Source: Symmachiella macrocystis (GTDB taxonomy: Bacteria > Planctomycetota > Planctomycetia > Planctomycetales > Planctomycetaceae). Taken from it: a stretch of 64,000 bases of DNA. Position numbers and translations under genes: made by a program. The stretch's first letter is position 1. Each line of letters begins with the position of its first letter. The notes under the pieces are model-generated. The model searched no databases. It saw only the letters and a program-made list of their open reading frames with translations, and was not told the origin of the DNA. Location: positions 620,001 through 684,000 of the forward strand of contig NZ_SJPP01000001.1 in the NCBI RefSeq assembly GCF_007860075.1, read 5' to 3'. Shown piece by piece: positions 1 through 64,000 of this stretch.

Positions 1-673
1 CCGGTTTGCTGAAATGTACGTTGGCCGGTAGTTGGATCTCTTTGAGCCGTGGCTTAGCGAACGTGTAGAGGTCGTCGATGGCGATGTCGTTTTCCTGCAT
101 GATTTTCGCGGCGACCGCATTGTACTGCACCGCATCCCCCACAACCCGTCCTCCCGCACCTGCGGGCACCGGTGTTGTGGAACACCAAATCAATGTCGCC
201 CCCGTCTCCTTGAGCCGCGCCACTAATTTACGGAGGTTCTTTTCGTACTCCTGCAGCGGGACTTGTTGATGGCTGTCGGCGGCGGCGGGGTCGGCTAGGT
301 TTTTTCCGTTGGGCCCCAGGTATTTCAAATCGTGCAGGCCCCAATTGAAATGAATCACATCCCACGGTTTCTCGACCAACCAACGGTCGATCTGTGCCAC
401 CCCGCGCGTTGTCGGGCCCCCGTTGGTCAAAATGCGATGCACGTTCGCCTTCCCCGCCAGCAGTTCCCGCGTCGGCAGCGTGTAACCGATCGAAATCGAG
501 TCGCCGATCAACAACACTCGCGGCAGTTTCGGATCGTCTTGGATCGCCTGCAGCGCCGGATTAGGTTTCCGCTTCGCCCGCTTCTTCTTAGCAGCCGATT
601 TCTCCTGAGCGGCCAACGGGGCGGCAGTGATGAACGTGACAAGCAGCAGGCAGACAAGGCGAAATGACATCAT
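1..673 (-). CDS. SGNH/GDSL-type hydrolase (partial, 3' end outside window)
   Basis: Read from the reverse complement: an open frame starts with two adjacent ATG codons (673 and 670) and reaches base 1 without a stop, so the C-terminus is missing. The protein starts with a signal peptide ([23 protein letters not shown]), followed by a Lys-rich linker and the block-I motif [11 protein letters not shown] with the nucleophile Ser. NWGLHDLK stands in the block III position, and VHFS near the cut end is close to the catalytic His. A purine-rich GGGAG lies about 6 nt upstream of the first ATG. Secreted SGNH esterases of this size are common in planctomycetes and may act on acylated polysaccharides; the substrate cannot be read. 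Family clear, specificity unknown. Confidence 0.85.
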
Positions 674-896
674 GGTCGCTCCCTGTTTAGTAGTGGAAAT
701 GGGGTGCGATTCATTGTGGTGTGATTTAGGGGCCGCTGCAAGCGAAACATGCCGGGGGCGATCGCTGGCATATCCAAACGTGGCACCCGGCGAGAGTTTG
801 GTATAATGATTTTCCACTCAGCCCACGGCACGAATGTCCCCACGCTGAGCGGCGGAGAGGACCATAAACTGCACCCTAAACGAACGGTCAAGACGA

Positions 897-2087
897 ATGA
901 ACCTACGCGGTCTTCCCTGGCGACGCTGGGCGGCGGTGGTGATTCCGGTTGCCGTGGTTTGCCTCTTACTCGCGCTGCTCGTCCCGGCAATGCTGCGGGC
1001 GCGGACTGAGGCGCGCAAGACCTATTCCCGAAATAACCTCAAGCAAATCGGATTGGCGTTTCATAATTATTACGACGTTTACCAATGCCTGCCGCCCGGA
1101 GCGATCGTTCGAGAGGATGGCGTGGCGCTGCATGGTTGGTCGTCGCCCATTGTGATTTACTTTCGCGCTACTCCATATTATCAATTCATAGACTATGACC
1201 TCCCGTGGGATCATGACCTCAACCGGTACACCTACTGCCACACAGAACCCGACTATCAAATCCCCGATATTGACGAGATAGCCACCAAAGACGGTTATGG
1301 ATTGTTGTGTTACATGGGCAATCCGAACTTGCTGCACCGCAACAGCAGCGTGAAGTTCGACGACATGACCGCTGGTGTGACGCACACCTGGATGGCGGGA
1401 GAAGCAGCCGGCAACTATCAGCCGTGGGCCTACCCGTTCAATTGGCGGCCGTTGGGAATGCGGCTCAATGACGGACCGGACAGCTACGGGCGACCTTCAG
1501 GAGACGGCGCCTTTCTGTTGATGGCTGATGGAAGCGTGCCGTGGATTTCCAATAATGTCGAAGAGAAAGTCTTGTCGGACTATGCCGCTGCGCCTCCGGT
1601 AGCGAATGCAGATCAAATCGCAGTCCCGTCGCGGCGGTTCGAGTATTCGACCTCGATTGAAGAATGGGTGATTGATTGGATCGATCTCGACAAAAATGAT
1701 GACGAGGGTTGGGCCGCGAGCGAGTATATCGTCACAGACATCCGGTTCCACTCAGTCATTTTCCGTAGCAAGATGAAATCCACTCCGGGTCGAGCGCTGA
1801 ACGCAGCGGATGTGCGGAGGGTGGCCGATAAGTTTCCTAAAGCGAATTCCCTGCAACGCGATTTCGTCATCGACGATGATGTCGCAGAAGTATTGGCTGA
1901 ATTTAAGAGATTAGCCTATGTCCGTGCGCAATCGCTCATAGTCTCCGAACGCGGCTTGTCAGCAATCAAGCGTATGCCGGCATTGAAAATGTTAAGAGTC
2001 GGCGAGGCACGTGCCGCTGACTTAGCCGCTCTGCGCGAGGCGCTACCCGGCTGCGAAATCAGGGCGCACTCGGTCTCCGAGGATTGA
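897..2087 (+). CDS. DUF1559 domain protein with prepilin-like N-terminus
   Basis: 396 aa. An N-terminal hydrophobic segment (residues 12-32, AAVVIPVAVVCLLLALLVPA) is followed by RARTEARKTYSRNNLKQIGLAFHNY, the standard opening of the planctomycete DUF1559 family of pseudopilin-like surface proteins. The family's closing signature is seen as GDGAFLLMADGSV near residue 205. After it comes an atypical ~170-aa extension ending in leucine-rich-repeat-like sequence (LSAIKRMPALKMLRVGEA), which is longer than usual for the family. The usual G/E processing site is weak: there is no clear Gly-Phe/Thr-Leu-Ile-Glu, so processing by a prepilin peptidase is uncertain. It stands alone between a divergent hydrolase and the convergent zwf gene. 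Role unknown. Confidence 0.85.
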   Translation: MNLRGLPWRRWAAVVIPVAVVCLLLALLVPAMLRARTEARKTYSRNNLKQIGLAFHNYYDVYQCLPPGAIVREDGVALHGWSSPIVIYFRATPYYQFIDYDLPWDHDLNRYTYCHTEPDYQIPDIDEIATKDGYGLLCYMGNPNLLHRNSSVKFDDMTAGVTHTWMAGEAAGNYQPWAYPFNWRPLGMRLNDGPDSYGRPSGDGAFLLMADGSVPWISNNVEEKVLSDYAAAPPVANADQIAVPSRRFEYSTSIEEWVIDWIDLDKNDDEGWAASEYIVTDIRFHSVIFRSKMKSTPGRALNAADVRRVADKFPKANSLQRDFVIDDDVAEVLAEFKRLAYVRAQSLIVSERGLSAIKRMPALKMLRVGEARAADLAALREALPGCEIRAHSVSED

Positions 2088-2127
2088 CGAGCCATCGCGT
2101 TCGGTGTGCGCCTAGACCACGCCCGCG

Positions 2128-3582
2128 CTACGTGATCAGCGGACAGACGTCGAACCACTCGCGGCCTTGGTCCGCCATCCACTGCATTGATTCCTCCGGA
2201 CCCCAGAGCGCCGGGGGATAGATATCCAGGTTCGGCTCTGCTTGGTTTTTCCAAGCCTCGATCACCGGATCAATAATGTCCCAGGAGAGTTCCACCTCGT
2301 CGCTACGGGCAAAGAGACTCGCGTCGCCGTTGAGCACATCCAGCAGCAGGCGTTGATAGGCGTCGGGTAGCGCGAATGCGAATTCGCGTTGGAAACTGAA
2401 ATCCAGATCAGTCATCCGCAATTTCATACCCGCATCGGGGACCTTGGTATGGAAATGCAGTTGAATGCCTTCGGCCGGCTGGACTTGAATGACGAGCCGA
2501 TTCGCTCCGGGAGACTGGCTGCTTTGGTCGGAAAACAGTGACTGCGGCGGTTCTCGAAATTGAATGACGATCTGCGTCGTGCGACACGACAGGGCTTTAC
2601 CGCTGCGGAGATAAAAGGGGACATTGCTCCACCGCCAATTGTCGACGTGCAGTTTCAGTGCGGCGAACGTTGCTGTCTGACTATCCGCGGCGACCCCTTT
2701 TTCCTGACGATAGCCTTCGTACTGGCCGCGGATTGTGTCTTGCTTAACCATCTCGGCCGTAATCGGCCGCACCGATTGCAACACCTTGGCCTTTTCGTCG
2801 CGAATCAGATCCGCGTTCATCCGCGCCGGAGCTTCCATCGCCGTAATCATCATCAGTTGCAGCAGATGATTTTGAAACATGTCGCGCAAGACGCCCGACG
2901 TGTCGTAGTAATCCCCGCGATGTCCGACTGCCAATTCCTCGGCGACGGTAATCTGCACGTGGTCGACATATTGCCGGTTCCAGACCGGCTCAAAGATACT
3001 ATTGGCGAAGCGCAACACGAACAGGTTTTGGACCGTTTCCTTACCCAGGTAGTGATCGATACGGTAGACCTGATTTTCGGCAAACACTTGATGTAAATCG
3101 TCATTGAGTTGCCGGGCCGTGGCCGCGTCGTAGCCAAATGGTTTTTCGATCACAATCCGCCGCGGACCGTTGCTCTCATCGGCAAGCCCGGCGGCGCCCA
3201 AGTTGGCGACAGCTGTGGCGTAAAGTCGCGGCGTTGTGGAGAGGTAGAACACGCGCGTGCCGTTGCTGTCCTGCTCAATCTCATCCAGCACGTCTGACAA
3301 TCGCTGGAAGTCTTCGGATTTGCCGATATCGCCCTGCATGTAAAACACAGATTTAGCAAACGACTGCCATTCCTGCTCGTCAAAGTCCTTCCCCGCAAAC
3401 TCGGCTGTCGATTCGGCCAGCGATTTGCGCCAGGCGTCGTGACTAAACTCCGTACGCGAGACCCCCAAGACCTTCGTGTCGACCGGCAGGCGTCGCTTGA
3501 CCCACAGGCGATACAGCGCGGGAATCAACTTGCGAGTGGTCAGGTCCCCCGAAGCTCCAAAAATGACAATCGTATGCGACAT
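2128..3582 (-). CDS. zwf: Glucose-6-phosphate 1-dehydrogenase
   Basis: 484 aa, the normal length for the family. It oxidises glucose-6-phosphate to 6-phosphogluconolactone with NADP, the first step of the oxidative pentose phosphate pathway, in the cytoplasm. The N-terminal Rossmann motif is IVIFGASGDLTTRKL. The substrate-binding and catalytic segment RIDHYLGKE and the EKPFG motif are both intact. The frame stays open to a TTG at 3600, but the ATG at 3582 is chosen because MSHTIVIFGASGDL is the usual family N-terminus; a GAAGG lies about 11 nt upstream. No pgl or gnd gene is adjacent. It is transcribed divergently from the App1-like gene and converges on the DUF1559 gene. Confidence 0.97.
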   Translation of the reverse strand: MSHTIVIFGASGDLTTRKLIPALYRLWVKRRLPVDTKVLGVSRTEFSHDAWRKSLAESTAEFAGKDFDEQEWQSFAKSVFYMQGDIGKSEDFQRLSDVLDEIEQDSNGTRVFYLSTTPRLYATAVANLGAAGLADESNGPRRIVIEKPFGYDAATARQLNDDLHQVFAENQVYRIDHYLGKETVQNLFVLRFANSIFEPVWNRQYVDHVQITVAEELAVGHRGDYYDTSGVLRDMFQNHLLQLMMITAMEAPARMNADLIRDEKAKVLQSVRPITAEMVKQDTIRGQYEGYRQEKGVAADSQTATFAALKLHVDNWRWSNVPFYLRSGKALSCRTTQIVIQFREPPQSLFSDQSSQSPGANRLVIQVQPAEGIQLHFHTKVPDAGMKLRMTDLDFSFQREFAFALPDAYQRLLLDVLNGDASLFARSDEVELSWDIIDPVIEAWKNQAEPNLDIYPPALWGPEESMQWMADQGREWFDVCPLIT

Positions 3583-3932
3583 GGCAGAGGTTACCTTCAA
3601 TGCTGAAACCGTGAATCCGTTCGTTCAAGACGGTGAATGTGCTTCGACATTGTATCTTTTCCGTCTGCGAGTAGAAGCCTAAGCCGCGCAACAAGCGGAA
3701 CGTGCAGAATCCAGCCGCGCGGAGACGAGGGAACGTAATTTTTTAGTCGATGCTCCCAACCGGCCTTGCGATTCGCGCCGCAGTGCCGAAGAATGAGGAT
3801 TGCAACCCCGCCACAAGAGACGATACGGGCGACTTGGGCTGTCACGTCAAGACGCACCACGGACGCTACGCATTGCTGGATGATCTTCGCATGCAAATCA
3901 AACGTTGCCGAAATCGATGGTCGACCTCACTT
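3583..3932. other. Divergent intergenic region between zwf and the App1-like gene
   Basis: About 350 bp that must contain the two divergent promoters. Frames run through it (upstream extensions of both genes), but neither shows a family match or a good ribosome binding site. I see no convincing repeat or RNA gene here. Confidence 0.5.
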
Positions 3933-5156
3933 ATGAAACCTCTTTGCGTGCGATTACCGCACCGCATCGTGGCGGTTGCCGCAGCGGTTTTGCTCATTGC
4001 CCAAATTGCGATCAGCACCGGCTGGGGGCAAAAACTGCCGGAACCGACCGCTGCACAGGCCCGCCGTTTGAAGGAGGCGGCAAAGACTTCGGACATCGAT
4101 CGAGACGAGGTCATCGTCTTTTTCGAAACCGCAGCCCATCTCGACAAAGATGGCGCGACCTGGGTCATCCCCATTCATGGCGTGATTTACGAGCCGACCG
4201 TTAATCCGTTGAGGCGCAGCGCGATGGCGGTGGCAATCGGCCGCTTGGCGGATTCGGACGAAGATGCGAGCAAATCACTGAACCTGATCCGCATCTTGGA
4301 CCACTTTCTTGTTGACAATGAACGGGGACAGGACATCTCGATTCGGATCGGTAATCGCGTGGTGAACATCGGCAAGTCCAAGGCAAACGGACATTTCCAA
4401 GACACCATCCGCCTGCGCGATGCCGACATCCAAAACCTACTCGTTCGTCGGGGTCAAACTACGTTTTTGCCGTTTGAAGCCGTCTTGCAAACATCTGACC
4501 GGCGGAGATTTGTGGGCCGCGCCTATCGTGTCCCGCAGACGGGGTTGTCGATCATCTCCGACATCGACGACAACATCAAACACAGCGAAGTCACCGATGC
4601 GGAAGCCGTTTTGGAAAACACATTTCTATTCAAATTCCAAGCTGCACCCGGCATGCCGGAGTTGTACCAGACCTGCGCCCGCAAGGGGATCACATTTCAC
4701 TATGTCTCCGGCAGCCCTTGGCAACTCTATCTCCCCTTGCTGGAGTTTTTTGATGCCGAGAAATTACCGCGAGGCTCGTTCGCGCTGAAACATTTTCGTC
4801 TCAAGAATCCCAGCACGGCAGCGGACATGCTCCGCTCTCCCCAGGAGGCCAAACTCAACGCGATCGAACAAATCCTGGCCGCTTATCCCCAGCGTCGTTT
4901 TTTGCTGATCGGTGATTCGGGCGAGAAGGATCCAGAGATTTATAGTGCCACAGCCCAATCGCATCCCGAGCAGGTCGTCGGGATTTTTATCCGGAACGTA
5001 ACCAACGACCAACTTAGCGACACCCGTTTTCAAAAAGTAACCAAAGAGTTAGGGAAGATTCCCTTCCGGCTATTCACTGACCCCAACGAATTGTCTCTCG
5101 ATATCGAAGCCATCAATCGCGACCATGGAACCCCCAGCACCCCGCCTGCCCGCTGA
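3933..5156 (+). CDS. App1-like phosphatidate phosphatase family protein (DUF2183), secreted
   Basis: 407 aa from the ATG at 3933. The frame extends back to 3750, but only the 3933 start puts a signal peptide (RIVAVAAAVLLIAQIAISTGWG) at the N-terminus. The C-terminal half has the App1/DUF2183 catalytic layout: SDIDDNIK (haloacid-dehalogenase-type DxDD motif, second position Asp), then YVSGSPWQLY, FALKHFRLK and LIGDSGEKDPEIY, where the GDSGE/D motif binds the metal. Yeast App1 is a Mg-dependent phosphatidate phosphatase; the bacterial substrate is unproven. The N-terminal ~190 residues match nothing I recognise. The signal peptide implies periplasmic or cell-envelope action. An ECF sigma gene follows 62 bp downstream. 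Confidence 0.85.
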   Translation: MKPLCVRLPHRIVAVAAAVLLIAQIAISTGWGQKLPEPTAAQARRLKEAAKTSDIDRDEVIVFFETAAHLDKDGATWVIPIHGVIYEPTVNPLRRSAMAVAIGRLADSDEDASKSLNLIRILDHFLVDNERGQDISIRIGNRVVNIGKSKANGHFQDTIRLRDADIQNLLVRRGQTTFLPFEAVLQTSDRRRFVGRAYRVPQTGLSIISDIDDNIKHSEVTDAEAVLENTFLFKFQAAPGMPELYQTCARKGITFHYVSGSPWQLYLPLLEFFDAEKLPRGSFALKHFRLKNPSTAADMLRSPQEAKLNAIEQILAAYPQRRFLLIGDSGEKDPEIYSATAQSHPEQVVGIFIRNVTNDQLSDTRFQKVTKELGKIPFRLFTDPNELSLDIEAINRDHGTPSTPPAR

Positions 5157-5218
5157 CTTGTCGCGGCCTGGGCTTTGTCTCATCGGACACATATCGACTA
5201 CAAAGGCGCACTTGAAAC

Positions 5219-5827
5219 ATGTCGACACGGACCCCGGCGAATGACGCACACTCAACGTCGTCCAGTCTGATCTCGCGCATACGACGTCAAGAACCGACGG
5301 CGTGGGCACGGCTGTCGGAATTGTACGGCCCGCTGGTCTATCATTGGTGCCGCCGCACTGGCCTGGCAGCTGAAGATTCCGCCGACGTGGTGCAGGACGT
5401 GTTTCGTGCCGTTTCGATAGCGATCGAAAGTTTCCACGACTATCGCGACGGCGACACCTTTCGCGGTTGGCTGTGGACGATCACCCGCAACAAAATCCGC
5501 GACTTCGCCCGCAATCAACACGGCAAACCCCAAGCCGCCGGCGGTACAGCCGCGCATGCGCAACTGATCGAAGTCCCTGACCGCGAACCCGACACCGAAG
5601 AAGGCAGCCCAACCTCACCGCCGGTCAATCGCCTCATCCACCGCGCTTTAGAAATGATCCGCAACGAATTCCAAGAAAGCACCTGGAACGCTTTCCGCCT
5701 GACCGCCCTAGAAGGCTGTAGCGCCCCCCAAGCCGCAAAAGAATTAGGCAGCACCCCCCAAGCCGTCCGTCAGGCAAAGTCACGCGTCCTACGGCGGTTG
5801 CGGGCGGAGTTGGGGGAGTTGGAGTGA
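5219..5827 (+). CDS. ECF-type RNA polymerase sigma factor
   Basis: 202 aa. Region 2 is recognisable as ADVVQDVFRAVSIAIESF followed by TFRGWLWTITRNKIRDFAR (-10 recognition). Region 4 is a helix-turn-helix near the C-terminus (APQAAKELGSTPQAVRQAKS, then RVLRRLRAEL). The ~40-aa linker is rich in Pro and Glu. Cytoplasmic transcription factor that would redirect RNA polymerase. Planctomycete ECF factors of this type are often next to a Ser/Thr kinase; none is adjacent here, and the next sequence downstream is the relic of an integrated element, so a partner gene may have been displaced. Targets cannot be inferred. Confidence 0.92.
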   Translation: MSTRTPANDAHSTSSSLISRIRRQEPTAWARLSELYGPLVYHWCRRTGLAAEDSADVVQDVFRAVSIAIESFHDYRDGDTFRGWLWTITRNKIRDFARNQHGKPQAAGGTAAHAQLIEVPDREPDTEEGSPTSPPVNRLIHRALEMIRNEFQESTWNAFRLTALEGCSAPQAAKELGSTPQAVRQAKSRVLRRLRAELGELE

Positions 5828-5946
5828 AGGGCCAATAATCCGGCTTTCAGTTTCGAATACAGGAAAATCGCATTTTTCGAATCGAAGCCTATTCGATAGT
5901 ACAGACCGAATTCGATGAAGCGAGAACAGCCTGACAATTCCTGAAA

Positions 5947-5988
5947 CTCATCACCCCGAGGTCACAGGTTCGAATCCTGCTCGCTCTA
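5947..5988 (+). pseudogene. 3' fragment of a tRNA gene, possible attachment-site remnant
   Basis: This 42-nt stretch has the layout of the 3' part of a tRNA: anticodon-loop-like CTCATCA, stem CCCCG, variable AGGTC, T arm ACAGG-TTCGAAT-CCTGC (four pairs and one A-C mismatch), then a 7-nt acceptor strand TCGCTCT and an A in the discriminator position. No matching 5' half (D arm, AGAGCGA) is seen upstream. The CAT anticodon reading is tentative because position 37 would be C. Such 3' tRNA ends are typical footprints of tyrosine-recombinase integration, and mobile-element relics follow directly. Confidence 0.5.
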
Positions 5989-5990
5989 TT

Positions 5991-6306
5991 AAACGCACGC
6001 CGTCGAACTCAAATCGACCCGCGTGGGCCACCACACAACCGGGCGATCTGTGGGTCCTGGGCGAGCACCGATTGCTGTGCGGCGACAGCGCCGATGCCGC
6101 CGACGAGGACCGCTTGCTGAATGGCGCTCCCATTCAACTGGTGAATACCGACCCGCCCTACAACGTGAACGTTGAGCCTCGCTCCAATAACGCCATCGCT
6201 GCCGGGCTCTATTCCTTCTCGGCCAACAATAAAACAGCCACGCAGACGAAACTCCGCGCAAAGGACCGACCGCTGGCAAACGATTTCGTATCGGACGATG
6301 ACTTCA
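5991..6306 (+). pseudogene. Broken DNA modification methylase (N4/N6 family), N-terminal part only
   Basis: One frame reads KRTPSNSNRPAW, GDLWVLGEHRLLCGDS, VNTDPPYNV, VEPRSNNAIAAG and LRAKDRPLANDFVSDDDF. This is the start of the phage/plasmid-type DNA (N4-cytosine or N6-adenine) methyltransferase family: SAM-binding region and catalytic DPPY motif. After VSDDDF the sequence stops resembling the family (expected: an aromatic-rich stretch, then the second half of the methylase), so about two thirds of the gene is missing. No good start codon or ribosome binding site is visible; the reading begins right after the tRNA fragment. A non-functional relic of a mobile element. Confidence 0.75.
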
Positions 6307-6647
6307 ACTGGCTCGCTTATACGGGAGTCATGCTTTGCATCGCATTATTCGATGTCTCCCCTAGATTATTTCCTCTATAGCTTCAGGGAGAATAGTCATG
6401 ACCAACAACATTAGCCTGGATAGTCTACATATGGAGCAATATTGATAGCGGGCGATTGAGAGCAGCCGAAGTCGCCTAACGGACAGGAAGACTGGTAATG
6501 AGCCCGGTACGCTGATTTGGCCCACCATGAAATGCTTCCGCTCTCGCACGGAATTGACGCAGCGGCTATGATGTTTATGTGCCGAAAACTTTTCGTGTCA
6601 TAGTCGAATGACTGTAAAGTAAGACTCACGAACAACGAGGTTGCTGG
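6307..6647. other. Gene-free stretch after the methylase breakpoint
   Basis: About 340 bp with no supported gene. A 15-codon frame starts at 6398 (MTNNISLDSLHMEQY) behind a fair GGGAG, and could be the 5' stub of a lost gene. The right part must hold the promoter of the DUF1501 gene. Base composition is somewhat richer in A+T than the flanking genes. Confidence 0.4.
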
Positions 6648-8009
6648 ATGCTAGAGTTTGTTGATTCCTGGGCAGGGTTTCACGACCGAGTGTCGCGGCG
6701 TGAGGTGCTCACGCTCGGGGGAATTGGCGCGCTGTCTTTGACCGGTATGGCTGCCAACGCAGCTGCTGAAGAATCCTCGTCGCGAGGCACTGCGAAGCGC
6801 TTGATTTTTCTATCGCTCTTTGGCGGACCTCCGCATCAGGAGACCTACGACATCCAGGAAGACGCTCCGGCGGATTTTCGTGGAGAGTTTCAATCAATCG
6901 CCACAACGCAGCCCGGTTTTCGGATTTGTGAATACATGCCCAAGCTGGCTAAGCTGGCGCACATGTATACTGTCATCCGTTCCATGACACATCCAGACAA
7001 CGGTCACGAGTCGGCTTACTATGCGTTGATGACCGGTCGTCCTTATCCGCAGCCCAATACGGCCAATGCGAGACCCGCTCCGACTGATTTCCCCAGCTAT
7101 GGTTCCGCGATTAGCTACTTGAGGCCAATACAAAAACCGGTTCCCAGCTTCGTGCTCACCGGAGGGTTGATCTCGACACACATCGGCCAAACCGGCGGCT
7201 TCCTGGGACAAAGTTGGGCACCTTATGTCCTCAAACAGGACGCCAACGAGCCGGATTTCAAAGTGCCCGAATTCACACTACTGGACGACATTCCACTGCA
7301 GAGACTTGATCGCCGTCAGGGACTGCTTGACAGTTTAAGTACACGCGAAAATGCCTCGAAACAACGACCGGGCGCGAGCAGCTTCGCGACCTACCAGGAA
7401 CGAGCGTTTGATATATTAACGAGCGCCCGTACGCGGGCAGCCTTTAATATCGAAGCGGAGTCGCCGGCTACGCGGGCCGCTTATGGGGATCATCCTTTTG
7501 GTCAGAATGTATTGTTATCTCGTCGTTTAGTGGAGGCAGGCGTACCTGTTGTGCAGGTGAATTATCGCAATCGCGGTGATGGCGGTCTGGATACGCACCA
7601 CGACAATTTCAACATCTGTAAAGGCCATCTGCTCCCGAAGCTGGATGGTTGCATTTCGGCATTGCTGATCGACCTGGAAGAGCGTGGCCTGCTCGACGAA
7701 ACATTGGTCGTGGCCTCGGGGGAATTTGGTCGCACACCAAGAATCAATCATGATGCCGGCCGCGACCACTGGGGAGGCTGTTGCTCGCTATTAATTGCCG
7801 GAGGTGGCATCAAACGGGGATACCTCTATGGATCGTCGAATCGGACGGGTGCCTATCCAGCAACTGACCCGATCGGCCCCTGGGATCTGTATGCCACGAT
7901 CATGCATTGTTGTGGTGTCGACCCTGGTGCCATGATTCATGATAGCGCGGGCCGCCCGCATCGCCTTTGTGAAGGGGCGGTCATCGAAAACGTTTTACAG
8001 AAATCATAG
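6648..8009 (+). CDS. DUF1501 family protein (sulfatase-like fold, Tat-type N-terminus)
   Basis: 453 aa. Residues 14-40 carry a twin-arginine-like signal (SRREVLTLGGIGALSLTGMA). The DUF1501 hallmarks follow: LIFLSLFGGPPHQETYD, SMTHPDNGHESAYYALMTGR, LVEAGVPVVQVNYRN, DTHHDNF and VVASGEFGRTPRIN, GRDHWGGCCSLLIAGGGI. The family is abundant in planctomycetes, related to alkaline phosphatase/sulfatases and usually paired with DUF1549/DUF1553 cytochrome-type proteins, but here the partner is a SUMF1-type gene 7 bp downstream. Acts outside the cytoplasm; reaction unknown. The gene is intact although it lies between the relics of an integrated element. Confidence 0.9.
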   Translation: MLEFVDSWAGFHDRVSRREVLTLGGIGALSLTGMAANAAAEESSSRGTAKRLIFLSLFGGPPHQETYDIQEDAPADFRGEFQSIATTQPGFRICEYMPKLAKLAHMYTVIRSMTHPDNGHESAYYALMTGRPYPQPNTANARPAPTDFPSYGSAISYLRPIQKPVPSFVLTGGLISTHIGQTGGFLGQSWAPYVLKQDANEPDFKVPEFTLLDDIPLQRLDRRQGLLDSLSTRENASKQRPGASSFATYQERAFDILTSARTRAAFNIEAESPATRAAYGDHPFGQNVLLSRRLVEAGVPVVQVNYRNRGDGGLDTHHDNFNICKGHLLPKLDGCISALLIDLEERGLLDETLVVASGEFGRTPRINHDAGRDHWGGCCSLLIAGGGIKRGYLYGSSNRTGAYPATDPIGPWDLYATIMHCCGVDPGAMIHDSAGRPHRLCEGAVIENVLQKS

Positions 8010-8016
8010 AGCTGAA

Positions 8017-8754
8017 ATGACATCGCGCCCCACACGGATAAACAGCAAAGATCGCACGACGCTGATCCACATTCCCGGTGGTGAATTCATCATGGGAAGT
8101 GATGAGTTTTCCGTTGAGCGACCACCACATCGCGTGCAGGTTTCGCCGTTTTGGATGGGACGTACCTCAGTCAGCAACGCGCAGTTTCGACAGTTCCTGA
8201 AAGAAACAAACGGGACGCCATCGGAGTATGACAGCAAAGCACTCTATGATCATGCGGACCAACCGGTCGTGGGTGTGACCTGGGAAGAAGCGGCGGCATA
8301 TTGTCGTTGGGCCGGCGGACGTTTGCCGAGCGAAGCGGAGTGGGAATTCGCGGCACGTGGCAACGACGGAAGACGCTACCCATGGGGTGATGAAGAGCCC
8401 AACCCAGGCCGAGCAGTTTACGGTCGCATCTTCGGCAAGGGAGGGAAACCGGAGGCGGTGGGGGCGACGCCCGGGGATGTCAGCCCCTTTGGGATTCTGG
8501 ACATGGCAGGAAACGTCATGGAATGGTGCAGCGATTGGTACGGTCCCTATCCGACTGATTCCGAATCGCCGCTGATCGATCCGATCGGGCCTGCCGCGGG
8601 GACCAAGCGGATCCTGAGGGGCGGCTGTTGGAACTTCCAGGCTACCTCCTTACGGGCAACGGGGCGGTGGCCAACCGTCCCCTCACTTCAAAGGGGAACG
8701 GAACATAATGGCATTCGTTTGGTCGTTGATGTCAATGATCGGCATGATGGTTAA
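8017..8754 (+). CDS. SUMF1 / formylglycine-generating-enzyme-type protein
   Basis: 245 aa from the ATG at 8017, 7 bp after the DUF1501 stop, so the two are almost certainly cotranscribed. The frame is open back to 7939, but that part overlaps the preceding gene. Family marks: IPGGEFIMGSDE, RVQVSPFWMGRTSVSNAQF, PVVGVTWEEAAAYCRWAGGRLPSEAEWEFAARG, YPWGDEEPNPG, FGILDMAGNVMEWCSDWY, RGGCWN. True formylglycine-generating enzymes use two Cys near the C-terminus to activate a sulfatase; here only the Cys of RGGCWNF is plain, so it may belong to the wider non-sulfatase SUMF1 class. No signal peptide. Pairing suggests that it modifies or accompanies the DUF1501 protein (inference). Confidence 0.88.
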   Translation: MTSRPTRINSKDRTTLIHIPGGEFIMGSDEFSVERPPHRVQVSPFWMGRTSVSNAQFRQFLKETNGTPSEYDSKALYDHADQPVVGVTWEEAAAYCRWAGGRLPSEAEWEFAARGNDGRRYPWGDEEPNPGRAVYGRIFGKGGKPEAVGATPGDVSPFGILDMAGNVMEWCSDWYGPYPTDSESPLIDPIGPAAGTKRILRGGCWNFQATSLRATGRWPTVPSLQRGTEHNGIRLVVDVNDRHDG

Positions 8755-8824
8755 CATAACCAAACAGGCCTGGATTTGCGGGTAACCTATCCTGAAGAGA
8801 ATATGGGGAACCTAGTCTTTATGA

Positions 8825-8982
8825 GGCTGGCATACGTTCATCAGCTATCTGCTGTCAGGTAATCGCACGTTGGCCGAAGTCCGCGCGGAGGTGGGTCATG
8901 CGAGTCTATTTACTACCATCGCGTGTCTGCATGTAGCCATCGACGATGAAGGGAGGCCGGGGGATTTGATTGGGTTTGCGTA
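8825..8982 (+). pseudogene. C-terminal relic of a tyrosine recombinase (integrase)
   Basis: Between an in-frame TGA at 8822 and a TAA at 8980 the sequence reads GWHTFISYLLSGNRTLAEV, RAEVGHASLFTT, IACLHVAIDDEG. This is the catalytic C-terminus of a phage-type integrase (family pattern GRHTFIS, GHAS, TT.xYLHV). Two catalytic residues appear lost: the Arg of the HxxR box reads Trp, and the nucleophilic Tyr before LHV reads Cys (TGT for TAT). The rest of the gene is absent. The remaining parts of 8755-9084 hold nothing I can support. With the tRNA and methylase fragments this marks a decayed integrative element. Confidence 0.75.
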
Positions 8983-9084
8983 ATCCGCTCGATCTGATTG
9001 GGTAGAAGGGTTTACAGCCTCTTGATCCGAGCAAGGGCACTATCAAATCTGAAACGCGACGGGTGTTCGGCACGTAACCTCGAT

Positions 9085-9378
9085 CTACTGCTCTCGCAGC
9101 ATTGAGTACGCGATAACGGCTGCCATGACGATCAGAAACCCAATGAATACCCCCCACCCTGTCTTCGCGGGTAGTGCCTCTCCGGCGACTGACTCCGACG
9201 AGTTCTTCCTGAACACCGAAGGCAAGAGAGCAAGGCCGACGAGGCCCAATAAGCCAGCGATAATACCGGCCGTACTTTTGGGATACCCCATACTTGGCGA
9301 TGTGAAATAGTAGAACACGCCTGCAGAAACGGTGAGTAGGAAGATAACCAGTATGGCTAAGTTTACCCAGCGACTCAC
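9085..9378 (-). CDS. Small hypothetical membrane protein
   Basis: 97 aa with three predicted membrane segments: residues 5-27 (VNLAILVIFLLTVSAGVFYYF), about 36-53 (TAGIIAGLLGLVGLALLP) and about 74-92 (GWGVFIGFLIVMAAVIAYSM). Between segments 2 and 3 is a polar loop FRKNSSESVAGEALPAKT. No family recognised. The following gene upstream on the same strand ends 17 bp before this one starts, so both may be cotranscribed. Confidence 0.6.
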   Translation of the reverse strand: MSRWVNLAILVIFLLTVSAGVFYYFTSPSMGYPKSTAGIIAGLLGLVGLALLPSVFRKNSSESVAGEALPAKTGWGVFIGFLIVMAAVIAYSMLREQ

Positions 9379-9395
9379 GATGATCCCCTGCTTGA

Positions 9396-9641
9396 TTACC
9401 GAGGCAAATTGTCCACCTGTAGTTTGGGTGAGAAACTTATAAGACGCAAGTAGAAACCGAACATGCGTAAGGTTTCTTCACGCGGCTGAACGTCGCCTAC
9501 AATTTTACCCGCATCGTGAGGGCTAGGCCACTGGTCGGCCCGTTTGGCTGCAGGCTCTTTCGTGGCCGGTTTCGTTGCGGCCTTTTTCCCTGCTACCGGT
9601 TTCCGCTTCGTAGTCTTCTTGGTCGTTCGCTTCGTGGTCAT
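9396..9641 (-). CDS. Small Lys/Thr/Ala-rich hypothetical protein
   Basis: 81 aa from the ATG at 9641 (GAAGG about 10 nt upstream). The first 37 residues are histone-H1-like repeats rich in Lys, Thr and Ala (TTKRTTKKTTKRKPVAGKKA), which is common in small DNA-binding or disordered bacterial proteins. The C-terminal half (GKIVGDVQPREETLRMFGFYL) is ordinary and unknown to me. The frame is open up to 9872, but the extra part lacks a start signal. Same strand and tight spacing as the membrane protein after it. Function not assigned. Confidence 0.5.
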   Translation of the reverse strand: MTTKRTTKKTTKRKPVAGKKAATKPATKEPAAKRADQWPSPHDAGKIVGDVQPREETLRMFGFYLRLISFSPKLQVDNLPR

Positions 9642-10238
9642 ATCTGTGTCCCTTCGTGAATCGGGTGTCATGCCAGTCCGGCGGCCAACATCTCCGCCGG
9701 GATTAGGGCAGTCAGTTAACTCGTTTGGCGACGGACCTCCAGCGCTGTATGGCAGGTATTTCCACAAAATCGGGTTCACGCGAGAACCGTATGAAGCAGT
9801 CGCTGTTTGGTCCGTGGTGAAGAGCGCGGATTTCGCCCAGACGTTAATGCTGCGGTTGGCGGGCGCTGCCACATCGGCCGATCCTTGTCGCGTACGGCCC
9901 CCGACCTATTTTTTTCTCTGAAGCTCGACAGGCCTTATCACGGCAAAGGGTTAAGGACGGGTTCGAAAGACGTGAAATGGTGGGTGCGGTTTTGTGGCGT
10001 TGGCTTGTATTTGCATCGGCAGTTCTCAAACACTTTCGCGGCTCTATTGCACAACGTATGCAAATGCACTTAAATGACACCACAGGGCTGCCCTGCTGGA
10101 GGTCCATGCCGAGCGTTTAAACTTGGCCGGGTCTTCACTGGTAACGACAGACGTCGGTTAAGCAGCGCGTCACTCAATTTCAGATTTCGATATTGGCTCA
10201 TCGCACACACGCAAATCACTCTTTGAATTCAACGAATC
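9642..10238. other. Intergenic region upstream of the metal-handling operon
   Basis: About 600 bp without a supported gene; the frames present are shadows. It contains the operator-promoter at 10047-10075 and, 30 bp to its left (about 10010), an extra half-site TTTGCAT. The leader from the predicted transcription start (~10082) to the GTPase start codon is about 155 nt. I saw no convincing riboswitch fold in it. Confidence 0.5.
10047..10075 (+). promoter_or_regulatory. Palindromic operator within promoter, site A (COG0523 operon)
   Basis: A 7-3-7 imperfect palindrome TTGCACAACGTATGCAA (10047-10063) overlaps a sigma-70-like promoter: -35 TTGCAC, exactly 17 nt, -10 TTAAAT (10070-10075). The same arrangement recurs at 15169 and 17411. 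A repressor bound here would cover the -35 box and spacer. Regulator unknown; the metal genes suggest a metal sensor (inference). Confidence 0.65.
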
Positions 10239-11519
10239 ATGACAGAAATACCAAACACAGCATCCCTTCCACGTCTCCCGGTCACCGTGTTGAGCGGGTT
10301 CCTTGGTGCTGGAAAGACGACTTTGCTCAACCACATCCTGGCAAACCGCGACGGCATTAAAGTCGCCGTGATCGTCAATGACATGAGCGAAGTCAATATT
10401 GACGCGACTCTGGTTCGCGACGGGGGGGCCAACCTGTCGCGAACCGATGAGCGACTTGTGGAAATGACCAATGGCTGCATCTGCTGCACGTTGCGCGAGG
10501 ACTTGTTGATCGAGGTGTCTCGCTTGGCCCGGGAGAATCGCTTTGATTATCTGCTGATCGAATCGACGGGGATCAGCGAGCCGATGCCCGTGGCAGAGAC
10601 GTTTACTTTCGAAGATGAAGAGGGGCATAGCCTGTCGCAGGTTGCGGATCTCGACACAATGGTGACCGTGGTCGACGCTGGCAGTTTCATGGACGATTTT
10701 GGCTCGTGGGATGATCTCGCCGCTCGACGTATCGGCCTTGACGAAAACGACCAACGGAACATCGTTGACTTGCTCGTCGATCAAATTGAATTTGCCAATG
10801 TGATTGTGATCAACAAAAGCGACTTGGTATCACCTTACGCTCAGGAGCAACTCAGCAGATTGATCGGCCGGCTCAATCCGTCGGCGAAAATACTTGTCAC
10901 GAGCGAAGCGCGGGTTGAATTGACTGAGATCTTAGGAACCGGTTTGTTTTCGATCGCGGACGCTGAGGCCGCTCCGGGATGGCTGAGCGTTCCTCGAGGC
11001 CAGGAAGAGACCGAGACGGAAGAGTATGGGATTGCCAGTTTTGTCTATCAATCGCAACGTCCGTTCCATGCTCAGCGTCTCTCGGATGCGCTGAGTGCCG
11101 GTTCAGAGTTTGGAATGTTCGATGGAGTGCTCCGCAGCAAGGGAATGGCATGGATCGCTTCTAGGTACGATTGGGCTTACAGCTGGTCGCAGGCTGGATG
11201 CTCGATTCGTTTGGACCCGGTGGGCTACTGGTGGTTTACTGCGCCCGATGACGAATGGCCCGAGGAACCCGAGGAAATCGAAGCGATTCGACGAAATTTC
11301 GTGGGGACTTACGGCGACTGCCACCAGGAGCTTGTTTTTATCGGCAACGAAATGAATGAAGCGCGAATTCGCGAAACCCTTGATCGCTGTCTTCTGGATG
11401 ACCAGGAGTTCAATTCAGGACCGGACGTTTGGGCGCAGTTCGAGGATCCATTTCCTGCCATTGAGTTGGAGCCAATGGAGGACGATGAAGGAGAGTTGAT
11501 TGGGGAGGTTGAGCAATGA
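10239..11519 (+). CDS. COG0523 (CobW/ZigA-type) metallochaperone GTPase
   Basis: 426 aa. G3E-family P-loop GTPase that passes metal to client proteins: Walker [16 protein letters not shown] at residues 21-35, the metal-binding CxCC motif [11 protein letters not shown] near residue 79, [15 protein letters not shown] after it, and NKSDLV (guanine specificity) near residue 192. The C-terminal CobW_C domain ends in an acidic tail, with [22 protein letters not shown] as in zinc-type members. Zur-regulated members deliver zinc under starvation; the metal here is inferred. It is first in an operon and overlaps the next gene by 4 bp (ATGA). The start ATG at 10239 has a weak ribosome binding site. The operator at 10047 likely controls it. 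Confidence 0.9.
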
Positions 11520-12640
11520 CGGAAGAAGACGTGCATTTGTTTGATGTACTTGTCATTGGAGCCGGTGCGGCTGGGGTCGGAGTCGGGGTGGCCTTAAAGC
11601 ATGCCGGTATCGATAACTTTCTGATCCTTGATCGCTACCAAGTCGGCGCTTCGTTTGAACGCTGGCCGGAAGAGACCCAATTCATCACCCCGTCATTTCC
11701 TACAAATTCGATCGGGATGTTAGACTTGAACTCGGTCGCGATCGGCGTATCGCCGGCCTACAGTTTGGGAGTGGAACATCCGACAGGAAAAGAGTTCGCA
11801 GCGCATTTGTGCTCGGTCGCTGCGGTTTTCGAACTCCCTGTTTGCAAAGACGCGGAGGTGCTGCAGGTAAAGCGTTTCGACGATTGCTTTCTGGTTGAAA
11901 CAGCCGAGCATACGCTGCGTTCGAAACTTGTAATCTGGGCCGCGGGCGAATTTCAATATCCTCAAGCGAAACCTTTTCCCGGAGCAGAACTGTGTAGGCA
12001 CACAGCGACGATCCCGAGCTACGAAGATCTAGACGGAGATGACTTTATCGTCATCGGAGGCTACGAGTCTGGAGTCGACGCCGCGTATCATTTGTCCTGT
12101 TATGACAAACGCGTTCGACTGATCGACGCCGGGTGTCCCTGGGAAGATGAAACCTCGGAACCGAGCGTTGCCCTTTCCACCTTTTCGCTTGAGCGAATGC
12201 AGGCAGAGTGGTTCGAAGCGCAAACGGAACTCATTCCGCACTGCCCAGTCAGCAAAGTCTTGCGAGACGGCGACAAATACCAGGTCCATGCTGCGGGGGG
12301 GCTATTATTTGAGTCTCGCTCCGCCCCCTTGCTGGCGATTGGCTTTGAGGGAAGTTTGCGCCTCGTGTCGGATTTGTTTGAAAAGCGCGAGGATGGATAT
12401 CCGCTGTTGAGTGAACAAGACGAGTCGACAGTCACACCCGGACTCTTTTTGTGTGGACCCGCGGTGCGACATGATCATCACGTGTTTTGCTACATCTACA
12501 AGTACCGCCAACGTTTTGCTGTGGTGGCCAAGGCGATTGCCACGCAGTTGGGATTACCGGCAGAAGAACTCGAAAACTATCGCAAGTGGGGCATGTATCT
12601 AGATGATTTATCGTGCTGCGGAGAAGAATGCGTATGTTAG
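11516..12640 (+). CDS. FAD/NAD(P)-binding oxidoreductase (YpdA/FMO-like) with Cys-rich tail
   Basis: 374 aa. Two dinucleotide-binding motifs: [21 protein letters not shown] at residues 11-31 (FAD) and [17 protein letters not shown] near residue 180 (NADPH; third Gly position changed). [19 protein letters not shown] is the stretch seen in YpdA/CzcO-like flavoproteins. The C-terminus closes with CCGEECVC, four Cys in eight residues, a plausible metal or disulfide site. Enzymes of this group reduce low-molecular-weight disulfides or act as single-component oxidases; the substrate here is unknown. Its 4-bp overlap with the COG0523 gene and 7-bp overlap with the FeoB-like gene imply coupled translation and a role in the same metal pathway, perhaps keeping thiol ligands reduced (inference). 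Confidence 0.8.
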
Positions 12641-14319
12641 AAGTCGTATCAAAACCGCCAGTCAAATCTGTCGTCGTGATCGGGAGTGAAAGCGTCGGCA
12701 AATCGCAGCTGATATCGTCAATGACCGGTTGCTTGGCGGGTGAGTCGAATTTTCGCGGGTCCACTGTGTCGGTCCAACGTTACCAGTCCGATGGAGTGGA
12801 ATACATTGACACCCCGGGCATTCTTCGCAAATCAGACACGGATACCACGTGCCGGGCACTGGCAGAGCTTGGACAAAACGACCTGGTCATGCTTGTCGTT
12901 CGGGCGACACACCTTGATGACGAATTGCTGGAGATGTTACCGCTGGTCCAAGGCAAGCAGGGCATAGTCGTCGTAACGTTCTGGGACAAAGTCCAGTTGG
13001 GCGAAGCCGCGATGGAAGCCATAGAGCGGTTGTCGCGCGATGCGGGGGTCGCCTTTGTGACCGTCGATGCGCGCGAATTGAAGTTGAAAAACTGTGAGAG
13101 ACTCAAACAGGAGTTGTGCAGTCCGCGGCTGTTTACAAAGAGCGCACTGGCGTCGCGCGCGGGTTGGCGCATCGAGCCTAAGCCTGGATGGATGGAGTCT
13201 CCTGGGGTGGGACCGATCCTCGCGATGGCTCTGCTGTTCTTGCCGGCATTGGCAACGATCTTTGTTGCGAACCGATTTGCGGATTGGCTTCATCCCGTGG
13301 TTGAAGGATGGATGGAGCCGCTGAACGCGTCTATCAACACGAACGCTCCCGCATGGGTGCGACAGGTGCTGATTGCAGAGCACGCAAACGTTGGCTATGG
13401 CTTGCTGAACATGGGGCCTTTTTTATTGGTCTGGGCCTTGCCGACAGTTCTCATGTTTTCCTTGATTCTCGCACTGTATAAATCGAGCGGATTGATTGAA
13501 CGGATGAATGTCGCCATCCATCCTCTGGTTCGCCCCTTTGGCCTGAGCGGACGGGATGTTGTGCGAGTTATGATGGGCTTCGGCTGCAATGTGCCGGCCG
13601 TCATTAGTACGCGTTCGTGTTCCGGTTGTTCGCGTGGTGCGGCGATTTCCGCAATCGCGTTTGGGGCTGCCTGCAGTTATCAACTTCCCGCAACCATCGC
13701 CGTTCTCGGGGCGGCGGCGCAGCAAAACGGAACAAGTTCCCTCCTGCTCTGCAGCATTTTCCTGGGGTACTTATTAGCGACAACCTTGATTTATCTGCGT
13801 TGTACCTCCGGTGCCCAAGCGCGCAACTCGTTGAACGTTTTAATGACACCCAGTCGTCCGTTCATGCAATTCCCGACTGTGGCAGCCTTATGGCGAGAAG
13901 CGCGGGCAACGATACAACAGTTTTTCCTGCAGGCTTTGCCGGTGTTCGCGCTAATTTGTGTGATCGCCTCACTCTTTGTGAATATTGGGGTCCTGGACGC
14001 GCTGTCCAGTTGTATTGGCCCGGTGATGGCCGTTTTTAACTTGCCTGCTGATGCTTCACTCCCGGTTGTCCTGGCCTCAATTCGCAAGGACGGAATCTTT
14101 TTGTTTGCCGGCGACCAAGGATTGGCCATGCCGTTGACTTCCGCCCAGACTCTCACAGCTGTCTATCTCGCGGGCGTTTTACTTCCCTGTCTTGTGACCG
14201 CGTTGACCATCGCCAGAGAAACCAACTGGCGACGCGCTGGTCTGCTCTTATTACGCCAAGCAAGTTTTGCCGTCATTTTCGCATTGGTGCTTGCTTGGGG
14301 AGGGCCGTGGGTACTGTGA
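12634..14319 (+). CDS. FeoB-like GTPase-coupled metal transporter
   Basis: 561 aa from the ATG at 12634 (GGAG 10 nt upstream; GTG at 12613 and ATG at 12628 are alternatives). The N-terminal G domain has SESVGKSQLISSM (P-loop) and YIDTPG (DxxG). The base-specificity box reads TFWDKVQ instead of NxxD. The membrane part carries two Gate (nucleoside-recognition) domains: GFGCNVPAVISTRSC, as in FeoB's GCNVPA segment, and a C-terminal LLPCLVTALTIARETNWRRAG. At 561 aa it is about 200 aa shorter than E. coli FeoB. Known FeoB proteins import Fe(II). Its place beside a COG0523 GTPase suggests iron or another divalent metal. Inner membrane; the G4 box deserves a test. Confidence 0.82.
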   Translation: MLEVVSKPPVKSVVVIGSESVGKSQLISSMTGCLAGESNFRGSTVSVQRYQSDGVEYIDTPGILRKSDTDTTCRALAELGQNDLVMLVVRATHLDDELLEMLPLVQGKQGIVVVTFWDKVQLGEAAMEAIERLSRDAGVAFVTVDARELKLKNCERLKQELCSPRLFTKSALASRAGWRIEPKPGWMESPGVGPILAMALLFLPALATIFVANRFADWLHPVVEGWMEPLNASINTNAPAWVRQVLIAEHANVGYGLLNMGPFLLVWALPTVLMFSLILALYKSSGLIERMNVAIHPLVRPFGLSGRDVVRVMMGFGCNVPAVISTRSCSGCSRGAAISAIAFGAACSYQLPATIAVLGAAAQQNGTSSLLLCSIFLGYLLATTLIYLRCTSGAQARNSLNVLMTPSRPFMQFPTVAALWREARATIQQFFLQALPVFALICVIASLFVNIGVLDALSSCIGPVMAVFNLPADASLPVVLASIRKDGIFLFAGDQGLAMPLTSAQTLTAVYLAGVLLPCLVTALTIARETNWRRAGLLLLRQASFAVIFALVLAWGGPWVL

Positions 14320-15035
14320 TTGCCAAACAAAATCAAGGACTCTCCTCAAATGTTGCGCGAACGGATTTCCCGAACAACAACCTCGCGCTGGGGCAGAATA
14401 CATCGAGGCTCCCGCACTTTCTAAATACGAGTTCCAGTGAAATTCCGCGGCAACTCCGCACCCACGCAGCAGATCTGCTTAGCCAACAGTGCTGGTGCTG
14501 GGGGCAGGATATTCTGAGAGCGGAAGGGAACTGGTTGCTGGAATTGGGCTTCAAACGCATCAGACCGCCGAAGAAACGGAAAGACTGCTCAAGCGTCTAT
14601 CAGCTTGAGCTTAGTGGCGGACAGTCTGTAGTCCTGCGCGGATTTGGTGTTTTCTTCGGTGATCGTGCGCGGGGAGGCGTCTTTCTGCCGCGATACGAAT
14701 TCACGCCCCGTTTCACGTCTCAGTTTCCCTTGGTTTCCCCCCCTTGGTCGACCTCGGACTTGCCAGCGCTCTGGACACCTACTGGCGATGATCTCAGCCT
14801 CTGTGCCAAACTGACACTCGATCTGATCGATTGGATTCGCAGTTATGAGGTCAACGTGATCCGTTGCCTGGGCTTGGAGTACCGCCAAGCCACACTGTCA
14901 GAATGGCAAGACGACAAGCGAAAGTTTTTTCCCGCCGAGCAATTCGCCTCAGCCTGGCGCGAGCTTTCGCTGCAGATTGCAGGACACTCGGAATCCTTGA
15001 TTTCAGCGAAGACCGAATCAGCAACGCCCCCATGA
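14316..15035 (+). CDS. Hypothetical protein, last gene of the COG0523/FeoB-like operon
   Basis: 239 aa if the GTG at 14316 is used (GTGA overlap with the FeoB-like stop). No family recognised. It looks soluble, with no signal peptide or membrane segment, and is rich in Trp and aromatic residues: CWCWGQDILRAEGNWLLELGF, then a beta-rich middle (QSVVLRGFGVFFGDRARGGVFLPRY) and a helical end. The RYEFTP and PPWSTSDLP segments may form a conserved core. Coupled translation with the transporter suggests a partner or regulator of it. An alternative start is the GTG at 14307, nearer to a GGGAGG. Confidence 0.6.
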   Translation: MIAKQNQGLSSNVARTDFPNNNLALGQNTSRLPHFLNTSSSEIPRQLRTHAADLLSQQCWCWGQDILRAEGNWLLELGFKRIRPPKKRKDCSSVYQLELSGGQSVVLRGFGVFFGDRARGGVFLPRYEFTPRFTSQFPLVSPPWSTSDLPALWTPTGDDLSLCAKLTLDLIDWIRSYEVNVIRCLGLEYRQATLSEWQDDKRKFFPAEQFASAWRELSLQIAGHSESLISAKTESATPP

Positions 15036-15168
15036 TCGCGGTACCGAATTGCGGACTTCTACGCTCGCTCCGTCGCGGATAAATCCTTCGAGATCACCCG
15101 CGTCCGCTGCATTCGGTGAAGTGCGTTCCACGGTCCGGAACTCCAGCCGCAATTTGCGCGGCCCCGTA

Positions 15169-15197
15169 TTGCATACGTTATGCATGTCAGCTATATT
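15169..15197 (+). promoter_or_regulatory. Palindromic operator within promoter, site B
   Basis: Best copy of the shared palindrome: TTGCATACGTTATGCAT (15169-15185), arms TTGCATA and TATGCAT around CGT. It overlaps a promoter with -35 TTGCAT, 17 nt, -10 TATATT (15192-15197). A further half-site, ATTTGCATATG, starts at the -10 box. Downstream lie a short frame at 15268 and the prepilin-peptidase homologue at 15359. Confidence 0.65.
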
Positions 15198-15267
15198 TGC
15201 ATATGTACTCCGAACATACTTATCTAAGCAGTTTATGCGTAAAGGAAATCTTGGAGACAAAGCCGAC

Positions 15268-15402
15268 ATGGATTCATTCCGTATCAATCTCGACGCACTC
15301 GGCGGACGGCTTTCTACCGTAGATTCTGGCACAGCGGCGACATCGCGGAGACAAGACAGTGACGATCAACGAAAACTATCGCACAACCTCGTGCCTCGAT
15401 AG
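15268..15402 (+). CDS. Possible small protein upstream of the prepilin-peptidase homologue
   Basis: 44 codons from the ATG at 15268 (MDSFRINLDALGGRLSTVD), with GGAG about 11 nt upstream, inside a longer frame that lacks signals. It overlaps the next gene's start at 15359 and could be a leader peptide coupling translation. No homology is recognised; chance is a fair explanation. Confidence 0.25.
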   Translation: MDSFRINLDALGGRLSTVDSGTAATSRRQDSDDQRKLSHNLVPR

Positions 15403-16972
15403 GCATCGATGTCTCTTGCATCGCTACCTGCTGGGCCAATACCTGGCAATGGTATTGATGGTCTCTGCGAGCTTTGTAGCGGCCGTTTGGGCCACGTGGG
15501 ACTGGCAATCCCCGGTGGGCACGATCGCACCATTGGTCAGCGTGTGGATCATCTGCCGCGCTGCTGGCCTATTTTCCGGCCAGTGGTTTGCTCCGCTAAT
15601 CACTGCAGCAAGTGCATTTGCCGTTTTAGCTGTGCGAGATGTCCACGTGGTCGAACCGCTTGCCGAACCGATCGTTTTCGCGCCAATCGCCTTGCTTGTG
15701 ATGCTTGCATTGATCTTTGCCATCGACGTGGTCGAAAGCGCGCAATCATTGTCTTGGATTCATGTGGCGAGTCGCCTGAGAAGGCAGAACTGGCTGCGAC
15801 TGGCGGTTTGGGGGCTCGGGGCTGGGATTGTTCTCTATGTCGTCGCGATGCCGGTCGGAGACTGGATTATCGATCAAATTTATCCCCCGAAATCCGGTCG
15901 CATTCTCGAAGACATGACGCTCGGACAACAAGTGCGGTTTCGCGGTTTCGAAGTTTTCTGCGCGCTGGTTTTTTGTGTTTTCGGCGCGACGATTGGGAGC
16001 TTCCTCAATGTCGTCGCATATCGGTTGCCGCGCAGGGAGTCGGTTGTATTCAAAAGTTCTCATTGCCCGAAATGTGGGGTTAAGATCGAAAGTCGCGACA
16101 ATGTACCGATCATCGGCTGGCTTCGCCTAGGCGGACGCTGCCGCGCATGTCAATCGTTGATTTCAATGCGGTACCCAATCGTCGAGTCAATTTCCGCCGC
16201 GTTCTTCCTGGTGATGTACTTTGTCGAGCTCATTTCGGGGGGTGCGAATATCCCCGTTCGACATCCAAACATCTATCATGGCCCCTTGTGGATCATTTTC
16301 TATCCGAAATGGGATTTGATTGGGTTGTATCTGTATCATTGTTTCGCTTTCTGCATTCTGTTGGTGTACGCACTCATCGACATCGACCGTCAGCGACTAT
16401 CGACACGCGTTAAATGCTGTATTGCATCTGCACTGATTCTTCCGCCGATGATCTGGCAGCACTTGTTGCCGACTCTTAGTCTCTCCTTCGCCTCGAGTTT
16501 GTTCCAAAACGCGTCGCTACAGGCGGGCGTCACTTGCTTGACGGGCTGTCTCGTTGGAATGGCTTTGGGCTGGCTGACGGCATGGGGAATTTATTCGACC
16601 GCGGAGGAGGATGAATACTCTTCTTCGCGAGCCCAATTCGCAGGTTGCCTGTCTGTTGTTGGAATTTCACTCGGCTGGCAGGCAGTCGTCGCGGTCACTC
16701 TCTGTACGCTGTTGTTAATGTTCGGTGCCACTTTGTTCGCTCGATGGCAACATTGGCCACTGCCACAACTAAGCCCCTTGTTACTAGCGGCGTTTGTTCT
16801 CCAACTTTGCTTGTGGAGATGGACCACCCAGCATCCGTCCAATTGGTGGCCCAGCGATAGGATGCTCGCAAGCGGATGGGCTGCCATAGCCGTCGGTTAT
16901 GTCGTACTGCTGTTGGCCAACCGCTTGGCAGTTCGGCAACGGCAACAGCAATGGGTTGGGCACGGACTTTGA
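15359..16972 (+). CDS. Prepilin peptidase-like membrane protein (A24 family, second Asp motif missing)
   Basis: 537 aa from a GTG at 15359 (GGAG 8 nt upstream). About 12 hydrophobic segments. The peptidase-A24 N-terminal domain is well kept: GSFLNVVAYRLPRRE at residue ~213, a zinc-type CPKC...CRAC pair (residues ~236 and ~262) with NVPIIGWLRLGGRCRACQS, and RYPIVES. The first catalytic Asp region is present as YALIDIDRQRL (residue ~336). The second catalytic motif GxGD, expected about 14 residues before LGWQ, reads RAQF here, so the second Asp is lost. It has ~200 extra residues at the N-terminus. A bona fide prepilin peptidase is doubtful. It lies between two metal-operon blocks behind the shared operator. 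Confidence 0.75.
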   Translation: MTINENYRTTSCLDRHRCLLHRYLLGQYLAMVLMVSASFVAAVWATWDWQSPVGTIAPLVSVWIICRAAGLFSGQWFAPLITAASAFAVLAVRDVHVVEPLAEPIVFAPIALLVMLALIFAIDVVESAQSLSWIHVASRLRRQNWLRLAVWGLGAGIVLYVVAMPVGDWIIDQIYPPKSGRILEDMTLGQQVRFRGFEVFCALVFCVFGATIGSFLNVVAYRLPRRESVVFKSSHCPKCGVKIESRDNVPIIGWLRLGGRCRACQSLISMRYPIVESISAAFFLVMYFVELISGGANIPVRHPNIYHGPLWIIFYPKWDLIGLYLYHCFAFCILLVYALIDIDRQRLSTRVKCCIASALILPPMIWQHLLPTLSLSFASSLFQNASLQAGVTCLTGCLVGMALGWLTAWGIYSTAEEDEYSSSRAQFAGCLSVVGISLGWQAVVAVTLCTLLLMFGATLFARWQHWPLPQLSPLLLAAFVLQLCLWRWTTQHPSNWWPSDRMLASGWAAIAVGYVVLLLANRLAVRQRQQQWVGHGL

Positions 16973-17501
16973 GGGGCGCGCGGTCCAAAAACTAATGAGG
17001 AACGGTAGTCGAACACCAAAAGAGGTTCGCGAGACAAACAGGTGGAAGAACTGTTGTCGGCAGTGAGCGTAATTGGCGACGAAAATGATTTCGATTCGGA
17101 CGGATTTCAGGCAATAGGCTCACGGCGTTCGCGGCGGATGATTCTTCGAGTACTGTGGTGTTGTTCTCGGGTGGCGAGTCGGCGCGCGACTGATCGACGA
17201 ACGTGCCGCCATTTTGTCTTGTTGGCTCTTGGCCATCGTTCCTACGAACACGGAAACGTCCCGTTGTCTTCTGGTCGTCCATGACGGCACCTCGCCTGTT
17301 TCTCTCAAGTGAAAGAACCCCGGATAAATTCCCAGTCTCTCCTATTACAAATATCGCGCCAATCGAAAAACAGAAAATGCACTCTCTATTTATTTGTATT
17401 AGACATGGAATAGCAATTCGTATGCATATGTGGTAGAATGGGAAGACTGAGATGTCTGCAAGAAACCACCCTGGCGCGCAGCTTGCTCTGCCAAAAACTG
17501 C
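16973..17501. other. Intergenic region upstream of the permease/SPFH/ATPase operon
   Basis: About 530 bp. A 173-aa minus-strand frame (16992-17513) and short plus-strand frames exist but show no family feature, signal or ribosome binding site that I trust. The right end holds the operator-promoter (17411-17439) about 60 nt before the permease start codon. Confidence 0.45.
17411..17439 (+). promoter_or_regulatory. Palindromic operator within promoter, site C (permease/SPFH/ATPase operon)
   Basis: TAGCAATTCGTATGCAT (17411-17427) is the most degenerate copy of the shared palindrome: the right arm TATGCAT is intact, the left is TAGCAAT. The promoter geometry is identical: -35 TAGCAA, 17 nt, -10 TAGAAT (17434-17439). 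The predicted start, ~17446, gives a 55-nt leader before the permease. Confidence 0.6.
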
Positions 17502-19049
17502 ATGTTGGTCCAATTTCCGACTTTCGAAGCCTTGATTGTGACGTTTCTCGTCACTGCTGCCCGAACGATTCTTGAAGCGTCGCCAACCATTCTCGGGGGT
17601 GTCGTAGTAGCGGCCTGGTTGCGGACGCTGGCGACACCGGAGCGCATGAAGGTCATTTTTCGTGGCGAGGGCTATCAGGGTGTGCTGCGGACGGTGTTGG
17701 TTGCCATGACCCTGCCTGTCTGCTCGATCGGAGTCCTGCCTGTCTTACGGGAATTGCGTCGGTTGGGGCTTCCGAACAGCAAGCTGATCATTATCGCACT
17801 CGTCGCTCCTCTGCTTAACCCGATCTCTGTGTTATATGGACTGGCTGTGCTGAGCGCGGCACAGGTTGTATTGATCGCTGTCTCATCCGGTATTCTGGCG
17901 ATCACCCTGGGCGACGTCAGTTCTCGTTTCGCCATCAGCAGCCGAATCGCCGCCGCGGACTTGCCCGCAGGCCTGACTGGCGCGACTCGATTACGAAACC
18001 TATTGATTGCGGCGGGGCGGATCGTGACGAGTTGGACCGCACTGGACTTGATGATTGTCATCGTGGTTTCGGGATTGGTGGCCTCTCTGATTCCTAATGG
18101 AACCTTCCGTGATGTCTGCGATCCAGCTAACCGCGGGGGCCCTTTCATCGCTTCTCTGTTAACGCTTCCTCAATATGTGGGACCGGCGCGCGGGATCATA
18201 CAGTTTTCGGCCATTGACAGGATCAACCAATCCATTCCAACGGGATTGGTCATCTATGTCTTTGGAGTGAGCGTCAGTGCCGGGATGGTTCTCTTGTTAA
18301 ACCGGTGGTATGGCTTGCGACGCATGATGGCCTTGGCAGTGGCTATATTTCTGGTCGTGTATGCAGCTGCGTACACATCAAGTGTCCTTATTCACACACC
18401 AAATGGAAGCGTCGATGAGACAGACGCTCTGGATGGTCTGACGAGGCCTACGAAATTGACATTCGCACAACTCGGAGGGGCGATCACGGAATCCATTACG
18501 TTCAATGATCCATTGATTCTGTTAGGGACTGTATCGCTTTTGTTACTCACCCCGGCTGGAGTGTTCATTCGAATGGCAAAGGTCGGCTACCGTGATGACG
18601 ACCCTGAGGCGGTAATCCGAGCGGGCGCCGGGCGAATGTCGAAAGCCGTTCCTGCGTCTCAACTCGGAGCCATGGCAGTTTGCGGCATGGCAGTTTTCTT
18701 CTGTTTTGCAACTTATATCTTCCTTCCCAGTCCGAGCGAATGCTTGAAAGAGATGCAGGCGATTGAGATGGATGCAAATCTTGCGATTCGTGGTAGGAAG
18801 GCCAGCTTGGCGATAGAGCTAATCAATGCCTGGGATTCCATGGCAGCGAAATTGCCGATCAGTTCAGCTGTATACTTGTCTTTTCCAACCCGGTCGCAAA
18901 GGCAGGCGACTCGCGATTTACGAATGGCACTGCACAACATGGGAGTCTTTCTAAGGGATGGCGATATGGTTTCGGCGCGAAAGAAGTTTCCCGATCTTTC
19001 GCGACTGCTTACCGAAACAGAAGACAGCTTTAAGGGGACATTGCCATGA
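17502..19049 (+). CDS. ArsP/DUF318-type permease
   Basis: 515 aa, many membrane helices. The family signature of PF03773 permeases is clear at residues 64-90: VLVAMTLPVCSIGVLPVLREL, with the conserved Cys in PVCS that binds metal or arsenical in ArsP-like members, then APLLNPISVLYGLAVL. Relatives export trivalent organoarsenicals or take part in Cu/Zn efflux. A soluble C-terminal ~110-aa tail (from ECLKEMQAIEMDANLAIRG) is unusual and may meet the SPFH proteins. It overlaps the next gene by 4 bp (ATGA), the first of four coupled downstream genes. Expected in the inner membrane as an efflux or export channel. The substrate metal is not readable. Confidence 0.8.
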   Translation: MLVQFPTFEALIVTFLVTAARTILEASPTILGGVVVAAWLRTLATPERMKVIFRGEGYQGVLRTVLVAMTLPVCSIGVLPVLRELRRLGLPNSKLIIIALVAPLLNPISVLYGLAVLSAAQVVLIAVSSGILAITLGDVSSRFAISSRIAAADLPAGLTGATRLRNLLIAAGRIVTSWTALDLMIVIVVSGLVASLIPNGTFRDVCDPANRGGPFIASLLTLPQYVGPARGIIQFSAIDRINQSIPTGLVIYVFGVSVSAGMVLLLNRWYGLRRMMALAVAIFLVVYAAAYTSSVLIHTPNGSVDETDALDGLTRPTKLTFAQLGGAITESITFNDPLILLGTVSLLLLTPAGVFIRMAKVGYRDDDPEAVIRAGAGRMSKAVPASQLGAMAVCGMAVFFCFATYIFLPSPSECLKEMQAIEMDANLAIRGRKASLAIELINAWDSMAAKLPISSAVYLSFPTRSQRQATRDLRMALHNMGVFLRDGDMVSARKKFPDLSRLLTETEDSFKGTLP

Positions 19050-20908
19050 CCAATCAGCTTCCGGGCGAACCGGAACCTCGGTTGAATCAGGTCCCGCATC
19101 GGGAATTGGATACCGAATCGAGCGAACCTTCAGACGTCTCCATGCTGCAAAAAGTATTTTGGTGCGTGTTGTTTGCGGCCGGAGCTTCTTTCTTCTACGC
19201 ATTGAAGATCGAGTCAAGTCTGTTTCGTGCCGCTGCTCTCCAACTGTGCCTGTGTGGTGTGGCCGTTTGGGCAGCGATGGACGCCGCGAAAATTCGCCGC
19301 AGATTAGGCGCCTCCCGCGACGAAGATGCCGTGGCATTGAATCGCGAAGCCGCAGCGATACATTACCTGTACGTCGCCGCGCCTCTGGTGGCGATTCTCG
19401 TGTTGGCCGGACTCTCGATGATCGGACAACTCGTAGAAGTTTCCCTGCCTCGGTCGCAACAGCAGGTCATTGGTGGTGCGATCATTGCCGTGCTGGCAGC
19501 GAGCTTATGGACGGTTTTCGCGCGCGCCTTAAAACTGCATGTCCATCCGACAACACAGCAAGGCTCGCCGAGGCTGCCGGAACTTTTGGCGGTTCGAGCG
19601 GCACTTTCTGAGTCACGTCTCGCCGCGTTGCTGACCGGCGGAACCCTGATGGCGGCCACCGTCTATCCACCAATCGAAGGCTGGTTTGCGTGGGGATTGA
19701 GTCTATGGGTGATCGCCGTCGCAAGTGAGCAATTGATCTACGTGTTCGCCGGTTGGTTTCGACCGATCAAAGCGCATGAGACGTTTACCTCCCCGGTTAA
19801 TTCAATTCTGCTCGAGATATTTCTTTCGAGTACCAACCCGGTGGGGAAACTGTTCGATATTGCCGAAGCGCGTTTCGGACTGAGCCTGCGTTCGTCTTGG
19901 ACAATCCGGTTTTTTCGGCGGTCGGTGTTCCCGATTGCGGCGGGCTGCCTGTTGGTCGTTTGGCTTTCGACCTGTTTTGTCGTCATCGAACCCCAACAGG
20001 CCGGACTGGAAGAACGCTTCGGCAGACCACAGCCGGTACGACTGCAACCGGGCCTGCACACCAAGCTGCCGTGGCCGTTTGGAGTCATACGCAGATACCC
20101 GGCGGGCATTGTGCAGACGATGCAGATTGGATTCGAAGAAAAAGAAGCCGAGGCCGTCGTCTCGGAAGATTCGGGACGGACGCTACTGTGGACCCAACCT
20201 CATGCGCAAGAGTTTTCGCTCGTGCTGGGATCAGAAACTGAGTTGGTTGCAGTGAACGCGATTGTGTATTTCAAGATTGCCGAGAATACCAAGGGATTTC
20301 TTGATTATGCCCTCTACTCGGCAAACCCTGAAGTGGCATTGGAGTCGCTGGCGTATCGCGTCCTCATGGAACAAACGCGCGTTGCGACACTGGCAGATTT
20401 GCTGTCTCGTGGGAGGGATCAATTTGCCGAGGAGGTCCGTGAGAAACTGAGCGAATACTCGGTAACTGAGCGATTGGGCTTGGACGTGATCGATGTCGCT
20501 TTAATCAATCTCCATCCACCGGTCGAAGTCGCGAGCAGCTACCTGGACGTCATCAATGCGGGGCTGGACAGCAACCGCGCCATTACCGAGGCCAAGGGCG
20601 AAGCGGCCAAGCAGATCCTCGAAGCGGAACAGGAAAGCAATGGACGTCTCGCCGCTGCCAAAATCGAAGCGGCCAAACGGGTCTCGCTTGCCGGACAGGA
20701 GTCCGCAGAATTTATCGCAGTTGGCGAAGCGTTCACCGCAACACCTGACACGTATCGACTCCGAATCTGGTTTGAAGCAATTGAGCAAGTGCTGTTTGGG
20801 CGACGCTTGTTTATTGTGGACTCGGAACTTCCCGATGTCATTCTTGATGAGCGTTCCCGTTCGATCAACCCCGTATTGATCGAATCCACAAAACCACCGA
20901 CTCCCTGA
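19046..20908 (+). CDS. SPFH/HflK-like protein with a multi-helix N-terminal membrane domain
   Basis: 620 aa. Unlike classical HflK (one membrane anchor), about six hydrophobic segments precede the SPFH domain (residues ~30-75, 108-165, 190-235, 292-312). The SPFH domain starts at ~311 with VVIEPQQAGLEERFGRP, LQPGLHTKLPWPF and LVLGSETELVAVNAIVYFKI, and goes on into a coiled coil rich in Glu/Ala/Lys (NRAITEAKGEAAKQILEAEQ). HflK and HflC form a large periplasmic cage around FtsH; SPFH proteins in general organise membrane domains. Here it is coupled by ATGA to a permease and followed 15 bp later by an HflC-like gene. It may scaffold the transport proteins of this operon (inference). Confidence 0.85.
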   Translation: MTNQLPGEPEPRLNQVPHRELDTESSEPSDVSMLQKVFWCVLFAAGASFFYALKIESSLFRAAALQLCLCGVAVWAAMDAAKIRRRLGASRDEDAVALNREAAAIHYLYVAAPLVAILVLAGLSMIGQLVEVSLPRSQQQVIGGAIIAVLAASLWTVFARALKLHVHPTTQQGSPRLPELLAVRAALSESRLAALLTGGTLMAATVYPPIEGWFAWGLSLWVIAVASEQLIYVFAGWFRPIKAHETFTSPVNSILLEIFLSSTNPVGKLFDIAEARFGLSLRSSWTIRFFRRSVFPIAAGCLLVVWLSTCFVVIEPQQAGLEERFGRPQPVRLQPGLHTKLPWPFGVIRRYPAGIVQTMQIGFEEKEAEAVVSEDSGRTLLWTQPHAQEFSLVLGSETELVAVNAIVYFKIAENTKGFLDYALYSANPEVALESLAYRVLMEQTRVATLADLLSRGRDQFAEEVREKLSEYSVTERLGLDVIDVALINLHPPVEVASSYLDVINAGLDSNRAITEAKGEAAKQILEAEQESNGRLAAAKIEAAKRVSLAGQESAEFIAVGEAFTATPDTYRLRIWFEAIEQVLFGRRLFIVDSELPDVILDERSRSINPVLIESTKPPTP

Positions 20909-20923
20909 ACAGAAATAGAATCA

Positions 20924-21979
20924 GTGAACGACAAACAACATTCCGATGCGAGCAGCAAGCCTCCAAGTCGCATGTTAGCCGTCCTTTTCAATTTAGGATT
21001 TGCACTGATTTTGGTGACGATTCTAATCGGCTATGCCTGTTATTTGCAGGTGCGGGAAGGGACTGCTGTCGTGGTGACGCGTTTCGGCGAGCCTGTGCGG
21101 TCCATCACGGAGCCTGGCCCCTACTTCAAACTTCCCTGGCCGATCGAAGACACGCGGAAATTCGACATGCGAAAGCGAGTCTTCAACACGCCCTATACAG
21201 CCACGCTGACTCGTGACCGGCGCAATGTCGTGTTGCTGACGTATGTGGTCTGGCGTATCGCTGATCCTCAGTTGTTTCTGCAGTCGGTCGGCGATGAAAC
21301 AGCGGCATCCGCCAAGCTGGACGGGATGGTTACAGCGGCCAAGAATACGCTCATGGGTCGCTATGATCTTTCGGCACTTGTCTCGACCGCCCCGGAGCAG
21401 ATTCAAACTCCCGAGATTGAATCTGCGATTGTCGGGGAAGTGCAGGGTATTGCTGCGGAGAAATTCGGCATCGACATCGAACAGGTTGGATTCAAGCGGA
21501 TTGCATACGAGCAAGCCAACGTCGCCGCTGTGTTGGCACAGATGCGAGCTGAGCGTGTCGCCGAGGCCAAGCAACTCCGCGCCGTGGGTGACAAAGAATC
21601 ACGACGGATCCGCGACGACGCGGCAGTCAAGAGTGAAGAGACTCTGCGCGAAGGTCGGCTGATTGCCGGTCAAATACGCGGCGAAGCCGAACGCGCGGCC
21701 GCCGAAATTTATGCCAAAGCGCATCGCACCGATCCGGAGTTTTACCGCTACTGGCGCTCGCTTGAGGCGCTCAAGAAAACACTCAGCCAAGACGCGACCG
21801 TTGTGCTCCGCACGAACCAGGGCTTCTTTGACTTACTGACCGATCCTCCCGAGACGCCCAGACCAACCGGCCGGAAGCGACCGGCGGCCAAGAAAACCAC
21901 ACGCAAGACCGGTCGCGTTTCCGATTTAGACGACTCGAACAGCTCACGCGGCCCTCGACGTGGAGCCGGCGATGAGTGA
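20924..21979 (+). CDS. SPFH/HflC-like protein
   Basis: 351 aa from a GTG at 20924. A single N-terminal membrane helix (LFNLGFALILVTILIGYACYL) leads into VREGTAVVVTRFGEPV, TEPGPYFKLPWPIEDTRKFD and DRRNVVLLTYVVWRI, the HflC pattern. A Glu/Ala/Arg-rich coiled coil follows (AERVAEAKQLRAVGDKESRR), then the conserved HflC tail YRYWRSLEALKKTL and TNQGFFDLL. It ends with a basic extension (GRKRPAAKKTTRKTGR). Length and order fit HflC (~330 aa). In E. coli HflC with HflK modulates FtsH. Here the gene overlaps the following SPFH gene by 8 bp, so production of the set is stoichiometrically linked. Confidence 0.88.
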   Translation: MNDKQHSDASSKPPSRMLAVLFNLGFALILVTILIGYACYLQVREGTAVVVTRFGEPVRSITEPGPYFKLPWPIEDTRKFDMRKRVFNTPYTATLTRDRRNVVLLTYVVWRIADPQLFLQSVGDETAASAKLDGMVTAAKNTLMGRYDLSALVSTAPEQIQTPEIESAIVGEVQGIAAEKFGIDIEQVGFKRIAYEQANVAAVLAQMRAERVAEAKQLRAVGDKESRRIRDDAAVKSEETLREGRLIAGQIRGEAERAAAEIYAKAHRTDPEFYRYWRSLEALKKTLSQDATVVLRTNQGFFDLLTDPPETPRPTGRKRPAAKKTTRKTGRVSDLDDSNSSRGPRRGAGDE

Positions 21980-23111
21980 GCGACCTCCGAGAATGACTGA
22001 CGATGATGCGAGCGATGATGGCTTCGTTCCGCCGCACGTGCCCCTACGACCGCGGCGTGAGGACCGTTTCTCGATGGCTGAGGGGGTTCGTGCCGGATCG
22101 AAAATGATCGGCTGGCTGGCACTTGGACTCTTCGCCCTGTTCTGGTGTTCGGGAATCACAACTATCGGGCCGGGCGAAGTGGGGCTGGTGCTGCGATGTG
22201 GCCGCCTGACCGGATCATCACCGGTTGATCAAGTACAGCAGTCGGGATTGTTACTCGCTTTGCCGTATCCGATAGACGAAGTGATTCGGGTGCCGGTCAA
22301 ACAGGAGCGTGAAATTGTAATCAACGCACTCCGCAGCGAACTGAACAATCCAGGCGCGATGACAGGACAAGGTTTACCTGGGTACGCCCTTTCCGGAAAC
22401 CAAAACATCGTCGAAGCCGACATCACACTGAAGTATCGAATTAGCGATCCGATTGCCTACACGTTTTCCAATCGTGAGCCAGAGCGAATTCTCCGCGATG
22501 CTGTCATCGGAGCCGCCGCCGAATTGATTGCTCAATGGAAGGTTGATGATGTCTTGCGGTTGCAGCGTCAGACAGAGCTTGGACCGGAAAAGCTGGCGCA
22601 CGTCGTGCTTGTCGATGCGCAGGCGCTCATTGATTCCATGAACCTGGGAGTCGAACTGACGGCGGTTGAGTTTCGAGAGATTCAACCGCCCGCCGAGGTG
22701 GCCGACGCTTTTCAAGCAGTGCAAAGCGAACGGATTGCGATTGAAACGAAAAAACGCGATGCGGAAGGCTACGCGGCTCGCATCGTTCCGGCAGCAGAAG
22801 CCGAAAGCAATTCGCTGATCCAACAGGCCACACGCCGGGCGACGGACCAGCGGACTCGAGCAGAGGAAGAAGTCGAATTGTTTAATCGAGTGCACGGGGA
22901 ATATGTTCGTAATCCGGGACTGGTTTGGAACCGGCTACACCTGGAGACGATCGAAGGCCTGATGAGGGATGGCGGGCAGTTCCAATTCGTCGATTCCGGA
23001 ACCCGGCTCGTGCTCACTTCTGGCAGTCGCGGCGAAAAAACACCCGGAACACAGACCGAGCCAACCCAGCCCACCGGCGGTGACTCTGGCGCGTTGGAGG
23101 TTCAGCCATGA
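21972..23111 (+). CDS. SPFH/HflK-like protein, third member of the set
   Basis: 379 aa from the ATG at 21972 (the frame opens at a GTG at 21960). A hydrophilic N-terminal ~45 residues rich in Asp/Arg/Pro is typical of HflK, then one membrane helix (MIGWLALGLFALFWCSGI), IGPGEVGLVLRCGRL, QSGLLLALPYPIDEVIRVPV, NIVEADITLKYRISDP and the coiled-coil stretch IETKKRDAEGYAARIVPAAE. The tail is Thr/Gly/Pro rich. It overlaps the HflC-like gene by 8 bp and the P-type ATPase gene by 4 bp. So this operon encodes one HflC-like and two HflK-like proteins, one more than the standard pair. No ftsH gene is nearby. Confidence 0.88.
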   Translation: MSERPPRMTDDDASDDGFVPPHVPLRPRREDRFSMAEGVRAGSKMIGWLALGLFALFWCSGITTIGPGEVGLVLRCGRLTGSSPVDQVQQSGLLLALPYPIDEVIRVPVKQEREIVINALRSELNNPGAMTGQGLPGYALSGNQNIVEADITLKYRISDPIAYTFSNREPERILRDAVIGAAAELIAQWKVDDVLRLQRQTELGPEKLAHVVLVDAQALIDSMNLGVELTAVEFREIQPPAEVADAFQAVQSERIAIETKKRDAEGYAARIVPAAEAESNSLIQQATRRATDQRTRAEEEVELFNRVHGEYVRNPGLVWNRLHLETIEGLMRDGGQFQFVDSGTRLVLTSGSRGEKTPGTQTEPTQPTGGDSGALEVQP

Positions 23112-25063
23112 GCACCGTTTCCACTCCGGTTGCCCGACGAATTCAAGAGGATCTTGATGCAGGGATGACACGTGGCGAACGAATTCGCCTCGGTCTTCGC
23201 ATCGGAACCGCAATGGCAGCTGGCGTCTTACTCGCGTCGGCAACTGCCGTCGATTCTCTGTTTCCCATTGAACAAAGGCCAATTTCTGAATGCTTAAAAG
23301 CCGCCGCCGCGATACTCGTGCTGCTGCCAATTCTTAGGGAGGCAGCCCAGGGTTTGCTCACCGGCTCGACAGACGCCTACAGCGCTCAGCTGGTCGCGAT
23401 CGCTTCGCTTGCCGCACTCGCAATTGGCGACTTTGTGACCGCCGCAATCATTCCGATCATCCTCAGCGTGGCTTTCTTTTTAGAAGAACGGAGCGTGCTT
23501 GGTGCCCAGGCAGCCATCGAAGGTTTGAAATCATTGCAGGCCAGAAAAGCCCGTCGTGTTGATGGCCAGGGAGTCGAGCACGAAGTCGACACAGAAGATT
23601 TGTTGCCCGGCGATCTCATCGTCATTCGTCCTGGGGAAACAATTCCTGCCGACGGAGAGGTCGCCGAGGGCTATTCGGCCATTGACCAATCGACCATAAC
23701 CGGTGAATCCACTCCGCAAGACGTGGGGCCTGGAGCGAAACTGTTCGCCGGAACCGTGAATCATAACGGTCTCTTACAAGTAACAGTCAGCAGTGCGGGG
23801 GATAACTCGACCCTGGGAAAAATTCTTGAACTTCTCCATGAAGCGGAACAATCCAAGACCGAGGTTCTCCGCTTAATTGAGGATTATGCCAAATATTTTG
23901 TGCTCGGCGTTTTGCTGATTGCGGGAATTAGTCTTTTCCTCAGCCGGGATGTCTCTCGTGCAATCGCCGTCCTTGTGGTCGGCTGCCCCGGTCCTTTTAT
24001 CCTCGCAGGCCCAGCCGCCATGGTCGCCGCCCTGGCAGCAGCGACGCGGAAAGGAATTTTGATCAAGAACGCAAAGTTCCTTGAGACTCTGACGGAAGTC
24101 GATGCGGTGATCTTCGACAAGACCGGGACGGTCACGCTCGGTCAGTTGAAAGTGCTTTCGGTCGCTACCCACGACTCGACTGAATCGGAATTGCTCGAGG
24201 CTGCCGCGACGTGTGCAAACGTATCACAGCACCCCGTTTCGAGAGCAATAATCACTTTTGCTCAAGCCAAAGATGTGCCCGCGATGTCCAACCAGATCAA
24301 GGCTCAAGAGATGCCCGGTCGAGGGGTCATTGTTGATACCGAGCAGGGACAACTCCTGCTGGGACGTCGTGCGTGGATTGGTGAATCGGGATTCGATTTG
24401 CCTGATGAACCCGAGCATGCGGGGCCGATCGTTTGGGTCGCCACTCGCAATGAATCACAAACTCGGTGCTTAGGTGCCATTCTTCTTGCGGACCAAGCCC
24501 GTGAGGATGCCAAGCAGGTCATTGAGGACCTGCGGCAGATGGGGGTCATGCGAACGACGCTGCTGACGGGAGACCGACTAGCGGTTGCCGAGAAAATCGC
24601 TGCCGATGTTGGGCTGGATCATGTCGTTGCAGAAGTTTTGCCGGGACACAAGCGTGAAATCGTCCAAGCCGAACGTCAGGCTGGCTATCAGGTGATGGTG
24701 GTCGGTGACGGTGTCAATGATGCTCCCGCTTTGGCTGGCAGTGACATTGGCGTGGCGATGGGAGCTTCTGGTGCGGAAATCGCCTTGCGAAGCGCCGACG
24801 TTGTGTTGATGACCGAGCGACTCGATCGTTTGACTTATGCCATCGACCTTGCCCGACGCACGCGACGGACAATTCACCGCAATGTGATCGTCGGTGTGGG
24901 GCTGACAGTCGTCATGCTGGCGCTCGCTTCCACCGGAGTGATTTCACCGATCGCTGGAGCAGTCTTACAAAATATTGGTGAATTGTTTGTCATCGGAAAC
25001 AGTGCCGCATTGCTTCGTGACCGCCAACTCCAGGCGTCTAATGAGGCGCGTAGAATGCCTTGA
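23108..25063 (+). CDS. P1B-type (heavy-metal) translocating ATPase with CPG site
   Basis: 651 aa; no N-terminal metal-binding (HMA) domain. All pump motifs are present: TGEST (~200), DKTGTVT (phosphorylated Asp, ~336), SQHPVSRAI (HP motif, ~375), VVGDGVNDAPAL (~534). The transmembrane metal site, normally CPC, SPC, TPC or CPH, reads GCPGPFILAGPAAM (~291). In the last helices the HD/HE-type ligand of zinc pumps is replaced by AVLQNIGELFVIGNSAAL. The signature therefore predicts unusual metal coordination. It would export a soft or transition metal from the cytoplasm using ATP. It is translationally coupled (ATGA) behind three SPFH genes and ends at a GGTTCAA/TTGAACC stem-loop repeat. Confidence 0.9.
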   Translation: MSTVSTPVARRIQEDLDAGMTRGERIRLGLRIGTAMAAGVLLASATAVDSLFPIEQRPISECLKAAAAILVLLPILREAAQGLLTGSTDAYSAQLVAIASLAALAIGDFVTAAIIPIILSVAFFLEERSVLGAQAAIEGLKSLQARKARRVDGQGVEHEVDTEDLLPGDLIVIRPGETIPADGEVAEGYSAIDQSTITGESTPQDVGPGAKLFAGTVNHNGLLQVTVSSAGDNSTLGKILELLHEAEQSKTEVLRLIEDYAKYFVLGVLLIAGISLFLSRDVSRAIAVLVVGCPGPFILAGPAAMVAALAAATRKGILIKNAKFLETLTEVDAVIFDKTGTVTLGQLKVLSVATHDSTESELLEAAATCANVSQHPVSRAIITFAQAKDVPAMSNQIKAQEMPGRGVIVDTEQGQLLLGRRAWIGESGFDLPDEPEHAGPIVWVATRNESQTRCLGAILLADQAREDAKQVIEDLRQMGVMRTTLLTGDRLAVAEKIAADVGLDHVVAEVLPGHKREIVQAERQAGYQVMVVGDGVNDAPALAGSDIGVAMGASGAEIALRSADVVLMTERLDRLTYAIDLARRTRRTIHRNVIVGVGLTVVMLALASTGVISPIAGAVLQNIGELFVIGNSAALLRDRQLQASNEARRMP

Positions 25064-25150
25064 CCCGCGCGGTTCAAGAAGAGTGAGCGAACATATGTTG
25101 AACCCTGACAGGGACAACACCCAAGAATCGCCGACCAGAACTGACCGCGA
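25064..25150 (+). repeat. Dispersed ~85-bp repeat with GGTTCAA/TTGAACC stem, copy 1
   Basis: Starts right after the ATPase stop. It contains an inverted repeat GGTTCAA (25071-25077) and TTGAACC (25098-25104) around 20 nt. It aligns with 33465-33553: both show CGCGGTTCAA, a GA-rich loop, GTTGAACCC, ACAA, a CC-AA run, and ACCAG-ACTGAC (copy 2: GCCAGTACTGAC). The copies are diverged. May be an old mobile-element end, and may also end transcription. Confidence 0.6.
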
Positions 25151-25275
25151 ACATTCACAAAAGACGATCAATCTCAACACAATGCGAGAACTTGTTATCG
25201 ACAGGGCGCGTCGGAGCAGGAGGGCGGCAGGGAGTCTCTCGAATCGTGCGCCCGGTTTTCGTTGTAATAGCGGAC

Positions 25276-25790
25276 TTACCCTCGGACGAGATCGCTGAGG
25301 TGCTTCTCACCGAATATTTGGATGTGGAGCAAGCATTCAAAATTTAAACTTTGCATGACCCGCTCACGTCTGGAATTCAATTTGGGACTTTGAATGAGTA
25401 GGCGGAGTGGTTTGACGCATTCCGATATAAAGGCGCTGTCGAATTCGGCGATGAACTTCGTGTCGCGGACATGCAATAGATTCCGCACGTTTCCAGGTGG
25501 ATAAAGACGAGCACGAAATATTTGAGAAGCCACGTCGGGTCAGCACCTTCGCATTAGAAAATTCAAAAGCCCAGAGCGTCACGGCATGCATCGCGATGAA
25601 TTGATCCCGGGTCCTACGGAAACGCTGGCGCGACGGTTCGATGCTCTCTTCCTTGAGAATGTTGCGGACCGTTTGCCGACAGATCCGCTTGATGTCCTAG
25701 CGTCGCAGTTCGCCGAAAATTCGGATGTGGCCGGCGCCGGTTTCGCGGGCGATAACGTGTAGTTGGATCGAGAGAGAGCATTGTTTTGGG
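25276..25790 (-). pseudogene. Decayed integrase-core (rve) transposase
   Basis: On the minus strand, frames join to give a transposase with a DDE integrase core: IQLHVIARETGAGHIRIFGEL, a stop (TAG), RQTVRNILKEESIEPSRQ, HAVTLWAFEFSNAKVL, a frameshift, WLLKYFVLVFIHLET, and then VRDTKFIAEFDSAFISECVK, LIQSPKLNSRRERVMQS, LNFECLLHIQIFGEKHL. Only the last part (25276-25533) remains one open frame. DTKF, a family-typical FI.S position and the NS/N-type region match IS481/IS3-like integrases, but stops and shifts show that it is dead. Its upstream part runs into a second repeat that is also found near 38.0 kb. Confidence 0.7.
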
Positions 25791-25900
25791 ACTCAGCTAA
25801 AGGTGCCTGGACAACGCTTCGGTACCCTAAGAGACAAAATGATTTTTGCAGGTCTCTTTGAAAAAGTTCAAACCGCGTCCCGACCGCTCCACTTAACCCA
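25745..25900. repeat. Dispersed transposase-associated repeat, copy 1
   Basis: Shares with 37955-38130 the stretches GGATCGAGAGA and, about 80 bp on, AGACAAAATGATTTTTGCAG followed by GTCTCTTTG (the other copy has GCTTTTTGC). Both copies read the same way. Together with the neighbouring integrase relic, this looks like the 5' side of one transposon type. The rest of 25900-26027 shows nothing I can support. Confidence 0.55.
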
Positions 25901-26027
25901 TCACTGCCATGTTCAAACGCGGGGCGGTGTGACCTTGGGAGCGGAGTCACAGCGTCCAGCTCAAACGTGCGGATCGAAGTTGTGGTGTCGCCAAATCCGA
26001 AAGTGCGGAAGAAATTCTTGCACGTCC

Positions 26028-26498
26028 TCAACTTACAGTTGGAAGATGGGCGATGCGAATGAGACGGGTGCTGTCTTCTCCGCGCTCTAGAGTGTCGATC
26101 CAATTCATTTGCTGCCAGTGATATCGGATTTGTATGCGAGGAATCGTTCCTGAAAGGAGCGATTCTAATGCCTTGCGAAGTTGTTCTGCGATCGTTGCCC
26201 GTGAAGCCGAAGCACGCTGTGAACCTGGCGCGCGCTGCATAAGTAGAATGTCAGAAGCAAGGACTTCGATGTCATTGAACAGCTGCCGCACCTGTTCTTC
26301 AGACAAGAAAGCTTCGCGCATCGGAGGCAGTTCGGACAGGTCCATGCCGTCATGGTTGACCGGCTGTGGAACGGGCTGCAGGTTGTGCGATTGGTCACCC
26401 ATTGAGTGTTCGTCGCGCTCGTCAATTTTTTCCGGATCCGCGCGGTAAGGTCGCAACCGAAACCAGTCTCGGCGCGACATCTTGTTATCGTTTGCCAT
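26028..26498 (-). CDS. Hypothetical protein at the end of the nap operon
   Basis: 156 aa from the ATG at 26498, overlapping the end of the napB-like gene by 14 bp. Soluble, no signal peptide: N-terminus MANDNKMSRRDWFRLRPYR, a middle rich in Asp/Glu/Pro and a helical second half (FLSEEQVRQLFNDIEVLASDI), ending in RIQIRYHWQQMNWIDTLERG. I recognise no named family. Overlapping translation makes a role in nitrate reductase assembly or regulation likely (inference). The frame extends upstream to 26708, but that part overlaps napB and lacks a start signal. Confidence 0.65.
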   Translation of the reverse strand: MANDNKMSRRDWFRLRPYRADPEKIDERDEHSMGDQSHNLQPVPQPVNHDGMDLSELPPMREAFLSEEQVRQLFNDIEVLASDILLMQRAPGSQRASASRATIAEQLRKALESLLSGTIPRIQIRYHWQQMNWIDTLERGEDSTRLIRIAHLPTVS

Positions 26499-27297
26499 GT
26501 GGGCCTTTGTCTTCGATATTCGGGCCTTGGAGGAATTGTGGCTTCGTGACCAGAAATGTTTGATCCGAATCTGCTGATGGAGCATGACACTGCAGGCAGT
26601 TGTTTCTCCAGGGATGTGTTGTGCGAATTCCCTGCAATCCCACGTAGCCATGACAACTCTTGCAGTTGGAACGCATCCAGGTTGTGTGCGGGATTTGTGG
26701 CGGAGCACCCGGGAAGGAGCGGGGTCCTTGTTGGGGAGCTTTTACACCATCAAAGCGATTCTCGCGAAAGTGGATCGGGTTTGCATGTCGAGAACTGCTT
26801 TCGACATGGCACTGCGTGCAGTTGCTTAAAAGCTGATGGGACATGGATGGGATTCGTAGCGATTGCGTTTTTGCGCCGACGCTATGACAGGCCACACAGG
26901 AAGCGTCTGAAATCTGGTCTATCGAATGCGGAATCGTCGGTGGTGCACCATTAAATGCGCGATTCGCATCACGTTGCCGAAGTGCAACGAGTTTGTCTTC
27001 CGGTTTAATTGTGATCTTCTCCGCAGGATCAACCGATGACTTGAGGCCGGAGAGTAACGTCTGGCTTCGTCGTTTGAAAGTTGCTTGCGCCATTTCTGCG
27101 TAATGCGTTGCGGGTATCACTCCCGGTTCGGCCGTGGAAAGTGATTCGATGCTACCGTCGTTAACGCGTAATGGTGGTGGGGTTTCTGGTGCGTTCATTG
27201 GAGATTGAAGTCCGGTGAAGTAACCGGCGACAGCCAAGGAAATCACCACAAGAGCAATGAGCATGACCGTGTTGGACTTTGGATCAACGTTCATCAT
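26485..27297 (-). CDS. napB: NapB-like periplasmic nitrate reductase cytochrome subunit, tetraheme
   Basis: 270 aa. An N-terminal signal anchor (TVMLIALVVISLAVAGYFTG) places it in the periplasm. Four CxxCH heme motifs are visible: CVACH, CTQCH, CKSCH and CLQCH, where classical NapB has two. The sequence shows an internal duplication: GAPPTIPHSIDQ...CVACH...CTQCH and GAPPQIPHTTWM...CKSCH...CLQCH. The GAPP.IPH segment before a heme is the NapB signature, so NapB was apparently doubled. It passes electrons to NapA for nitrate reduction to nitrite. It overlaps napA by 4 bp and the next gene by 14 bp. Confidence 0.85.
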   Translation of the reverse strand: MMNVDPKSNTVMLIALVVISLAVAGYFTGLQSPMNAPETPPPLRVNDGSIESLSTAEPGVIPATHYAEMAQATFKRRSQTLLSGLKSSVDPAEKITIKPEDKLVALRQRDANRAFNGAPPTIPHSIDQISDASCVACHSVGAKTQSLRIPSMSHQLLSNCTQCHVESSSRHANPIHFRENRFDGVKAPQQGPRSFPGAPPQIPHTTWMRSNCKSCHGYVGLQGIRTTHPWRNNCLQCHAPSADSDQTFLVTKPQFLQGPNIEDKGPHGKR

Positions 27298-29720
27298 GAC
27301 ACCTTTTTGATCCGCACGGCAGACTTCTTGTAATCCGGCTGTTTTGAAAACGGGTCAATCGCATCGAGTGTCAGGTCGTTGACCAGCAGCGTTTCATCGA
27401 AGAAGGGAATAAAGACTGTCCCGCGTGGCGGTTGCCCGCGCCCATCAATCCACGCAGGAATCACTATCGAGCCGCGACGCGACTCGACTTGTACTTTATC
27501 ACCATTGCGAATTCCATAAACGTCAGCGTCTTCCGCACTGATCTCCAGATATCCTCCCGGCATGGCGCTGCTCAGTTCCGGAATGCGACGTGTCATCGAT
27601 CCCGTATGCCAATGTTCCAAAACGCGTCCTGTGCATAGCATCAGCGGATATTCATTATCGGGAACTTCCGCAGGGGCGATCCAGGGATGAAACCATATCT
27701 GGGCGCGGTCATCGTGGGTCGAGGAGTGGTAGAACTGAATCTCTTCACCCGATTTCACATAGGGGTCGTAGCCTTCAGAAAATCGCCAGCGTGTCTCGTG
27801 CCATTCACCATTTTGTTCAACGACAGGCCAGCGGAGACCGTGAGCTTTGACATACTCATCGTATGGTGCAAGATCCTTGTGTTTCAGTCGACTGAACTGC
27901 CGGTATTCGTCGAATAGATGTTTGTCAACGTTCACGTCATAGTAGTGCTCCCAATCCCAGATGGGGACTGGCTTATCGTCGTTATTTTTGACTTCAAATA
28001 GGAAGCGATCATCGCGATCCTGCATGCCTTCGTTGCCGCGATCAAATAACTCATGAGCGACGGCAATCGTCTGCCAGCAGTCATCGCGAGCATCCCCAGG
28101 GGGATCGACCATTTTGAACCATTGCTGGGTGCGGCGTTCGGAATTCCCGACAACACCGTTTTTCTCGACCCACATCGCGGACGGCAGAATCAAGTCCGCT
28201 AGCCGTGTCGTCGCGGTTGGATAGACGTCGCTAACAATCAAAAATTTATCTTTGAGGTTGGTTTTGTTATTCCCCTTGGGATTGAACAATTTATTGAGGT
28301 TTGGAAGCGTTTGGCCGGGGTTGGTTACCTGGACCCAGATCGTGCTGATATCGCCGCCTTGATCGGTTGGTGTGCAAAAACTCTCCCACATTTTGACGGT
28401 ATGATATCCGGGAGTCGACTGGACGCGGCCTGCTGGGATGTTCCATAAATCTTCCGTCTGTTTGCGATGCTCTTCATTGGTAACAACTCTCCCTCCGGGT
28501 AGGGCATGCGACAGCGTGCCGACTTCTCGCACGGTTCCACATGCTGATGGTTGACCGGTAAGGCTGGTGGGTGCGTTTCCCGGAGTGCCGAAGTGACCGC
28601 TCAAGAGATGGACGCCATGCACCATCGAGTTGATAGCGGTTCCGCGGGTATGCTGATTCATCCCCATGCACCACAGCGATGTGATCTTGAGTTCAGGATT
28701 CCCGAACAGATCGCCCAACATACGAATTTTTTCAGCAGGGACACCTGATAGCTGTTCGACATGCTCAGGGGTGTACGGCTCGAGAAACGACCTGTAGTCG
28801 TCAAACGAAATTGCTTTGCCGTGCAGATTGGGGTTCTCGTCGTCGGGCGCTTTGAAGTTGCAGAAGGAGTCAATGAACTTGCGGTCGTACGTTCCATTCT
28901 TGATCAGAAGGTGAGCAATGCCGTTGGCAATGGCCAAGTCGCCGTGGCCTTTCATCTCCAGATAGTGCTGACAGGCATCGGTTGTGCGAGTGCGTCGTGT
29001 CCCTATATCAATTAGCTGGACATTTTCGCCTCGGCTACGTCGATCCGTGACACGAGAGAATAGTACAGGGTGCATTTCCGCAGGATTGTTTCCCCACATG
29101 ATTAGGACATCGCAGACGTCGAGGTCGTCATAACAACCAGCCGGTTCGTCGACCCCGTACGTAGCTAGAAATCCGGTGACAGCTGACGCCATACAGAGAC
29201 GCGCATTGGGGTCGATATGATTATTGGCCAGTCCACCTTTCATAAATTTCTGAGCGGCGTAGCCTTCTGGAATAGTCCACTGTCCGGAACCATAGAATGC
29301 GAACCGTTCTGGAGCTGCTTCGATTCGATCAGCAATTGTCTCGATCGCTTTGTTCCAGGAAATCTCTTGATAGTCATCGCCGACTCGCAACAGTGGCTTG
29401 GTCAGACGATCTTTCCCATAGAGCGCAGAACCGACATGATAACCTTTAACGCAGAGTAAACCTTTGTTGACATCGGCGTTCCTGTCACCGGCCACGGCGA
29501 CGACTTTGCTATCCTGGACGCCAACTTGGACATGACAGCCGGTCCCACAAAATCGGCACGGGGCTTTGTTCCACTGAATTCCCGATTTCGGTTCCTCTGC
29601 AAGGATGGGAAGTGAGTAATTCGTGCCGCCGGCAACGGCAGTTGCTGCAGCCATCGCGGATACTTTGATGAATTGCCGCCGCTGGAGAGATTCGTTTGTC
29701 TGTGGCCTGTCACTGTTCAT
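27294..29720 (-). CDS. napA: Periplasmic nitrate reductase catalytic subunit
   Basis: 808 aa, usual size. Twin-arginine signal (LQRRQFIKVSAMAAATAVAGG) for folded export by Tat. The [4Fe-4S] site CRFCGTGCHVQVGV continues with GLLCVKGYH. The molybdenum ligand Cys lies in NARLCMASAV. Bis-MGD-binding stretches are seen as IMWGNNPAEMHPVLFSR, GMNQHTRGTAINSM and, near the end, LMLCTGRVLEHWHTGSMTRR with GYLEISAEDADVYGIRNGD. It reduces nitrate to nitrite in the periplasm. napD precedes it (4-bp overlap) and napB follows (4-bp overlap). Related molybdoenzymes (NasA, FdhG) are less likely because of the NapD/NapB partners and the Cys ligand. Confidence 0.96.
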   Translation of the reverse strand: MNSDRPQTNESLQRRQFIKVSAMAAATAVAGGTNYSLPILAEEPKSGIQWNKAPCRFCGTGCHVQVGVQDSKVVAVAGDRNADVNKGLLCVKGYHVGSALYGKDRLTKPLLRVGDDYQEISWNKAIETIADRIEAAPERFAFYGSGQWTIPEGYAAQKFMKGGLANNHIDPNARLCMASAVTGFLATYGVDEPAGCYDDLDVCDVLIMWGNNPAEMHPVLFSRVTDRRSRGENVQLIDIGTRRTRTTDACQHYLEMKGHGDLAIANGIAHLLIKNGTYDRKFIDSFCNFKAPDDENPNLHGKAISFDDYRSFLEPYTPEHVEQLSGVPAEKIRMLGDLFGNPELKITSLWCMGMNQHTRGTAINSMVHGVHLLSGHFGTPGNAPTSLTGQPSACGTVREVGTLSHALPGGRVVTNEEHRKQTEDLWNIPAGRVQSTPGYHTVKMWESFCTPTDQGGDISTIWVQVTNPGQTLPNLNKLFNPKGNNKTNLKDKFLIVSDVYPTATTRLADLILPSAMWVEKNGVVGNSERRTQQWFKMVDPPGDARDDCWQTIAVAHELFDRGNEGMQDRDDRFLFEVKNNDDKPVPIWDWEHYYDVNVDKHLFDEYRQFSRLKHKDLAPYDEYVKAHGLRWPVVEQNGEWHETRWRFSEGYDPYVKSGEEIQFYHSSTHDDRAQIWFHPWIAPAEVPDNEYPLMLCTGRVLEHWHTGSMTRRIPELSSAMPGGYLEISAEDADVYGIRNGDKVQVESRRGSIVIPAWIDGRGQPPRGTVFIPFFDETLLVNDLTLDAIDPFSKQPDYKKSAVRIKKVS

Positions 29721-29998
29721 AGTTCGTTTCTTTCCGATGTGACTGTGGCGACACGTTCTGGCTTGTCTTCAAAATGGACAAAAACGATATCAACAAACGC
29801 CACTCCAGGGCAATCTTGAATAAGTCGCGTTGTTTCTTCGAGTGTATTCGGACACGGTGAATCGATCGTCATCGGAATCCGATGCGCGTCACCAGTAAAA
29901 TCGCCAATTTCCACATTTGGTATTTTGGCGATGCCTGCGATGATATGTGGCAGTTGTCCATCGTGTTCTTCCAGCGAGGCGACAATACCGGCGATCAT
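29717..29998 (-). CDS. napD: NapD, Tat-signal chaperone for NapA
   Basis: 93 aa, first gene of the minus-strand nap operon. NapD binds the twin-arginine signal of NapA and holds back export until the molybdenum cofactor is in place. The ferredoxin-like fold pattern is seen in IAGIVASLEEHDGQLPHIIAG, IPNVEIGDFTGDAHRIPMTI and DCPGVAFVDIVFVHFED, matching the usual I-P-G-V-E and G-V-L-S-A-x-L-V-Y-H positions only loosely. The 4-bp overlap with napA strongly supports the assignment. No napC, napF, napG or napH gene is present in the window. Confidence 0.85.
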   Translation of the reverse strand: MIAGIVASLEEHDGQLPHIIAGIAKIPNVEIGDFTGDAHRIPMTIDSPCPNTLEETTRLIQDCPGVAFVDIVFVHFEDKPERVATVTSERNEL

Positions 29999-30150
29999 GA
30001 TTGGCCTTCGTCATTTCGGGGAGTCGTCTACAATCTCGGACGAGAAGGCAGTTTTCGGTGGGCAGACCACTATTCTAGACACAGAAGTCTACATTTGTTA
30101 CTCTGTTTTCGTCAACAGCCAAGAATGCACTTAGAGCCTTAACCTATTAG

Positions 30151-30417
30151 GTGCTGCAGGCGAATCGATACGTCAACCAAGCAGATCTATCCCAAGAGAC
30201 GCTTGTGTCTCCGGCAGAACTGCTGAAGGTCTTGAATCAACTTGATTATACGGTGCTTATCGTGTCACGGCGTGGTCCAGGAGGCGGTTATTGATTGTGA
30301 TTGCCCACAGAGAGGAACTGAAAGCACTTCATGTGTTGCCGGCTGTCGACACACTCCCCGAAATCAATGAGTTATCGCTGGGCCTGAGTAGTTGTCTCCT
30401 TTGTGTTAATTTCTGAA
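30151..30417 (+). pseudogene. Broken Rrf2-type (NsrR/IscR-like) transcription regulator
   Basis: Between napD and the cytochrome gene one frame reads QANRYVNQADLSQETLVSPA, LLKVLNQLDYTVLIVSRRGP, GGGY and then TGA. The wing of Rrf2 regulators is normally SxRGPGGGYRLA, so the stop sits where Arg is expected (CGA to TGA would do it). A frame two bases over continues with REELKALHVLPAVDTLPEIN and ELSLGLSSCLLC, the shape of the Rrf2 effector end with Cys ligands. The start and first helices are missing. Rrf2 proteins often sense NO or Fe-S state, so a former nitrate or nitrosative-stress regulator is plausible. Confidence 0.65.
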
Positions 30418-30483
30418 CGAAGCGATTCGACTTGTCGATGAGGCATTCACTCAGACAAGAAATTCAGACCCGATTCCACGAAA

Positions 30484-31221
30484 GTGTCCACGACAGTGCG
30501 ACTTGCCCCACAACAATCTAGCACTAAAACTGCCGGTCAAAGTAAACATTTGTTGCGGCGAGTTGTCTTTGTGTTTGGTCTTCTGTGCATCGTGATTGCA
30601 GGGTTTGGGGTCACAGCGACGTTTCTCAACACTGGTAACGCAGAGGCTGGGGCCGATTCGGCCACGGAGCTTGGCACAGAACCTGATCACGAATCCGCTT
30701 CGCGCATTGATGATGCAAGTCGCTCGAAAACAAAGTTTCCCGTTTCAATCAGAAAACCAGTCGGACCACCTCGTGTTGAGACTGGCTTGATCGATTTGCA
30801 TGGAAAACCAGTCATGGCGGCCTGCTCCACCTGCCACAGCACTCGTCCGCCAAACCCTCTAAATAGGAATGGCAAAGATCTGGATGAATTCCATGGTGGG
30901 ATGGCGTTCTCGCACGGCGCGGTTAGTTGCCTATCGTGTCACAATGATCGAGACTATGACACGTTGAAATTGGCGGACGGTCGCCGAGTTGAGTTCACTG
31001 ACGTAATGACGCTTTGTGCCCAATGTCACGGACCGCAGATGACTGCCTACCAGCATGGGGCCCACGGTGGGATGTCGGGCCACTGGGATTTGACACGTGG
31101 ACCGCAATTCAAGAACAACTGCATCGATTGCCACGATCCCCATGCGCCGCAGTTTCCAAAGATGCGGCCCACTTTCAAACCGCGCGATCGCTTTCTCGAT
31201 CAGCCGAGGACAAACCATTGA
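30484..31221 (+). CDS. Tetraheme c-type cytochrome of the nitrate-reductase electron chain
   Basis: 245 aa from a GTG at 30484. One N-terminal membrane anchor (RRVVFVFGLLCIVIAGFGVTATFL), a ~70-aa acidic/Ser linker, then four CxxCH heme sites: CSTCH, CLSCH, CAQCH and CIDCH. Fifth and sixth His candidates occur in EFHGGMAFSHGA and AYQHGAHGG. It resembles the NrfB/QrcA-type small multiheme group. Expected to face the periplasm and move electrons from the membrane quinol-oxidising module (next two genes) to NapB. Stop TGA at 31219 overlaps the next gene's TTG start. Confidence 0.82.
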   Translation: MSTTVRLAPQQSSTKTAGQSKHLLRRVVFVFGLLCIVIAGFGVTATFLNTGNAEAGADSATELGTEPDHESASRIDDASRSKTKFPVSIRKPVGPPRVETGLIDLHGKPVMAACSTCHSTRPPNPLNRNGKDLDEFHGGMAFSHGAVSCLSCHNDRDYDTLKLADGRRVEFTDVMTLCAQCHGPQMTAYQHGAHGGMSGHWDLTRGPQFKNNCIDCHDPHAPQFPKMRPTFKPRDRFLDQPRTNH

Positions 31222-32192
31222 GTGTCGACGACCAACCTTCCCCAGAGCAACAAACGGGGGACTTCTACGAGGCACTTCTGCCGATACTGAACCAGCCACC
31301 GACGCGTCGTACCGCATTAAAAGCTGCCGGCGCCGCGCTCGGTTTGGCCGCATTTGGGAAAGCGATTTCGCCCCTCTGGAGTATTCCTGAAAATGTCTCG
31401 ACGGATGAGTTTCTTCAACAACATTACAAGGAACTAACGGACGAGGATAAGAGAAAAGTTTTTGAGCGACTCGAGGCAGAAACAAAAGAGTTGCACGGCG
31501 CGAGCGTCACGATTTCCGACCCGAAGCCGATTCCCGGAGTTCGCTATGGCTACGCAATCAATCTCAGCAAGTGCAACGGCAATGGGGCATGCATGGAAGC
31601 TTGCAACAAAGAAAACAATCACCATCGAGGCGTCGATCAGTCCTATATTCGTGTGCTAGAAATGTCCAAAGGTTCGATGGACATGGAAGAAGGCAACACG
31701 ACTTACGACCATACCGTGCCACAAGATGATAAGTATTACATGCCTGTGCAGTGCCAGCAATGTGATAACCCACCTTGTGTGACTGTCTGTCCCGTTGAAG
31801 CAACTTGGAAAGAGGATGACGGCATCGTTGTGGTCGATTACAACTGGTGTATCGGCTGCCGTTACTGCGAAGCTGCTTGCCCGTATCATGCTCGACGATT
31901 CAATTGGGAAGAGCCAGAGATACCCTCTGATGAGGTCAACCCGGATCAAGGGTATCTGTCAAACCGGATCCGACCGCAGGGGACGATGGAAAAATGCCAC
32001 TTCTGCCTGCACCGAACGCGCGAAGGTCGATTGCCTGCATGTCTTGAAGCTTGTCCAACAGGTGCGCGAATGTTCGGTGATTTGAACGACCCGGACTCAG
32101 ATATCAATTGGGTTCTCAAGAACAAGCGGGTGTTTGTTTTGAAAGAAGATCTCGGAACTCAACCTAGTTTTTTTTACTTTTTTGATTCTTAA
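31218..32192 (+). CDS. Four-cluster [4Fe-4S] ferredoxin subunit (NrfC/PsrB-like)
   Basis: 324 aa if the TTG at 31218 is the start (TTGA overlap, GAGG 10 nt upstream). A Tat-like signal TRRTALKAAGAALGLAAFGKA is near residue 30. Four cysteine clusters: CNGNGACMEACNKEN, CQQCDNPPCVTVCP, CIGCRYCEAACPYHA and CHFCLHRTREGRLPACLEACP. This is the electron-transfer subunit that in CISM enzymes carries electrons between an NrfD-type membrane subunit and a periplasmic partner. Here the partner is presumably the tetraheme cytochrome before it. The frame reaches back to 31014, but that part lies inside the cytochrome gene. Confidence 0.88.
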   Translation: MSVDDQPSPEQQTGDFYEALLPILNQPPTRRTALKAAGAALGLAAFGKAISPLWSIPENVSTDEFLQQHYKELTDEDKRKVFERLEAETKELHGASVTISDPKPIPGVRYGYAINLSKCNGNGACMEACNKENNHHRGVDQSYIRVLEMSKGSMDMEEGNTTYDHTVPQDDKYYMPVQCQQCDNPPCVTVCPVEATWKEDDGIVVVDYNWCIGCRYCEAACPYHARRFNWEEPEIPSDEVNPDQGYLSNRIRPQGTMEKCHFCLHRTREGRLPACLEACPTGARMFGDLNDPDSDINWVLKNKRVFVLKEDLGTQPSFFYFFDS

Positions 32193-32194
32193 AC

Positions 32195-33463
32195 ATGTCC
32201 TCCGCCATCGCTCCTAAATTGTCCGGCGCCGCCGCTCACCCGATTCGTAGCTACCCTAAGTTTCTCTGGTGGGGACTGGGCCAAGCTACAAACGGTGGAC
32301 TGCTGTTCTACCTCTGGATGTTCGTTCTGACGGCGATCGCTCTTGTCGGGGCCAACGCATGGGCTGTTCAGGTTGCCAATGGCATGATCGTTACGAACAT
32401 GACCGATCATGTCAGTTGGGGACTCTATATCGCCAATTTCACATTCATGGTCGGAGTCGCGGCAGGCGGCGTTATGATGGTCATCCCGGCGTATTTATAT
32501 CACGACAAGAAGATGCACGATGTCGTGATTATTGGCGAGATGCTTGCCATCGCAGCCATCGTGATGTGCCTCTTATTTGTTGTGGCTGACCTTGGTCGTC
32601 CTGAACGATTCTGGCATCTGATTCCCGGAATCGGGCGTTTTAATTGGCCAATGTCAATGCTGACTTGGGATGTCATTGTGCTGAACGGCTACCTGTTATT
32701 GAATCTCCATATCTGTGGCTACTTACTCTACATGAGATTCCTTGACCGTCAGCCAAACAATTGGTGGTATGTCCCGTTTGTGTGGGCTTCCGTGTTTTGG
32801 GCCATTTCAATTCACACTGTCACTGCATTTCTGTACTGCGGGCTAGGCGGACGGCCATTCTGGAACACAGCATTGCTCGCACCTCGATTTTTGGCGAGCG
32901 CATTTGTTGCCGGCCCAGCTTTTATTCTAATCTTGTTTGCCATCATCCAACGCGTGACGGGTGAGAAGATTGATGATGGACCGAGACGGTTGCTCATCAA
33001 CATTATCCGAGTCACCGTTGTTGTGAATCTGCTGATGGTCGTATCGGAAGTCTTCACTGAGTTTTACACAGGAGGCGGACATACCGCTTCGGCACGATAT
33101 CTTTTTCTCGGTCTGCATGGCCACAACGCGCTCGTGCCGTGGATTTGGACGGCAATGGCCTTCAACGTCGTGTCCGCAGGATTGTTTCTGTCGCCGCTGG
33201 TTATGCGATACTCGACAGTATTGATTGTTGCCTGTGTACTTGCCTTCATCGGAGCATGGATCGAAAAGGGGATGGGGCTAATCGTCCCCGGCTTTATTCC
33301 CAGCACGCTTCATGAGATTGTTGAATATACTCCCAGTCTCGCGGAATGGAAAATCAGTGCAGGCATTTGGGCACTCGGTTTGATGGTGCTGACCATCTTG
33401 CTCAAGATGTCGATGGCCGTCATTTCAACAAGTTCGAAACCAGCCATGCCAGAGAATCTATAG
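32195..33463 (+). CDS. nrfD: NrfD/PsrC-type quinol-oxidising membrane subunit
   Basis: 422 aa with about ten hydrophobic helices; NrfD family (polysulfide reductase membrane subunit). Signs: YPKFLWWGLGQATNGGLLFY, DHVSWGLYIANFTFMVGVAA, VVADLGRPERFWHLIPGIGR, MLTWDVIVLNGYLLL, HTVTAFLYCGLGGRPFWN and GLHGHNALVPWIWTAMAF. The HxxGRPxR-like quinone-side segment is DLGRPERFWH. NrfD proteins exchange electrons with (mena)quinol and may move protons. It starts 2 bp after the FeS subunit, so cytochrome, FeS and NrfD form one operon divergent from napDAB and probably replace NapC as the quinol dehydrogenase. Downstream is repeat copy 2. Confidence 0.9.
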   Translation: MSSAIAPKLSGAAAHPIRSYPKFLWWGLGQATNGGLLFYLWMFVLTAIALVGANAWAVQVANGMIVTNMTDHVSWGLYIANFTFMVGVAAGGVMMVIPAYLYHDKKMHDVVIIGEMLAIAAIVMCLLFVVADLGRPERFWHLIPGIGRFNWPMSMLTWDVIVLNGYLLLNLHICGYLLYMRFLDRQPNNWWYVPFVWASVFWAISIHTVTAFLYCGLGGRPFWNTALLAPRFLASAFVAGPAFILILFAIIQRVTGEKIDDGPRRLLINIIRVTVVVNLLMVVSEVFTEFYTGGGHTASARYLFLGLHGHNALVPWIWTAMAFNVVSAGLFLSPLVMRYSTVLIVACVLAFIGAWIEKGMGLIVPGFIPSTLHEIVEYTPSLAEWKISAGIWALGLMVLTILLKMSMAVISTSSKPAMPENL

Positions 33464-33464
33464 G

Positions 33465-33553
33465 CTCACGCGGTTCAAAAATAATGACGGACGTAAGTTG
33501 AACCCGCAAAGAAAGTACAATCCAAAAGTCTTGGCCAGTACTGACTGAAGAAA
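33465..33553 (+). repeat. Dispersed ~85-bp repeat with GGTTCAA/TTGAACC stem, copy 2
   Basis: Directly follows the NrfD stop. Inverted repeat GGTTCAA (33472-33478) and TTGAACC (33498-33504) around 19 nt. It is the counterpart of 25064-25150 (similar order of blocks, diverged sequence) in the same orientation. The two copies bracket the nap locus, including the napDAB and NrfD arms. Confidence 0.6.
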
Positions 33554-34019
33554 TAGGCTACAGATGATCGATTCGCAGATCGTCTAGGCCAATCTCGTTA
33601 ATCGGCGGTGATGGGCAGGTTTAGCTTCTCCGTTATTGCTTGACCGACACTTGTCGAGAATACAGCGGACGTGAACTGAGTCGCGCGCGACTGTGCGAAT
33701 CCCGAATTCGCCTTGGCCACTCCGTTGCCATTGTAATGTCAGGGCATTGTTTACTTGTTTGCCATATTGATCGAGCAATTTCAACTTGATCTTCAGCACT
33801 CAGGATTGCAGACAATTCATCCTCATTCAAGTCGGTGAACTTCGGACGGTTCATCGGTGTTTTGTGTCACACCATAGCGACGAGCCATTCGCCAGATAAC
33901 GATCGAATTGTATTTGAATCGTGGGTTTGCCGCCGGACTAAAACAACAGCCTTTGATCGCTGGAATAAGCGTCCTTACGGACGACCATGCCAATTCTGAC
34001 GCTCACCATGCTTTTCCCA
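33554..34019. other. Stretch with unassigned, probably broken minus-strand coding sequence
   Basis: Overlapping minus-strand frames (33584-33799 and 33633-33854) each look partly protein-like: MNRPKFTDLNEDELSAILSA in one and KLKLLDQYGKQVNNALTLQW in the other. This could be a small gene split by a frameshift, possibly a mobile-element relic. I recognise no family, and the two frames share no clear start signals. From 33860 to 34019 I see nothing. Confidence 0.3.
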
Positions 34020-34304
34020 TCAGCGATTCCGCTGATGCCTTATCCGACTAACGACAACGACGGCGGCAATTGCTAGCACCGCACCGCTCAAGGAGCACCA
34101 CGTCAAAAGCTGATAGAGAAACCCAACTCCGGCCATCGGATCGCCATGGCCAACAGCGCCTTGTGGGTCGAATATCACGCCGTAGAGAAAAATCGATCCT
34201 ACTACCAAACACACCATTGCCACACCGCCAACGATCCCCACAATTAGCAGGCCGAGAGCATTTAACGCCAGCTTTGAACAGGAAGCCCGCTTATGACTCA
34301 TCAT
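34020..34304 (-). CDS. Small membrane protein, paralogue of 35776-36090
   Basis: 94 aa with two helices: residues 14-44 (LGLLIVGIVGGVAMVCLVVGSIFLYGVIF) and 66-86 (WCSLSGAVLAIAAVVVVSRIR). Between them is FDPQGAVGHGDPMAGVG. It aligns with the protein at 35776-36090 in LGLL.VGIVGGV, LV.GSI, FDP.G....PM.G and GAVLAIAAVVV. The ATG at 34304 overlaps the upstream lipoprotein stop by 4 bp, so it is translationally coupled. No named family is known to me. It probably sits in the membrane with its basic C-terminus in the cytoplasm. Confidence 0.7.
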   Translation of the reverse strand: MMSHKRASCSKLALNALGLLIVGIVGGVAMVCLVVGSIFLYGVIFDPQGAVGHGDPMAGVGFLYQLLTWCSLSGAVLAIAAVVVVSRIRHQRNR

Positions 34305-35068
34305 TCGCCCTTCGGTTTCACTCTCGTGTCTGGTCGGCTCCTCTTCCGCCTGATGATTTCAACAGCCTTCACATGATCCCTCGAACCCACAATTGCCGTC
34401 AACTCTTCTTCCGTCAGTTTAATAGACCAAGACGTATCTGATGGACCGTCTGAAAGCCAGATTGTCGGTTCCACACCTTCAACCCACTCGACGGTCTTAT
34501 TATCGGGCATCAGGAGGAATCTCCCACCGACTGTCAAATAAAACTCATCTCCGAACCGTCTCCATAGATACACATTGCCTTCAAGGTGGTAGGGTTTTCG
34601 TGAAATACCGAACTGAGTATCAGGGATGTCGCCAAGATCAAAGTCGATTCCTGCATCTGCAAGAACCGCCTCAACGTCGTCGCCTTCCATAATTCGTTCG
34701 AATTGTGCTTCGTTGAGTTCCGCACGTTTTTCATCACCGGAAACGATGCGAAAATCAGGATCAAAAGAGCTTCCCTCCAAGTCATCGCCGCTGCGTTTGA
34801 TTTCGACTTGTTGTTGAATCCAGAGGCGATGACCACTTGCTAGTTCCGCCTGGGCCCCCAAGTAGCAATATCGACTGGGAAATGACATCGGAACATTGAT
34901 CTCTGTAACCGTTGTCTTCGCATCAGGAAAACGGTCTTGAAAACGAGCGAACAGCTCTTCGCTGCTGATATGACTGGAGATGATCTTAGACTCATCAATC
35001 TCACCTTTACACCCAACAATCAGCAGCACCAGAAGACAGGGCGACAAGCGAAGTAATGGCGTGGACAT
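34301..35068 (-). CDS. Hypothetical lipoprotein
   Basis: 255 aa from the ATG at 35068; the longer frame to 35137 lacks a signal. The N-terminus LLRLSPCLLVLLIVGCKGE is a signal peptide with a lipobox (LIVGC), so Cys would be lipidated and the protein held to a membrane. The rest is soluble and acidic (EEELTAIVGSRDHVKAVEII), with repeated Asp/Glu-rich helices and no catalytic motif I know. A 4-bp overlap with the small membrane protein after it marks a two-gene operon. Function unknown. Confidence 0.72.
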   Translation of the reverse strand: MSTPLLRLSPCLLVLLIVGCKGEIDESKIISSHISSEELFARFQDRFPDAKTTVTEINVPMSFPSRYCYLGAQAELASGHRLWIQQQVEIKRSGDDLEGSSFDPDFRIVSGDEKRAELNEAQFERIMEGDDVEAVLADAGIDFDLGDIPDTQFGISRKPYHLEGNVYLWRRFGDEFYLTVGGRFLLMPDNKTVEWVEGVEPTIWLSDGPSDTSWSIKLTEEELTAIVGSRDHVKAVEIIRRKRSRPDTRVKPKGE

Positions 35069-35224
35069 GGCGTTCCCCTCTGTGTTTTTTTGGTGTTTGT
35101 CAGGCGAGCAATGCGTTTTGAACAATTCAAAGTCCAAGTTTGGAGAATATCGGATTCCACGGTCCTGTTGGTCGCTCTTGGCGGCTTGTTCGTGATTAAC
35201 CTCGCCTGCTAGGTCGAGTATCCT

Positions 35225-35656
35225 TTACCGCATATTCGCCCACACAAGAAACACCCGTGCATAAAGAAAGACAACGCCCGCAAATATCACAAAAGAGGCC
35301 CCTAGGATAAGTTTCCAGCCAAACGGCACTTCGCCATCTTTCGATGATGTTTTCAAAACATAAGCCAACACGAAAGACAATCCAATCGTGCTGCCAATCC
35401 ACGGTAATCCGTAGAAAAGTACTCCGGGGTCTATTGGGAATGTTTGCCGCAACTGCCTTCCGATATTAGTGTGGTCAATGAATCTAAGACTATCGGCCAC
35501 GCTGCCTCCCAACCAACAAGCAATAGGCAAGACCAGCACCAGCCGTTTGATGAGTGAAAGCCCTTTCTCAGGAGAGGCAAATGGCGATGCCCCGCAATGC
35601 GGGCACTTCTTCGTATTGTTTTCAATTTCTGTTCCGCAGGTTCGACACAGTGGCAT
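35225..35656 (-). CDS. Zinc-ribbon membrane protein
   Basis: 143 aa. The N-terminus MPLCRTCGTEIENNTKKCPH is a double-CxxC zinc ribbon (CRTC and CPHC). Then come three or four hydrophobic stretches: RLVLVLPIACWLGGSVADSL, GVLFYGLPWIGSTIGLSFVL, FGWKLILGASFVIFAGVVFL. Zinc-ribbon heads of this type (zinc-ribbon_2 family) occur on many bacterial membrane proteins of unknown job. It is in a run of same-strand small membrane genes (34.0-37.3 kb) but about 120-150 bp from both neighbours, so it may have its own promoter. Confidence 0.72.
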   Translation of the reverse strand: MPLCRTCGTEIENNTKKCPHCGASPFASPEKGLSLIKRLVLVLPIACWLGGSVADSLRFIDHTNIGRQLRQTFPIDPGVLFYGLPWIGSTIGLSFVLAYVLKTSSKDGEVPFGWKLILGASFVIFAGVVFLYARVFLVWANMR

Positions 35657-35775
35657 TTGCGAATTCCTTAGTCGTGAGTGAAGGATGCGATGAACAACCT
35701 GCCCCTAACCTTCTGCCTGTTTGCTCGATGGCTTCAGCTCCTCAGCCAATCTGTCGTCGACTAAAACCTACGCCC

Positions 35776-36090
35776 TCATGACTCATTAATGTCTATCTTC
35801 CGCCGTCTCCTTCTTCGGCGTATGACAACAACTGCGGCAATGGCTAACACCGCACCGATTGAGAAGCTCCATCCCAACATGTGAAGTGTTGCCGTGATTC
35901 CCGTCATTGGACCACCGCCACCTCCTCCTGTCGGGTCAAAAACACTGATAAAGAGCAGTATCGATCCAATGACCAGAAACACATTTACGACACCGCCAAC
36001 GATCCCCACGACGAGCAGGCCGAGAGTCTTCAACAACACATCCGGCCAGCGACTTGGATTGTGCTCATGCGTAGGTGTCATTGCATCCAC
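35776..36090 (-). CDS. Small membrane protein, paralogue of 34020-34304
   Basis: 104 aa with two helices (LKTLGLLVVGIVGGVVNVFLVIGSILLFI and GWSFSIGAVLAIAAVVVIRR). A glycine-rich linker, FDPTGGGGGGPMTG, joins them, and the C-terminus is very basic (RRRRRRRKIDINES). Similar to 34020-34304 along the whole length, which points to local duplication. Function not known. The start ATG at 36090 is followed by MTPTHEHNPSRWPDVLL; a second possible start is the ATG at 36081. Confidence 0.7.
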   Translation of the reverse strand: MDAMTPTHEHNPSRWPDVLLKTLGLLVVGIVGGVVNVFLVIGSILLFISVFDPTGGGGGGPMTGITATLHMLGWSFSIGAVLAIAAVVVIRRRRRRRKIDINES

Positions 36091-36372
36091 ATTTATTGCG
36101 TTGTGGTGGCGATAATTTATTGAATGACGTTCGGTTCACCCTCTTTGACAATGATTCCTTTGATCGGATTTTGAAGATTTGAGGAGAACTGCTACCCATC
36201 ATGCGTTCCAATGGCAATTTTCTTTCCGAATTCAATGCGAGTCACCTAGCATTCAACTGCCAGATCTGAGCTAGAGAAAAGCCGAATAAGACCGCCCAGA
36301 CACATGCCCCTTAAACACAGCGATGCCTGCTCGCCTCCAATTGATGATGTGAATAGCAACTCCTTCCGGATT

Positions 36373-36882
36373 TCACGATTTGTGCGGATTGTCTGATTGG
36401 CAATTTCGATCAAGCCGTGACATGACGGCTGATGCGACAAGCAAGAACGGAATCGCACAGGCGAGAAAGCCCGTGTAGACGATAACGTGCACTGAATGAC
36501 CAAATCCATCGATATCATACATTGCTAAATCGGCCATCAGTGCCAACCACATCAAAGCGATCATCAGACCGGTTGCTATGGCAGCGATCCAATGCCTTCG
36601 CTTTCCTGCTTCCCAGCGGATAGGAGGGTGCTCTGTCACCAACCGAATACCTGAAAAACACAACCATAGGCCGTAGCCGATAACGAGAACTCCAACTGCT
36701 CCGTCTGGAATCGAGCGGAAGGCGTCTCCCCCCGTGTTAATACCGATCAAGACAAAAAGTGATGTTCCGAACATCACAGCGACGCCGAGCGAAGTGAGGC
36801 ATATCCCGCACACAAGATCTAAGCCGGTTACAATCCAGCGGAATCCTTTCACAGCCCAGTGACGATGTTTCAATTGCGACAT
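36373..36882 (-). CDS. Hypothetical four-helix membrane protein
   Basis: 169 aa. Hydrophobic segments at about residues 16-50 (IVTGLDLVCGICLTSLGVAV, MFGTSLFVLIGI), 65-82 (GVLVIGYGLWLCFSGI), 97-118 (AAIATGLMIALMWLALMADL) and 130-153 (VHVIVYTGFLACAIPFLLVA). The C-terminus is polar and ends DNPHKS. No family recognised. Same strand and style as its neighbours at 36953-37318 and 35776-36090; a recent same-strand cluster of unknown membrane proteins. The 282 bp between it and 36090 hold no supported gene. Confidence 0.65.
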   Translation of the reverse strand: MSQLKHRHWAVKGFRWIVTGLDLVCGICLTSLGVAVMFGTSLFVLIGINTGGDAFRSIPDGAVGVLVIGYGLWLCFSGIRLVTEHPPIRWEAGKRRHWIAAIATGLMIALMWLALMADLAMYDIDGFGHSVHVIVYTGFLACAIPFLLVASAVMSRLDRNCQSDNPHKS

Positions 36883-36952
36883 TTTCCGATCTTTACCGTT
36901 TCACCTGAGCATGGCATTTTCGAAAGCACGATGTGGATTGTTTCAGCCCAGT

Positions 36953-37318
36953 TCAAAAGGACCAAGCAAACACTTGGTTCAGAAGAATCCAGCACGGAAT
37001 CAAACCGCCATACAAGAAACCGAACAAGAACGTGCCCCAGGCCACTCGGCGTTGGTGGTTGATGCGAAACACGGCATATCCAATGCCGCATAGTGGCACA
37101 ATCCACCAAGCGAATAGCAATGGAAGAATGGAGAACACTCCCGTCATTTGACCGGTATTGACACCAAGCGTTTCCATGACGAAGAGAGAAATATACATGA
37201 TTGGAACGGGGACGAGCACTCCTGGCAAACAATCGCCAATCCCAGCGAAAAACGCCTTAAATCGGGAAATGTTCCTGGGGGTTTCTGAAGAGTCTTTGAC
37301 CATATTGGTTTTCCCCAC
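36953..37318 (-). CDS. Hypothetical membrane protein
   Basis: 121 aa. Three hydrophobic stretches: residues 29-49 (CLPGVLVPVPIMYISLFVME), 62-86 (VFSILPLLFAWWIVPLCGIGYAVF) and 93-117 (VAWGTFLFGFLYGGLIPCWILL). The N-terminus is short and polar (MGKTNMVKDSSETPRNIS). No family recognised. It ends 70 bp before the start of the four-helix protein on the same strand. The pair may be cotranscribed. Confidence 0.6.
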   Translation of the reverse strand: MGKTNMVKDSSETPRNISRFKAFFAGIGDCLPGVLVPVPIMYISLFVMETLGVNTGQMTGVFSILPLLFAWWIVPLCGIGYAVFRINHQRRVAWGTFLFGFLYGGLIPCWILLNQVFAWSF

Positions 37319-38301
37319 GGCAAGAGATGATGCTAAACCCCTATCTGTCTTGGCGACATTGCTGGATCAATATCACGTACGAACTGGTCATTTTCTTTAG
37401 ATTGCCGCTGGTTGTGTCGAATGCCGCCAGACCGGTATTTCCCTCAAGGCCCCCCAGTCGACCGAAGTCCGGCTGCTGATCGTCCATTATATGGCATACC
37501 GGAAGCCGCCTGAACGTTGCGTACACGCCCGTCAGCTTAAACCAGCCGGAGAATGAAATCGTTGACGAATCAAACATCTCGTGGGGAAGTCTGCCCATTC
37601 TTCTGATTCTTGACTTCTATTGGCACGGCGGATTACTGGCTAGTGATCTCAACTATCGGTTCGAGTTTGCGATAGAAAAGGGCATGGTCCAATGAATGAT
37701 CAAGTCGCAATACAATTCGACCACTTTTCAGCGGCGAGTCGCACCGATATCGTCGTTGACGCGAATGCGGGTTATCTAAAACTCACGCAGCGCGTTCCTC
37801 CTTGGTGGTGTGAATCTCATTGGGAAGCCGGGCACGGAGGATGGGTCAGTTCCACGGAGAGATATTGGACGTGCTGTGCCAGCCGGTGTTCTGTGGAATT
37901 GGTAATGAGCAACAAGAGCGGGTGAAACAGTCGAGACATCATGTTTCTGCGAGCGCGGGGGATAACCTGTCGTCGGATCGAGAGATAGCTTTGTTTTTGC
38001 ACCTCGCTGAAATCGGTGTCGCAGCGCTTCGCCGCCCCAAAAGACAAAATGCTTTTTGCAGGTCTCTTTGTTGTCTTTTTGAGAAGTTCGAAGTACGTAT
38101 CGTTCGAGCCGCCGAGTCTTTCGCGGCGAACAATCTGATCGAGTGCGATCACATTTTTATCGGGCGACAAGTCAATGCCTGAATCACCGCTGCTCCACAG
38201 AAATTCAGCAAACCATTGCTTCCCTTTTCAACCGACCGAAAAGTACACCGAACTCGTAACACATTGCCGATTCAGCAGTTCATAAAATTGGCACAAGGAG
38301 C
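37319..38301. other. Gene-poor stretch with a mobile-element relic
   Basis: Nearly 1 kb with no gene I can support. 37529-37693 reads TPVSLNQPENEIVDESNISW...LILDFYWHGGLLA to a stop, which might be the 3' end of a lost gene. A 77-codon frame starts at 37692 (MNDQVAIQFDHFSAASRTDI) but is cut into the repeat. From 37955 to 38130 lies copy 2 of the transposase-associated repeat. Apparent graveyard of small insertions. Confidence 0.4.
37955..38130. repeat. Dispersed transposase-associated repeat, copy 2
   Basis: Counterpart of 25745-25900: GGATCGAGAGA, then AGACAAAATGCTTTTTGCAG and GTCTCTTTG at similar spacing and orientation. On the minus strand both read QRDLQK(S/A)FCLLG. Copy 2 stops where the integrase-core relic of copy 1 begins, so the transposase itself is gone here. 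Confidence 0.55.
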
Positions 38302-38307
38302 ATGGTT

Positions 38308-38487
38308 ATGAAGCGGGTTTGCCTCAAAGAGGCCTACACGATCTGGATGAGCTGGAATCAGCTTGAGGTACTGATAGAAGTTGCGTTGAACGCATATCTG
38401 CCGCTGTTACGTTGCGGCGTGGTCGCTCTTTTCCATTTTTTTAAGTTTATTGGCCGCCGACCATCGACAAAGGTGATCTCTCAATAA
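38308..38487 (+). CDS. Possible small protein upstream of the HHRGGG-repeat gene
   Basis: 59 aa from the ATG at 38308 with a strong ribosome binding site (AAGGAG, 7 nt upstream). Sequence MKRVCLKEAYTIWMSWNQLE, then VLIEVALNAYLPLLRCGVVA and LFHFFKFIGRRPST. A mildly hydrophobic middle suggests a membrane-associated peptide. No homology known. 52 bp before the repeat protein, so the two could share a transcript. Confidence 0.4.
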   Translation: MKRVCLKEAYTIWMSWNQLEVLIEVALNAYLPLLRCGVVALFHFFKFIGRRPSTKVISQ

Positions 38488-38539
38488 CCAAGGAATGTAA
38501 AACAATCACCAAAACAACAAATCGAATGGAGAATTAGCG

Positions 38540-39016
38540 ATGGCGACGTTTACTAAGATTTCAAAAATCGTAATGGTTACTGCAGTGCTTGCTTTGGCAG
38601 CCGGTCCGGCAATGGTAGAGGCGGGCCAGAGAGGGAATCACCGCGGCGGCGGACACCGCAACGGCGGAAATCACCGCGGCGGCGGAAATCACCGAGGCGG
38701 TGGGAATCATCGCGGCGGTGGGCATCACCGGGGTGGCGGACATCACCGGGGTGGCGGACATCACCGGGGTGGCGGACATCACTGGGGTGGCGGGCATCAC
38801 CGGGGCGGCGGGCATCACCGGGGCGGCGGGCATCACCGGGGCGGCGGGCATCACCGGGGCGGTGGGCATCACTGGGGCGGTGGGCATCACCGCGGCGGCG
38901 GGCATCACTGGGGTGGCGGACATCACCGGGGTGGTGGGAATCATTGGGGATACCCCAAATCCCCGTCTCAAAGCCCACCCAACGGCAAGATCACCTATTG
39001 GAGGAATGCCAAATGA
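38540..39016 (+). CDS. Secreted His/Gly/Arg-rich HHRGGG-repeat protein
   Basis: 158 aa. A clean signal peptide (MVTAVLALAAGPAMVEAG) is followed by about 17 copies of a six-residue unit, HHRGGG or variants (NHRGGG, HHWGGG), residues ~32-145, then a short Pro/Ser tail ending KITYWRNAK. It contains some 30 His residues, so it could bind Zn, Ni or Cu ions outside the cytoplasm; poly-His/Gly proteins also form coacervates or coats. Good ribosome binding site (GGAG 8 nt upstream). Low-complexity sequence cannot be assigned to a family. An intrinsic terminator follows at 39091. Confidence 0.75.
   Translation: MATFTKISKIVMVTAVLALAAGPAMVEAGQRGNHRGGGHRNGGNHRGGGNHRGGGNHRGGGHHRGGGHHRGGGHHRGGGHHWGGGHHRGGGHHRGGGHHRGGGHHRGGGHHWGGGHHRGGGHHWGGGHHRGGGNHWGYPKSPSQSPPNGKITYWRNAK
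38640..38945 (+). repeat. 18-bp tandem repeat encoding HHRGGG
   Basis: Consensus GGCGGACATCACCGGGGT with base changes mostly at third positions; the units stay in frame. Neighbouring units are nearly identical (38728-38790, 38800-38860), so copy number is likely to vary between strains through slippage. Confidence 0.85.
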
Positions 39017-39090
39017 TACGAGTCGGAGGTTTCTCGATCACCGAGAGCCTAAAATCGAGATCTGTGATATGAGGTAGGGCATACGAAACA

Positions 39091-39133
39091 CGGCCGGGCG
39101 AACCGCATTGGGGATCCGCCGGCCGTTCTTTTA
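39091..39133 (+). terminator. Probable intrinsic terminator after the HHRGGG gene
   Basis: GC-rich arms CGGCCGG (39091-39097) and CCGGCCG (39119-39125) can pair around a ~20-nt loop, followed by TTCTTTTA. About 75 bp after the stop codon. The remainder of 39017-39324 shows only the promoter region for the RND genes. Confidence 0.55.
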
Positions 39134-39324
39134 TGATAGGACGTCGGCAGTCGAACGTAATCCCTAGACGTAAGCATTGATCGTACAATCCCGAAGGTTT
39201 TCGGAAAACTTGCTGATTTCGCGTGGTTCCTCTGTTTACAATCGACCGTAATCGGGCCTGCGCCACGACAAGCAGATGAGTGAACAATCAAATCTCCAAG
39301 GCGCCGGACGACAAGGAACTGACC

Positions 39325-40704
39325 ATGACTGATCAACCTGCATCTGCACGACCGCTCCGCCAATGGCTCATCCTTCCGCCTCTAATCCTTGGTGTGGGCG
39401 TCGCAATCTATATGGTTGCAGGACGGACGCAGCTCAAGCACAATCCGGTCACCGAGGTCTCGCGGACGCTGCGGGTGATTCCGGCCCCGCAAGTCGACGT
39501 GGTACCCCGTGTGTGGGGCTATGGCACGGCCGAACCGGGCCGCACCTGGAAGGCCGTCGCCGAGGTGCAGGGACGTGTCATCGAAACAGATCCCCACCTG
39601 AAAGCAGGGAGCATTATTGCCAAGGGGCTAACGCTGCTTAAGATTGACCCATACGAACTGGAGTTGGTAGCAGCCCAACTCAAAGCGGACATCGACCGCG
39701 TCAAGGCGCAACAGTCGGAATTGGAGACTAACGAAGCCAATTACCGAGCATCGCTGACAATCGAGGATGCCGCATTGGCGCTGGCAGAGCAGGAGTTGCG
39801 CCGGCTTCGCCAACTTTCGCAAACAAACGCCATATCCCCTGCCGACGTAGATGCCAAGGAACGCGAGGTTTTAGCGCAACGGCAAAACGTGCAGTCACAG
39901 CGCAATCTTCTGAACGTACTCCCCTCTAAGTTGCAGGCCCTCAATGCGGAGTTGACCGTTAAACAGTCGAGTCTGAAGCAGGCCGAGATTGACGTCACAA
40001 AATGCGTTATCAAAGCACCCTTCAGCTGCCGCTTGGCGGACGTTGACATTCAAGCGGGGCAGTTTCTCGCTCGCGGCGAAGTCCTCTTCGAGGCTTATAG
40101 CACGGCGATCACGGAAGTCGATGCGCAGGTTCCCATGGATCAAGCCCGCAAGTTGATGGGCGCTGACGCGGCGCCCATCGCGCCCTTGAGCATCGACTTG
40201 GATGAACTCGCCAATTTGCTGGGCATCCAGGCGACTGTGCGCATACGTGCCGGAGACCTGACTGTGCACTGGGACGCTCGCGTCACCGGCATCCGCGAAC
40301 AACTCGATCCCACCACGCGCAGCATTGCCGTCGTGGTGGCAGTCGACGATCCGTATAAGAATGTGATTCCCGGCAAACGCCCACCGTTGGTCAAAGGCAT
40401 GTTTTGTGAAATTGAGTTGTGGGCGAAACCTCGCGCCGGAAAAATCGTGATTCCGCGCAGCGCCATGCATGATGGTGCGGTGTATATCGTCAATGATGAG
40501 CGCCGCTTGGAGAAAAGGGCCGTCGTCGTCGATTTTCTTCAGAGCGATTTCGTTTGCGTTAGTACCGGGTTGCACGCCGGGGAAGTTGTCGTCGTCTCCG
40601 ATCCGACCCCCGCCATTTTGGGGATGTTGGTCGATCCGGTCGAAGACGACGCTTTGCTGAACGTAATCAAGGCGCAGGCGACCGGCGAAGGGAGCCTTAA
40701 ATGA
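39325..40704 (+). CDS. RND efflux periplasmic adaptor (HlyD/AcrA family)
   Basis: 459 aa from the ATG at 39325; a GTG at 39280 is an upstream alternative. N-terminal anchor (WLILPPLILGVGVAIYMVAG), then the biotinyl-lipoyl half motif near WKAVAEVQGRVIETDPHLKAG, a long coiled-coil hairpin (residues ~115-200, KADIDRVKAQQSELETNEA to LQALNAELTVKQSSLKQAE) and KCVIKAPFSCRLADVDIQAG. The C-terminal barrel ends with VIPRSAMHDGAVYIVNDERR. It joins an inner-membrane RND pump to an outer-membrane channel. The stop overlaps the pump start by 4 bp. No TolC-type gene is adjacent; the substrate class is open. Confidence 0.88.
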   Translation: MTDQPASARPLRQWLILPPLILGVGVAIYMVAGRTQLKHNPVTEVSRTLRVIPAPQVDVVPRVWGYGTAEPGRTWKAVAEVQGRVIETDPHLKAGSIIAKGLTLLKIDPYELELVAAQLKADIDRVKAQQSELETNEANYRASLTIEDAALALAEQELRRLRQLSQTNAISPADVDAKEREVLAQRQNVQSQRNLLNVLPSKLQALNAELTVKQSSLKQAEIDVTKCVIKAPFSCRLADVDIQAGQFLARGEVLFEAYSTAITEVDAQVPMDQARKLMGADAAPIAPLSIDLDELANLLGIQATVRIRAGDLTVHWDARVTGIREQLDPTTRSIAVVVAVDDPYKNVIPGKRPPLVKGMFCEIELWAKPRAGKIVIPRSAMHDGAVYIVNDERRLEKRAVVVDFLQSDFVCVSTGLHAGEVVVVSDPTPAILGMLVDPVEDDALLNVIKAQATGEGSLK

Positions 40705-43700
40705 TACGCTTCTTCGCCACGCACCCCACCGCGGCCAATTTATTGATGCTGGTTTTCGTGGTGATCGGCATCATGACCGCGGGGACTTTGCGCCGAGAAA
40801 CATTCCCCGATTTCACAGTCCCGGAAGTGGAGATTCGAGTCCCCTACCCTGGCGCGACGGCCCAGGAAGTCGAGGACGTTGTCAGTCGCCGAGTGGAAGA
40901 CGCGCTGGACGGCATCAAATACGTCAAGGAAATCCGTTCCGATGCGCGAGAGAATATCGCCATCATTACAATCGAGATGGATGATTCCGGCGACTTTGTC
41001 GTGTTTAAAGACGACATCGAAACCGAAATCGCCGCCATCGATGATTTTCCCGACGACGTCGAAGACCCGGTGATTAAACAGCTCGGGACGACGGAATTGG
41101 TTTTGTCGCTGATCGTCAGCGGCCCCATGTCACCGCGCGATCTGAAAGCGTACTGTGAGGACCTTAAGGAGCGGCTACAGCGAGATCCTCAGGTGTCTAC
41201 CGTCAATATCCGCGGGTTTTCGGACAACCAACTGCGGATCGAACTTTCTGCCAGCGCCCTCATGCAATACGACCTCAGTGTTGCCGACGTGGCCGATTTC
41301 GTGAGCCGGCAAAATGTCGACTTGCCAGCCGGCGCTATTGAAACCGGTGAACATGAGATTCTGGTCCGTTTCGTCGAGGAGCGCCGCTCACCCGAAGACT
41401 TGGAAACGCTGGTGATTGTCGGCGGCCACGGCGGCGGCGAAATCCGGTTGGGGGATCTGGGCACTGTCACCGACACCTTTGAGCTCGAAGAGGACAAGGT
41501 GATCGCCGACGGCCGACGCGCGGGGATTTTAGTCGTCGAGAAGACAAAAACTGAGGACACGATCCGTGCGGCCAATGTTGTTAAGTCAATTGTCGAGGAT
41601 GAGCGAGCCCGGCATCCACAGATAACGATCGATATCACTCAGGACATGTCGACGCTCGTCAACAGCCGACTGAATTTGATTCTTAAAAATGCCTGGCAAG
41701 GAGGACTGCTGGTTTTTCTGGCCATGTGGCTATTTTTTAATGTGCGGCTATCGTTTTGGGTAGTCATGAGCTTGCCCGTTTCGTTTCTGGGCGCGCTGTG
41801 GTTCGCCGAGCAAATTGGATTGACGATCAACATGATCACGATGATCGGCATCCTCATGGCTTTGGGATTGCTGATGGACGACGGCATCGTGATCGCCGAG
41901 AATATTGCCACACATGCCGCCCGCGGGAAACCGGCAATCCAGGCTGCAATCGACGGCGTGAATGAAGTCAAGGCAGGCGTGTTTTCCTCTTTTATCACCA
42001 CGGTTTGCGTCCTAGGACCGTTGGCGACGATTGGCGGTAATATCGGCAAAGTTCTGCGAGTGATGCCGATCATTTTGATTCTCGTATTGGCGGTCAGTTT
42101 GGTGGAAGCTTTCCTGATCTTACCATCGCACTTAGCGCATTCGCTGACGGACGAGCATGACAAAAAAGCGAACGCGGTACGCCGATTCATCGATGGCATG
42201 ATTGACTACTGCCGCGAACACATTCTCGGCCGCGCCGTCGACATCCTGTTGCGGTGGCGATATCTATGGGTCGGTTGTGTGATTGCCATGTTGATCGGCA
42301 CGCTGGCAATGTTTGCTGGAGGGAACGTCAAATTCCAAGCGTTTCCGGACCTTGACGGGGACGTCATCGACGCGCGGCTGATGATGTCCCAAGGCACCCC
42401 GCTTAAACGGACCGAAGAGGTTGTTCAACAATTTACCGACGCACTGGTCGAAGTTAACCGCGAATTTAAATCACGGCAACCGGACGAACAAAACCTGATC
42501 AAGTCGGTCAACGTACAATTCAACAAGAATACCGACGCCTTCGAGACCGGCCCGCACGTCGCCACAGTTTCGGTCAATCTTCTCGATGCTGAGATTCGTG
42601 ACGGGCGCATCGATGAGATTGTCGATTCCTGGCGGGACAAAATCGTGCCGCCAACCGACGTTGATATGATGAACTTTACGGAACCGGTCATCGGCCCCCA
42701 AGGCCGCGCCATTGAAATTCGTTTACAAGGGGACGACCTTGAACAACTGGAAGTGGCGGCGACGCACTTTCGCGCTTGGCTAGCGCGTTTTGACGGTGTA
42801 TTGAACCTCACCGACGATCTCCGCCGCGGCAAACCGGAAATCCGCATTCACCTCCGCGAGGGAACGGCCGGATTGGGCCTCGACGCCGCCACTGTGGCCC
42901 GGCAGGTGCGGGCTGGGTTTTATGGAATGACGGCCGATGAAATCCAAATCGGTCGTGAGGCCTACGAAGTCGATGTGCGGCTGCGGCCCGACGACCAAGA
43001 CAGCGTCGCCGACCTGGAGTATTTCCATTTCGCCGTCCCCGGCGGCAAACTGGTGCCGCTCGGCTCAATTGCAATTGCTGACCGCACCCGCGGTTGGTCG
43101 CGCATTGCTCGGGTCGACGGTCGCCGCACAGTGACCCTGCTGGGGGACGTCGATCAACGTCGGATCAACACGGCACAATTATTCAATGAAATCGAGCGAG
43201 ACTATTTGCCGGAATTCCACGCAGAATTTCCGGAAATCGACGTTTCATTTGCCGGCGAGGTCGAACAATCGGCCACGACTCAGGAATCGATGATGGGGGC
43301 CATGGTCATCGGTGTGATTGGCGTGTTTGTATTGTTGAGTTTTCAGTTTCGTAGTTACACCGAACCGCTGATCGTGATGACGGCGATCCCGTTTGCGTTG
43401 ATCGGAGTGATCTGGGGACATTGGCTAATGGGCATCGATCTGAGTATGCCCAGCGGCGTAGGATTCATTTCCTTAGCGGGGATCGTCGTCAACGATTCGA
43501 TTCTGCTGGTACTGTTTTTGAAAATGCGCCGCGAAGAAGGCGCCGACATCGTCATGGCGGCGGGACAGGCGAGCCGGCAACGCTTTCGGGCAATTGTGAT
43601 CACGTCTCTGACAACGATCGCCGGCTTGCTTCCGCTGCTATTCGAGCGCAGCCTGCAGGCGCAGGTGTTGATCCCACTGGCAGCCAGCATCGCTTTTGGC

Positions 43701-43811
43701 TTGTTGGCATCCACGGTATTGGTCTTGTTGGTGATCCCCTGTCTTTACACGATTCTCGGCGATTTTGGACTCACCGCAGATATTGCCACCAAGGGTCAGC
43801 ACGATACGTAA
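40701..43811 (+). CDS. RND efflux pump, inner-membrane transporter
   Basis: 1036 aa, standard size. First helix LLMLVFVVIGIMTAGTL, then FPDFTVPEVEIRVPYPGATA. The proton-relay helix is GLLMDDGIVIAENIATHAA (two Asp), with the usual AMWLFFNVRLSFWVVMSLPV before it and VLLSFQFRSYTEPLIVMTAIP in the C-terminal half. Two large periplasmic loops are present. Start ATG overlaps the adaptor stop (ATGA). The family exports drugs, detergents, lipids or other hydrophobics in exchange for protons. The DD pair and loop pattern fit the hydrophobe-exporting group more than metal pumps, but this is not proven. Confidence 0.92.
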   Translation: MIRFFATHPTAANLLMLVFVVIGIMTAGTLRRETFPDFTVPEVEIRVPYPGATAQEVEDVVSRRVEDALDGIKYVKEIRSDARENIAIITIEMDDSGDFVVFKDDIETEIAAIDDFPDDVEDPVIKQLGTTELVLSLIVSGPMSPRDLKAYCEDLKERLQRDPQVSTVNIRGFSDNQLRIELSASALMQYDLSVADVADFVSRQNVDLPAGAIETGEHEILVRFVEERRSPEDLETLVIVGGHGGGEIRLGDLGTVTDTFELEEDKVIADGRRAGILVVEKTKTEDTIRAANVVKSIVEDERARHPQITIDITQDMSTLVNSRLNLILKNAWQGGLLVFLAMWLFFNVRLSFWVVMSLPVSFLGALWFAEQIGLTINMITMIGILMALGLLMDDGIVIAENIATHAARGKPAIQAAIDGVNEVKAGVFSSFITTVCVLGPLATIGGNIGKVLRVMPIILILVLAVSLVEAFLILPSHLAHSLTDEHDKKANAVRRFIDGMIDYCREHILGRAVDILLRWRYLWVGCVIAMLIGTLAMFAGGNVKFQAFPDLDGDVIDARLMMSQGTPLKRTEEVVQQFTDALVEVNREFKSRQPDEQNLIKSVNVQFNKNTDAFETGPHVATVSVNLLDAEIRDGRIDEIVDSWRDKIVPPTDVDMMNFTEPVIGPQGRAIEIRLQGDDLEQLEVAATHFRAWLARFDGVLNLTDDLRRGKPEIRIHLREGTAGLGLDAATVARQVRAGFYGMTADEIQIGREAYEVDVRLRPDDQDSVADLEYFHFAVPGGKLVPLGSIAIADRTRGWSRIARVDGRRTVTLLGDVDQRRINTAQLFNEIERDYLPEFHAEFPEIDVSFAGEVEQSATTQESMMGAMVIGVIGVFVLLSFQFRSYTEPLIVMTAIPFALIGVIWGHWLMGIDLSMPSGVGFISLAGIVVNDSILLVLFLKMRREEGADIVMAAGQASRQRFRAIVITSLTTIAGLLPLLFERSLQAQVLIPLAASIAFGLLASTVLVLLVIPCLYTILGDFGLTADIATKGQHDT

Positions 43812-43884
43812 TTTTGGGACGTGAGGGCGCTACACGATATACATCAGTAGTTTTCACATCACACCAATCAATCCGGGAGATCCG

Positions 43885-44475
43885 ATGCCCCAAGAACAAA
43901 CATTTCGCATTCTGTTGGATCAATTACGGACCGGTGACGAAGCAGCGGCAGTGAAAATTGTCCAAGATCATACGGCCGGTTTGGTAGCAGTCGCCCGCAA
44001 GCAAATGGGAAGCGGTCTGGCGCGGCGAGTTGATCCCGAGGACATCCTGCAGTCGGTCTACCGCAGCCTGTTCGTCCGCGTGCAACAAGGCGAGTTTGAC
44101 CTCGGTGCCGGGCGGGATTTGTGGCAGCTGTTAGTCACAATGACGCTCAACAAAGTCCGCCGTAGCGCCAAATTCCACGGCGCAGGCAAACGGGACATGT
44201 CCAAAGACCAATCGGTCCGTGCAGATGCCGATCCGTTGGACCACATCCCCGGCAGCGGCGAACCGGGACCCGAGGAGGCTGCGATTCTCGTAGACGAAAC
44301 GGAAGCCTTCCTGAAAACGCTCAAGCCGCAAGACCGCCCGATTGTTGAGTTGCGGCTGCAGGGCTACAACAGCATCGAAATCGCCGAACAAACCGGTCGC
44401 GCCGAACGTAGCATCCGGCGTATTCTCAAACAAATCCAAGAACGCCTGACCGAAGCGACCCGAACAGACGCATAG
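43885..44475 (+). CDS. ECF-type RNA polymerase sigma factor
   Basis: 196 aa, ATG at 43885 with a very good GGGAGA 5 nt upstream. Region 2: RVDPEDILQSVYRSLFVRVQ and DLWQLLVTMTLNKVRRSAKF. Region 4: LKPQDRPIVELRLQGYNSIE, then IAEQTGRAERSIRRILKQIQ. It resembles the planctomycete sigma group whose genes sit by Ser/Thr kinases. Indeed a giant kinase gene lies just downstream on the opposite strand (convergent, 108 bp apart). Whether they act together cannot be told from sequence. Confidence 0.92.
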   Translation: MPQEQTFRILLDQLRTGDEAAAVKIVQDHTAGLVAVARKQMGSGLARRVDPEDILQSVYRSLFVRVQQGEFDLGAGRDLWQLLVTMTLNKVRRSAKFHGAGKRDMSKDQSVRADADPLDHIPGSGEPGPEEAAILVDETEAFLKTLKPQDRPIVELRLQGYNSIEIAEQTGRAERSIRRILKQIQERLTEATRTDA

Positions 44476-44478
44476 CGC

Positions 44479-44516
44479 TTCGACGACTGTGATAGGATGC
44501 GTCGAAATGCACTTTT
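44479..44516. terminator. Possible bidirectional terminator between sigma factor and kinase
   Basis: Arms TTCGACG (44479-44485) and CGTCGAA (44500-44506) around 14 nt, between two convergent genes; a short T run (ACTTTTC) follows on the plus strand. Suggestive but weak. Confidence 0.35.
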
Positions 44517-44583
44517 CGAAGTCGTATGTCTGAGCACAACTCGCGCCTTTCGGGAACGCCCACAAACCATTCGCCGGCCGCGT

Positions 44584-47500
44584 CTATTCTTCCGCCAATT
44601 CAACGCGAATGTCATCCAACCACACGTCGCCCACATCGCGGGAGACAATCCGCAACCGAACCTGGTCACCATTGGCAGTGAATTCGCCGGTGACTTGTTG
44701 CCAGCCGTATGTACCCGCAGGGAGAGCGACGTGCGGGACGTTGATTGCCGAACCGACGACCACGTATGCCCCATTGACTGCCAAACCATCAGCCTTTGCC
44801 CACAATGAGATTCGGTAACGGGCATCCGGCGTGGCGGGCACAATTTGACTTGTCTCAGCAATCACACCTTCGGCGGCCGGTGATGTGTGGTGAATGCGCA
44901 ACGACAATTCACCGCTGTGCCGGTCGTCACGTGAAACTTCAGCGACGGATCGACATCCGCCTCGATTCCACCAAATCGGTTTCCCTGCTTCGGCTTGTCC
45001 CCAATATGCAGACAGTCCCAGCTCAAATCCACCGTTTAAAAAAGGCAGCACCGGAAAACGCCGCCGAGTTGTTTTTTCGCCGAATTTCGAAGCGCGTCGA
45101 CTGTCGATGATTTCCGTGACGGCAGTCGCCTTGTATTCGGCAGCGAGTTGAGCGACTTTCTCGAGATCGCAACTCGCGTCACTGGCCAGGGCAGCTCGCA
45201 GAGCGTGCGCCGCATCAGAGAACCGCGTCATTCGCGTGAACACTTCACATCGGCCCAGTTCGGCTTCGGCGAGTTGCCAGTCCGTTTTTGCGATCGAATT
45301 CCCGCGGTCAAATGCCGCGAGCGCGGCCGAGTATTCTTTAGAGGATGCGAGGCTGCGGCCCAGTCCCATCGCCGCTTCATAATTCGTAGGATCAATGTCC
45401 AGTGCAGCACGAAAATCCGAAATCGCAGCTTTTCGATTACCCGAGTGCATTGCGGCAGCCCCCCGGATCGCCAGCGCCGCTGCACGATTGGGTTGCTTCG
45501 TCAGCACGCTTTCGGCCGCATCCGCCGCGGCAGAATCATTTCCCAATGACCACTCGGCCGTCGCCAGCAACATCCGATAGTCGGCATTATCCGGCTCTAC
45601 ATCCAACAACTGGTTAGCATAGGCCCGCGCTTCTTGGACTGATTCACGATTCTTGTTGAGCACGCGGCTGAGGTCTCGAACGGCCGGTTTGCCGAGTCGT
45701 ACCGCCTCGATGAATGCGGCAACGGCCTCGGGCGTCTGTTCCATATCACGAAGAACGAGTCCACGGTACCAATGCACATAATGGGTCATTGGGGCGAGAT
45801 CGCGGGCTTTCTCAGCATCGACCAGTGCCGCATGCCACAATGTGGTTTTGTGCTGTTGGTCCCCGGTATCTGCGGCTTCGGCCAAGTACGTTTCGGCACG
45901 GATGCAATACGCGAGACAGTCATCGGGACGCAACACGATGCATTGATTGAAGGCCTGCTGAGCGGCAGCGTAATCCCCAAGTTGCCGACATACAAATCCC
46001 AGCGTGAACATCGTCAAAAAACGGTCGGGATCCAATGCGGCCGCCCGAACAAGAAATCCTCGCGCAACCTCCATCAAGTCCCCATCGAAACTCCGCCCGG
46101 CAAGGACCAAGTTGCGCATGACGGGATTTTGCGACATACTCCATGTCATGATCCCGACCGCATTGTTATCAGCAGCAGATTCCGGTCTCAGACTCATTAC
46201 GTCGGGAAAAACCAACCCCCTCCCCAACCGCAAATTCGCACAGGCCTGCAACGCGGTAATCGACTCTGCACGTCGAAAACGTTCCGCCAACTCTGCGATA
46301 TCCAACAACTGGCGGCTCTCCTCAACCGAGGCCGGTGACAGAATATTCAAAAGGATCGACTTGCCCTTAAGCAGCGCCAGCAATAACAGCTGGTCATAGA
46401 TTGTCTGGCACAAGCGATCGGCCTGCTGAGCCGAAAGTTCCTCGTCGGGCAGGTGCGCCCACCAATCGGCATGGTCGAAGATCTTCAACGCGTCCAATGC
46501 GCTTTGCGATGCGATGGTGGCCGTGGCATCGTTTTCGAAAACGGCCAGTTCTTCAGCTTGTGCGGCGAGCCTATAAAAATCCACGAGTCGTTGAACGTGT
46601 TCTCGGCGGTGCTCAATGCGCGAGCGAAGATCCGTCAGTTGTGGCTGGGACTTGAGTTGATCAAGTGCGGTGTCCAAAATCGCGACGGCCGCCGAAAAAC
46701 GATCGCCGCGCAATTCGGCGATGGCCGATTCGTCGGCTGTGAGGACGGCAGATTGTACCCGGTCGCTCCGGAAACGAGCCTCTTGACGAGCCTGGTCCCA
46801 TGCGAATAGCCCCGCAATTGTAGTGGTGATCAATAGCACGCCGGCGACTACCCCCGACGAAACAATCGTGCGATGCCGCCGCATCCACCGCCGCGCGCGG
46901 TCCTTCCACGGTTCTCGATGTGCGGCGACCGGCTCGTCAGCCAGCCAATTTTCGATATCGGCCGCGATTGCACCGGCCGTTCGGTAGCGGTCTTCAGGTC
47001 GCAACGCCATCGCTTTAAGACAGATCGCCTCCAACCCCGCGGGAACGTCATCGCAAACTTCATGCGGTACCCGGAATTCGCCGCGGGTGGCACGGCTTAA
47101 CACGACAGGTAAATCCAGAGATGTCTGTGGCGATTGGCCAGTCAGCAGATGATAAAGTGTGGCGCCCAAACTAAATATGTCCGTCGCCGGCCCCAGACTG
47201 TCGACCTGCCCGGCCGCTTGTTCGGGACTCATGTACGCCGGTGTTCCCACGGCGCTGCCCATTTGTGTCGCCGACGAACCGCTGCCCGATTGCGGGCGCA
47301 GCGTGACCTCATCAGTTGAACTACTGGTCTCCACACGGCCGATCGGTTTCGCCAATCCCCAATCCACCACCAACGTCTCGCCGTATTTACCAAGCATGAT
47401 GTTCGCCGGCTTGATATCGCGATGCACGACGCCTCGGCTGTGGGCATAGTCGATGGCGTGACACACTTCGATGAATCGCGCCAGCAACTTTCGAAGCTTC

Positions 47501-48363
47501 AACGTGCGTAGACTGTCCAATTCTCGCACGCCGGCGATCTCTTGGTACTGCTCGATCGCCGCTTTGAAACTGCCGCCCCGTACGAACCGCATCGCATAAT
47601 ATGGCCGCCCGTCCCCATACGCCCCCATCCCGTAAACCGGCACGATGCCCGGATGTTCCAACCCGCCGGTAATCTCCGCCTCGCGGAGAAACCGCGCCTG
47701 ACTATCGGGGTCGTCCGCGAATTGCGACTTGAGTTGCTTCAGCGCCACCTCGCGCGAGACCTCTCCGTCGTGCGCGAGAAACACATCTCCCAGTCCACCG
47801 CTAGCATGGTTGCTAATAATGCGATATCGAAATCCACCGCGATTCCCTGACGGGGCATCTTCTGGGTTACCGGCAGCACCGTAAATTTGTGTTTGGTCCC
47901 CGTCGTTGCCTGACTGCGAATGTGAGCCCCGTAACGTCTCACCAGCTGCGCAATATGTCGCCGTGAGCCGATCCAACAGCCGGTCCCAAAGCCTGGGAAA
48001 CCGCCCGCGGTATTCGTCAAGACTGGGCGGCGAATCGTTGCGGGCGCGGAGATCGTATTCGGCCGCAATCAGATCGACAGCGTCGTCCGCATGATCGGCC
48101 CATTCGGGGAATTGATCGAAATAGCGCTCGACTCGTATGTCATTGTCCGACTTGAGTCGGAACTCCAAGTCGACATGGACCAATTCCACCAGGACGCCCC
48201 ACCGGTCGTCAGCCGTTTCCGGCAGAAAATCGTTGATCCCCGGTGGCTCGCCCCCCTGCCAAGCCGTTTCGAAGCGAAATACCAGATTCTCGACCAAATC
48301 GGAATGAGGAGTCTGTCCATTATCCACGGGATTGCTCTCACATCGGGCGAAGTACCGGGCCAT
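44584..48363 (-). CDS. Giant Ser/Thr protein kinase with TPR repeats and a jelly-roll-type C-terminus
   Basis: 1259 aa. Residues ~180-470 hold a PknB-type kinase: glycine loop NHASGGLGDVFLAHD, VALKQL (catalytic Lys), HRDIKPANIMLG (catalytic loop), DWGLAKP (DFG position reads DWG, usual for this group), GTPAYMSPEQ. A membrane helix (TIVSSGVVAGVLLITTTIAG) is near 505. The periplasmic part has TPR-like helices (LGDYAAAQQAFNQCIVLRPD, LDIDPTNYEAAMGLGRSLAS). The last ~150 residues look like a carbohydrate-binding (CBM4/9-type) sheet domain: NGGFELGLSAYWG to VGDVWLDDIRVEL. The ~180-aa N-terminal part is a planctomycete kinase extension. It faces the ECF sigma gene, convergent. Confidence 0.93.
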   Translation of the reverse strand: MARYFARCESNPVDNGQTPHSDLVENLVFRFETAWQGGEPPGINDFLPETADDRWGVLVELVHVDLEFRLKSDNDIRVERYFDQFPEWADHADDAVDLIAAEYDLRARNDSPPSLDEYRGRFPRLWDRLLDRLTATYCAAGETLRGSHSQSGNDGDQTQIYGAAGNPEDAPSGNRGGFRYRIISNHASGGLGDVFLAHDGEVSREVALKQLKSQFADDPDSQARFLREAEITGGLEHPGIVPVYGMGAYGDGRPYYAMRFVRGGSFKAAIEQYQEIAGVRELDSLRTLKLRKLLARFIEVCHAIDYAHSRGVVHRDIKPANIMLGKYGETLVVDWGLAKPIGRVETSSSTDEVTLRPQSGSGSSATQMGSAVGTPAYMSPEQAAGQVDSLGPATDIFSLGATLYHLLTGQSPQTSLDLPVVLSRATRGEFRVPHEVCDDVPAGLEAICLKAMALRPEDRYRTAGAIAADIENWLADEPVAAHREPWKDRARRWMRRHRTIVSSGVVAGVLLITTTIAGLFAWDQARQEARFRSDRVQSAVLTADESAIAELRGDRFSAAVAILDTALDQLKSQPQLTDLRSRIEHRREHVQRLVDFYRLAAQAEELAVFENDATATIASQSALDALKIFDHADWWAHLPDEELSAQQADRLCQTIYDQLLLLALLKGKSILLNILSPASVEESRQLLDIAELAERFRRAESITALQACANLRLGRGLVFPDVMSLRPESAADNNAVGIMTWSMSQNPVMRNLVLAGRSFDGDLMEVARGFLVRAAALDPDRFLTMFTLGFVCRQLGDYAAAQQAFNQCIVLRPDDCLAYCIRAETYLAEAADTGDQQHKTTLWHAALVDAEKARDLAPMTHYVHWYRGLVLRDMEQTPEAVAAFIEAVRLGKPAVRDLSRVLNKNRESVQEARAYANQLLDVEPDNADYRMLLATAEWSLGNDSAAADAAESVLTKQPNRAAALAIRGAAAMHSGNRKAAISDFRAALDIDPTNYEAAMGLGRSLASSKEYSAALAAFDRGNSIAKTDWQLAEAELGRCEVFTRMTRFSDAAHALRAALASDASCDLEKVAQLAAEYKATAVTEIIDSRRASKFGEKTTRRRFPVLPFLNGGFELGLSAYWGQAEAGKPIWWNRGGCRSVAEVSRDDRHSGELSLRIHHTSPAAEGVIAETSQIVPATPDARYRISLWAKADGLAVNGAYVVVGSAINVPHVALPAGTYGWQQVTGEFTANGDQVRLRIVSRDVGDVWLDDIRVELAEE

Positions 48364-48551
48364 GCCACCCGATTATCAGCAACAAGTTACAGCACCGCAA
48401 GGACTTACTGCGACAACTCAATATTTTGAGCCTTTTTCGGAAGAATTCCCCCGCATTTGGCCGCGGCCCCTGGGGAAAAGTGATCTGAAGGCAGGAACGG
48501 AAGATTCAAACAACCAAAACACTGAAACAAGAAAACACAAGGAGCAGACCG

Positions 48552-49412
48552 ATGAACAATCACAAGACACGAACGATGCAATTCGAGAACCTGGAAGATC
48601 GCCGCGTAATGACCGCCGGTGTCGACATCGACTTAGACGACGGCGTGCTGGAAGTCGAAGGCTCGGAAAAATCCGAGAAGATCTACATCCAGTACCACGA
48701 TCACGACGAAGTTGAAGTCAAGATCTACCAGCAAAAGGATGGCAAATGGAAGTTGAAAAAACGCAAGGATTACGATTTGGATAAGGTCGACGAAATCAAA
48801 GTATTCGCTGGGGCCGGCAATGACTACGTCGTCAATCGCACAGACATCGTCATGGCAGCATATGGCGAGACTGGAAACGACACGCTGTATGGCGGGGGCG
48901 GCAACGATTCGCTGTGGGGCATGGATGGACGTGACAGGTTGGTGGGCCGCGATGGCCACGACCGGATCGATGGCGGCAGCGGAAATGACCGGCTCTACGG
49001 GCTAGACGGCAACGATATCATGACCGGGCAGGCCGGCCGCGACTATCTGTCTGGCGGCGACGACCATGACGTGATGAACGGCGGTAGGGACAACGACCGC
49101 CTGGGGGGGGGACGTGGTAACGATGCCTTGTATGGAGGGAGCGGCGACGATCACCTGTTCGGCAACAACGACCACGACAAGCTCTACGGTCAAAGCGGCA
49201 CGGACTACTTGTCCGGTGGTGCCGGAAATGATTGGATCGACGGCGGCAACGACGATACCACAGACACGTTGTACAGCGGTGGGGGCTACGACCACATCGT
49301 ACAACACCACAATCTGAAACCTGGGATTTTCGGCATCAAGTTTTGGCAAGCTGAGGAGAGTATCAGGGATGCGTCATGGTACGACACGGTAAAGAACGAG
49401 TACCACCGCTAG
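48552..49412 (+). CDS. RTX-type calcium-binding-repeat protein
   Basis: 286 aa. N-terminal motif [17 protein letters not shown]-like ([10 protein letters not shown]) is the planctomycete LEPR-XLL type surface-protein start. Residues ~95-260 hold about nine hemolysin-type nonapeptide units (GGxGNDx[56 protein letters not shown]). The repeats would bind Ca2+ and fold as a beta roll outside the cell. Start ATG at 48552 behind GGAG. The C-terminal ~40 residues ([19 protein letters not shown]) are not repeats. Possible secreted or surface-linked protein; no adjacent type I secretion genes. Confidence 0.88.
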
Positions 49413-49433
49413 AGAGTGGAAGTATTTGGGGGA

Positions 49434-49505
49434 AACCGCTGGTGGCGGCGAAGTTGGGGAGGGCATTAATCCTTCCCAACGAGGCCTGCGACCGGCGGTT
49501 TTTCA
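49434..49505 (+). terminator. Strong intrinsic terminator after the RTX gene
   Basis: A long imperfect hairpin: arm AACCGCTGGTGGC...GTTGGGGAGG (49434-49462) pairs with CCTTCCCAAC...GACCGGCGGTT (49471-49500) over about 28 positions with few mismatches, and runs into a TTTTT tract (49499-49503). It starts 22 bp after the stop codon. Confidence 0.8.
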
Positions 49506-49548
49506 TGCACCGCTTTATATGAAATAGCTGTCGTGCCGTACGTTCGTT

Positions 49549-49819
49549 GCACCTCCCCCATAGATGACGCCAGTCACTTGACTGAGTGTTCAATTGTATC
49601 AATGACTGCTCTGTTCAAATCCTGGAGCGTAGCGGAAGCCATCGAACAGAACAGCTTCGGCACCGGCACCGGGGCTCGATAGCCAAGAGAACTGTGAGGC
49701 CTGATCGTGTTGTATTCCCTTCGCCTGCTTGAACCACCTGCGGACTTGCTCGGCGGTGAACTCTGAGCCGTTATCACTCCGGATGCAATCGGTTGCTTTT
49801 GCTTATCTGGTCCAGCCAT
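49549..49819 (-). pseudogene. IS3-family transposase (OrfB) remnant
   Basis: Minus strand. One frame reads IRSDNGSEFTAEQVRRWFKQ; a second frame, one base over, gives EYNTIRPHSSLGYRAPVPVP followed by KLFCSMASATLQDLNRAV. Both are C-terminal pieces of the IS3 OrfB transposase (DDE core end and YNTIRPHSSLGY), brought together by a deletion and a shift. Its outer end (49549-49620) matches the IS3 derivative at 56680-56939 (TGACGCCAGTCAC, AGTGTTCAATTGTATCA). Not functional. Confidence 0.75.
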
Positions 49820-49888
49820 CCGAACGCTGAAACTGCAGAAAGTGATTCTCTTCCAATCTTCACCAGCCTGCCTTTGCAGGCAATTCAG

Positions 49889-51406
49889 TTATTGTACGGG
49901 AGCCAGTAATCGTGCGGTTTTCACCAAAAAGCGAAACGGCGCCGAACTCTGTGTGAACTCTTTGGCAGCAACCTGGCGGCTCTTCTTCAAGTCAGCCTCG
50001 AGCATCGCCTGAACTTTTGAAGCAACATCAGTATCGTGAAGTAGGATCGTAACTTCGAAGTTCAATCGCATTGAACGATTATCAAAATTGGCCGTCCCGA
50101 TGGCGGAAAGTCCCTCATCAATAAGCAAGACCTTCTGGTGCATGAATCCCGGTTCGTAGCGATAGAATTTTACGCCAACTTTTCCCAATTCATCCAAGTA
50201 CGAATAACTAGTCAAATCGACGAGCCAGTCATCGTTGTTCTCGGGAAAAAGCACTCGCACGTCGACTCCACGCAGCGCAGCGAGTTGGAGGGCGGAAACA
50301 AACTGTGTGTCGGGGACGAAATAAGGGCTGGCGATCCAAATCCGATCTCGGGCAGTGTTGATTAAGTCGAGCAGGAGCAGTGTACCTGTCTCGAATGGAT
50401 CGGCAGGACCCGTCGGCAGGCAGAGAGCACGGACATCCCCCTTGGGGGCTCTTTCTGGGACCCATGTCAATTGCAACGTCTCCCCAGTGGCGTACCGCCA
50501 ATCCTCTACAAATGTCACCTGTGCTTCGAGAACCACTGGGCCGCGGATAGCGACGTGTGTATCCCGCCAAGGCGTCAGTGTGGGGTGCTTCCCCACATAT
50601 TCATCCCCCACGTTGTGACCACCGACAAAGGCCTCTTTTCCATCGACGAGCACAATCTTCCGATGATTGCGAAAGTTGACCCGGGTGAAATTACCCCAGC
50701 CTTTCGTCGTTTTAAATCCAGCCGTTTTGACTCCCGCATCATTGAGTGACTGTAAATACTTGTTTGGTAAGTCCTTGCTGCCGAGTCCGTCATAGAGCAC
50801 ATACACACGGACCCCCTCCTTTGCCTTCGCAATCAAGGCATCTTTGAGCTTGTTGCCCAATTCGTCTGAGCGCATGATGTAAAACTCAATCAGGATATAG
50901 TCCTCAGCGGATGCGATACGGTCAAATATTGCCGCAAATGTGGCCTCACCATTGATCAGCAAGTCGGCATCGTTGTAGCGGGTGGTGGGCATCTCGGCGA
51001 TGCTTTCCAACAGCCGCTGCTGGCTTCGTTCCAGTTCAGTCATTGGGGTGAACAACATCCCCTTCTCGCTCAATTCACGAATTGCGTTCTGTGCCGTTTT
51101 GCTGTCTGCTGCAATTTTACTGTGCCGTAAATGGTCGTAGCCATCGAATTGCGAACGTCCAAAGACCCAATACGCGGGCACTGCCAAGTAGGGGCACGTG
51201 TTGAGTGAAATCGCCCACGCGGTCGCGCCCTGCGGCGTGCGCGTCGACATGATCGCCTGAATGGAACTCAAGGCCCCGAGGATGTGCATGACAACTACAA
51301 AGTAGATTCGCCATCTAACATACCACTGACGAATCGACTTTAGACGTTGGAAACGGGGTTTGCTGGGCAACACTTGCGGATTGGGTTTTTCCTGGTTTTC
51401 ATTCAT
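49889..51406 (-). CDS. cls: Cardiolipin synthase (phospholipase D superfamily)
   Basis: 505 aa from the ATG at 51406 (GGAG 10 nt upstream). It joins two phosphatidylglycerols into cardiolipin in the inner membrane. An N-terminal membrane part (YFVVVMHILGALSSIQAIMS and WAISLNTCPYLAVPAYWVFG) is typical. Two HKD motifs: NFRNHRKIVLVDGKEAFVGG and FMHQKVLLIDEGLSAIGTAN followed by FDNRSMRLNFE. The length is the usual ~480-510. No neighbour is linked to it by spacing. Assignment is very safe at family level. Confidence 0.95.
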   Translation of the reverse strand: MNENQEKPNPQVLPSKPRFQRLKSIRQWYVRWRIYFVVVMHILGALSSIQAIMSTRTPQGATAWAISLNTCPYLAVPAYWVFGRSQFDGYDHLRHSKIAADSKTAQNAIRELSEKGMLFTPMTELERSQQRLLESIAEMPTTRYNDADLLINGEATFAAIFDRIASAEDYILIEFYIMRSDELGNKLKDALIAKAKEGVRVYVLYDGLGSKDLPNKYLQSLNDAGVKTAGFKTTKGWGNFTRVNFRNHRKIVLVDGKEAFVGGHNVGDEYVGKHPTLTPWRDTHVAIRGPVVLEAQVTFVEDWRYATGETLQLTWVPERAPKGDVRALCLPTGPADPFETGTLLLLDLINTARDRIWIASPYFVPDTQFVSALQLAALRGVDVRVLFPENNDDWLVDLTSYSYLDELGKVGVKFYRYEPGFMHQKVLLIDEGLSAIGTANFDNRSMRLNFEVTILLHDTDVASKVQAMLEADLKKSRQVAAKEFTQSSAPFRFLVKTARLLAPVQ

Positions 51407-51731
51407 CGAATTGGAACTCCAATGCAAGTCTGGGATAGCTCGTCATTCGTGCATGGTGCCCACAATTCAAAGGAGATGCAACTGCGTTTCAGCTCATCTG
51501 CGATAACATAGAGGCTGGCCAATCCAACTGCTCTCGCCACTTGCCGCTCCGGTATCGGTAGGAAGTAACGGGAGTCAGCAAAGATCGTTGCGGGGTTTTC
51601 CCGTGCATAGCGAAGGAACGTGAATGGAGAAAAGGTCGAAGTTTGGCTGAGAAGTCGGTTAATGAATTTACCGACAATTCCCGAAGAGAACGGATACGCA
51701 CCATTTTTCGATCTTGTGGACGGATCACCTT
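51407..51731. other. Divergent intergenic region
   Basis: About 325 bp between the divergent cls and Phenol_MetA_deg-like genes. No gene I trust: a minus-strand frame (51489-51746) has no family features. It must hold two divergent promoters. Confidence 0.4.
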
Positions 51732-52637
51732 ATGCCACAGATGCAAATCCTCTCACAGGATGTGCGACATAGGATTGTCTTGATTCCGTGTTTCATCTTG
51801 CTAATCGTTCTTCTGGGTAACACGTGCGCATTCGCACAAGACTTCGCCAACCCATTTCAAGACTCGTTTCGTGAGAATCTACAAGAATTTCAGTCAGAAG
51901 GTGACGGTGAGGGAGAAGAGCTTCTCGAAACGGACCGAGATTCGTTCACTCCCGCGACGACGCTAGTGGGACGTAACCGGTTCATGATCGAGTCCTCCTA
52001 CTCTTTTATTGATAACCGAGCCACCGCTGATACGAATAGCTTCCCCGAACTGCTCACCCGCTACGGTCTGAGCGACTGGTTCGAAATTCGTCTCGGTTGG
52101 AATTTTGAAGCCGGCGGCGGTGGCGAAATCAGCGGCGTCGAGCTTGGCGCTGAGGAGGAGATCGGTTCATTTGAGAGGGAAACGAATGTGATCTACGGTT
52201 TCAAGGTGGCGGTGTCTGAGCAGGAGGAATGGTGGCCGGAGTCCGCAGTGATCATTCATGCCGACACCCCCACTTCCGGTCCCAATACTGCGACACAATT
52301 TGTAGCTGGCTACGTCTTCGGCTGGATCTTGCCGAATCAATGGACACTAGACTCTGCTTTACGGTATGTCGCCGCGAACGACGAGGGTGATCACTTTAAT
52401 CAGTGGGCTCCCTCGGTGGTCCTCAAGGTGCCGGTTTGCGAGCGCTGGGACGTACATGCCGAGTACTTCGGAATCTTTTCGGACAACCGAGCCAATGAGG
52501 GAAACCCACAATACTTTAGCCCCGGCATTCACTACTTGATATCACCGGAGTTCGAAATTGGCGTCCGAACCGGCTGGGGCCTTAACCAAGACGCCGCTAA
52601 TTTCTTCTCCAATGTTGGAGTTGGTGTACGATTCTGA
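51732..52637 (+). CDS. Outer-membrane-type beta-barrel protein (Phenol_MetA_deg-like)
   Basis: 301 aa from the ATG at 51732. Signal peptide (LIPCFILLIVLLGNTCAFAQ), a ~50-aa acidic section, then many alternating strands: ESSYSFIDNRATADTNSFPE, ELLTRYGLSDWFEIRLGWNF, SAVIIHADTPTSGPNTATQF and GIHYLISPEFEIGVRTGWGL. It ends with an aromatic residue (GVGVRF), as barrel proteins do. This resembles the transporter-like family PF13557. Function unproven. A gram-negative-type outer membrane is consistent with planctomycetes. Confidence 0.72.
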   Translation: MPQMQILSQDVRHRIVLIPCFILLIVLLGNTCAFAQDFANPFQDSFRENLQEFQSEGDGEGEELLETDRDSFTPATTLVGRNRFMIESSYSFIDNRATADTNSFPELLTRYGLSDWFEIRLGWNFEAGGGGEISGVELGAEEEIGSFERETNVIYGFKVAVSEQEEWWPESAVIIHADTPTSGPNTATQFVAGYVFGWILPNQWTLDSALRYVAANDEGDHFNQWAPSVVLKVPVCERWDVHAEYFGIFSDNRANEGNPQYFSPGIHYLISPEFEIGVRTGWGLNQDAANFFSNVGVGVRF

Positions 52638-52786
52638 TCATTTCTGAATCAAGATGCGATCGGATCACGAAGCACCAATCGTCCAACGGGTGTCGCGAAG
52701 TCACTTAAGATTCAAGACATTCGGAACCTATTGATAGCGCGATGGACCGAGCCACTTGGGGCGTCGTGTCAAGCAATCCCGCATGG

Positions 52787-54844
52787 TCACTCGCTAGTCC
52801 ACCGACATTCATAGACCATGTTGCGTTCGGCATTGACGACCGACCAACCGATCAACGAACCGTAAGGATGGTCGATCGCATATCTTGAGTTCATCACCTC
52901 TGGAGGTTTACTTCGGTCGAGTGGATACCGCACAAGACTATAAGTGCGGTAGGGCCGATCGGCTGGAAAGAGCATCCAAACGGAGATTAAATCTATTTTA
53001 GCTCGTGATACGAATGGCGCCCGCGCAGAGAAGTCGCGAGTTTGTAGTAATGCTTCGAGTTCGAGCGTGACCGGTTCCCCCAGCGGAATCCGCGACAGAT
53101 CATATTCGAATTCAAACAATGTCCGCTCTGCGCCGTATTCTTCAGCCGGTTTTTGCACTCGGGTAATGATGGCCGGAATCTGCGATCCTGATTGGCGAAA
53201 CTCGATGTCATCGGTTGGAAGCGGGCGGACCATCCTTAAATGGCGATCGCCGACGTAGGAATCGAGCAATTTCAGTGTGTACCGATCGCGGACATAGACA
53301 TGTCCGCGGTTTGCTTTGGGTTCATGCGGGCGCCAATGCCGCAAGTCAACTATCCGACTGTATGTCAGCACTTCCAATCCTGTGTAATCCGTTGTCGTCG
53401 GTTCGACGGTTTCTCGAATTGTCTCGGCCTGCCAGTCCAACGCCGGGTTCTTATCGACCAAGTCGAGTATCTGCCGGATGTCAGGGTCACCGTCCGCGAT
53501 GGCCTTGATGACCGTCGCCTGTATCTGCGAACGGCGATAGACTTTATACGCCTGCCACGGAAAATAGACCAGCAACATCAGGGCGAGTATTACATAGAGA
53601 TAGCTGGTCCAATCGCCAGGACTGAAGAGCGTGCTCCAGACACGACGCGCACCTGATTTTCGTAAATCTCGAGACAACTGCGTGGCAGCAGAGGGTTCAT
53701 CGGAATGGGCGGTTGTCGACACTTGCGTAATCACGTTCGCAGAGGGAATCGGAGCCCAAGGAGCCCCCTGTGAAAGTTCGGCATCGCCCATGTTGTTCTC
53801 GCGACAGACTTGACGAGCCACTTCGTAGCCATGCTGCACCAGGACATTAATCTCTTTGTCCGAAAAATGATCCAGATCAGTCCGAATCGACTGCACCTCT
53901 GCCTGGACGACGGTCGGCAGTGCTGTGGGATCTTCTGCAGGGGTGACGGACTTCGTGATCGGAAGAAAGAAAAATCCCGGTTGTTCGCCAAAATTCTGCT
54001 TTTCCAGTTGCCAGACGCGGTCCCATAGAATGTCGGTCGCGCGGACCGACTGTCCAACAAATCCGAGGGTCGCATCGCCTAGGATTTGAAACGGTTTTCC
54101 TGCGTCGCTTACTAAGATCTCGTCAAAAACTGCTTCCTGCTGCTTTAGCCACGAGAATGCGCGAATCCCAAGATTGTCGTAAACCCCCCCGTCTGTGAAC
54201 CACTCTGTTGTAAATTCGCCTTCGCGAACGCCCAGATCTGTAGAGGTCATTTTTACAGGTGGGAATAAGCCGGGGAACGCCGACGAAGCGCCGACGGCAC
54301 GCGGAACCGAGGTCATTTCTCCCGGCACGTACTCAAAGGTGGAGGTATCCGATGCACCGCGGCGCTGGATGAACAGTCCCTGCCGGTTAAATACGGACAT
54401 GCCACCGCTGCTGATATTCGTCGCCAAGATGTGCAGCTTTGGGTGCTCGGGAAGTTCGTAGAGACAGCGGTCGCCGTATAGAAGCTTGCGGTAGCATCGC
54501 TCTAGGCTTGCGTTCGGGGTGAACCGATCGCGATCAAATAGCGTGATCCTGGCAAGCCAGCGCATCAGGTGCTGCAGTGGAAGACGGCGGACGACGTGAT
54601 TTCTCACGTCAAACTGGACAAATTTGATGATCTCCGCAGCAGCTTCATCGAAACGTTCGTCGTCGCCGGTGTAACGATCCCAATTCAGAGTGAGATGCGC
54701 AGCCAGAATGCTGCCGCCCGAAACAGACGCAATATCGGTCACGTGTTCGAGTTGCCCCGTGTCCTTCAAGTACCGAATGACGCCCAAGTGGTAGAGAGTG
54801 GCGCGAAATCCGCCGCCCGAGAGGGCCAGTCCTAGTCGTGGCAT
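52787..54844 (-). CDS. Patatin-like phospholipase with a C-terminal membrane/sheet extension
   Basis: 685 aa from the ATG at 54844; GTG at 54901 and ATG at 54883 are earlier options. Patatin block at the very start: LGLALSGGGFRATLYHLGVI (oxyanion loop), SVSGGSILAAHLTLN (nucleophile Ser in GxSxG-type SVSGGS) and FTDGGVYDNLGIRAF (Asp of the dyad). The N-terminal ~370 residues are the lipase. A membrane helix (SYLYVILALMLLVYFPWQAY) near 420 is followed by ~250 aa with a mostly beta pattern (LGEPVTLELEALLQTRDFSA) that I do not recognise. The combination suggests a membrane-bound lipid hydrolase with an outside sensing or binding domain. Confidence 0.88.
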   Translation of the reverse strand: MPRLGLALSGGGFRATLYHLGVIRYLKDTGQLEHVTDIASVSGGSILAAHLTLNWDRYTGDDERFDEAAAEIIKFVQFDVRNHVVRRLPLQHLMRWLARITLFDRDRFTPNASLERCYRKLLYGDRCLYELPEHPKLHILATNISSGGMSVFNRQGLFIQRRGASDTSTFEYVPGEMTSVPRAVGASSAFPGLFPPVKMTSTDLGVREGEFTTEWFTDGGVYDNLGIRAFSWLKQQEAVFDEILVSDAGKPFQILGDATLGFVGQSVRATDILWDRVWQLEKQNFGEQPGFFFLPITKSVTPAEDPTALPTVVQAEVQSIRTDLDHFSDKEINVLVQHGYEVARQVCRENNMGDAELSQGAPWAPIPSANVITQVSTTAHSDEPSAATQLSRDLRKSGARRVWSTLFSPGDWTSYLYVILALMLLVYFPWQAYKVYRRSQIQATVIKAIADGDPDIRQILDLVDKNPALDWQAETIRETVEPTTTDYTGLEVLTYSRIVDLRHWRPHEPKANRGHVYVRDRYTLKLLDSYVGDRHLRMVRPLPTDDIEFRQSGSQIPAIITRVQKPAEEYGAERTLFEFEYDLSRIPLGEPVTLELEALLQTRDFSARAPFVSRAKIDLISVWMLFPADRPYRTYSLVRYPLDRSKPPEVMNSRYAIDHPYGSLIGWSVVNAERNMVYECRWTSE

Positions 54845-55277
54845 GAAAGCGTCTTTGCAGTTGAAAGTTGCGAAACCTCCCATATTCCCAAACGAACGCA
54901 CTATTCGGAAAAAGAGAATCCTTAAACAGATTCGGTCGTGAATTTAATTATAGTCTCATCCAAGAGGGCAAAGCTCGACTTTTTTCGTGACTTTGCCGAT
55001 CAGCGACTTGAGGTGGCGAACATCCGTATAGGATCGGCACCGGCAAGCACTCTTACTTTCTTTTTTACTAGATCAAGTTTAGCCTGATTCATTATTGCCA
55101 TCGGCGAAGCCATGTCGAGTTGTACTGGTTTTACGGATTGCAGTCGTCGTCGGCCAATGGACCGTAAGGAATCAGGCTGGTTTGAGGATGGAGCAGCGTC
55201 CAATGCAGTCGTCCGCTGGTGTCAATTAGTGAATCCTCGTGGTAGCGGCTATCAAACGCAGGTGAAACGTAACAAAC
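54845..55277. other. Gene-free stretch before the coiled-coil protein
   Basis: About 430 bp. The frame at 55000-55203 (minus) has no signals and no recognisable motif. Divergent promoters of the patatin and coiled-coil genes probably lie here. Confidence 0.4.
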
Positions 55278-56105
55278 ATGACTACATGCAAACGTGCCCT
55301 CTCTCTGGTTGCGCTGATACTTGGCTTACTCGGCGTTACTTCTTGCTCGGTTGCCGTCATTAGCATCTGGATTCTGGAAACACGCGTCGAGCGCGCTACT
55401 GACAAGATCCTTGTGCGCATCGATGACTCTCTGACTGTCACTCAAGCCCGAATTGGAAAAACACAAAAGCGGATAAACGGCTTAAAGATATCGACCGAGG
55501 AAATCACAAAGTCCTTAGCAAGTTGGACAAAATCTGCAGCGCAAGAGCGGCTCGCGTCACAGCTCGGAGTGGCCGAGAAGGCCCAGCGGATCGAAGCGGG
55601 GCTGCACCAGGCCGACCAGTGGCTGGAACTAACAGAGTCGTCAGTTCAGCTCGTGCAGATATTTCTAGAGATGGTAATCGCATTCGGGGCTCCGCTCCCA
55701 AACGATTTGGCTGAGGATTCGCTCGAGGAGTTGGCGTCGCTACGCAAAGAGGTCGCCGAGGCGATCGAGCCGCTGCAGCGTATTAAGGAGCATGTGGGAG
55801 GAGAAGGACTTGGCGAGGAACAACTTCATCAAATCCGCGATCTGTCCCTGCGTGTGATTGCGACAATCACCTCGGTAGATTCTCGACTCGGCCGCCTGGA
55901 AGACCGCTTGACCAAATTAAAACAAAGGACCATTGAGCTACAAGTCCACGCGCTACGGTGGACCAGGGGCGCGGCGATCAGTGCCACTGTTTTAGCTGCA
56001 TGGATGGCGGCCGGCCAAGGCGCGTTGTGGTATTTCGGTTGGACAGGGTTGCGGCGAGGACGGTTGGCAACAGTTCAGCGCAGCACCGATTCCCTCAACA
56101 ATTGA
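55278..56105 (+). CDS. Hypothetical coiled-coil protein with two membrane helices
   Basis: 275 aa. Helix 1 at residues 8-32 (LVALILGLLGVTSCSVAVIS) and helix 2 near 237-258 (AAISATVLAAWMAAGQGALW). Between them lies a long alpha-helical, charged region (RIDDSLTVTQARIGKTQKRI; LEELASLRKEVAEAIEPLQR; VDSRLGRLEDRLTKLKQRTI) that should form a coiled coil of ~190 residues between membranes or in the periplasm. Some resemblance to methyl-accepting-protein architecture, but no signalling domain. Unknown function. No ribosome binding site of note at the ATG. Confidence 0.7.
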   Translation: MTTCKRALSLVALILGLLGVTSCSVAVISIWILETRVERATDKILVRIDDSLTVTQARIGKTQKRINGLKISTEEITKSLASWTKSAAQERLASQLGVAEKAQRIEAGLHQADQWLELTESSVQLVQIFLEMVIAFGAPLPNDLAEDSLEELASLRKEVAEAIEPLQRIKEHVGGEGLGEEQLHQIRDLSLRVIATITSVDSRLGRLEDRLTKLKQRTIELQVHALRWTRGAAISATVLAAWMAAGQGALWYFGWTGLRRGRLATVQRSTDSLNN

Positions 56106-56679
56106 GAGAGAGGCCCAGTCACATCAGTGGCTGAGCATGTAAACGCCATTGGATTCGAGCGATGCATTCGGGCCGTAGACAACAGGGCTCACTGGCAGTA
56201 TGGATTACGTAGTTTGTCTCTCATCATCTCTTCATTTTTTTAAATGGGCAGAATCGCCAAGGGCAACAAGGGGGTATTTCAAACCCACGGCTTCGTTGCG
56301 TCGCTCTTGCTGGATAGGCCGCTCGAAATTTCTTGAGATCCTAAAAACAGTGGCTGCCATCGTGGTTATGGGTTCTAGAAGTCCCGCACGCCGGTCTGCG
56401 ATTTGAATACGCGTCTGATTCCGATTCAATCAGAATTCGCGTCTGCTTTGTGCAGCGAACTTGATAGTTCCGCAAAATTGTTTGTTGCGGAGAACTAGGC
56501 TCTGTGGGAAATGTCAAATTCCCATGATTCTGAAGTAACGTTCGACAAAGGCCATTTTGATGATCAATCGCTTAATGTGGACAGGAAGGTGCTTAGCGTG
56601 CACTGGGTTCTGTTTTCGCTTTAGTTTGAGATGCAATGTAGGCAACTAGTAAGATAATTTGGGGTTTACTGCCATGCAC
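56106..56679. other. Gene-free stretch left of the IS3 derivative
   Basis: About 570 bp. Frames at 56200-56429 on both strands lack signals and known motifs. It does not contain the missing first half of the DUF1254/DUF1214 gene that follows the insertion. Confidence 0.4.
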
Positions 56680-56939
56680 CAGTGACCTGCCCCCATGGAT
56701 GACACCAGTCACATGACTTAGTGTTCAATTGTATCACGGGTTGTTCTGTTCGCCTGCTGGAGCGTAGCGGAAGCCGGCGAACAGAACAGTTTCGTCTCCG
56801 GCACCGGGGCTTCCCGGAGCTTGGTAATAATCTGTTCTGACGTATGACGCTTCCTCGGCATGATTGCCTCCTTCTTCTGGAACCAGAAGCCCAAATCCTA
56901 TATCAAGCTCTGGTTTCGGTTAAAGGGGGCAGGTCACTG
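56680..56939 (-). mobile_element. 260-bp non-autonomous IS3 derivative (MITE-like) with 15-bp perfect inverted ends
   Basis: Ends are exact inverted repeats: CAGTGACCTGCCCCC (56680-56694) and GGGGGCAGGTCACTG (56925-56939). Inside, the minus strand carries a 47-codon frame (56718-56861) that fuses the IS3 OrfA start MPRKRHTSEQIITKLREA to the OrfB end PVPETKLFCSPASATLQQ. So an IS3 element has lost its middle in frame. The OrfB end matches the remnant at 49.6 kb. It needs a full IS3 in trans to move. I found no clear 3-bp target duplication. Confidence 0.85.
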
Positions 56940-56941
56940 CA

Positions 56942-57805
56942 GTGGAGCAGACAAAAAAACTCTTCCGAATCTACCCACTCTCTGAAAAGGACAATCCGCC
57001 GAAGATGACTTTCGTGGACATCTCCGGCAAGTTCGATAACACCATCCACCGCATGGATTACGGATACTGGGAAGAACTCAATGCGACGATCCAGGCAGAA
57101 CCACTCGAAGGGCTTGACCCGGAAACGCGTGGACTTCTAGCTGCCATTGGCATCAAGAAGGGCCAAGAGTTCAAGCCCGATGCGCGTATGAAGCGAATCC
57201 TCACCGATGCGGCTAAGATTGGCTCCGTTACAGCACGTGCCCTAACGGCTCGCCCATCTGACCCACGCCACTACCTTTACCCGGGTGAGCGCGTCTGGAC
57301 GAACCCATTCATCCAGGGCCGTTATGATTTCCTCTTGGATGGGGAACGCCTACTTGATTCACGCATTTATATGCATTTCTATGCCACTGGGATCACTCCA
57401 GCCATGGCAATTAAAAATGTGGGAAAGGGATCACAGTATGCAATTGCCTACCTCGACGAGAAAGGGAACGGTCTCGATGGTGGCAAGACATACAAAATCA
57501 ATCTACCAAAGAACGTCCCGGCCAAGGACTTTTGGTCCTTCACGCTTTACGACAACCAGACTCGCGCCATGCTCCAGACCGATCAGCAGTTCCCGGGACT
57601 CGACAACAATAAAAAGGGGTTGAAGCAAAACGACGACGGTTCCTACGACATCTACTTTAGCCCCAAAGCACCCAAAGGCCAGGAGAACAACTGGATTCAA
57701 ACCATCCCCGGCAAGGGTTGGAACACGATTCTCCGCCTCTACGGTCCACTCGAGCCGTTTTACGACAAGACGTGGAAACCGGGCGACCCGCAACTGGTCG
57801 ACTAG
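56942..57805 (+). pseudogene. 5'-truncated DUF1254/DUF1214 protein, C-terminal half
   Basis: 287 codons from a GTG at 56942, two bases after the IS3 derivative. The sequence starts mid-domain (LFRIYPLSEKDNPPKMTFVD) and carries the end of DUF1254 plus the whole DUF1214 region: YLYPGERVWTNPFIQGRYDF, YATGITPAMAIKNVGKGSQY, LPKNVPAKDFWSFTLYDNQT, MLQTDQQFPGLDNN, DIYFSPKAPKGQENNWIQTI and GKGWNTILRLYGPLEPFYDK. Full proteins of this family are about 450-500 aa with a signal peptide, so ~180 residues and the export signal are missing. The insertion is the likely cause. Might still be translated. Confidence 0.8.
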
Positions 57806-57850
57806 GTATGTCAACTACCATAATTTTGTGCCCGACGTTGACACTCTCGA

Positions 57851-59005
57851 CTACTCGCGCCGGTAGTCCACCTCTTGGGGGTAGTGGTTCTGGTCAAGAA
57901 ATTTCCTAGCCGCTGCAGAGTCTTTGAGAAACGTGTCGAAGAATGCGACGGAATACTCGTTGGTAATTCGCTGGTCTTCCAGCGCGTCGGAAAACGTAAG
58001 GTCAGGTTTGCCATCCTTCCCCTTTTCGATGCCAATGCCATCGCCCCAGTTCGTATTGATTTGCGTCATCTCCGTAAAAGTATAATGGCCGGCATCCTTA
58101 AAGTTGAGCAGATATTTCGGCTCAGCCGCTTTTTCGAAATAGGCAATGCTGCGGTTGTTTCCTCCTTCTCCCACTGTGCGGTCGGTATTCCCTAAGATTA
58201 AGAGCAACGGAATTTTGCAGTCATTATTTTCCGGCATCTCGCGCAAGGCGTCTGTCAGCGTCATGGGAACAATGGCTTTGATGCGTGCATCCAATTCCGC
58301 AGCGCGGCAAACGGTAAAGCCGCCAAACGAATGGCCGAAGGCTCCGATTTGACCGTCGGTAATGCGACCTCGCAACCAGTGATCCCCCGAGGTGCTTAGC
58401 TCACTCAAATGGGTGATGAGAAATGAGACATCATGGGGACGATCGTCACGCCGCTCCGGTTTGCGCGTCTCCAAGCTATAGGGTACGATCTGGTCCGGCA
58501 AAATGGTTGTCGCTGCATTTCCCGTGTGGTCCGCCGCAGCCACAATATAACCGTGCGAGGCGAGATACTCTGCCTGATAGGTATTTTGATGGCGAAAGCC
58601 ACCGTTGCCGTGCGAAAAAACGAGCAGTGGAAAAGAACCGGCGTCGATTTTTGCGTTGCGATGTGCGATGTTTTTGAATGTCTCTTCGACTTTGTCAAAC
58701 TGGCCACCGAACCGTCCAATGACCAATTTGCCCGCAGCCACGCCAGCCGGTGTTCCCCAAAAATCGCTGAACTTGTTGAGCGGTTGTTTCTCTGATCCCT
58801 GGGCCGCCGGGTACCAAATCTCTGTCACCAAGGTGCGCGGCTTGCCCGTAATAGCGCATTCGCGCTGGTCATCCACAAAAACTTCTGTCCGCACCCCAAC
58901 GGAGTAGGGTCCCGGCTTTCGAGGGTCAGCGGCATCGCACAGTGAATCTGCGGAGATCGCGAAGATTCCTAGAACAATGGCAAAAATGCGAAGCGACATG
59001 CGCAT
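57851..59005 (-). CDS. Secreted alpha/beta hydrolase (PAF-acetylhydrolase/dienelactone-hydrolase-like)
   Basis: 384 aa, ATG at 59005 with GGAGG 9 nt upstream. Signal peptide (LRIFAIVLGIFAISADSLCD). Nucleophile elbow GAFGHSFGGFTVCR (GxSxG), oxyanion segment LLVFSHGNGGFRHQ, and a late His in DAGHYTFTEM. VRTEVFVDDQRECAITGKPR and TLVTEIWYPA are typical of the PAF-acetylhydrolase-like group. Likely an esterase acting outside the cytoplasm; substrate open. It converges with the truncated DUF1214 gene (45 bp between stops). Confidence 0.88.
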   Translation of the reverse strand: MRMSLRIFAIVLGIFAISADSLCDAADPRKPGPYSVGVRTEVFVDDQRECAITGKPRTLVTEIWYPAAQGSEKQPLNKFSDFWGTPAGVAAGKLVIGRFGGQFDKVEETFKNIAHRNAKIDAGSFPLLVFSHGNGGFRHQNTYQAEYLASHGYIVAAADHTGNAATTILPDQIVPYSLETRKPERRDDRPHDVSFLITHLSELSTSGDHWLRGRITDGQIGAFGHSFGGFTVCRAAELDARIKAIVPMTLTDALREMPENNDCKIPLLLILGNTDRTVGEGGNNRSIAYFEKAAEPKYLLNFKDAGHYTFTEMTQINTNWGDGIGIEKGKDGKPDLTFSDALEDQRITNEYSVAFFDTFLKDSAAARKFLDQNHYPQEVDYRRE

Positions 59006-59352
59006 GGCGTTGGACCTCCGACCTTATTGCAACTCCCCCCTATTGGGTTTGGGTCGGGCAATACGATCGTCTTCAAAAGGGAATCAGCTGGAATATGTGA
59101 ATAAGACAATATTCCAGCGTACCAGAACCAAATGAAGCGACGCAACGATCTGTGGTCTCCTGCCACCTGCTGTTGAGATTTGGCAACTCCTCGAAGTTGA
59201 TTTCATTAAGCTTGTATTATTCGACCTGGGGAGCCTGTTTCTAATCTGGATCGAAAAAAAGTTGTTGTATGGCACACTGGCTGTGGATAAAGTCATATGG
59301 ACGTTGGCACCGATGAAATCAGGATCGGTACATTGGAAAAGAAACGAAAGAG
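59006..59352. other. Divergent intergenic region
   Basis: About 350 bp between the divergent hydrolase and the small gene at 59353. No supported gene. Short frames (58969-59296 minus) lack signals. Confidence 0.4.
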
Positions 59353-59727
59353 ATGAAAGAATTCATCGAGAATATTGAAAAAGACGGTGCCGAGTCAGCG
59401 GTCCGGCGCGTAATTCCATCTCCCAAGAAGCAGCTTCCCACATCAATTGACATAGCCCGTGAAATTGCCGCCGAATCTGGCACGCATTCAATACTCGACA
59501 TCGATCACGTCACCGATACACCGGGCTTTGGCATTGCCATTCCACTCAGCAATGAGGAATTGATGACGTTGTTTGGCACCATCGAGCCGTCACTCGAAAT
59601 GGTCAAGCTCGCCGAGAACAACGAAATACTTATGTCATTTCGCGAGTGCTGGGAGGCGGTATGCTTTCCGATCTACTCTGAAGGAAAACCGCATCAATAT
59701 GTATTCGCAGGACGCTCAGGAGATTAG
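59353..59727 (+). CDS. Hypothetical small soluble protein
   Basis: 124 aa, ATG at 59353 (GAAAG about 5 nt upstream). No membrane segment or signal. Sequence starts MKEFIENIEKDGAESAVRRV, with AREIAAESGTHSILDIDHVT and PLSNEELMTLFGTIEPSLEM in the middle. Acidic. No family recognised. It converges with the czcA-like gene. Confidence 0.55.
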   Translation: MKEFIENIEKDGAESAVRRVIPSPKKQLPTSIDIAREIAAESGTHSILDIDHVTDTPGFGIAIPLSNEELMTLFGTIEPSLEMVKLAENNEILMSFRECWEAVCFPIYSEGKPHQYVFAGRSGD

Positions 59728-59790
59728 GTCCTCATCCTTAGGGACGACCTATTTCAGTACTGGCTCTGCCAGTGGCACCCGAAAACGTCG

Positions 59791-62700
59791 CTACTCGACA
59801 GTGCCATGCTGCCGGGAAGGAGCCGTCGCATTAGCCTCAGGCGGCCCCGTTGTGCCAGCCTCAAAAAATTGCGATTCTTCGACCAGTTCGATGCTCGCCT
59901 CCGCTGAGGATTCTTCAATCAACCGTTGGCCGGACTTTACACCGAATGTCCAGAAGAGTGCGGGGCGGACGAAGAATTCTAAGATCGTACTGCTGAGTAA
60001 GCCGCCGATGATCACCGTGGCGACGGGATAGAGAATTTCTTTGCCCGGTTCACCGGCGGACATCGCCAACGGTACTAAACCGATACCCGATGTCAGTGCA
60101 GTCATTAGCACGGGTGCAAGCCGTTCTTTTCCGGCGCGAATGATCATCTCTTGGGACCAAGTTTCACCTTCGTAACGCACCAAGTGCAAATAGTGATTGA
60201 GTAGTAAAATGCCGTTCCGCGAGGCAATGCCGCCCAACGAGATGAAGCCGACCATTGCAGCCACGGTCAAGGTTTGTCCGGTGACGACCAACGCCGTGAC
60301 CGAGCCGATAAAGGCCATCGGCAGTGCGGCCATAACTTGGATGGAGAAATTCGCCGAGCGGAACATTGTGTAGAGCACCAGGAACACGCCCAACAGCGAG
60401 ATGCCAAACAGAATGCCAATGGTGCGACTGGCTGCTTGTTGGCTTTCAAATTGTCCGCCGTATTCGATGAAATACCCGGGCGGCAAGGACTCCACAATTT
60501 TTTTCTGGCGTTGTTTGATTTCCTCGACCACGTCGACCAATCCGCGACCGCTGACATTGCACTGCACAATAATCCGCCGCAGAACTTGTTCGCGGTTGAT
60601 CGTGTTCGGCCCGCTGGAGCGATAGATTTTTGCTACGGAGGACAACGGAGTCGTGCCGCCGCTGGGCAGTTCGATCGTGAGGCGGCTTAGGGCTTGCAGG
60701 TTTTCGCGGTAATCTTCTTCCATGCGGACCAACAGGTCAAAAGTGCGTTGCCCAAGCAGAACTTGCGAAACGACTTCGCCATTCATCGCCGTTTCGATGT
60801 AGTCATTCACGTAGGTGGGAGTTAATCCATAGAGTTCCAGTTTGTCGCGATCCAATTCGATCCGCAATTGCGGGATCTCAACTTGCGGTTCGACCATCGC
60901 ATCGGTGACGCCGTCAACCCCCTTCATCACCGCCGCCAATTCTTGTGCCTTCGTACGCAGGACACTCAAATCGTCGCCGTAAATCTTGATCCCGACTTGT
61001 GCCTTCACTCCGGAAATCATGTGGGAGATTAAGTGCGCCAGCGGTTGCTCGACGGTTGTGACAATCCCGGGGATATCGGCCATTGCTTCGCGAATTTCTT
61101 CGAGGACCTCCTCGCGACTCTGTTCTAGGTCCTCGTCGAAACCGATAATCATCTCAGTGATGTTGACCCCTTCGGCATGCTCGTCGAGTTCAGCACGACC
61201 GGTTCGTCGCGAGAAGGCAGCCACGCCGTCGATTTTGGTCAAACGTTGCATCACCGTTTCAGCAATGTCATTGGATTTTCGCAACGATGTCCCCGGTGGT
61301 AGGACCACGTTGAGTTGCACAACCCCTTCGTTAAAAGGCGGAAGAAAATCGCGTTCCAGTTGTGAAAGGAGCAGCGCGGCAATGGCCACACCCGCAGCGG
61401 CCAACAACAACATCAACTTGGAAAACCGCAGACTCATACTGATAGCGCCGCCGGCGGCCCACTTGAGGACGCGCAACAACGGCCCATCTTTCTCGTGGTC
61501 CATAAACTTGGCATTGGAGAGCAACCAATACGAAAGCACCGGTGTTAACGTTAATGAGACAGCCAGCGATGAGAGGATCGAAACAATATAAGCGACTCCC
61601 AGCGGCGCGAACAAACGGCCTTCCATTCCCGACAGCGCAAAGAGCGGAATGAAGACCAACACAACAATCATCGTACCGAACACGATTGAGTTGCGGATCT
61701 CGACGCTGGCTTGAAAGACGATAAGTAGCGGAGGCTTGGGTTCCTGGGCATGGCGGTTTTCACGGAGCCGTCGGAAGATATTCTCGACATCGACAATGGC
61801 ATCGTCGACCAGTTCGCCGATGGCGACCGCTAAACCGCCGAGCGTCATCGTATTGATCGACAGCCCGAACGCGGCGAACACCAGAATCGTGATGGCGACC
61901 GATAGCGGAATCGCCGTCAATGTGATGAACGTTGTGCGAAAGTTCATCAAAAACAAAAACAGGATGATCACAACCAGAATCCCGCCATCACGGAGTGCTT
62001 CAACGACGTTGTCGATGGATCGATCTATAAACGATTTTTGCGAATACAATTCTGGTTGAATGCGAATATCCTTGGGGAGTGTATCTCCTAGTTCCGCCAA
62101 GGCCTGCATGATGGCATCAGTCACTTGGCGGGTGTCCGCATTGGGTTGTTTGTTGATGGTCAGGATAACCGCCGGCCCGCCGGAGAACGATCCGTCCTCC
62201 TCGCGGACAAAAGCGGAACTGTCGCCGCGTTTCACCTGAGCGCCTTCAACCACCCGCGCGACTTGGGACAGCAACACGGGGCGGCCCTCGCGCATGGTGA
62301 CCACCAGTTGCTCCAAATCCTCGACCTTTTGCACACGCCCCAGCGCGCGCACGAGCAATTCGTTGGGGCCTTGTTCATCCAGATAACCGCCGGTCGCGTT
62401 CTCATTACTTTCCTCGACCGCTTTGCGAACCTCCTGCAGCGTGAGGCCGTATTTCAGTAACGCATTGGGGTCGATCAGCACTTGAAACTGTTTGCGTCCG
62501 CCTCCCATGGTGAATACCTGCGAGACGCCGGGAATCGTCAGCAGTCGTTGCCGCACAACCCAATCGGCCAGTGTGCGGACCTCCAGCGGCGATGTCTTGC
62601 CCCCTTCGCTCCACATGCCCACCATGATGATCTGCCCCATGATTGAGGAGATCGGCGCCAATTGCGGCTGAACGCCCGCCGGCATACGGTCGGCGACCAG

Positions 62701-63045
62701 TTGCAGTCGCTCCGTCACGATCTGCCGGTCGTTGTAGATGTTGGTTCCCCAATCGAATTCGACATAGATCACCGAGATCCCCACGCCGGAAGAACTCCGC
62801 ACCGCTTGTACGCCATTGGCTCCATTGAGTGTGGTCTCCAAGGGAATCGTGATTAGCGCTTCGACTTCTTCAGGCGCCATCCCAGGCGCTTCGGTCATCA
62901 CCACCACTCGGGGGCGGTTCAGATTCGGGAAGACGTCGATGTCGATATTCAGCGCCTGCCAGGTGCCGTAGCCGATTAAAAACATCGAAAACGCAACCAC
63001 CAGTAGGCGCTGATGCAGGGCAAAGCGAATGACGGCATTTAACAT
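59791..63045 (-). CDS. CzcA/CusA-family heavy-metal RND efflux pump
   Basis: 1084 aa, the length of HME-RND pumps. N-terminus LNAVIRFALHQRLLVVAFSM, with YGTWQALNIDIDVFPNLNRP (CzcA-type FPD/N region). Proton-relay helix: LAVAIGELVDDAIVDVENIF, where metal pumps have D(x5)D(x6)E; here the first Asp position reads Ala/Glu. VAMVGFISLGGIASRNGILL in the second half is usual for the group. It exports divalent or monovalent metal ions from the periplasm with an adaptor and an outer-membrane channel. The adaptor gene lies just upstream (83 bp). Metal specificity cannot be set from sequence alone. Confidence 0.9.
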   Translation of the reverse strand: MLNAVIRFALHQRLLVVAFSMFLIGYGTWQALNIDIDVFPNLNRPRVVVMTEAPGMAPEEVEALITIPLETTLNGANGVQAVRSSSGVGISVIYVEFDWGTNIYNDRQIVTERLQLVADRMPAGVQPQLAPISSIMGQIIMVGMWSEGGKTSPLEVRTLADWVVRQRLLTIPGVSQVFTMGGGRKQFQVLIDPNALLKYGLTLQEVRKAVEESNENATGGYLDEQGPNELLVRALGRVQKVEDLEQLVVTMREGRPVLLSQVARVVEGAQVKRGDSSAFVREEDGSFSGGPAVILTINKQPNADTRQVTDAIMQALAELGDTLPKDIRIQPELYSQKSFIDRSIDNVVEALRDGGILVVIILFLFLMNFRTTFITLTAIPLSVAITILVFAAFGLSINTMTLGGLAVAIGELVDDAIVDVENIFRRLRENRHAQEPKPPLLIVFQASVEIRNSIVFGTMIVVLVFIPLFALSGMEGRLFAPLGVAYIVSILSSLAVSLTLTPVLSYWLLSNAKFMDHEKDGPLLRVLKWAAGGAISMSLRFSKLMLLLAAAGVAIAALLLSQLERDFLPPFNEGVVQLNVVLPPGTSLRKSNDIAETVMQRLTKIDGVAAFSRRTGRAELDEHAEGVNITEMIIGFDEDLEQSREEVLEEIREAMADIPGIVTTVEQPLAHLISHMISGVKAQVGIKIYGDDLSVLRTKAQELAAVMKGVDGVTDAMVEPQVEIPQLRIELDRDKLELYGLTPTYVNDYIETAMNGEVVSQVLLGQRTFDLLVRMEEDYRENLQALSRLTIELPSGGTTPLSSVAKIYRSSGPNTINREQVLRRIIVQCNVSGRGLVDVVEEIKQRQKKIVESLPPGYFIEYGGQFESQQAASRTIGILFGISLLGVFLVLYTMFRSANFSIQVMAALPMAFIGSVTALVVTGQTLTVAAMVGFISLGGIASRNGILLLNHYLHLVRYEGETWSQEMIIRAGKERLAPVLMTALTSGIGLVPLAMSAGEPGKEILYPVATVIIGGLLSSTILEFFVRPALFWTFGVKSGQRLIEESSAEASIELVEESQFFEAGTTGPPEANATAPSRQHGTVE

Positions 63046-63128
63046 GAAGAGTACTCAAACAGAAATGAAAACGATCCGGCCACGTTCGGCATAACTTGGC
63101 TCGCGCACTGGCGCAATCACATGCACGG

Positions 63129-64000
63129 TCAATGATTGTGCCCGGCATGCGGGTCGACACCGCCGCCGGCTTTATTTTTGAGCGCCATCTGCAGTTGATG
63201 CGCCCCGGCAAAGGCGACGACGTCACCGGGAAACAGCGAGCCGTCGTTGGCGATGACCACCGAGTATTGATCCTGATACTCGACATGCACCGGACGGCGG
63301 TCGAAATGGTCGCCATTTTGCTGGAAGACAAAATACTCCGCCCCATCTTGCGCAACGGCATCCACCGGCAAGACAATGCGGTCGGTCCATTCCTCCACAG
63401 GGACTTGCAATTGCATCCGTTGGCCCGGTTTGAATTTCCAGGAAAGAAAACGGCGGCCATCGTTGGATTTTGTATCTTGAACAACGCGGTTAGGCAGTCC
63501 GACATAGAAGTGAAACGCCCGCGAATCGGGTTCGACGCGATTGTCCAAATAGGAGATTTTCAAATTGTCGATCGTCTCTATTTTTTTTCCGTTGCCTTCG
63601 ACGACTGCCGTCAGCTTTTTGTCTTTCGCGGCAGCTGCGGCCAATTCGATGGCGTCATGTTCAAAGGCACGGCCCTCGATAAACAGCTCGCGATAGTCGA
63701 CCAGCACGCACAACGTGTCCCCCGCCTGCACAAATCCCCCTTTGCTCACATTCAATTCCTGAACAATCAATGGCGATTGACCTTGATCAACCGTGTTCGC
63801 CTCGTCCTTGAGCGAGATCAAAGACACCGGCTGCACTAGAGGTTGGGGTGTGCGGACTTCATTGGAATCGAAGTTCGCCTGCGGCGCATAGACGGCGATT
63901 TCACTCACCAAGTGCCGATCTTTTTCAATCTGATCAATCTGTGCTTCAGACAGTCCGTGCAATATCAATGCTTCACGGTTGGCATTCAACACGGCTTCTA
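63129..64000 (-). CDS. RND metal-efflux periplasmic adaptor (5' end outside window)
   Basis: C-terminal 290 residues; the frame stays open to the window edge, so the N-terminus lies beyond it. From the cut: NANREALILHGLSEAQIDQI (end of the hairpin helix), EIAVYAPQANFDSNEVRTPQ, LNVSKGGFVQAGDTLCVLVD (lipoyl half), then the barrel and membrane-proximal parts, with RIVLPVDAVAQDGAEYFVFQ. It ends in a His-rich tail DPHAGHNH, a possible metal-binding end as in CusB/CzcB-type adaptors. Same operon as the czcA-like gene. An outer-membrane channel gene may lie further upstream. Confidence 0.88.
   Translation of the reverse strand, partial: EAVLNANREALILHGLSEAQIDQIEKDRHLVSEIAVYAPQANFDSNEVRTPQPLVQPVSLISLKDEANTVDQGQSPLIVQELNVSKGGFVQAGDTLCVLVDYRELFIEGRAFEHDAIELAAAAAKDKKLTAVVEGNGKKIETIDNLKISYLDNRVEPDSRAFHFYVGLPNRVVQDTKSNDGRRFLSWKFKPGQRMQLQVPVEEWTDRIVLPVDAVAQDGAEYFVFQQNGDHFDRRPVHVEYQDQYSVVIANDGSLFPGDVVAFAGAHQLQMALKNKAGGGVDPHAGHNH

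Follow-up and report, generated by a model that had tools for sequence, protein, structure and literature searches.

The window (the whole 64,000-nucleotide stretch of DNA that was analysed) contains a conserved set of genes in which three SPFH proteins, termed here K1, C and K2, are encoded directly ahead of a P1B-type ATPase. The best explanation of our data, to which we give a probability of about 0.6, is that the four proteins form one machine, a P1B pump of the HmtA kind with its own dedicated three-subunit SPFH ring, used in zinc starvation.

Genes of the cluster

The last five genes of the cluster in the ORF list are all on the + strand. They encode an ArsP_1 family permease (17502-19049; ArsP_1 E 4.6e-13), the HflK-like K1 (19046-20908), the HflC-like C (20924-21979), the HflK-like K2 (21960-23111, with an alternative ATG start at 21972) and the P1B ATPase (23108-25063). 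The ArsP/K1 and K2/ATPase junctions are 4-bp overlaps, K1 and C are separated by 15 bp, and C and K2 overlap by 20 or 8 bp depending on the choice of K2 start. These ORFs and their profile matches agree with the gene identities proposed in an earlier note on this DNA (ArsP, one HflC-like protein, two HflK-like proteins and a P1B ATPase), and its spacings of 4, 15, 8 and 4 bp were reproduced, the 8 bp with the K2 start at 21972.

All three SPFH proteins matched Band_7 (1.1e-13, 1.3e-22 and 1.1e-19 for K1, C and K2, respectively). C passed the hflC equivalog cut-off (145.6 vs. 134.4), whereas K1 and K2 failed that of hflK (98.4 and 133.5 vs. 159.4). In K1, several membrane helices are predicted at the N-terminus, and a W-x3-H motif is present. 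The ATPase scored above both TIGR01525 (511.1 vs. 346.25) and TIGR01512 (444.7 vs. 313.5) and has the P1B hallmarks, namely E1-E2 and Hydrolase domains and DKTGT, HP and CPx motifs; an HMA domain was not detected in it, and CPG replaces CPC. The N-terminus of ArsP resembled the SO_0444 Cu/Zn efflux and SaoE models weakly (28.6 and 34.9 bits, far under the cut-offs).

Conservation of the gene order

The order K1-C-K2-ATPase was found in all 13 other genomes of the class having a K2 at least 38% identical. ArsP precedes K1 in 12 of these 13 loci, and the 13th stops at a contig edge. The same order, without ArsP, was present in each of the best 80 Pseudomonadota loci, a set that does not include PAO1, and on five plasmids. 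It also occurs in further loci of the window's phylum (L047-L049 and L244-L245), and L035 has the module on a wider flanking stretch. Many of the 4-bp overlaps have been retained together with the order despite strong sequence divergence. Because the order recurs in 13/13 class loci and in the best 80/80 Pseudomonadota loci, the pairing of SPFH genes and pump is not due to chance. The comparison of gene neighbourhoods that the earlier note had proposed placed the gene set well beyond a single genome. The pairing of SPFH genes with the pump is genuine and conserved, with the genes inherited together in class, phylum, Pseudomonadota and plasmids. No 16S rRNA gene was detected in the genome; its gene content would fit Planctomycetota. 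A mobile block whose genes travel together by chance, adjacent without a joint function, would fit the presence of the gene set on plasmids (of four plasmid records that were typed, two were conjugative), but the order and overlaps kept through strong divergence, together with the gene fusions described below, make this very improbable.

In the ATPase tree, a branch with an SH-aLRT of 100 separated the 31 module ATPases from the rest, and the window ATPase shared a clade with the pumps of P. citronellolis and P. delhiensis. The references for the SPFH tree were four HflK and four HflC proteins, E. coli included. K1, C and K2 formed one clade each in this tree (support 97/89, 96/85 and 100/99), with C on the HflC side and both K1 and K2 on that of HflK; none of the three clades fell inside the reference proteins. 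In the SPFH test with the L131 query, the query carried the ATPase sequence, and rows with that query alone were taken as no SPFH found.

An ATPase-SPFH fusion

The same genome encodes a 1099-aa fusion of a P1B ATPase and an SPFH protein, with E1-E2, Hydrolase and Band_7 domains, in which the pump is followed by a further membrane helix and then the SPFH part. The fusion exceeds the P1B cut-off and barely exceeds that of hflK (159.6 vs. 159.4), and relatives of it were found in L131, L216 and L217. Its ATPase part belongs to a different ATPase clade from the module pumps; the union of SPFH protein and pump is accordingly found in at least two ATPase lineages, in one as a gene fusion. The SPFH part lies outside the K1 clade, its own grouping being weak (74/45), and no C or K2 was detectable beside the fusion of L246.

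A pump operating within a protein cage is suggested by the fusion of a related pump to an SPFH protein, together with shared inheritance in fixed order among distant bacteria. HflK and HflC form an FtsH-linked cage. No ftsH was found near the pump genes, as the earlier note had stated, and the genome's two M41 peptidase matches (C2:175780 and C1:4366716) are away from the locus. Based on a pairing that is conserved and co-inherited, the lack of a linked ftsH and the existence of the fusion, we infer that a scaffold or cage houses the pump, and regard this inference as sound. For the cage or membrane microdomain proposed in the earlier note, the conservation, order and fusion were observed, while the contact itself, like the metal and the direction of transport, is inferred.

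The SPFH trio could instead be a zinc-starvation HflK/HflC that modulates FtsH in protein quality control, with the pump merely co-regulated. The SPFH parts do score highest against the hflK and hflC models, and the available text of PMC11761036 and PMC9431628 shows that their authors read the P. aeruginosa genes as an FtsH modulator. However, the window lacks a linked ftsH, K1, C and K2 branch as clades of their own, separate from the reference HflK and HflC proteins, an SPFH-pump fusion exists in another ATPase clade, and the pump is kept in all of the best 80 loci, all of which lead us to consider an FtsH modulator improbable.

Motifs of the SPFH proteins and the pump

W-x3-H was present at one aligned place in 18/18 module K1 proteins and in 73/73 further K1 proteins. 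It was at the same aligned place in all four fusions, and in none of four HflK proteins without a pump, that of E. coli included. Strings of the W-x3-H type also occurred at other places in 4/15 K2 and 1/15 C proteins.

The pumps of the best 80 Pseudomonadota loci all have CPC (80/80, counted per pump), whereas those of ArsP-bearing loci have CPG, CPV or CPI where CPC is expected. Judged from the sequence, the CPG of the window pump may reflect another substrate or a crippled site.

The N-terminus of C was His-rich in 67/80 Pseudomonadota loci if the most upstream in-frame start was taken. When only the open stretch downstream of the K1 stop codon was counted, the number was 43/80, with 28/80 being without a start codon there; with an ATG-only start filter 13/80 passed, none of which was His-rich. 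The NCBI start of C takes in the His-rich stretch in L040-L042 and leaves it out in L039.

Neighbouring genes and candidate operators

Upstream of ArsP, also on the + strand, are genes for a ZigA-like COG0523 GTPase and probable zinc metallochaperone (10239-11519), a flavoprotein of the Pyr_redox_3 family (11516-12640; profile match), a FeoB-like GTPase-transporter (12613-14319; profile match), a protein of unknown family (14295-15035) and an A24_N membrane protein (15359-16972). The first of these was narrowly under the cut-off of the ZigA equivalog NF038288 (591.1 bits vs. 600). The 14295-15035 protein had no Pfam family in a search up to E 10; its gene lies near zigA in L119-L121 too. The prepilin-peptidase homologue of the earlier note matched A24 in the N-terminal domain and in that domain only, and its membership of the pump system is doubtful.

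A zigA gene was nearby in the window, in L119-L121 and in five Pseudomonas loci. The stretches retrieved for the 12 further ArsP loci contained zigA in three (L119-L121) and in none of the remaining nine, the flavoprotein and FeoB-like genes in L121 only, and the A24 gene in none. These counts do not bear out the proposal that zigA, the flavoprotein, FeoB and A24 genes belong to one system with the pump.

A 17-bp palindrome, TTGCA-N7-TGCAA, is a candidate metal-regulator (Zur-like) operator before zigA (10047-10063), with a second copy before the A24_N gene (15169-15185). The 7.57-Mb genome has three such sites with at most one mismatch; the third (L053) was set aside as an operator, being 57 bases inside an ORF. 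With two mismatches allowed there were 18 genome sites vs. 14 for the reversed pattern, and therefore no enrichment, and the two sites were not significant within the window alone at three mismatches. Of 30 regions upstream of zigA in the class, that of the window among them, seven had the palindrome with at most one mismatch, vs. 1.9% of shuffles and 1/90 control stretches. Before ArsP there was no comparably good palindrome, the best having two mismatches to a shorter pattern, and the strict pattern was absent upstream of the G048 ArsP. The "same operator" suggested for these genes is partly confirmed: copies of the candidate operator precede zigA and A24, and none before ArsP was convincing. 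A Fur-family protein is encoded next to a ZIP transporter (L063). Other repeats around the cluster were mostly chance-level families, the inverted pair at 10048/15169 being the useful one. A Zur-like box with at most three mismatches preceded K1 in 46/85 loci, vs. 1.2% of shuffles.

Relation to the hmtA locus and direction of transport

The window has the HmtA-type composition, a P1B ATPase and three HflK/HflC-like genes in one cluster; we apply the label provisionally, from gene content and order and from a 165-aa gene that three relatives in Pseudomonas (P. citronellolis, P. delhiensis and Pseudomonas sp. 30_B) carry between K2 and the ATPase, which by number is the place of PA2436. In P. 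aeruginosa, PA2435-PA2439 encode HmtA with one HflK-family and two HflC-family proteins and are up on zinc depletion, according to the portion available of PMC4542158, and HmtA is reported, in similarly partial sources, as a Zn/Cu importer. The EMSA text of PMC8531726, as far as it was available, has Zur binding the PA2439 promoter in vitro, contrary to a review, likewise available in part, that excepts hmtA from Zur binding. The accessible text of PMC13086221 names the trio PaFlo5-7, does not contain the word "atpase" in its main text, and describes only slight effects of a paFlo5-7 (PA14_33070/33080/33110) deletion, zinc not being among the conditions described.

The earlier note knew of no described system of such composition, which was wrong because the composition matches this P. 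aeruginosa locus: the gene set is already on record at a Pseudomonas Zn/Cu pump and is hardly studied. Our literature search found no paper treating the SPFH trio and pump as one machine and, in sources partly available, no report of SPFH-pump contact for such loci. PMC2770081 (a COG0523 survey) and PMC3377617 (an iron paper) make no mention of HflK or a P-type pump.

The complex may be as we propose and the pump may nevertheless export Zn or Cu for resistance, like other P1B ATPases and PacL1-CtpC. P1B ATPases are usually efflux pumps (PMC10393844, available part), the window ATPase passes the cadmium-family model TIGR01512, ArsP has the weak similarity to the SO_0444 and SaoE models given above, and the HmtA import claim is flagged, in literature seen as extracts, as needing confirmation. 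Against export are the induction of the P. aeruginosa locus by zinc starvation and the Zur binding given in the same partial sources, the Zur-like boxes in 46/85 loci, and the zigA genes near the locus in the window, in L119-L121 and in the five Pseudomonas loci; we consider export unlikely.

For the ringed pump that we favor, we propose that the pump sits in or beneath a ring of HflK/HflC-like SPFH proteins at the outer face of the inner membrane, and that the SPFH parts, by analogy with HflK/HflC, would be periplasmic and form a dome around it. Metal would be handled by the K1 W-x3-H and, in part of the Pseudomonadota, by the His-rich N-terminus of C. The machine would be made under zinc starvation and would most likely be an importer of Zn (or Cu). 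ArsP is an addition of the window's lineage, whose pump has CPG for CPC, and through these changes the substrate or metal route may have been altered. A broader class of caged P-type pumps is a tentative idea that we hold to be rather unlikely: a K1-C-K2 SPFH dome would enclose the periplasmic side of a P1B pump and load or retain metal via the K1 W-x3-H, such that an enzyme of an exporter family works as an importer, with the SPFH-pump union in at least two ATPase lineages, once as a gene fusion that has the same W-x3-H motif. In one bacterial lineage, on this idea, ArsP was gained and the pump lost the second CPC cysteine.

HmtA is an unconfirmed exception among P1B ATPases, which are usually exporters. 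With an SPFH trio at HmtA-type loci and another P1B pump fused to an SPFH protein, there is a concrete reason why experiments on the pump by itself may give an incomplete picture. If our reading is correct, SPFH domes, for most of which no client is known, would gain a dedicated transport client, and in culturable bacteria.

Comparison with known systems

Mycobacterial PacL1-CtpC is alike in that scaffold-like proteins gather a P1B ATPase into membrane clusters and stabilise it, and differs in that PacL1 is a small DUF1490 protein, flotillin is not needed for the foci and the platform serves efflux (PMC9374683, in the text available). Stomatin bound to aquaporin 1 (PDB 9zd2, from the partial record) is likewise an SPFH protein on a membrane transport protein, but a human protein on a passive channel. 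HflK/HflC-FtsH resembles the window trio in its profiles, and the best Foldseek matches of the predicted K1 structure, a model of low confidence (mean pLDDT 65, pTM 0.42), were HflK/C-FtsH chains (9cz2 and 7vhq); unlike it, the window has three subunits, N-terminal membrane helices in K1 and a pump gene in place of ftsH. The hmtA locus PA2434-PA2439, as described in the partial sources above, shares with the window an HflK/HflC-family trio and a P-type ATPase in one locus. The Pseudomonas relatives share the order K1-C-K2-ATPase, three of them with the 165-aa gene before the ATPase, and the hmtA-type Pseudomonadota loci differ from the window in having no ArsP in the best 80 and CPC where the window has CPG.

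Gene content of the window

Ten plus-strand open reading frames agreed with the gene content claimed in the earlier note. Pfam and NCBIfam analyses of the window identified a COG0523 GTPase near ZigA (its gene here zigA), a Pyr_redox_3 flavoprotein, a FeoB-like protein, one protein of unknown family, an A24_N membrane protein, an ArsP_1 permease (ArsP), three Band_7 proteins (HflK-like K1 and K2 and HflC-like C) and a heavy-metal P1B ATPase, in which neither database matched an HMA domain. The A24_N gene is flanked by gaps of 323 and 529 bp, which suggests that the last five genes, ArsP to ATPase, form a separate transcription unit. On the minus strand, window positions 26485-29720 encode a molybdopterin oxidoreductase-like protein and a CxxCH-rich protein that resemble, by eye, a periplasmic nitrate reductase pair.

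Distribution of the SPFH-pump module

The ATPase query matched 40 of 149 genomes of the phylum, the window's own counted, at E values up to 1e-100. SPFH genes were beside seven of the 30 ATPase loci kept (L009-L013, L031 and L035). At the remaining 23, a test reaching out to 1.5 kb or to the end of the contig, which had overlooked the SPFH genes of L035, detected none. Because these 23 loci lacked detected SPFH genes and fell outside the module clade of the ATPase tree, SPFH neighbours are no general habit of P1B genes.

The K2 query matched 24 of 297 genomes of the class besides the window's own. All 13 loci with K2 relatives of at least 38% identity (L046, L119-L130) were retrieved, and each had K1, C, K2 and the ATPase, preceded by ArsP in 12; the thirteenth, L129, stops at a contig edge, so neither ArsP presence nor ArsP/CPx pairing can be judged there. 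Among the 11 weaker relatives (28–31% identity), four were examined: one was of a pump-SPFH fusion type (L131) and three were HflK/HflC-like pairs (L132-L134), beside which there was no ATPase match. In the phylum sample, L047-L049 had the block without ArsP; L050, whose contig starts within the ATPase, was left out of this count.

Some flanking genes varied. Two ArsP-like permease genes stand in tandem ahead of K1 in L123 (4994-8327). A MoxR-type AAA ATPase and a transglutaminase-like protein lie between the zigA genes and ArsP in L119 (9504-14024, with an additional DUF58 protein) and L121 (8243-11904), a position occupied in the window by the A24_N gene.

Beyond the phylum, tblastn and retrieved stretches placed the block on plasmids of Klebsiella aerogenes, Rhizobium tumorigenes, Paraburkholderia sprentiae and Burkholderia ubonensis and, unannotated, on one of R. 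lusitanum; the Klebsiella K1 query matched ten plasmid records. On the conjugative K. aerogenes plasmid (L039:5672-18617), genes for a Tn3-family transposase and for an aminoglycoside phosphotransferase lie within a few kb of the module. An alignment scan of genome contigs with C confirmed at least 393 relatives, of which the best 80 were returned and examined. These were from Enterobacteriaceae and kin, Rahnella and many Pseudomonas, and all 80 had K1, C, K2 and ATPase in order. Five of these best 80, all Pseudomonas, had a zigA match and none matched the window ArsP. In L182 (5487-5984) a 165-aa protein with no Pfam match stands between K2 and the ATPase, where PA2436 stands by number; homologues were at three of the best 80 loci, L182 counted.

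Of the best 80 Pseudomonadota loci, 11 entered the ATPase tree (n = 84; midpoint root), together with some of the remaining loci; short pieces were excluded. All module ATPases were on one side of a branch with support of 100; L035, the sole row on that side labelled as without SPFH, carried the module once its stretch was widened. In a tree of 63 SPFH proteins, K1, C and K2 each formed one clade spanning both phyla, apart from E. coli HflK/HflC and the L132-L134 pairs. The SPFH-pump pairing noticed earlier in the window is real, a widespread, co-inherited SPFH-P1B ATPase module.

Pump-SPFH fusions

The window's genome encodes a 1099-aa protein (contig C1:841656-844952) with P1B ATPase and Band_7 domains, which scored over the P1B cut-off and narrowly over the hflK cut-off. 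C-like and K2-like genes follow it, and this second SPFH-pump system of the genome, outside the window, spans L044:7320-12953. Another pair of long SPFH proteins is encoded at C2:785262-787622, where the open frames are 549 and 599 aa long.

Two other carriers were found in a phylum sample of 294 genomes, L216 (47% identity across 1-1072) and L217 (41% across 62-946). C and K2 were present in the L217 stretch and neither was detected in L246, the wider stretch surrounding L216. The four fusion ATPases clustered together (support 92), away from the module ATPases, and the SPFH part of the fusion fell outside K1, its own grouping being weak (74/45). Hydropathy of a 1088-aa reading of the fusion predicted a membrane helix at 700-718, between the pump and SPFH parts, in agreement with the topology of HflK. 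The suggestion that the SPFH proteins build a cage housing the pump stays a proposal, well motivated and given added support by the fusion.

Sequence signatures

A W-x3-H motif was invariant in 18 of 18 K1 proteins, in all 73 that passed a length filter from the best 80 loci of the C scan, all in Pseudomonadota, and, at the identical aligned position, in 4/4 fusion SPFH domains; none of four HflK proteins without a pump, E. coli among them, had it there. In the K1 structure model the motif sits in a poorly predicted loop (363-390). The closest PDB matches of this model were HflK/C chains. Whole-length TM scores were low (0.17 by query), and the SPFH domain taken by itself scored better, reaching 0.81 by target. 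A His-rich C N-terminus is encoded at 43 to 67 of the best 80 Pseudomonadota loci, depending on start choice, and in none of 11 C proteins compared from the window's phylum.

The pump metal-site motif was CPG, CPV or CPI in the window and all 12 ArsP loci, CPG in L129, and CPC in L047-L049, L039 and each of the best 80 Pseudomonadota loci. ArsP and CPC never occurred together in the loci examined. This association may represent one event, since the ArsP loci occupy one part of the tree.

Putative zinc regulation

A site within three mismatches of a Zur (zinc regulator) consensus preceded K1 at 46 of 85 Pseudomonadota loci (the best 80 and five plasmids), compared with 1.2% of mononucleotide shuffles. 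In the window's class, TTGCA-N7-TGCAA with at most one mismatch was present in 7 of 30 zigA upstream regions, the window's own counted. The same pattern occurred in 1.9% of dinucleotide-shuffled sequences and in one of 90 controls taken from within and after the gene start. As the pattern was picked after inspecting the zigA upstream regions and the genomes are related, we treat this enrichment as a lead. It was upstream of ArsP in 2 of 12 loci (L046 and L130). Elsewhere in the genome, a Fur-family gene adjoins that of a His-rich ZIP zinc transporter (L063:263-1989) and is a candidate for its Zur.

Relationship to the hmtA locus

A literature search found no paper on an SPFH-pump machine among the matches listed. 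Published reports concern the hmtA locus of P. aeruginosa (PA2434-PA2439). Mutation of znuA is reported to raise PA2434, 2435, 2437, 2438 and 2439 by factors of 5.6 to 14.4 (PMC4542158). Proteins of the locus are described as elevated in zinc-depleted cells (PMC11761036), and PA2437-2439 as raised by N-acetylcysteine, taken by the authors as a zinc chelator (PMC9431628). The PA2439 promoter is reported to be shifted by Zur, and hmtA mRNA to stay low and unrepressed (PMC8531726). HmtA is described as an importer (PMC8456098; PMC10393844), with confirmation of import called for and hmtA excepted from Zur binding (PMC10393844), and the SPFH trio is named PaFlo5-7 (PMC13086221). The composition of the system, for which the earlier note knew no described counterpart, is not an undescribed one: judged on gene composition and order, the Pseudomonas form of the SPFH-P1B ATPase module is the hmtA locus.
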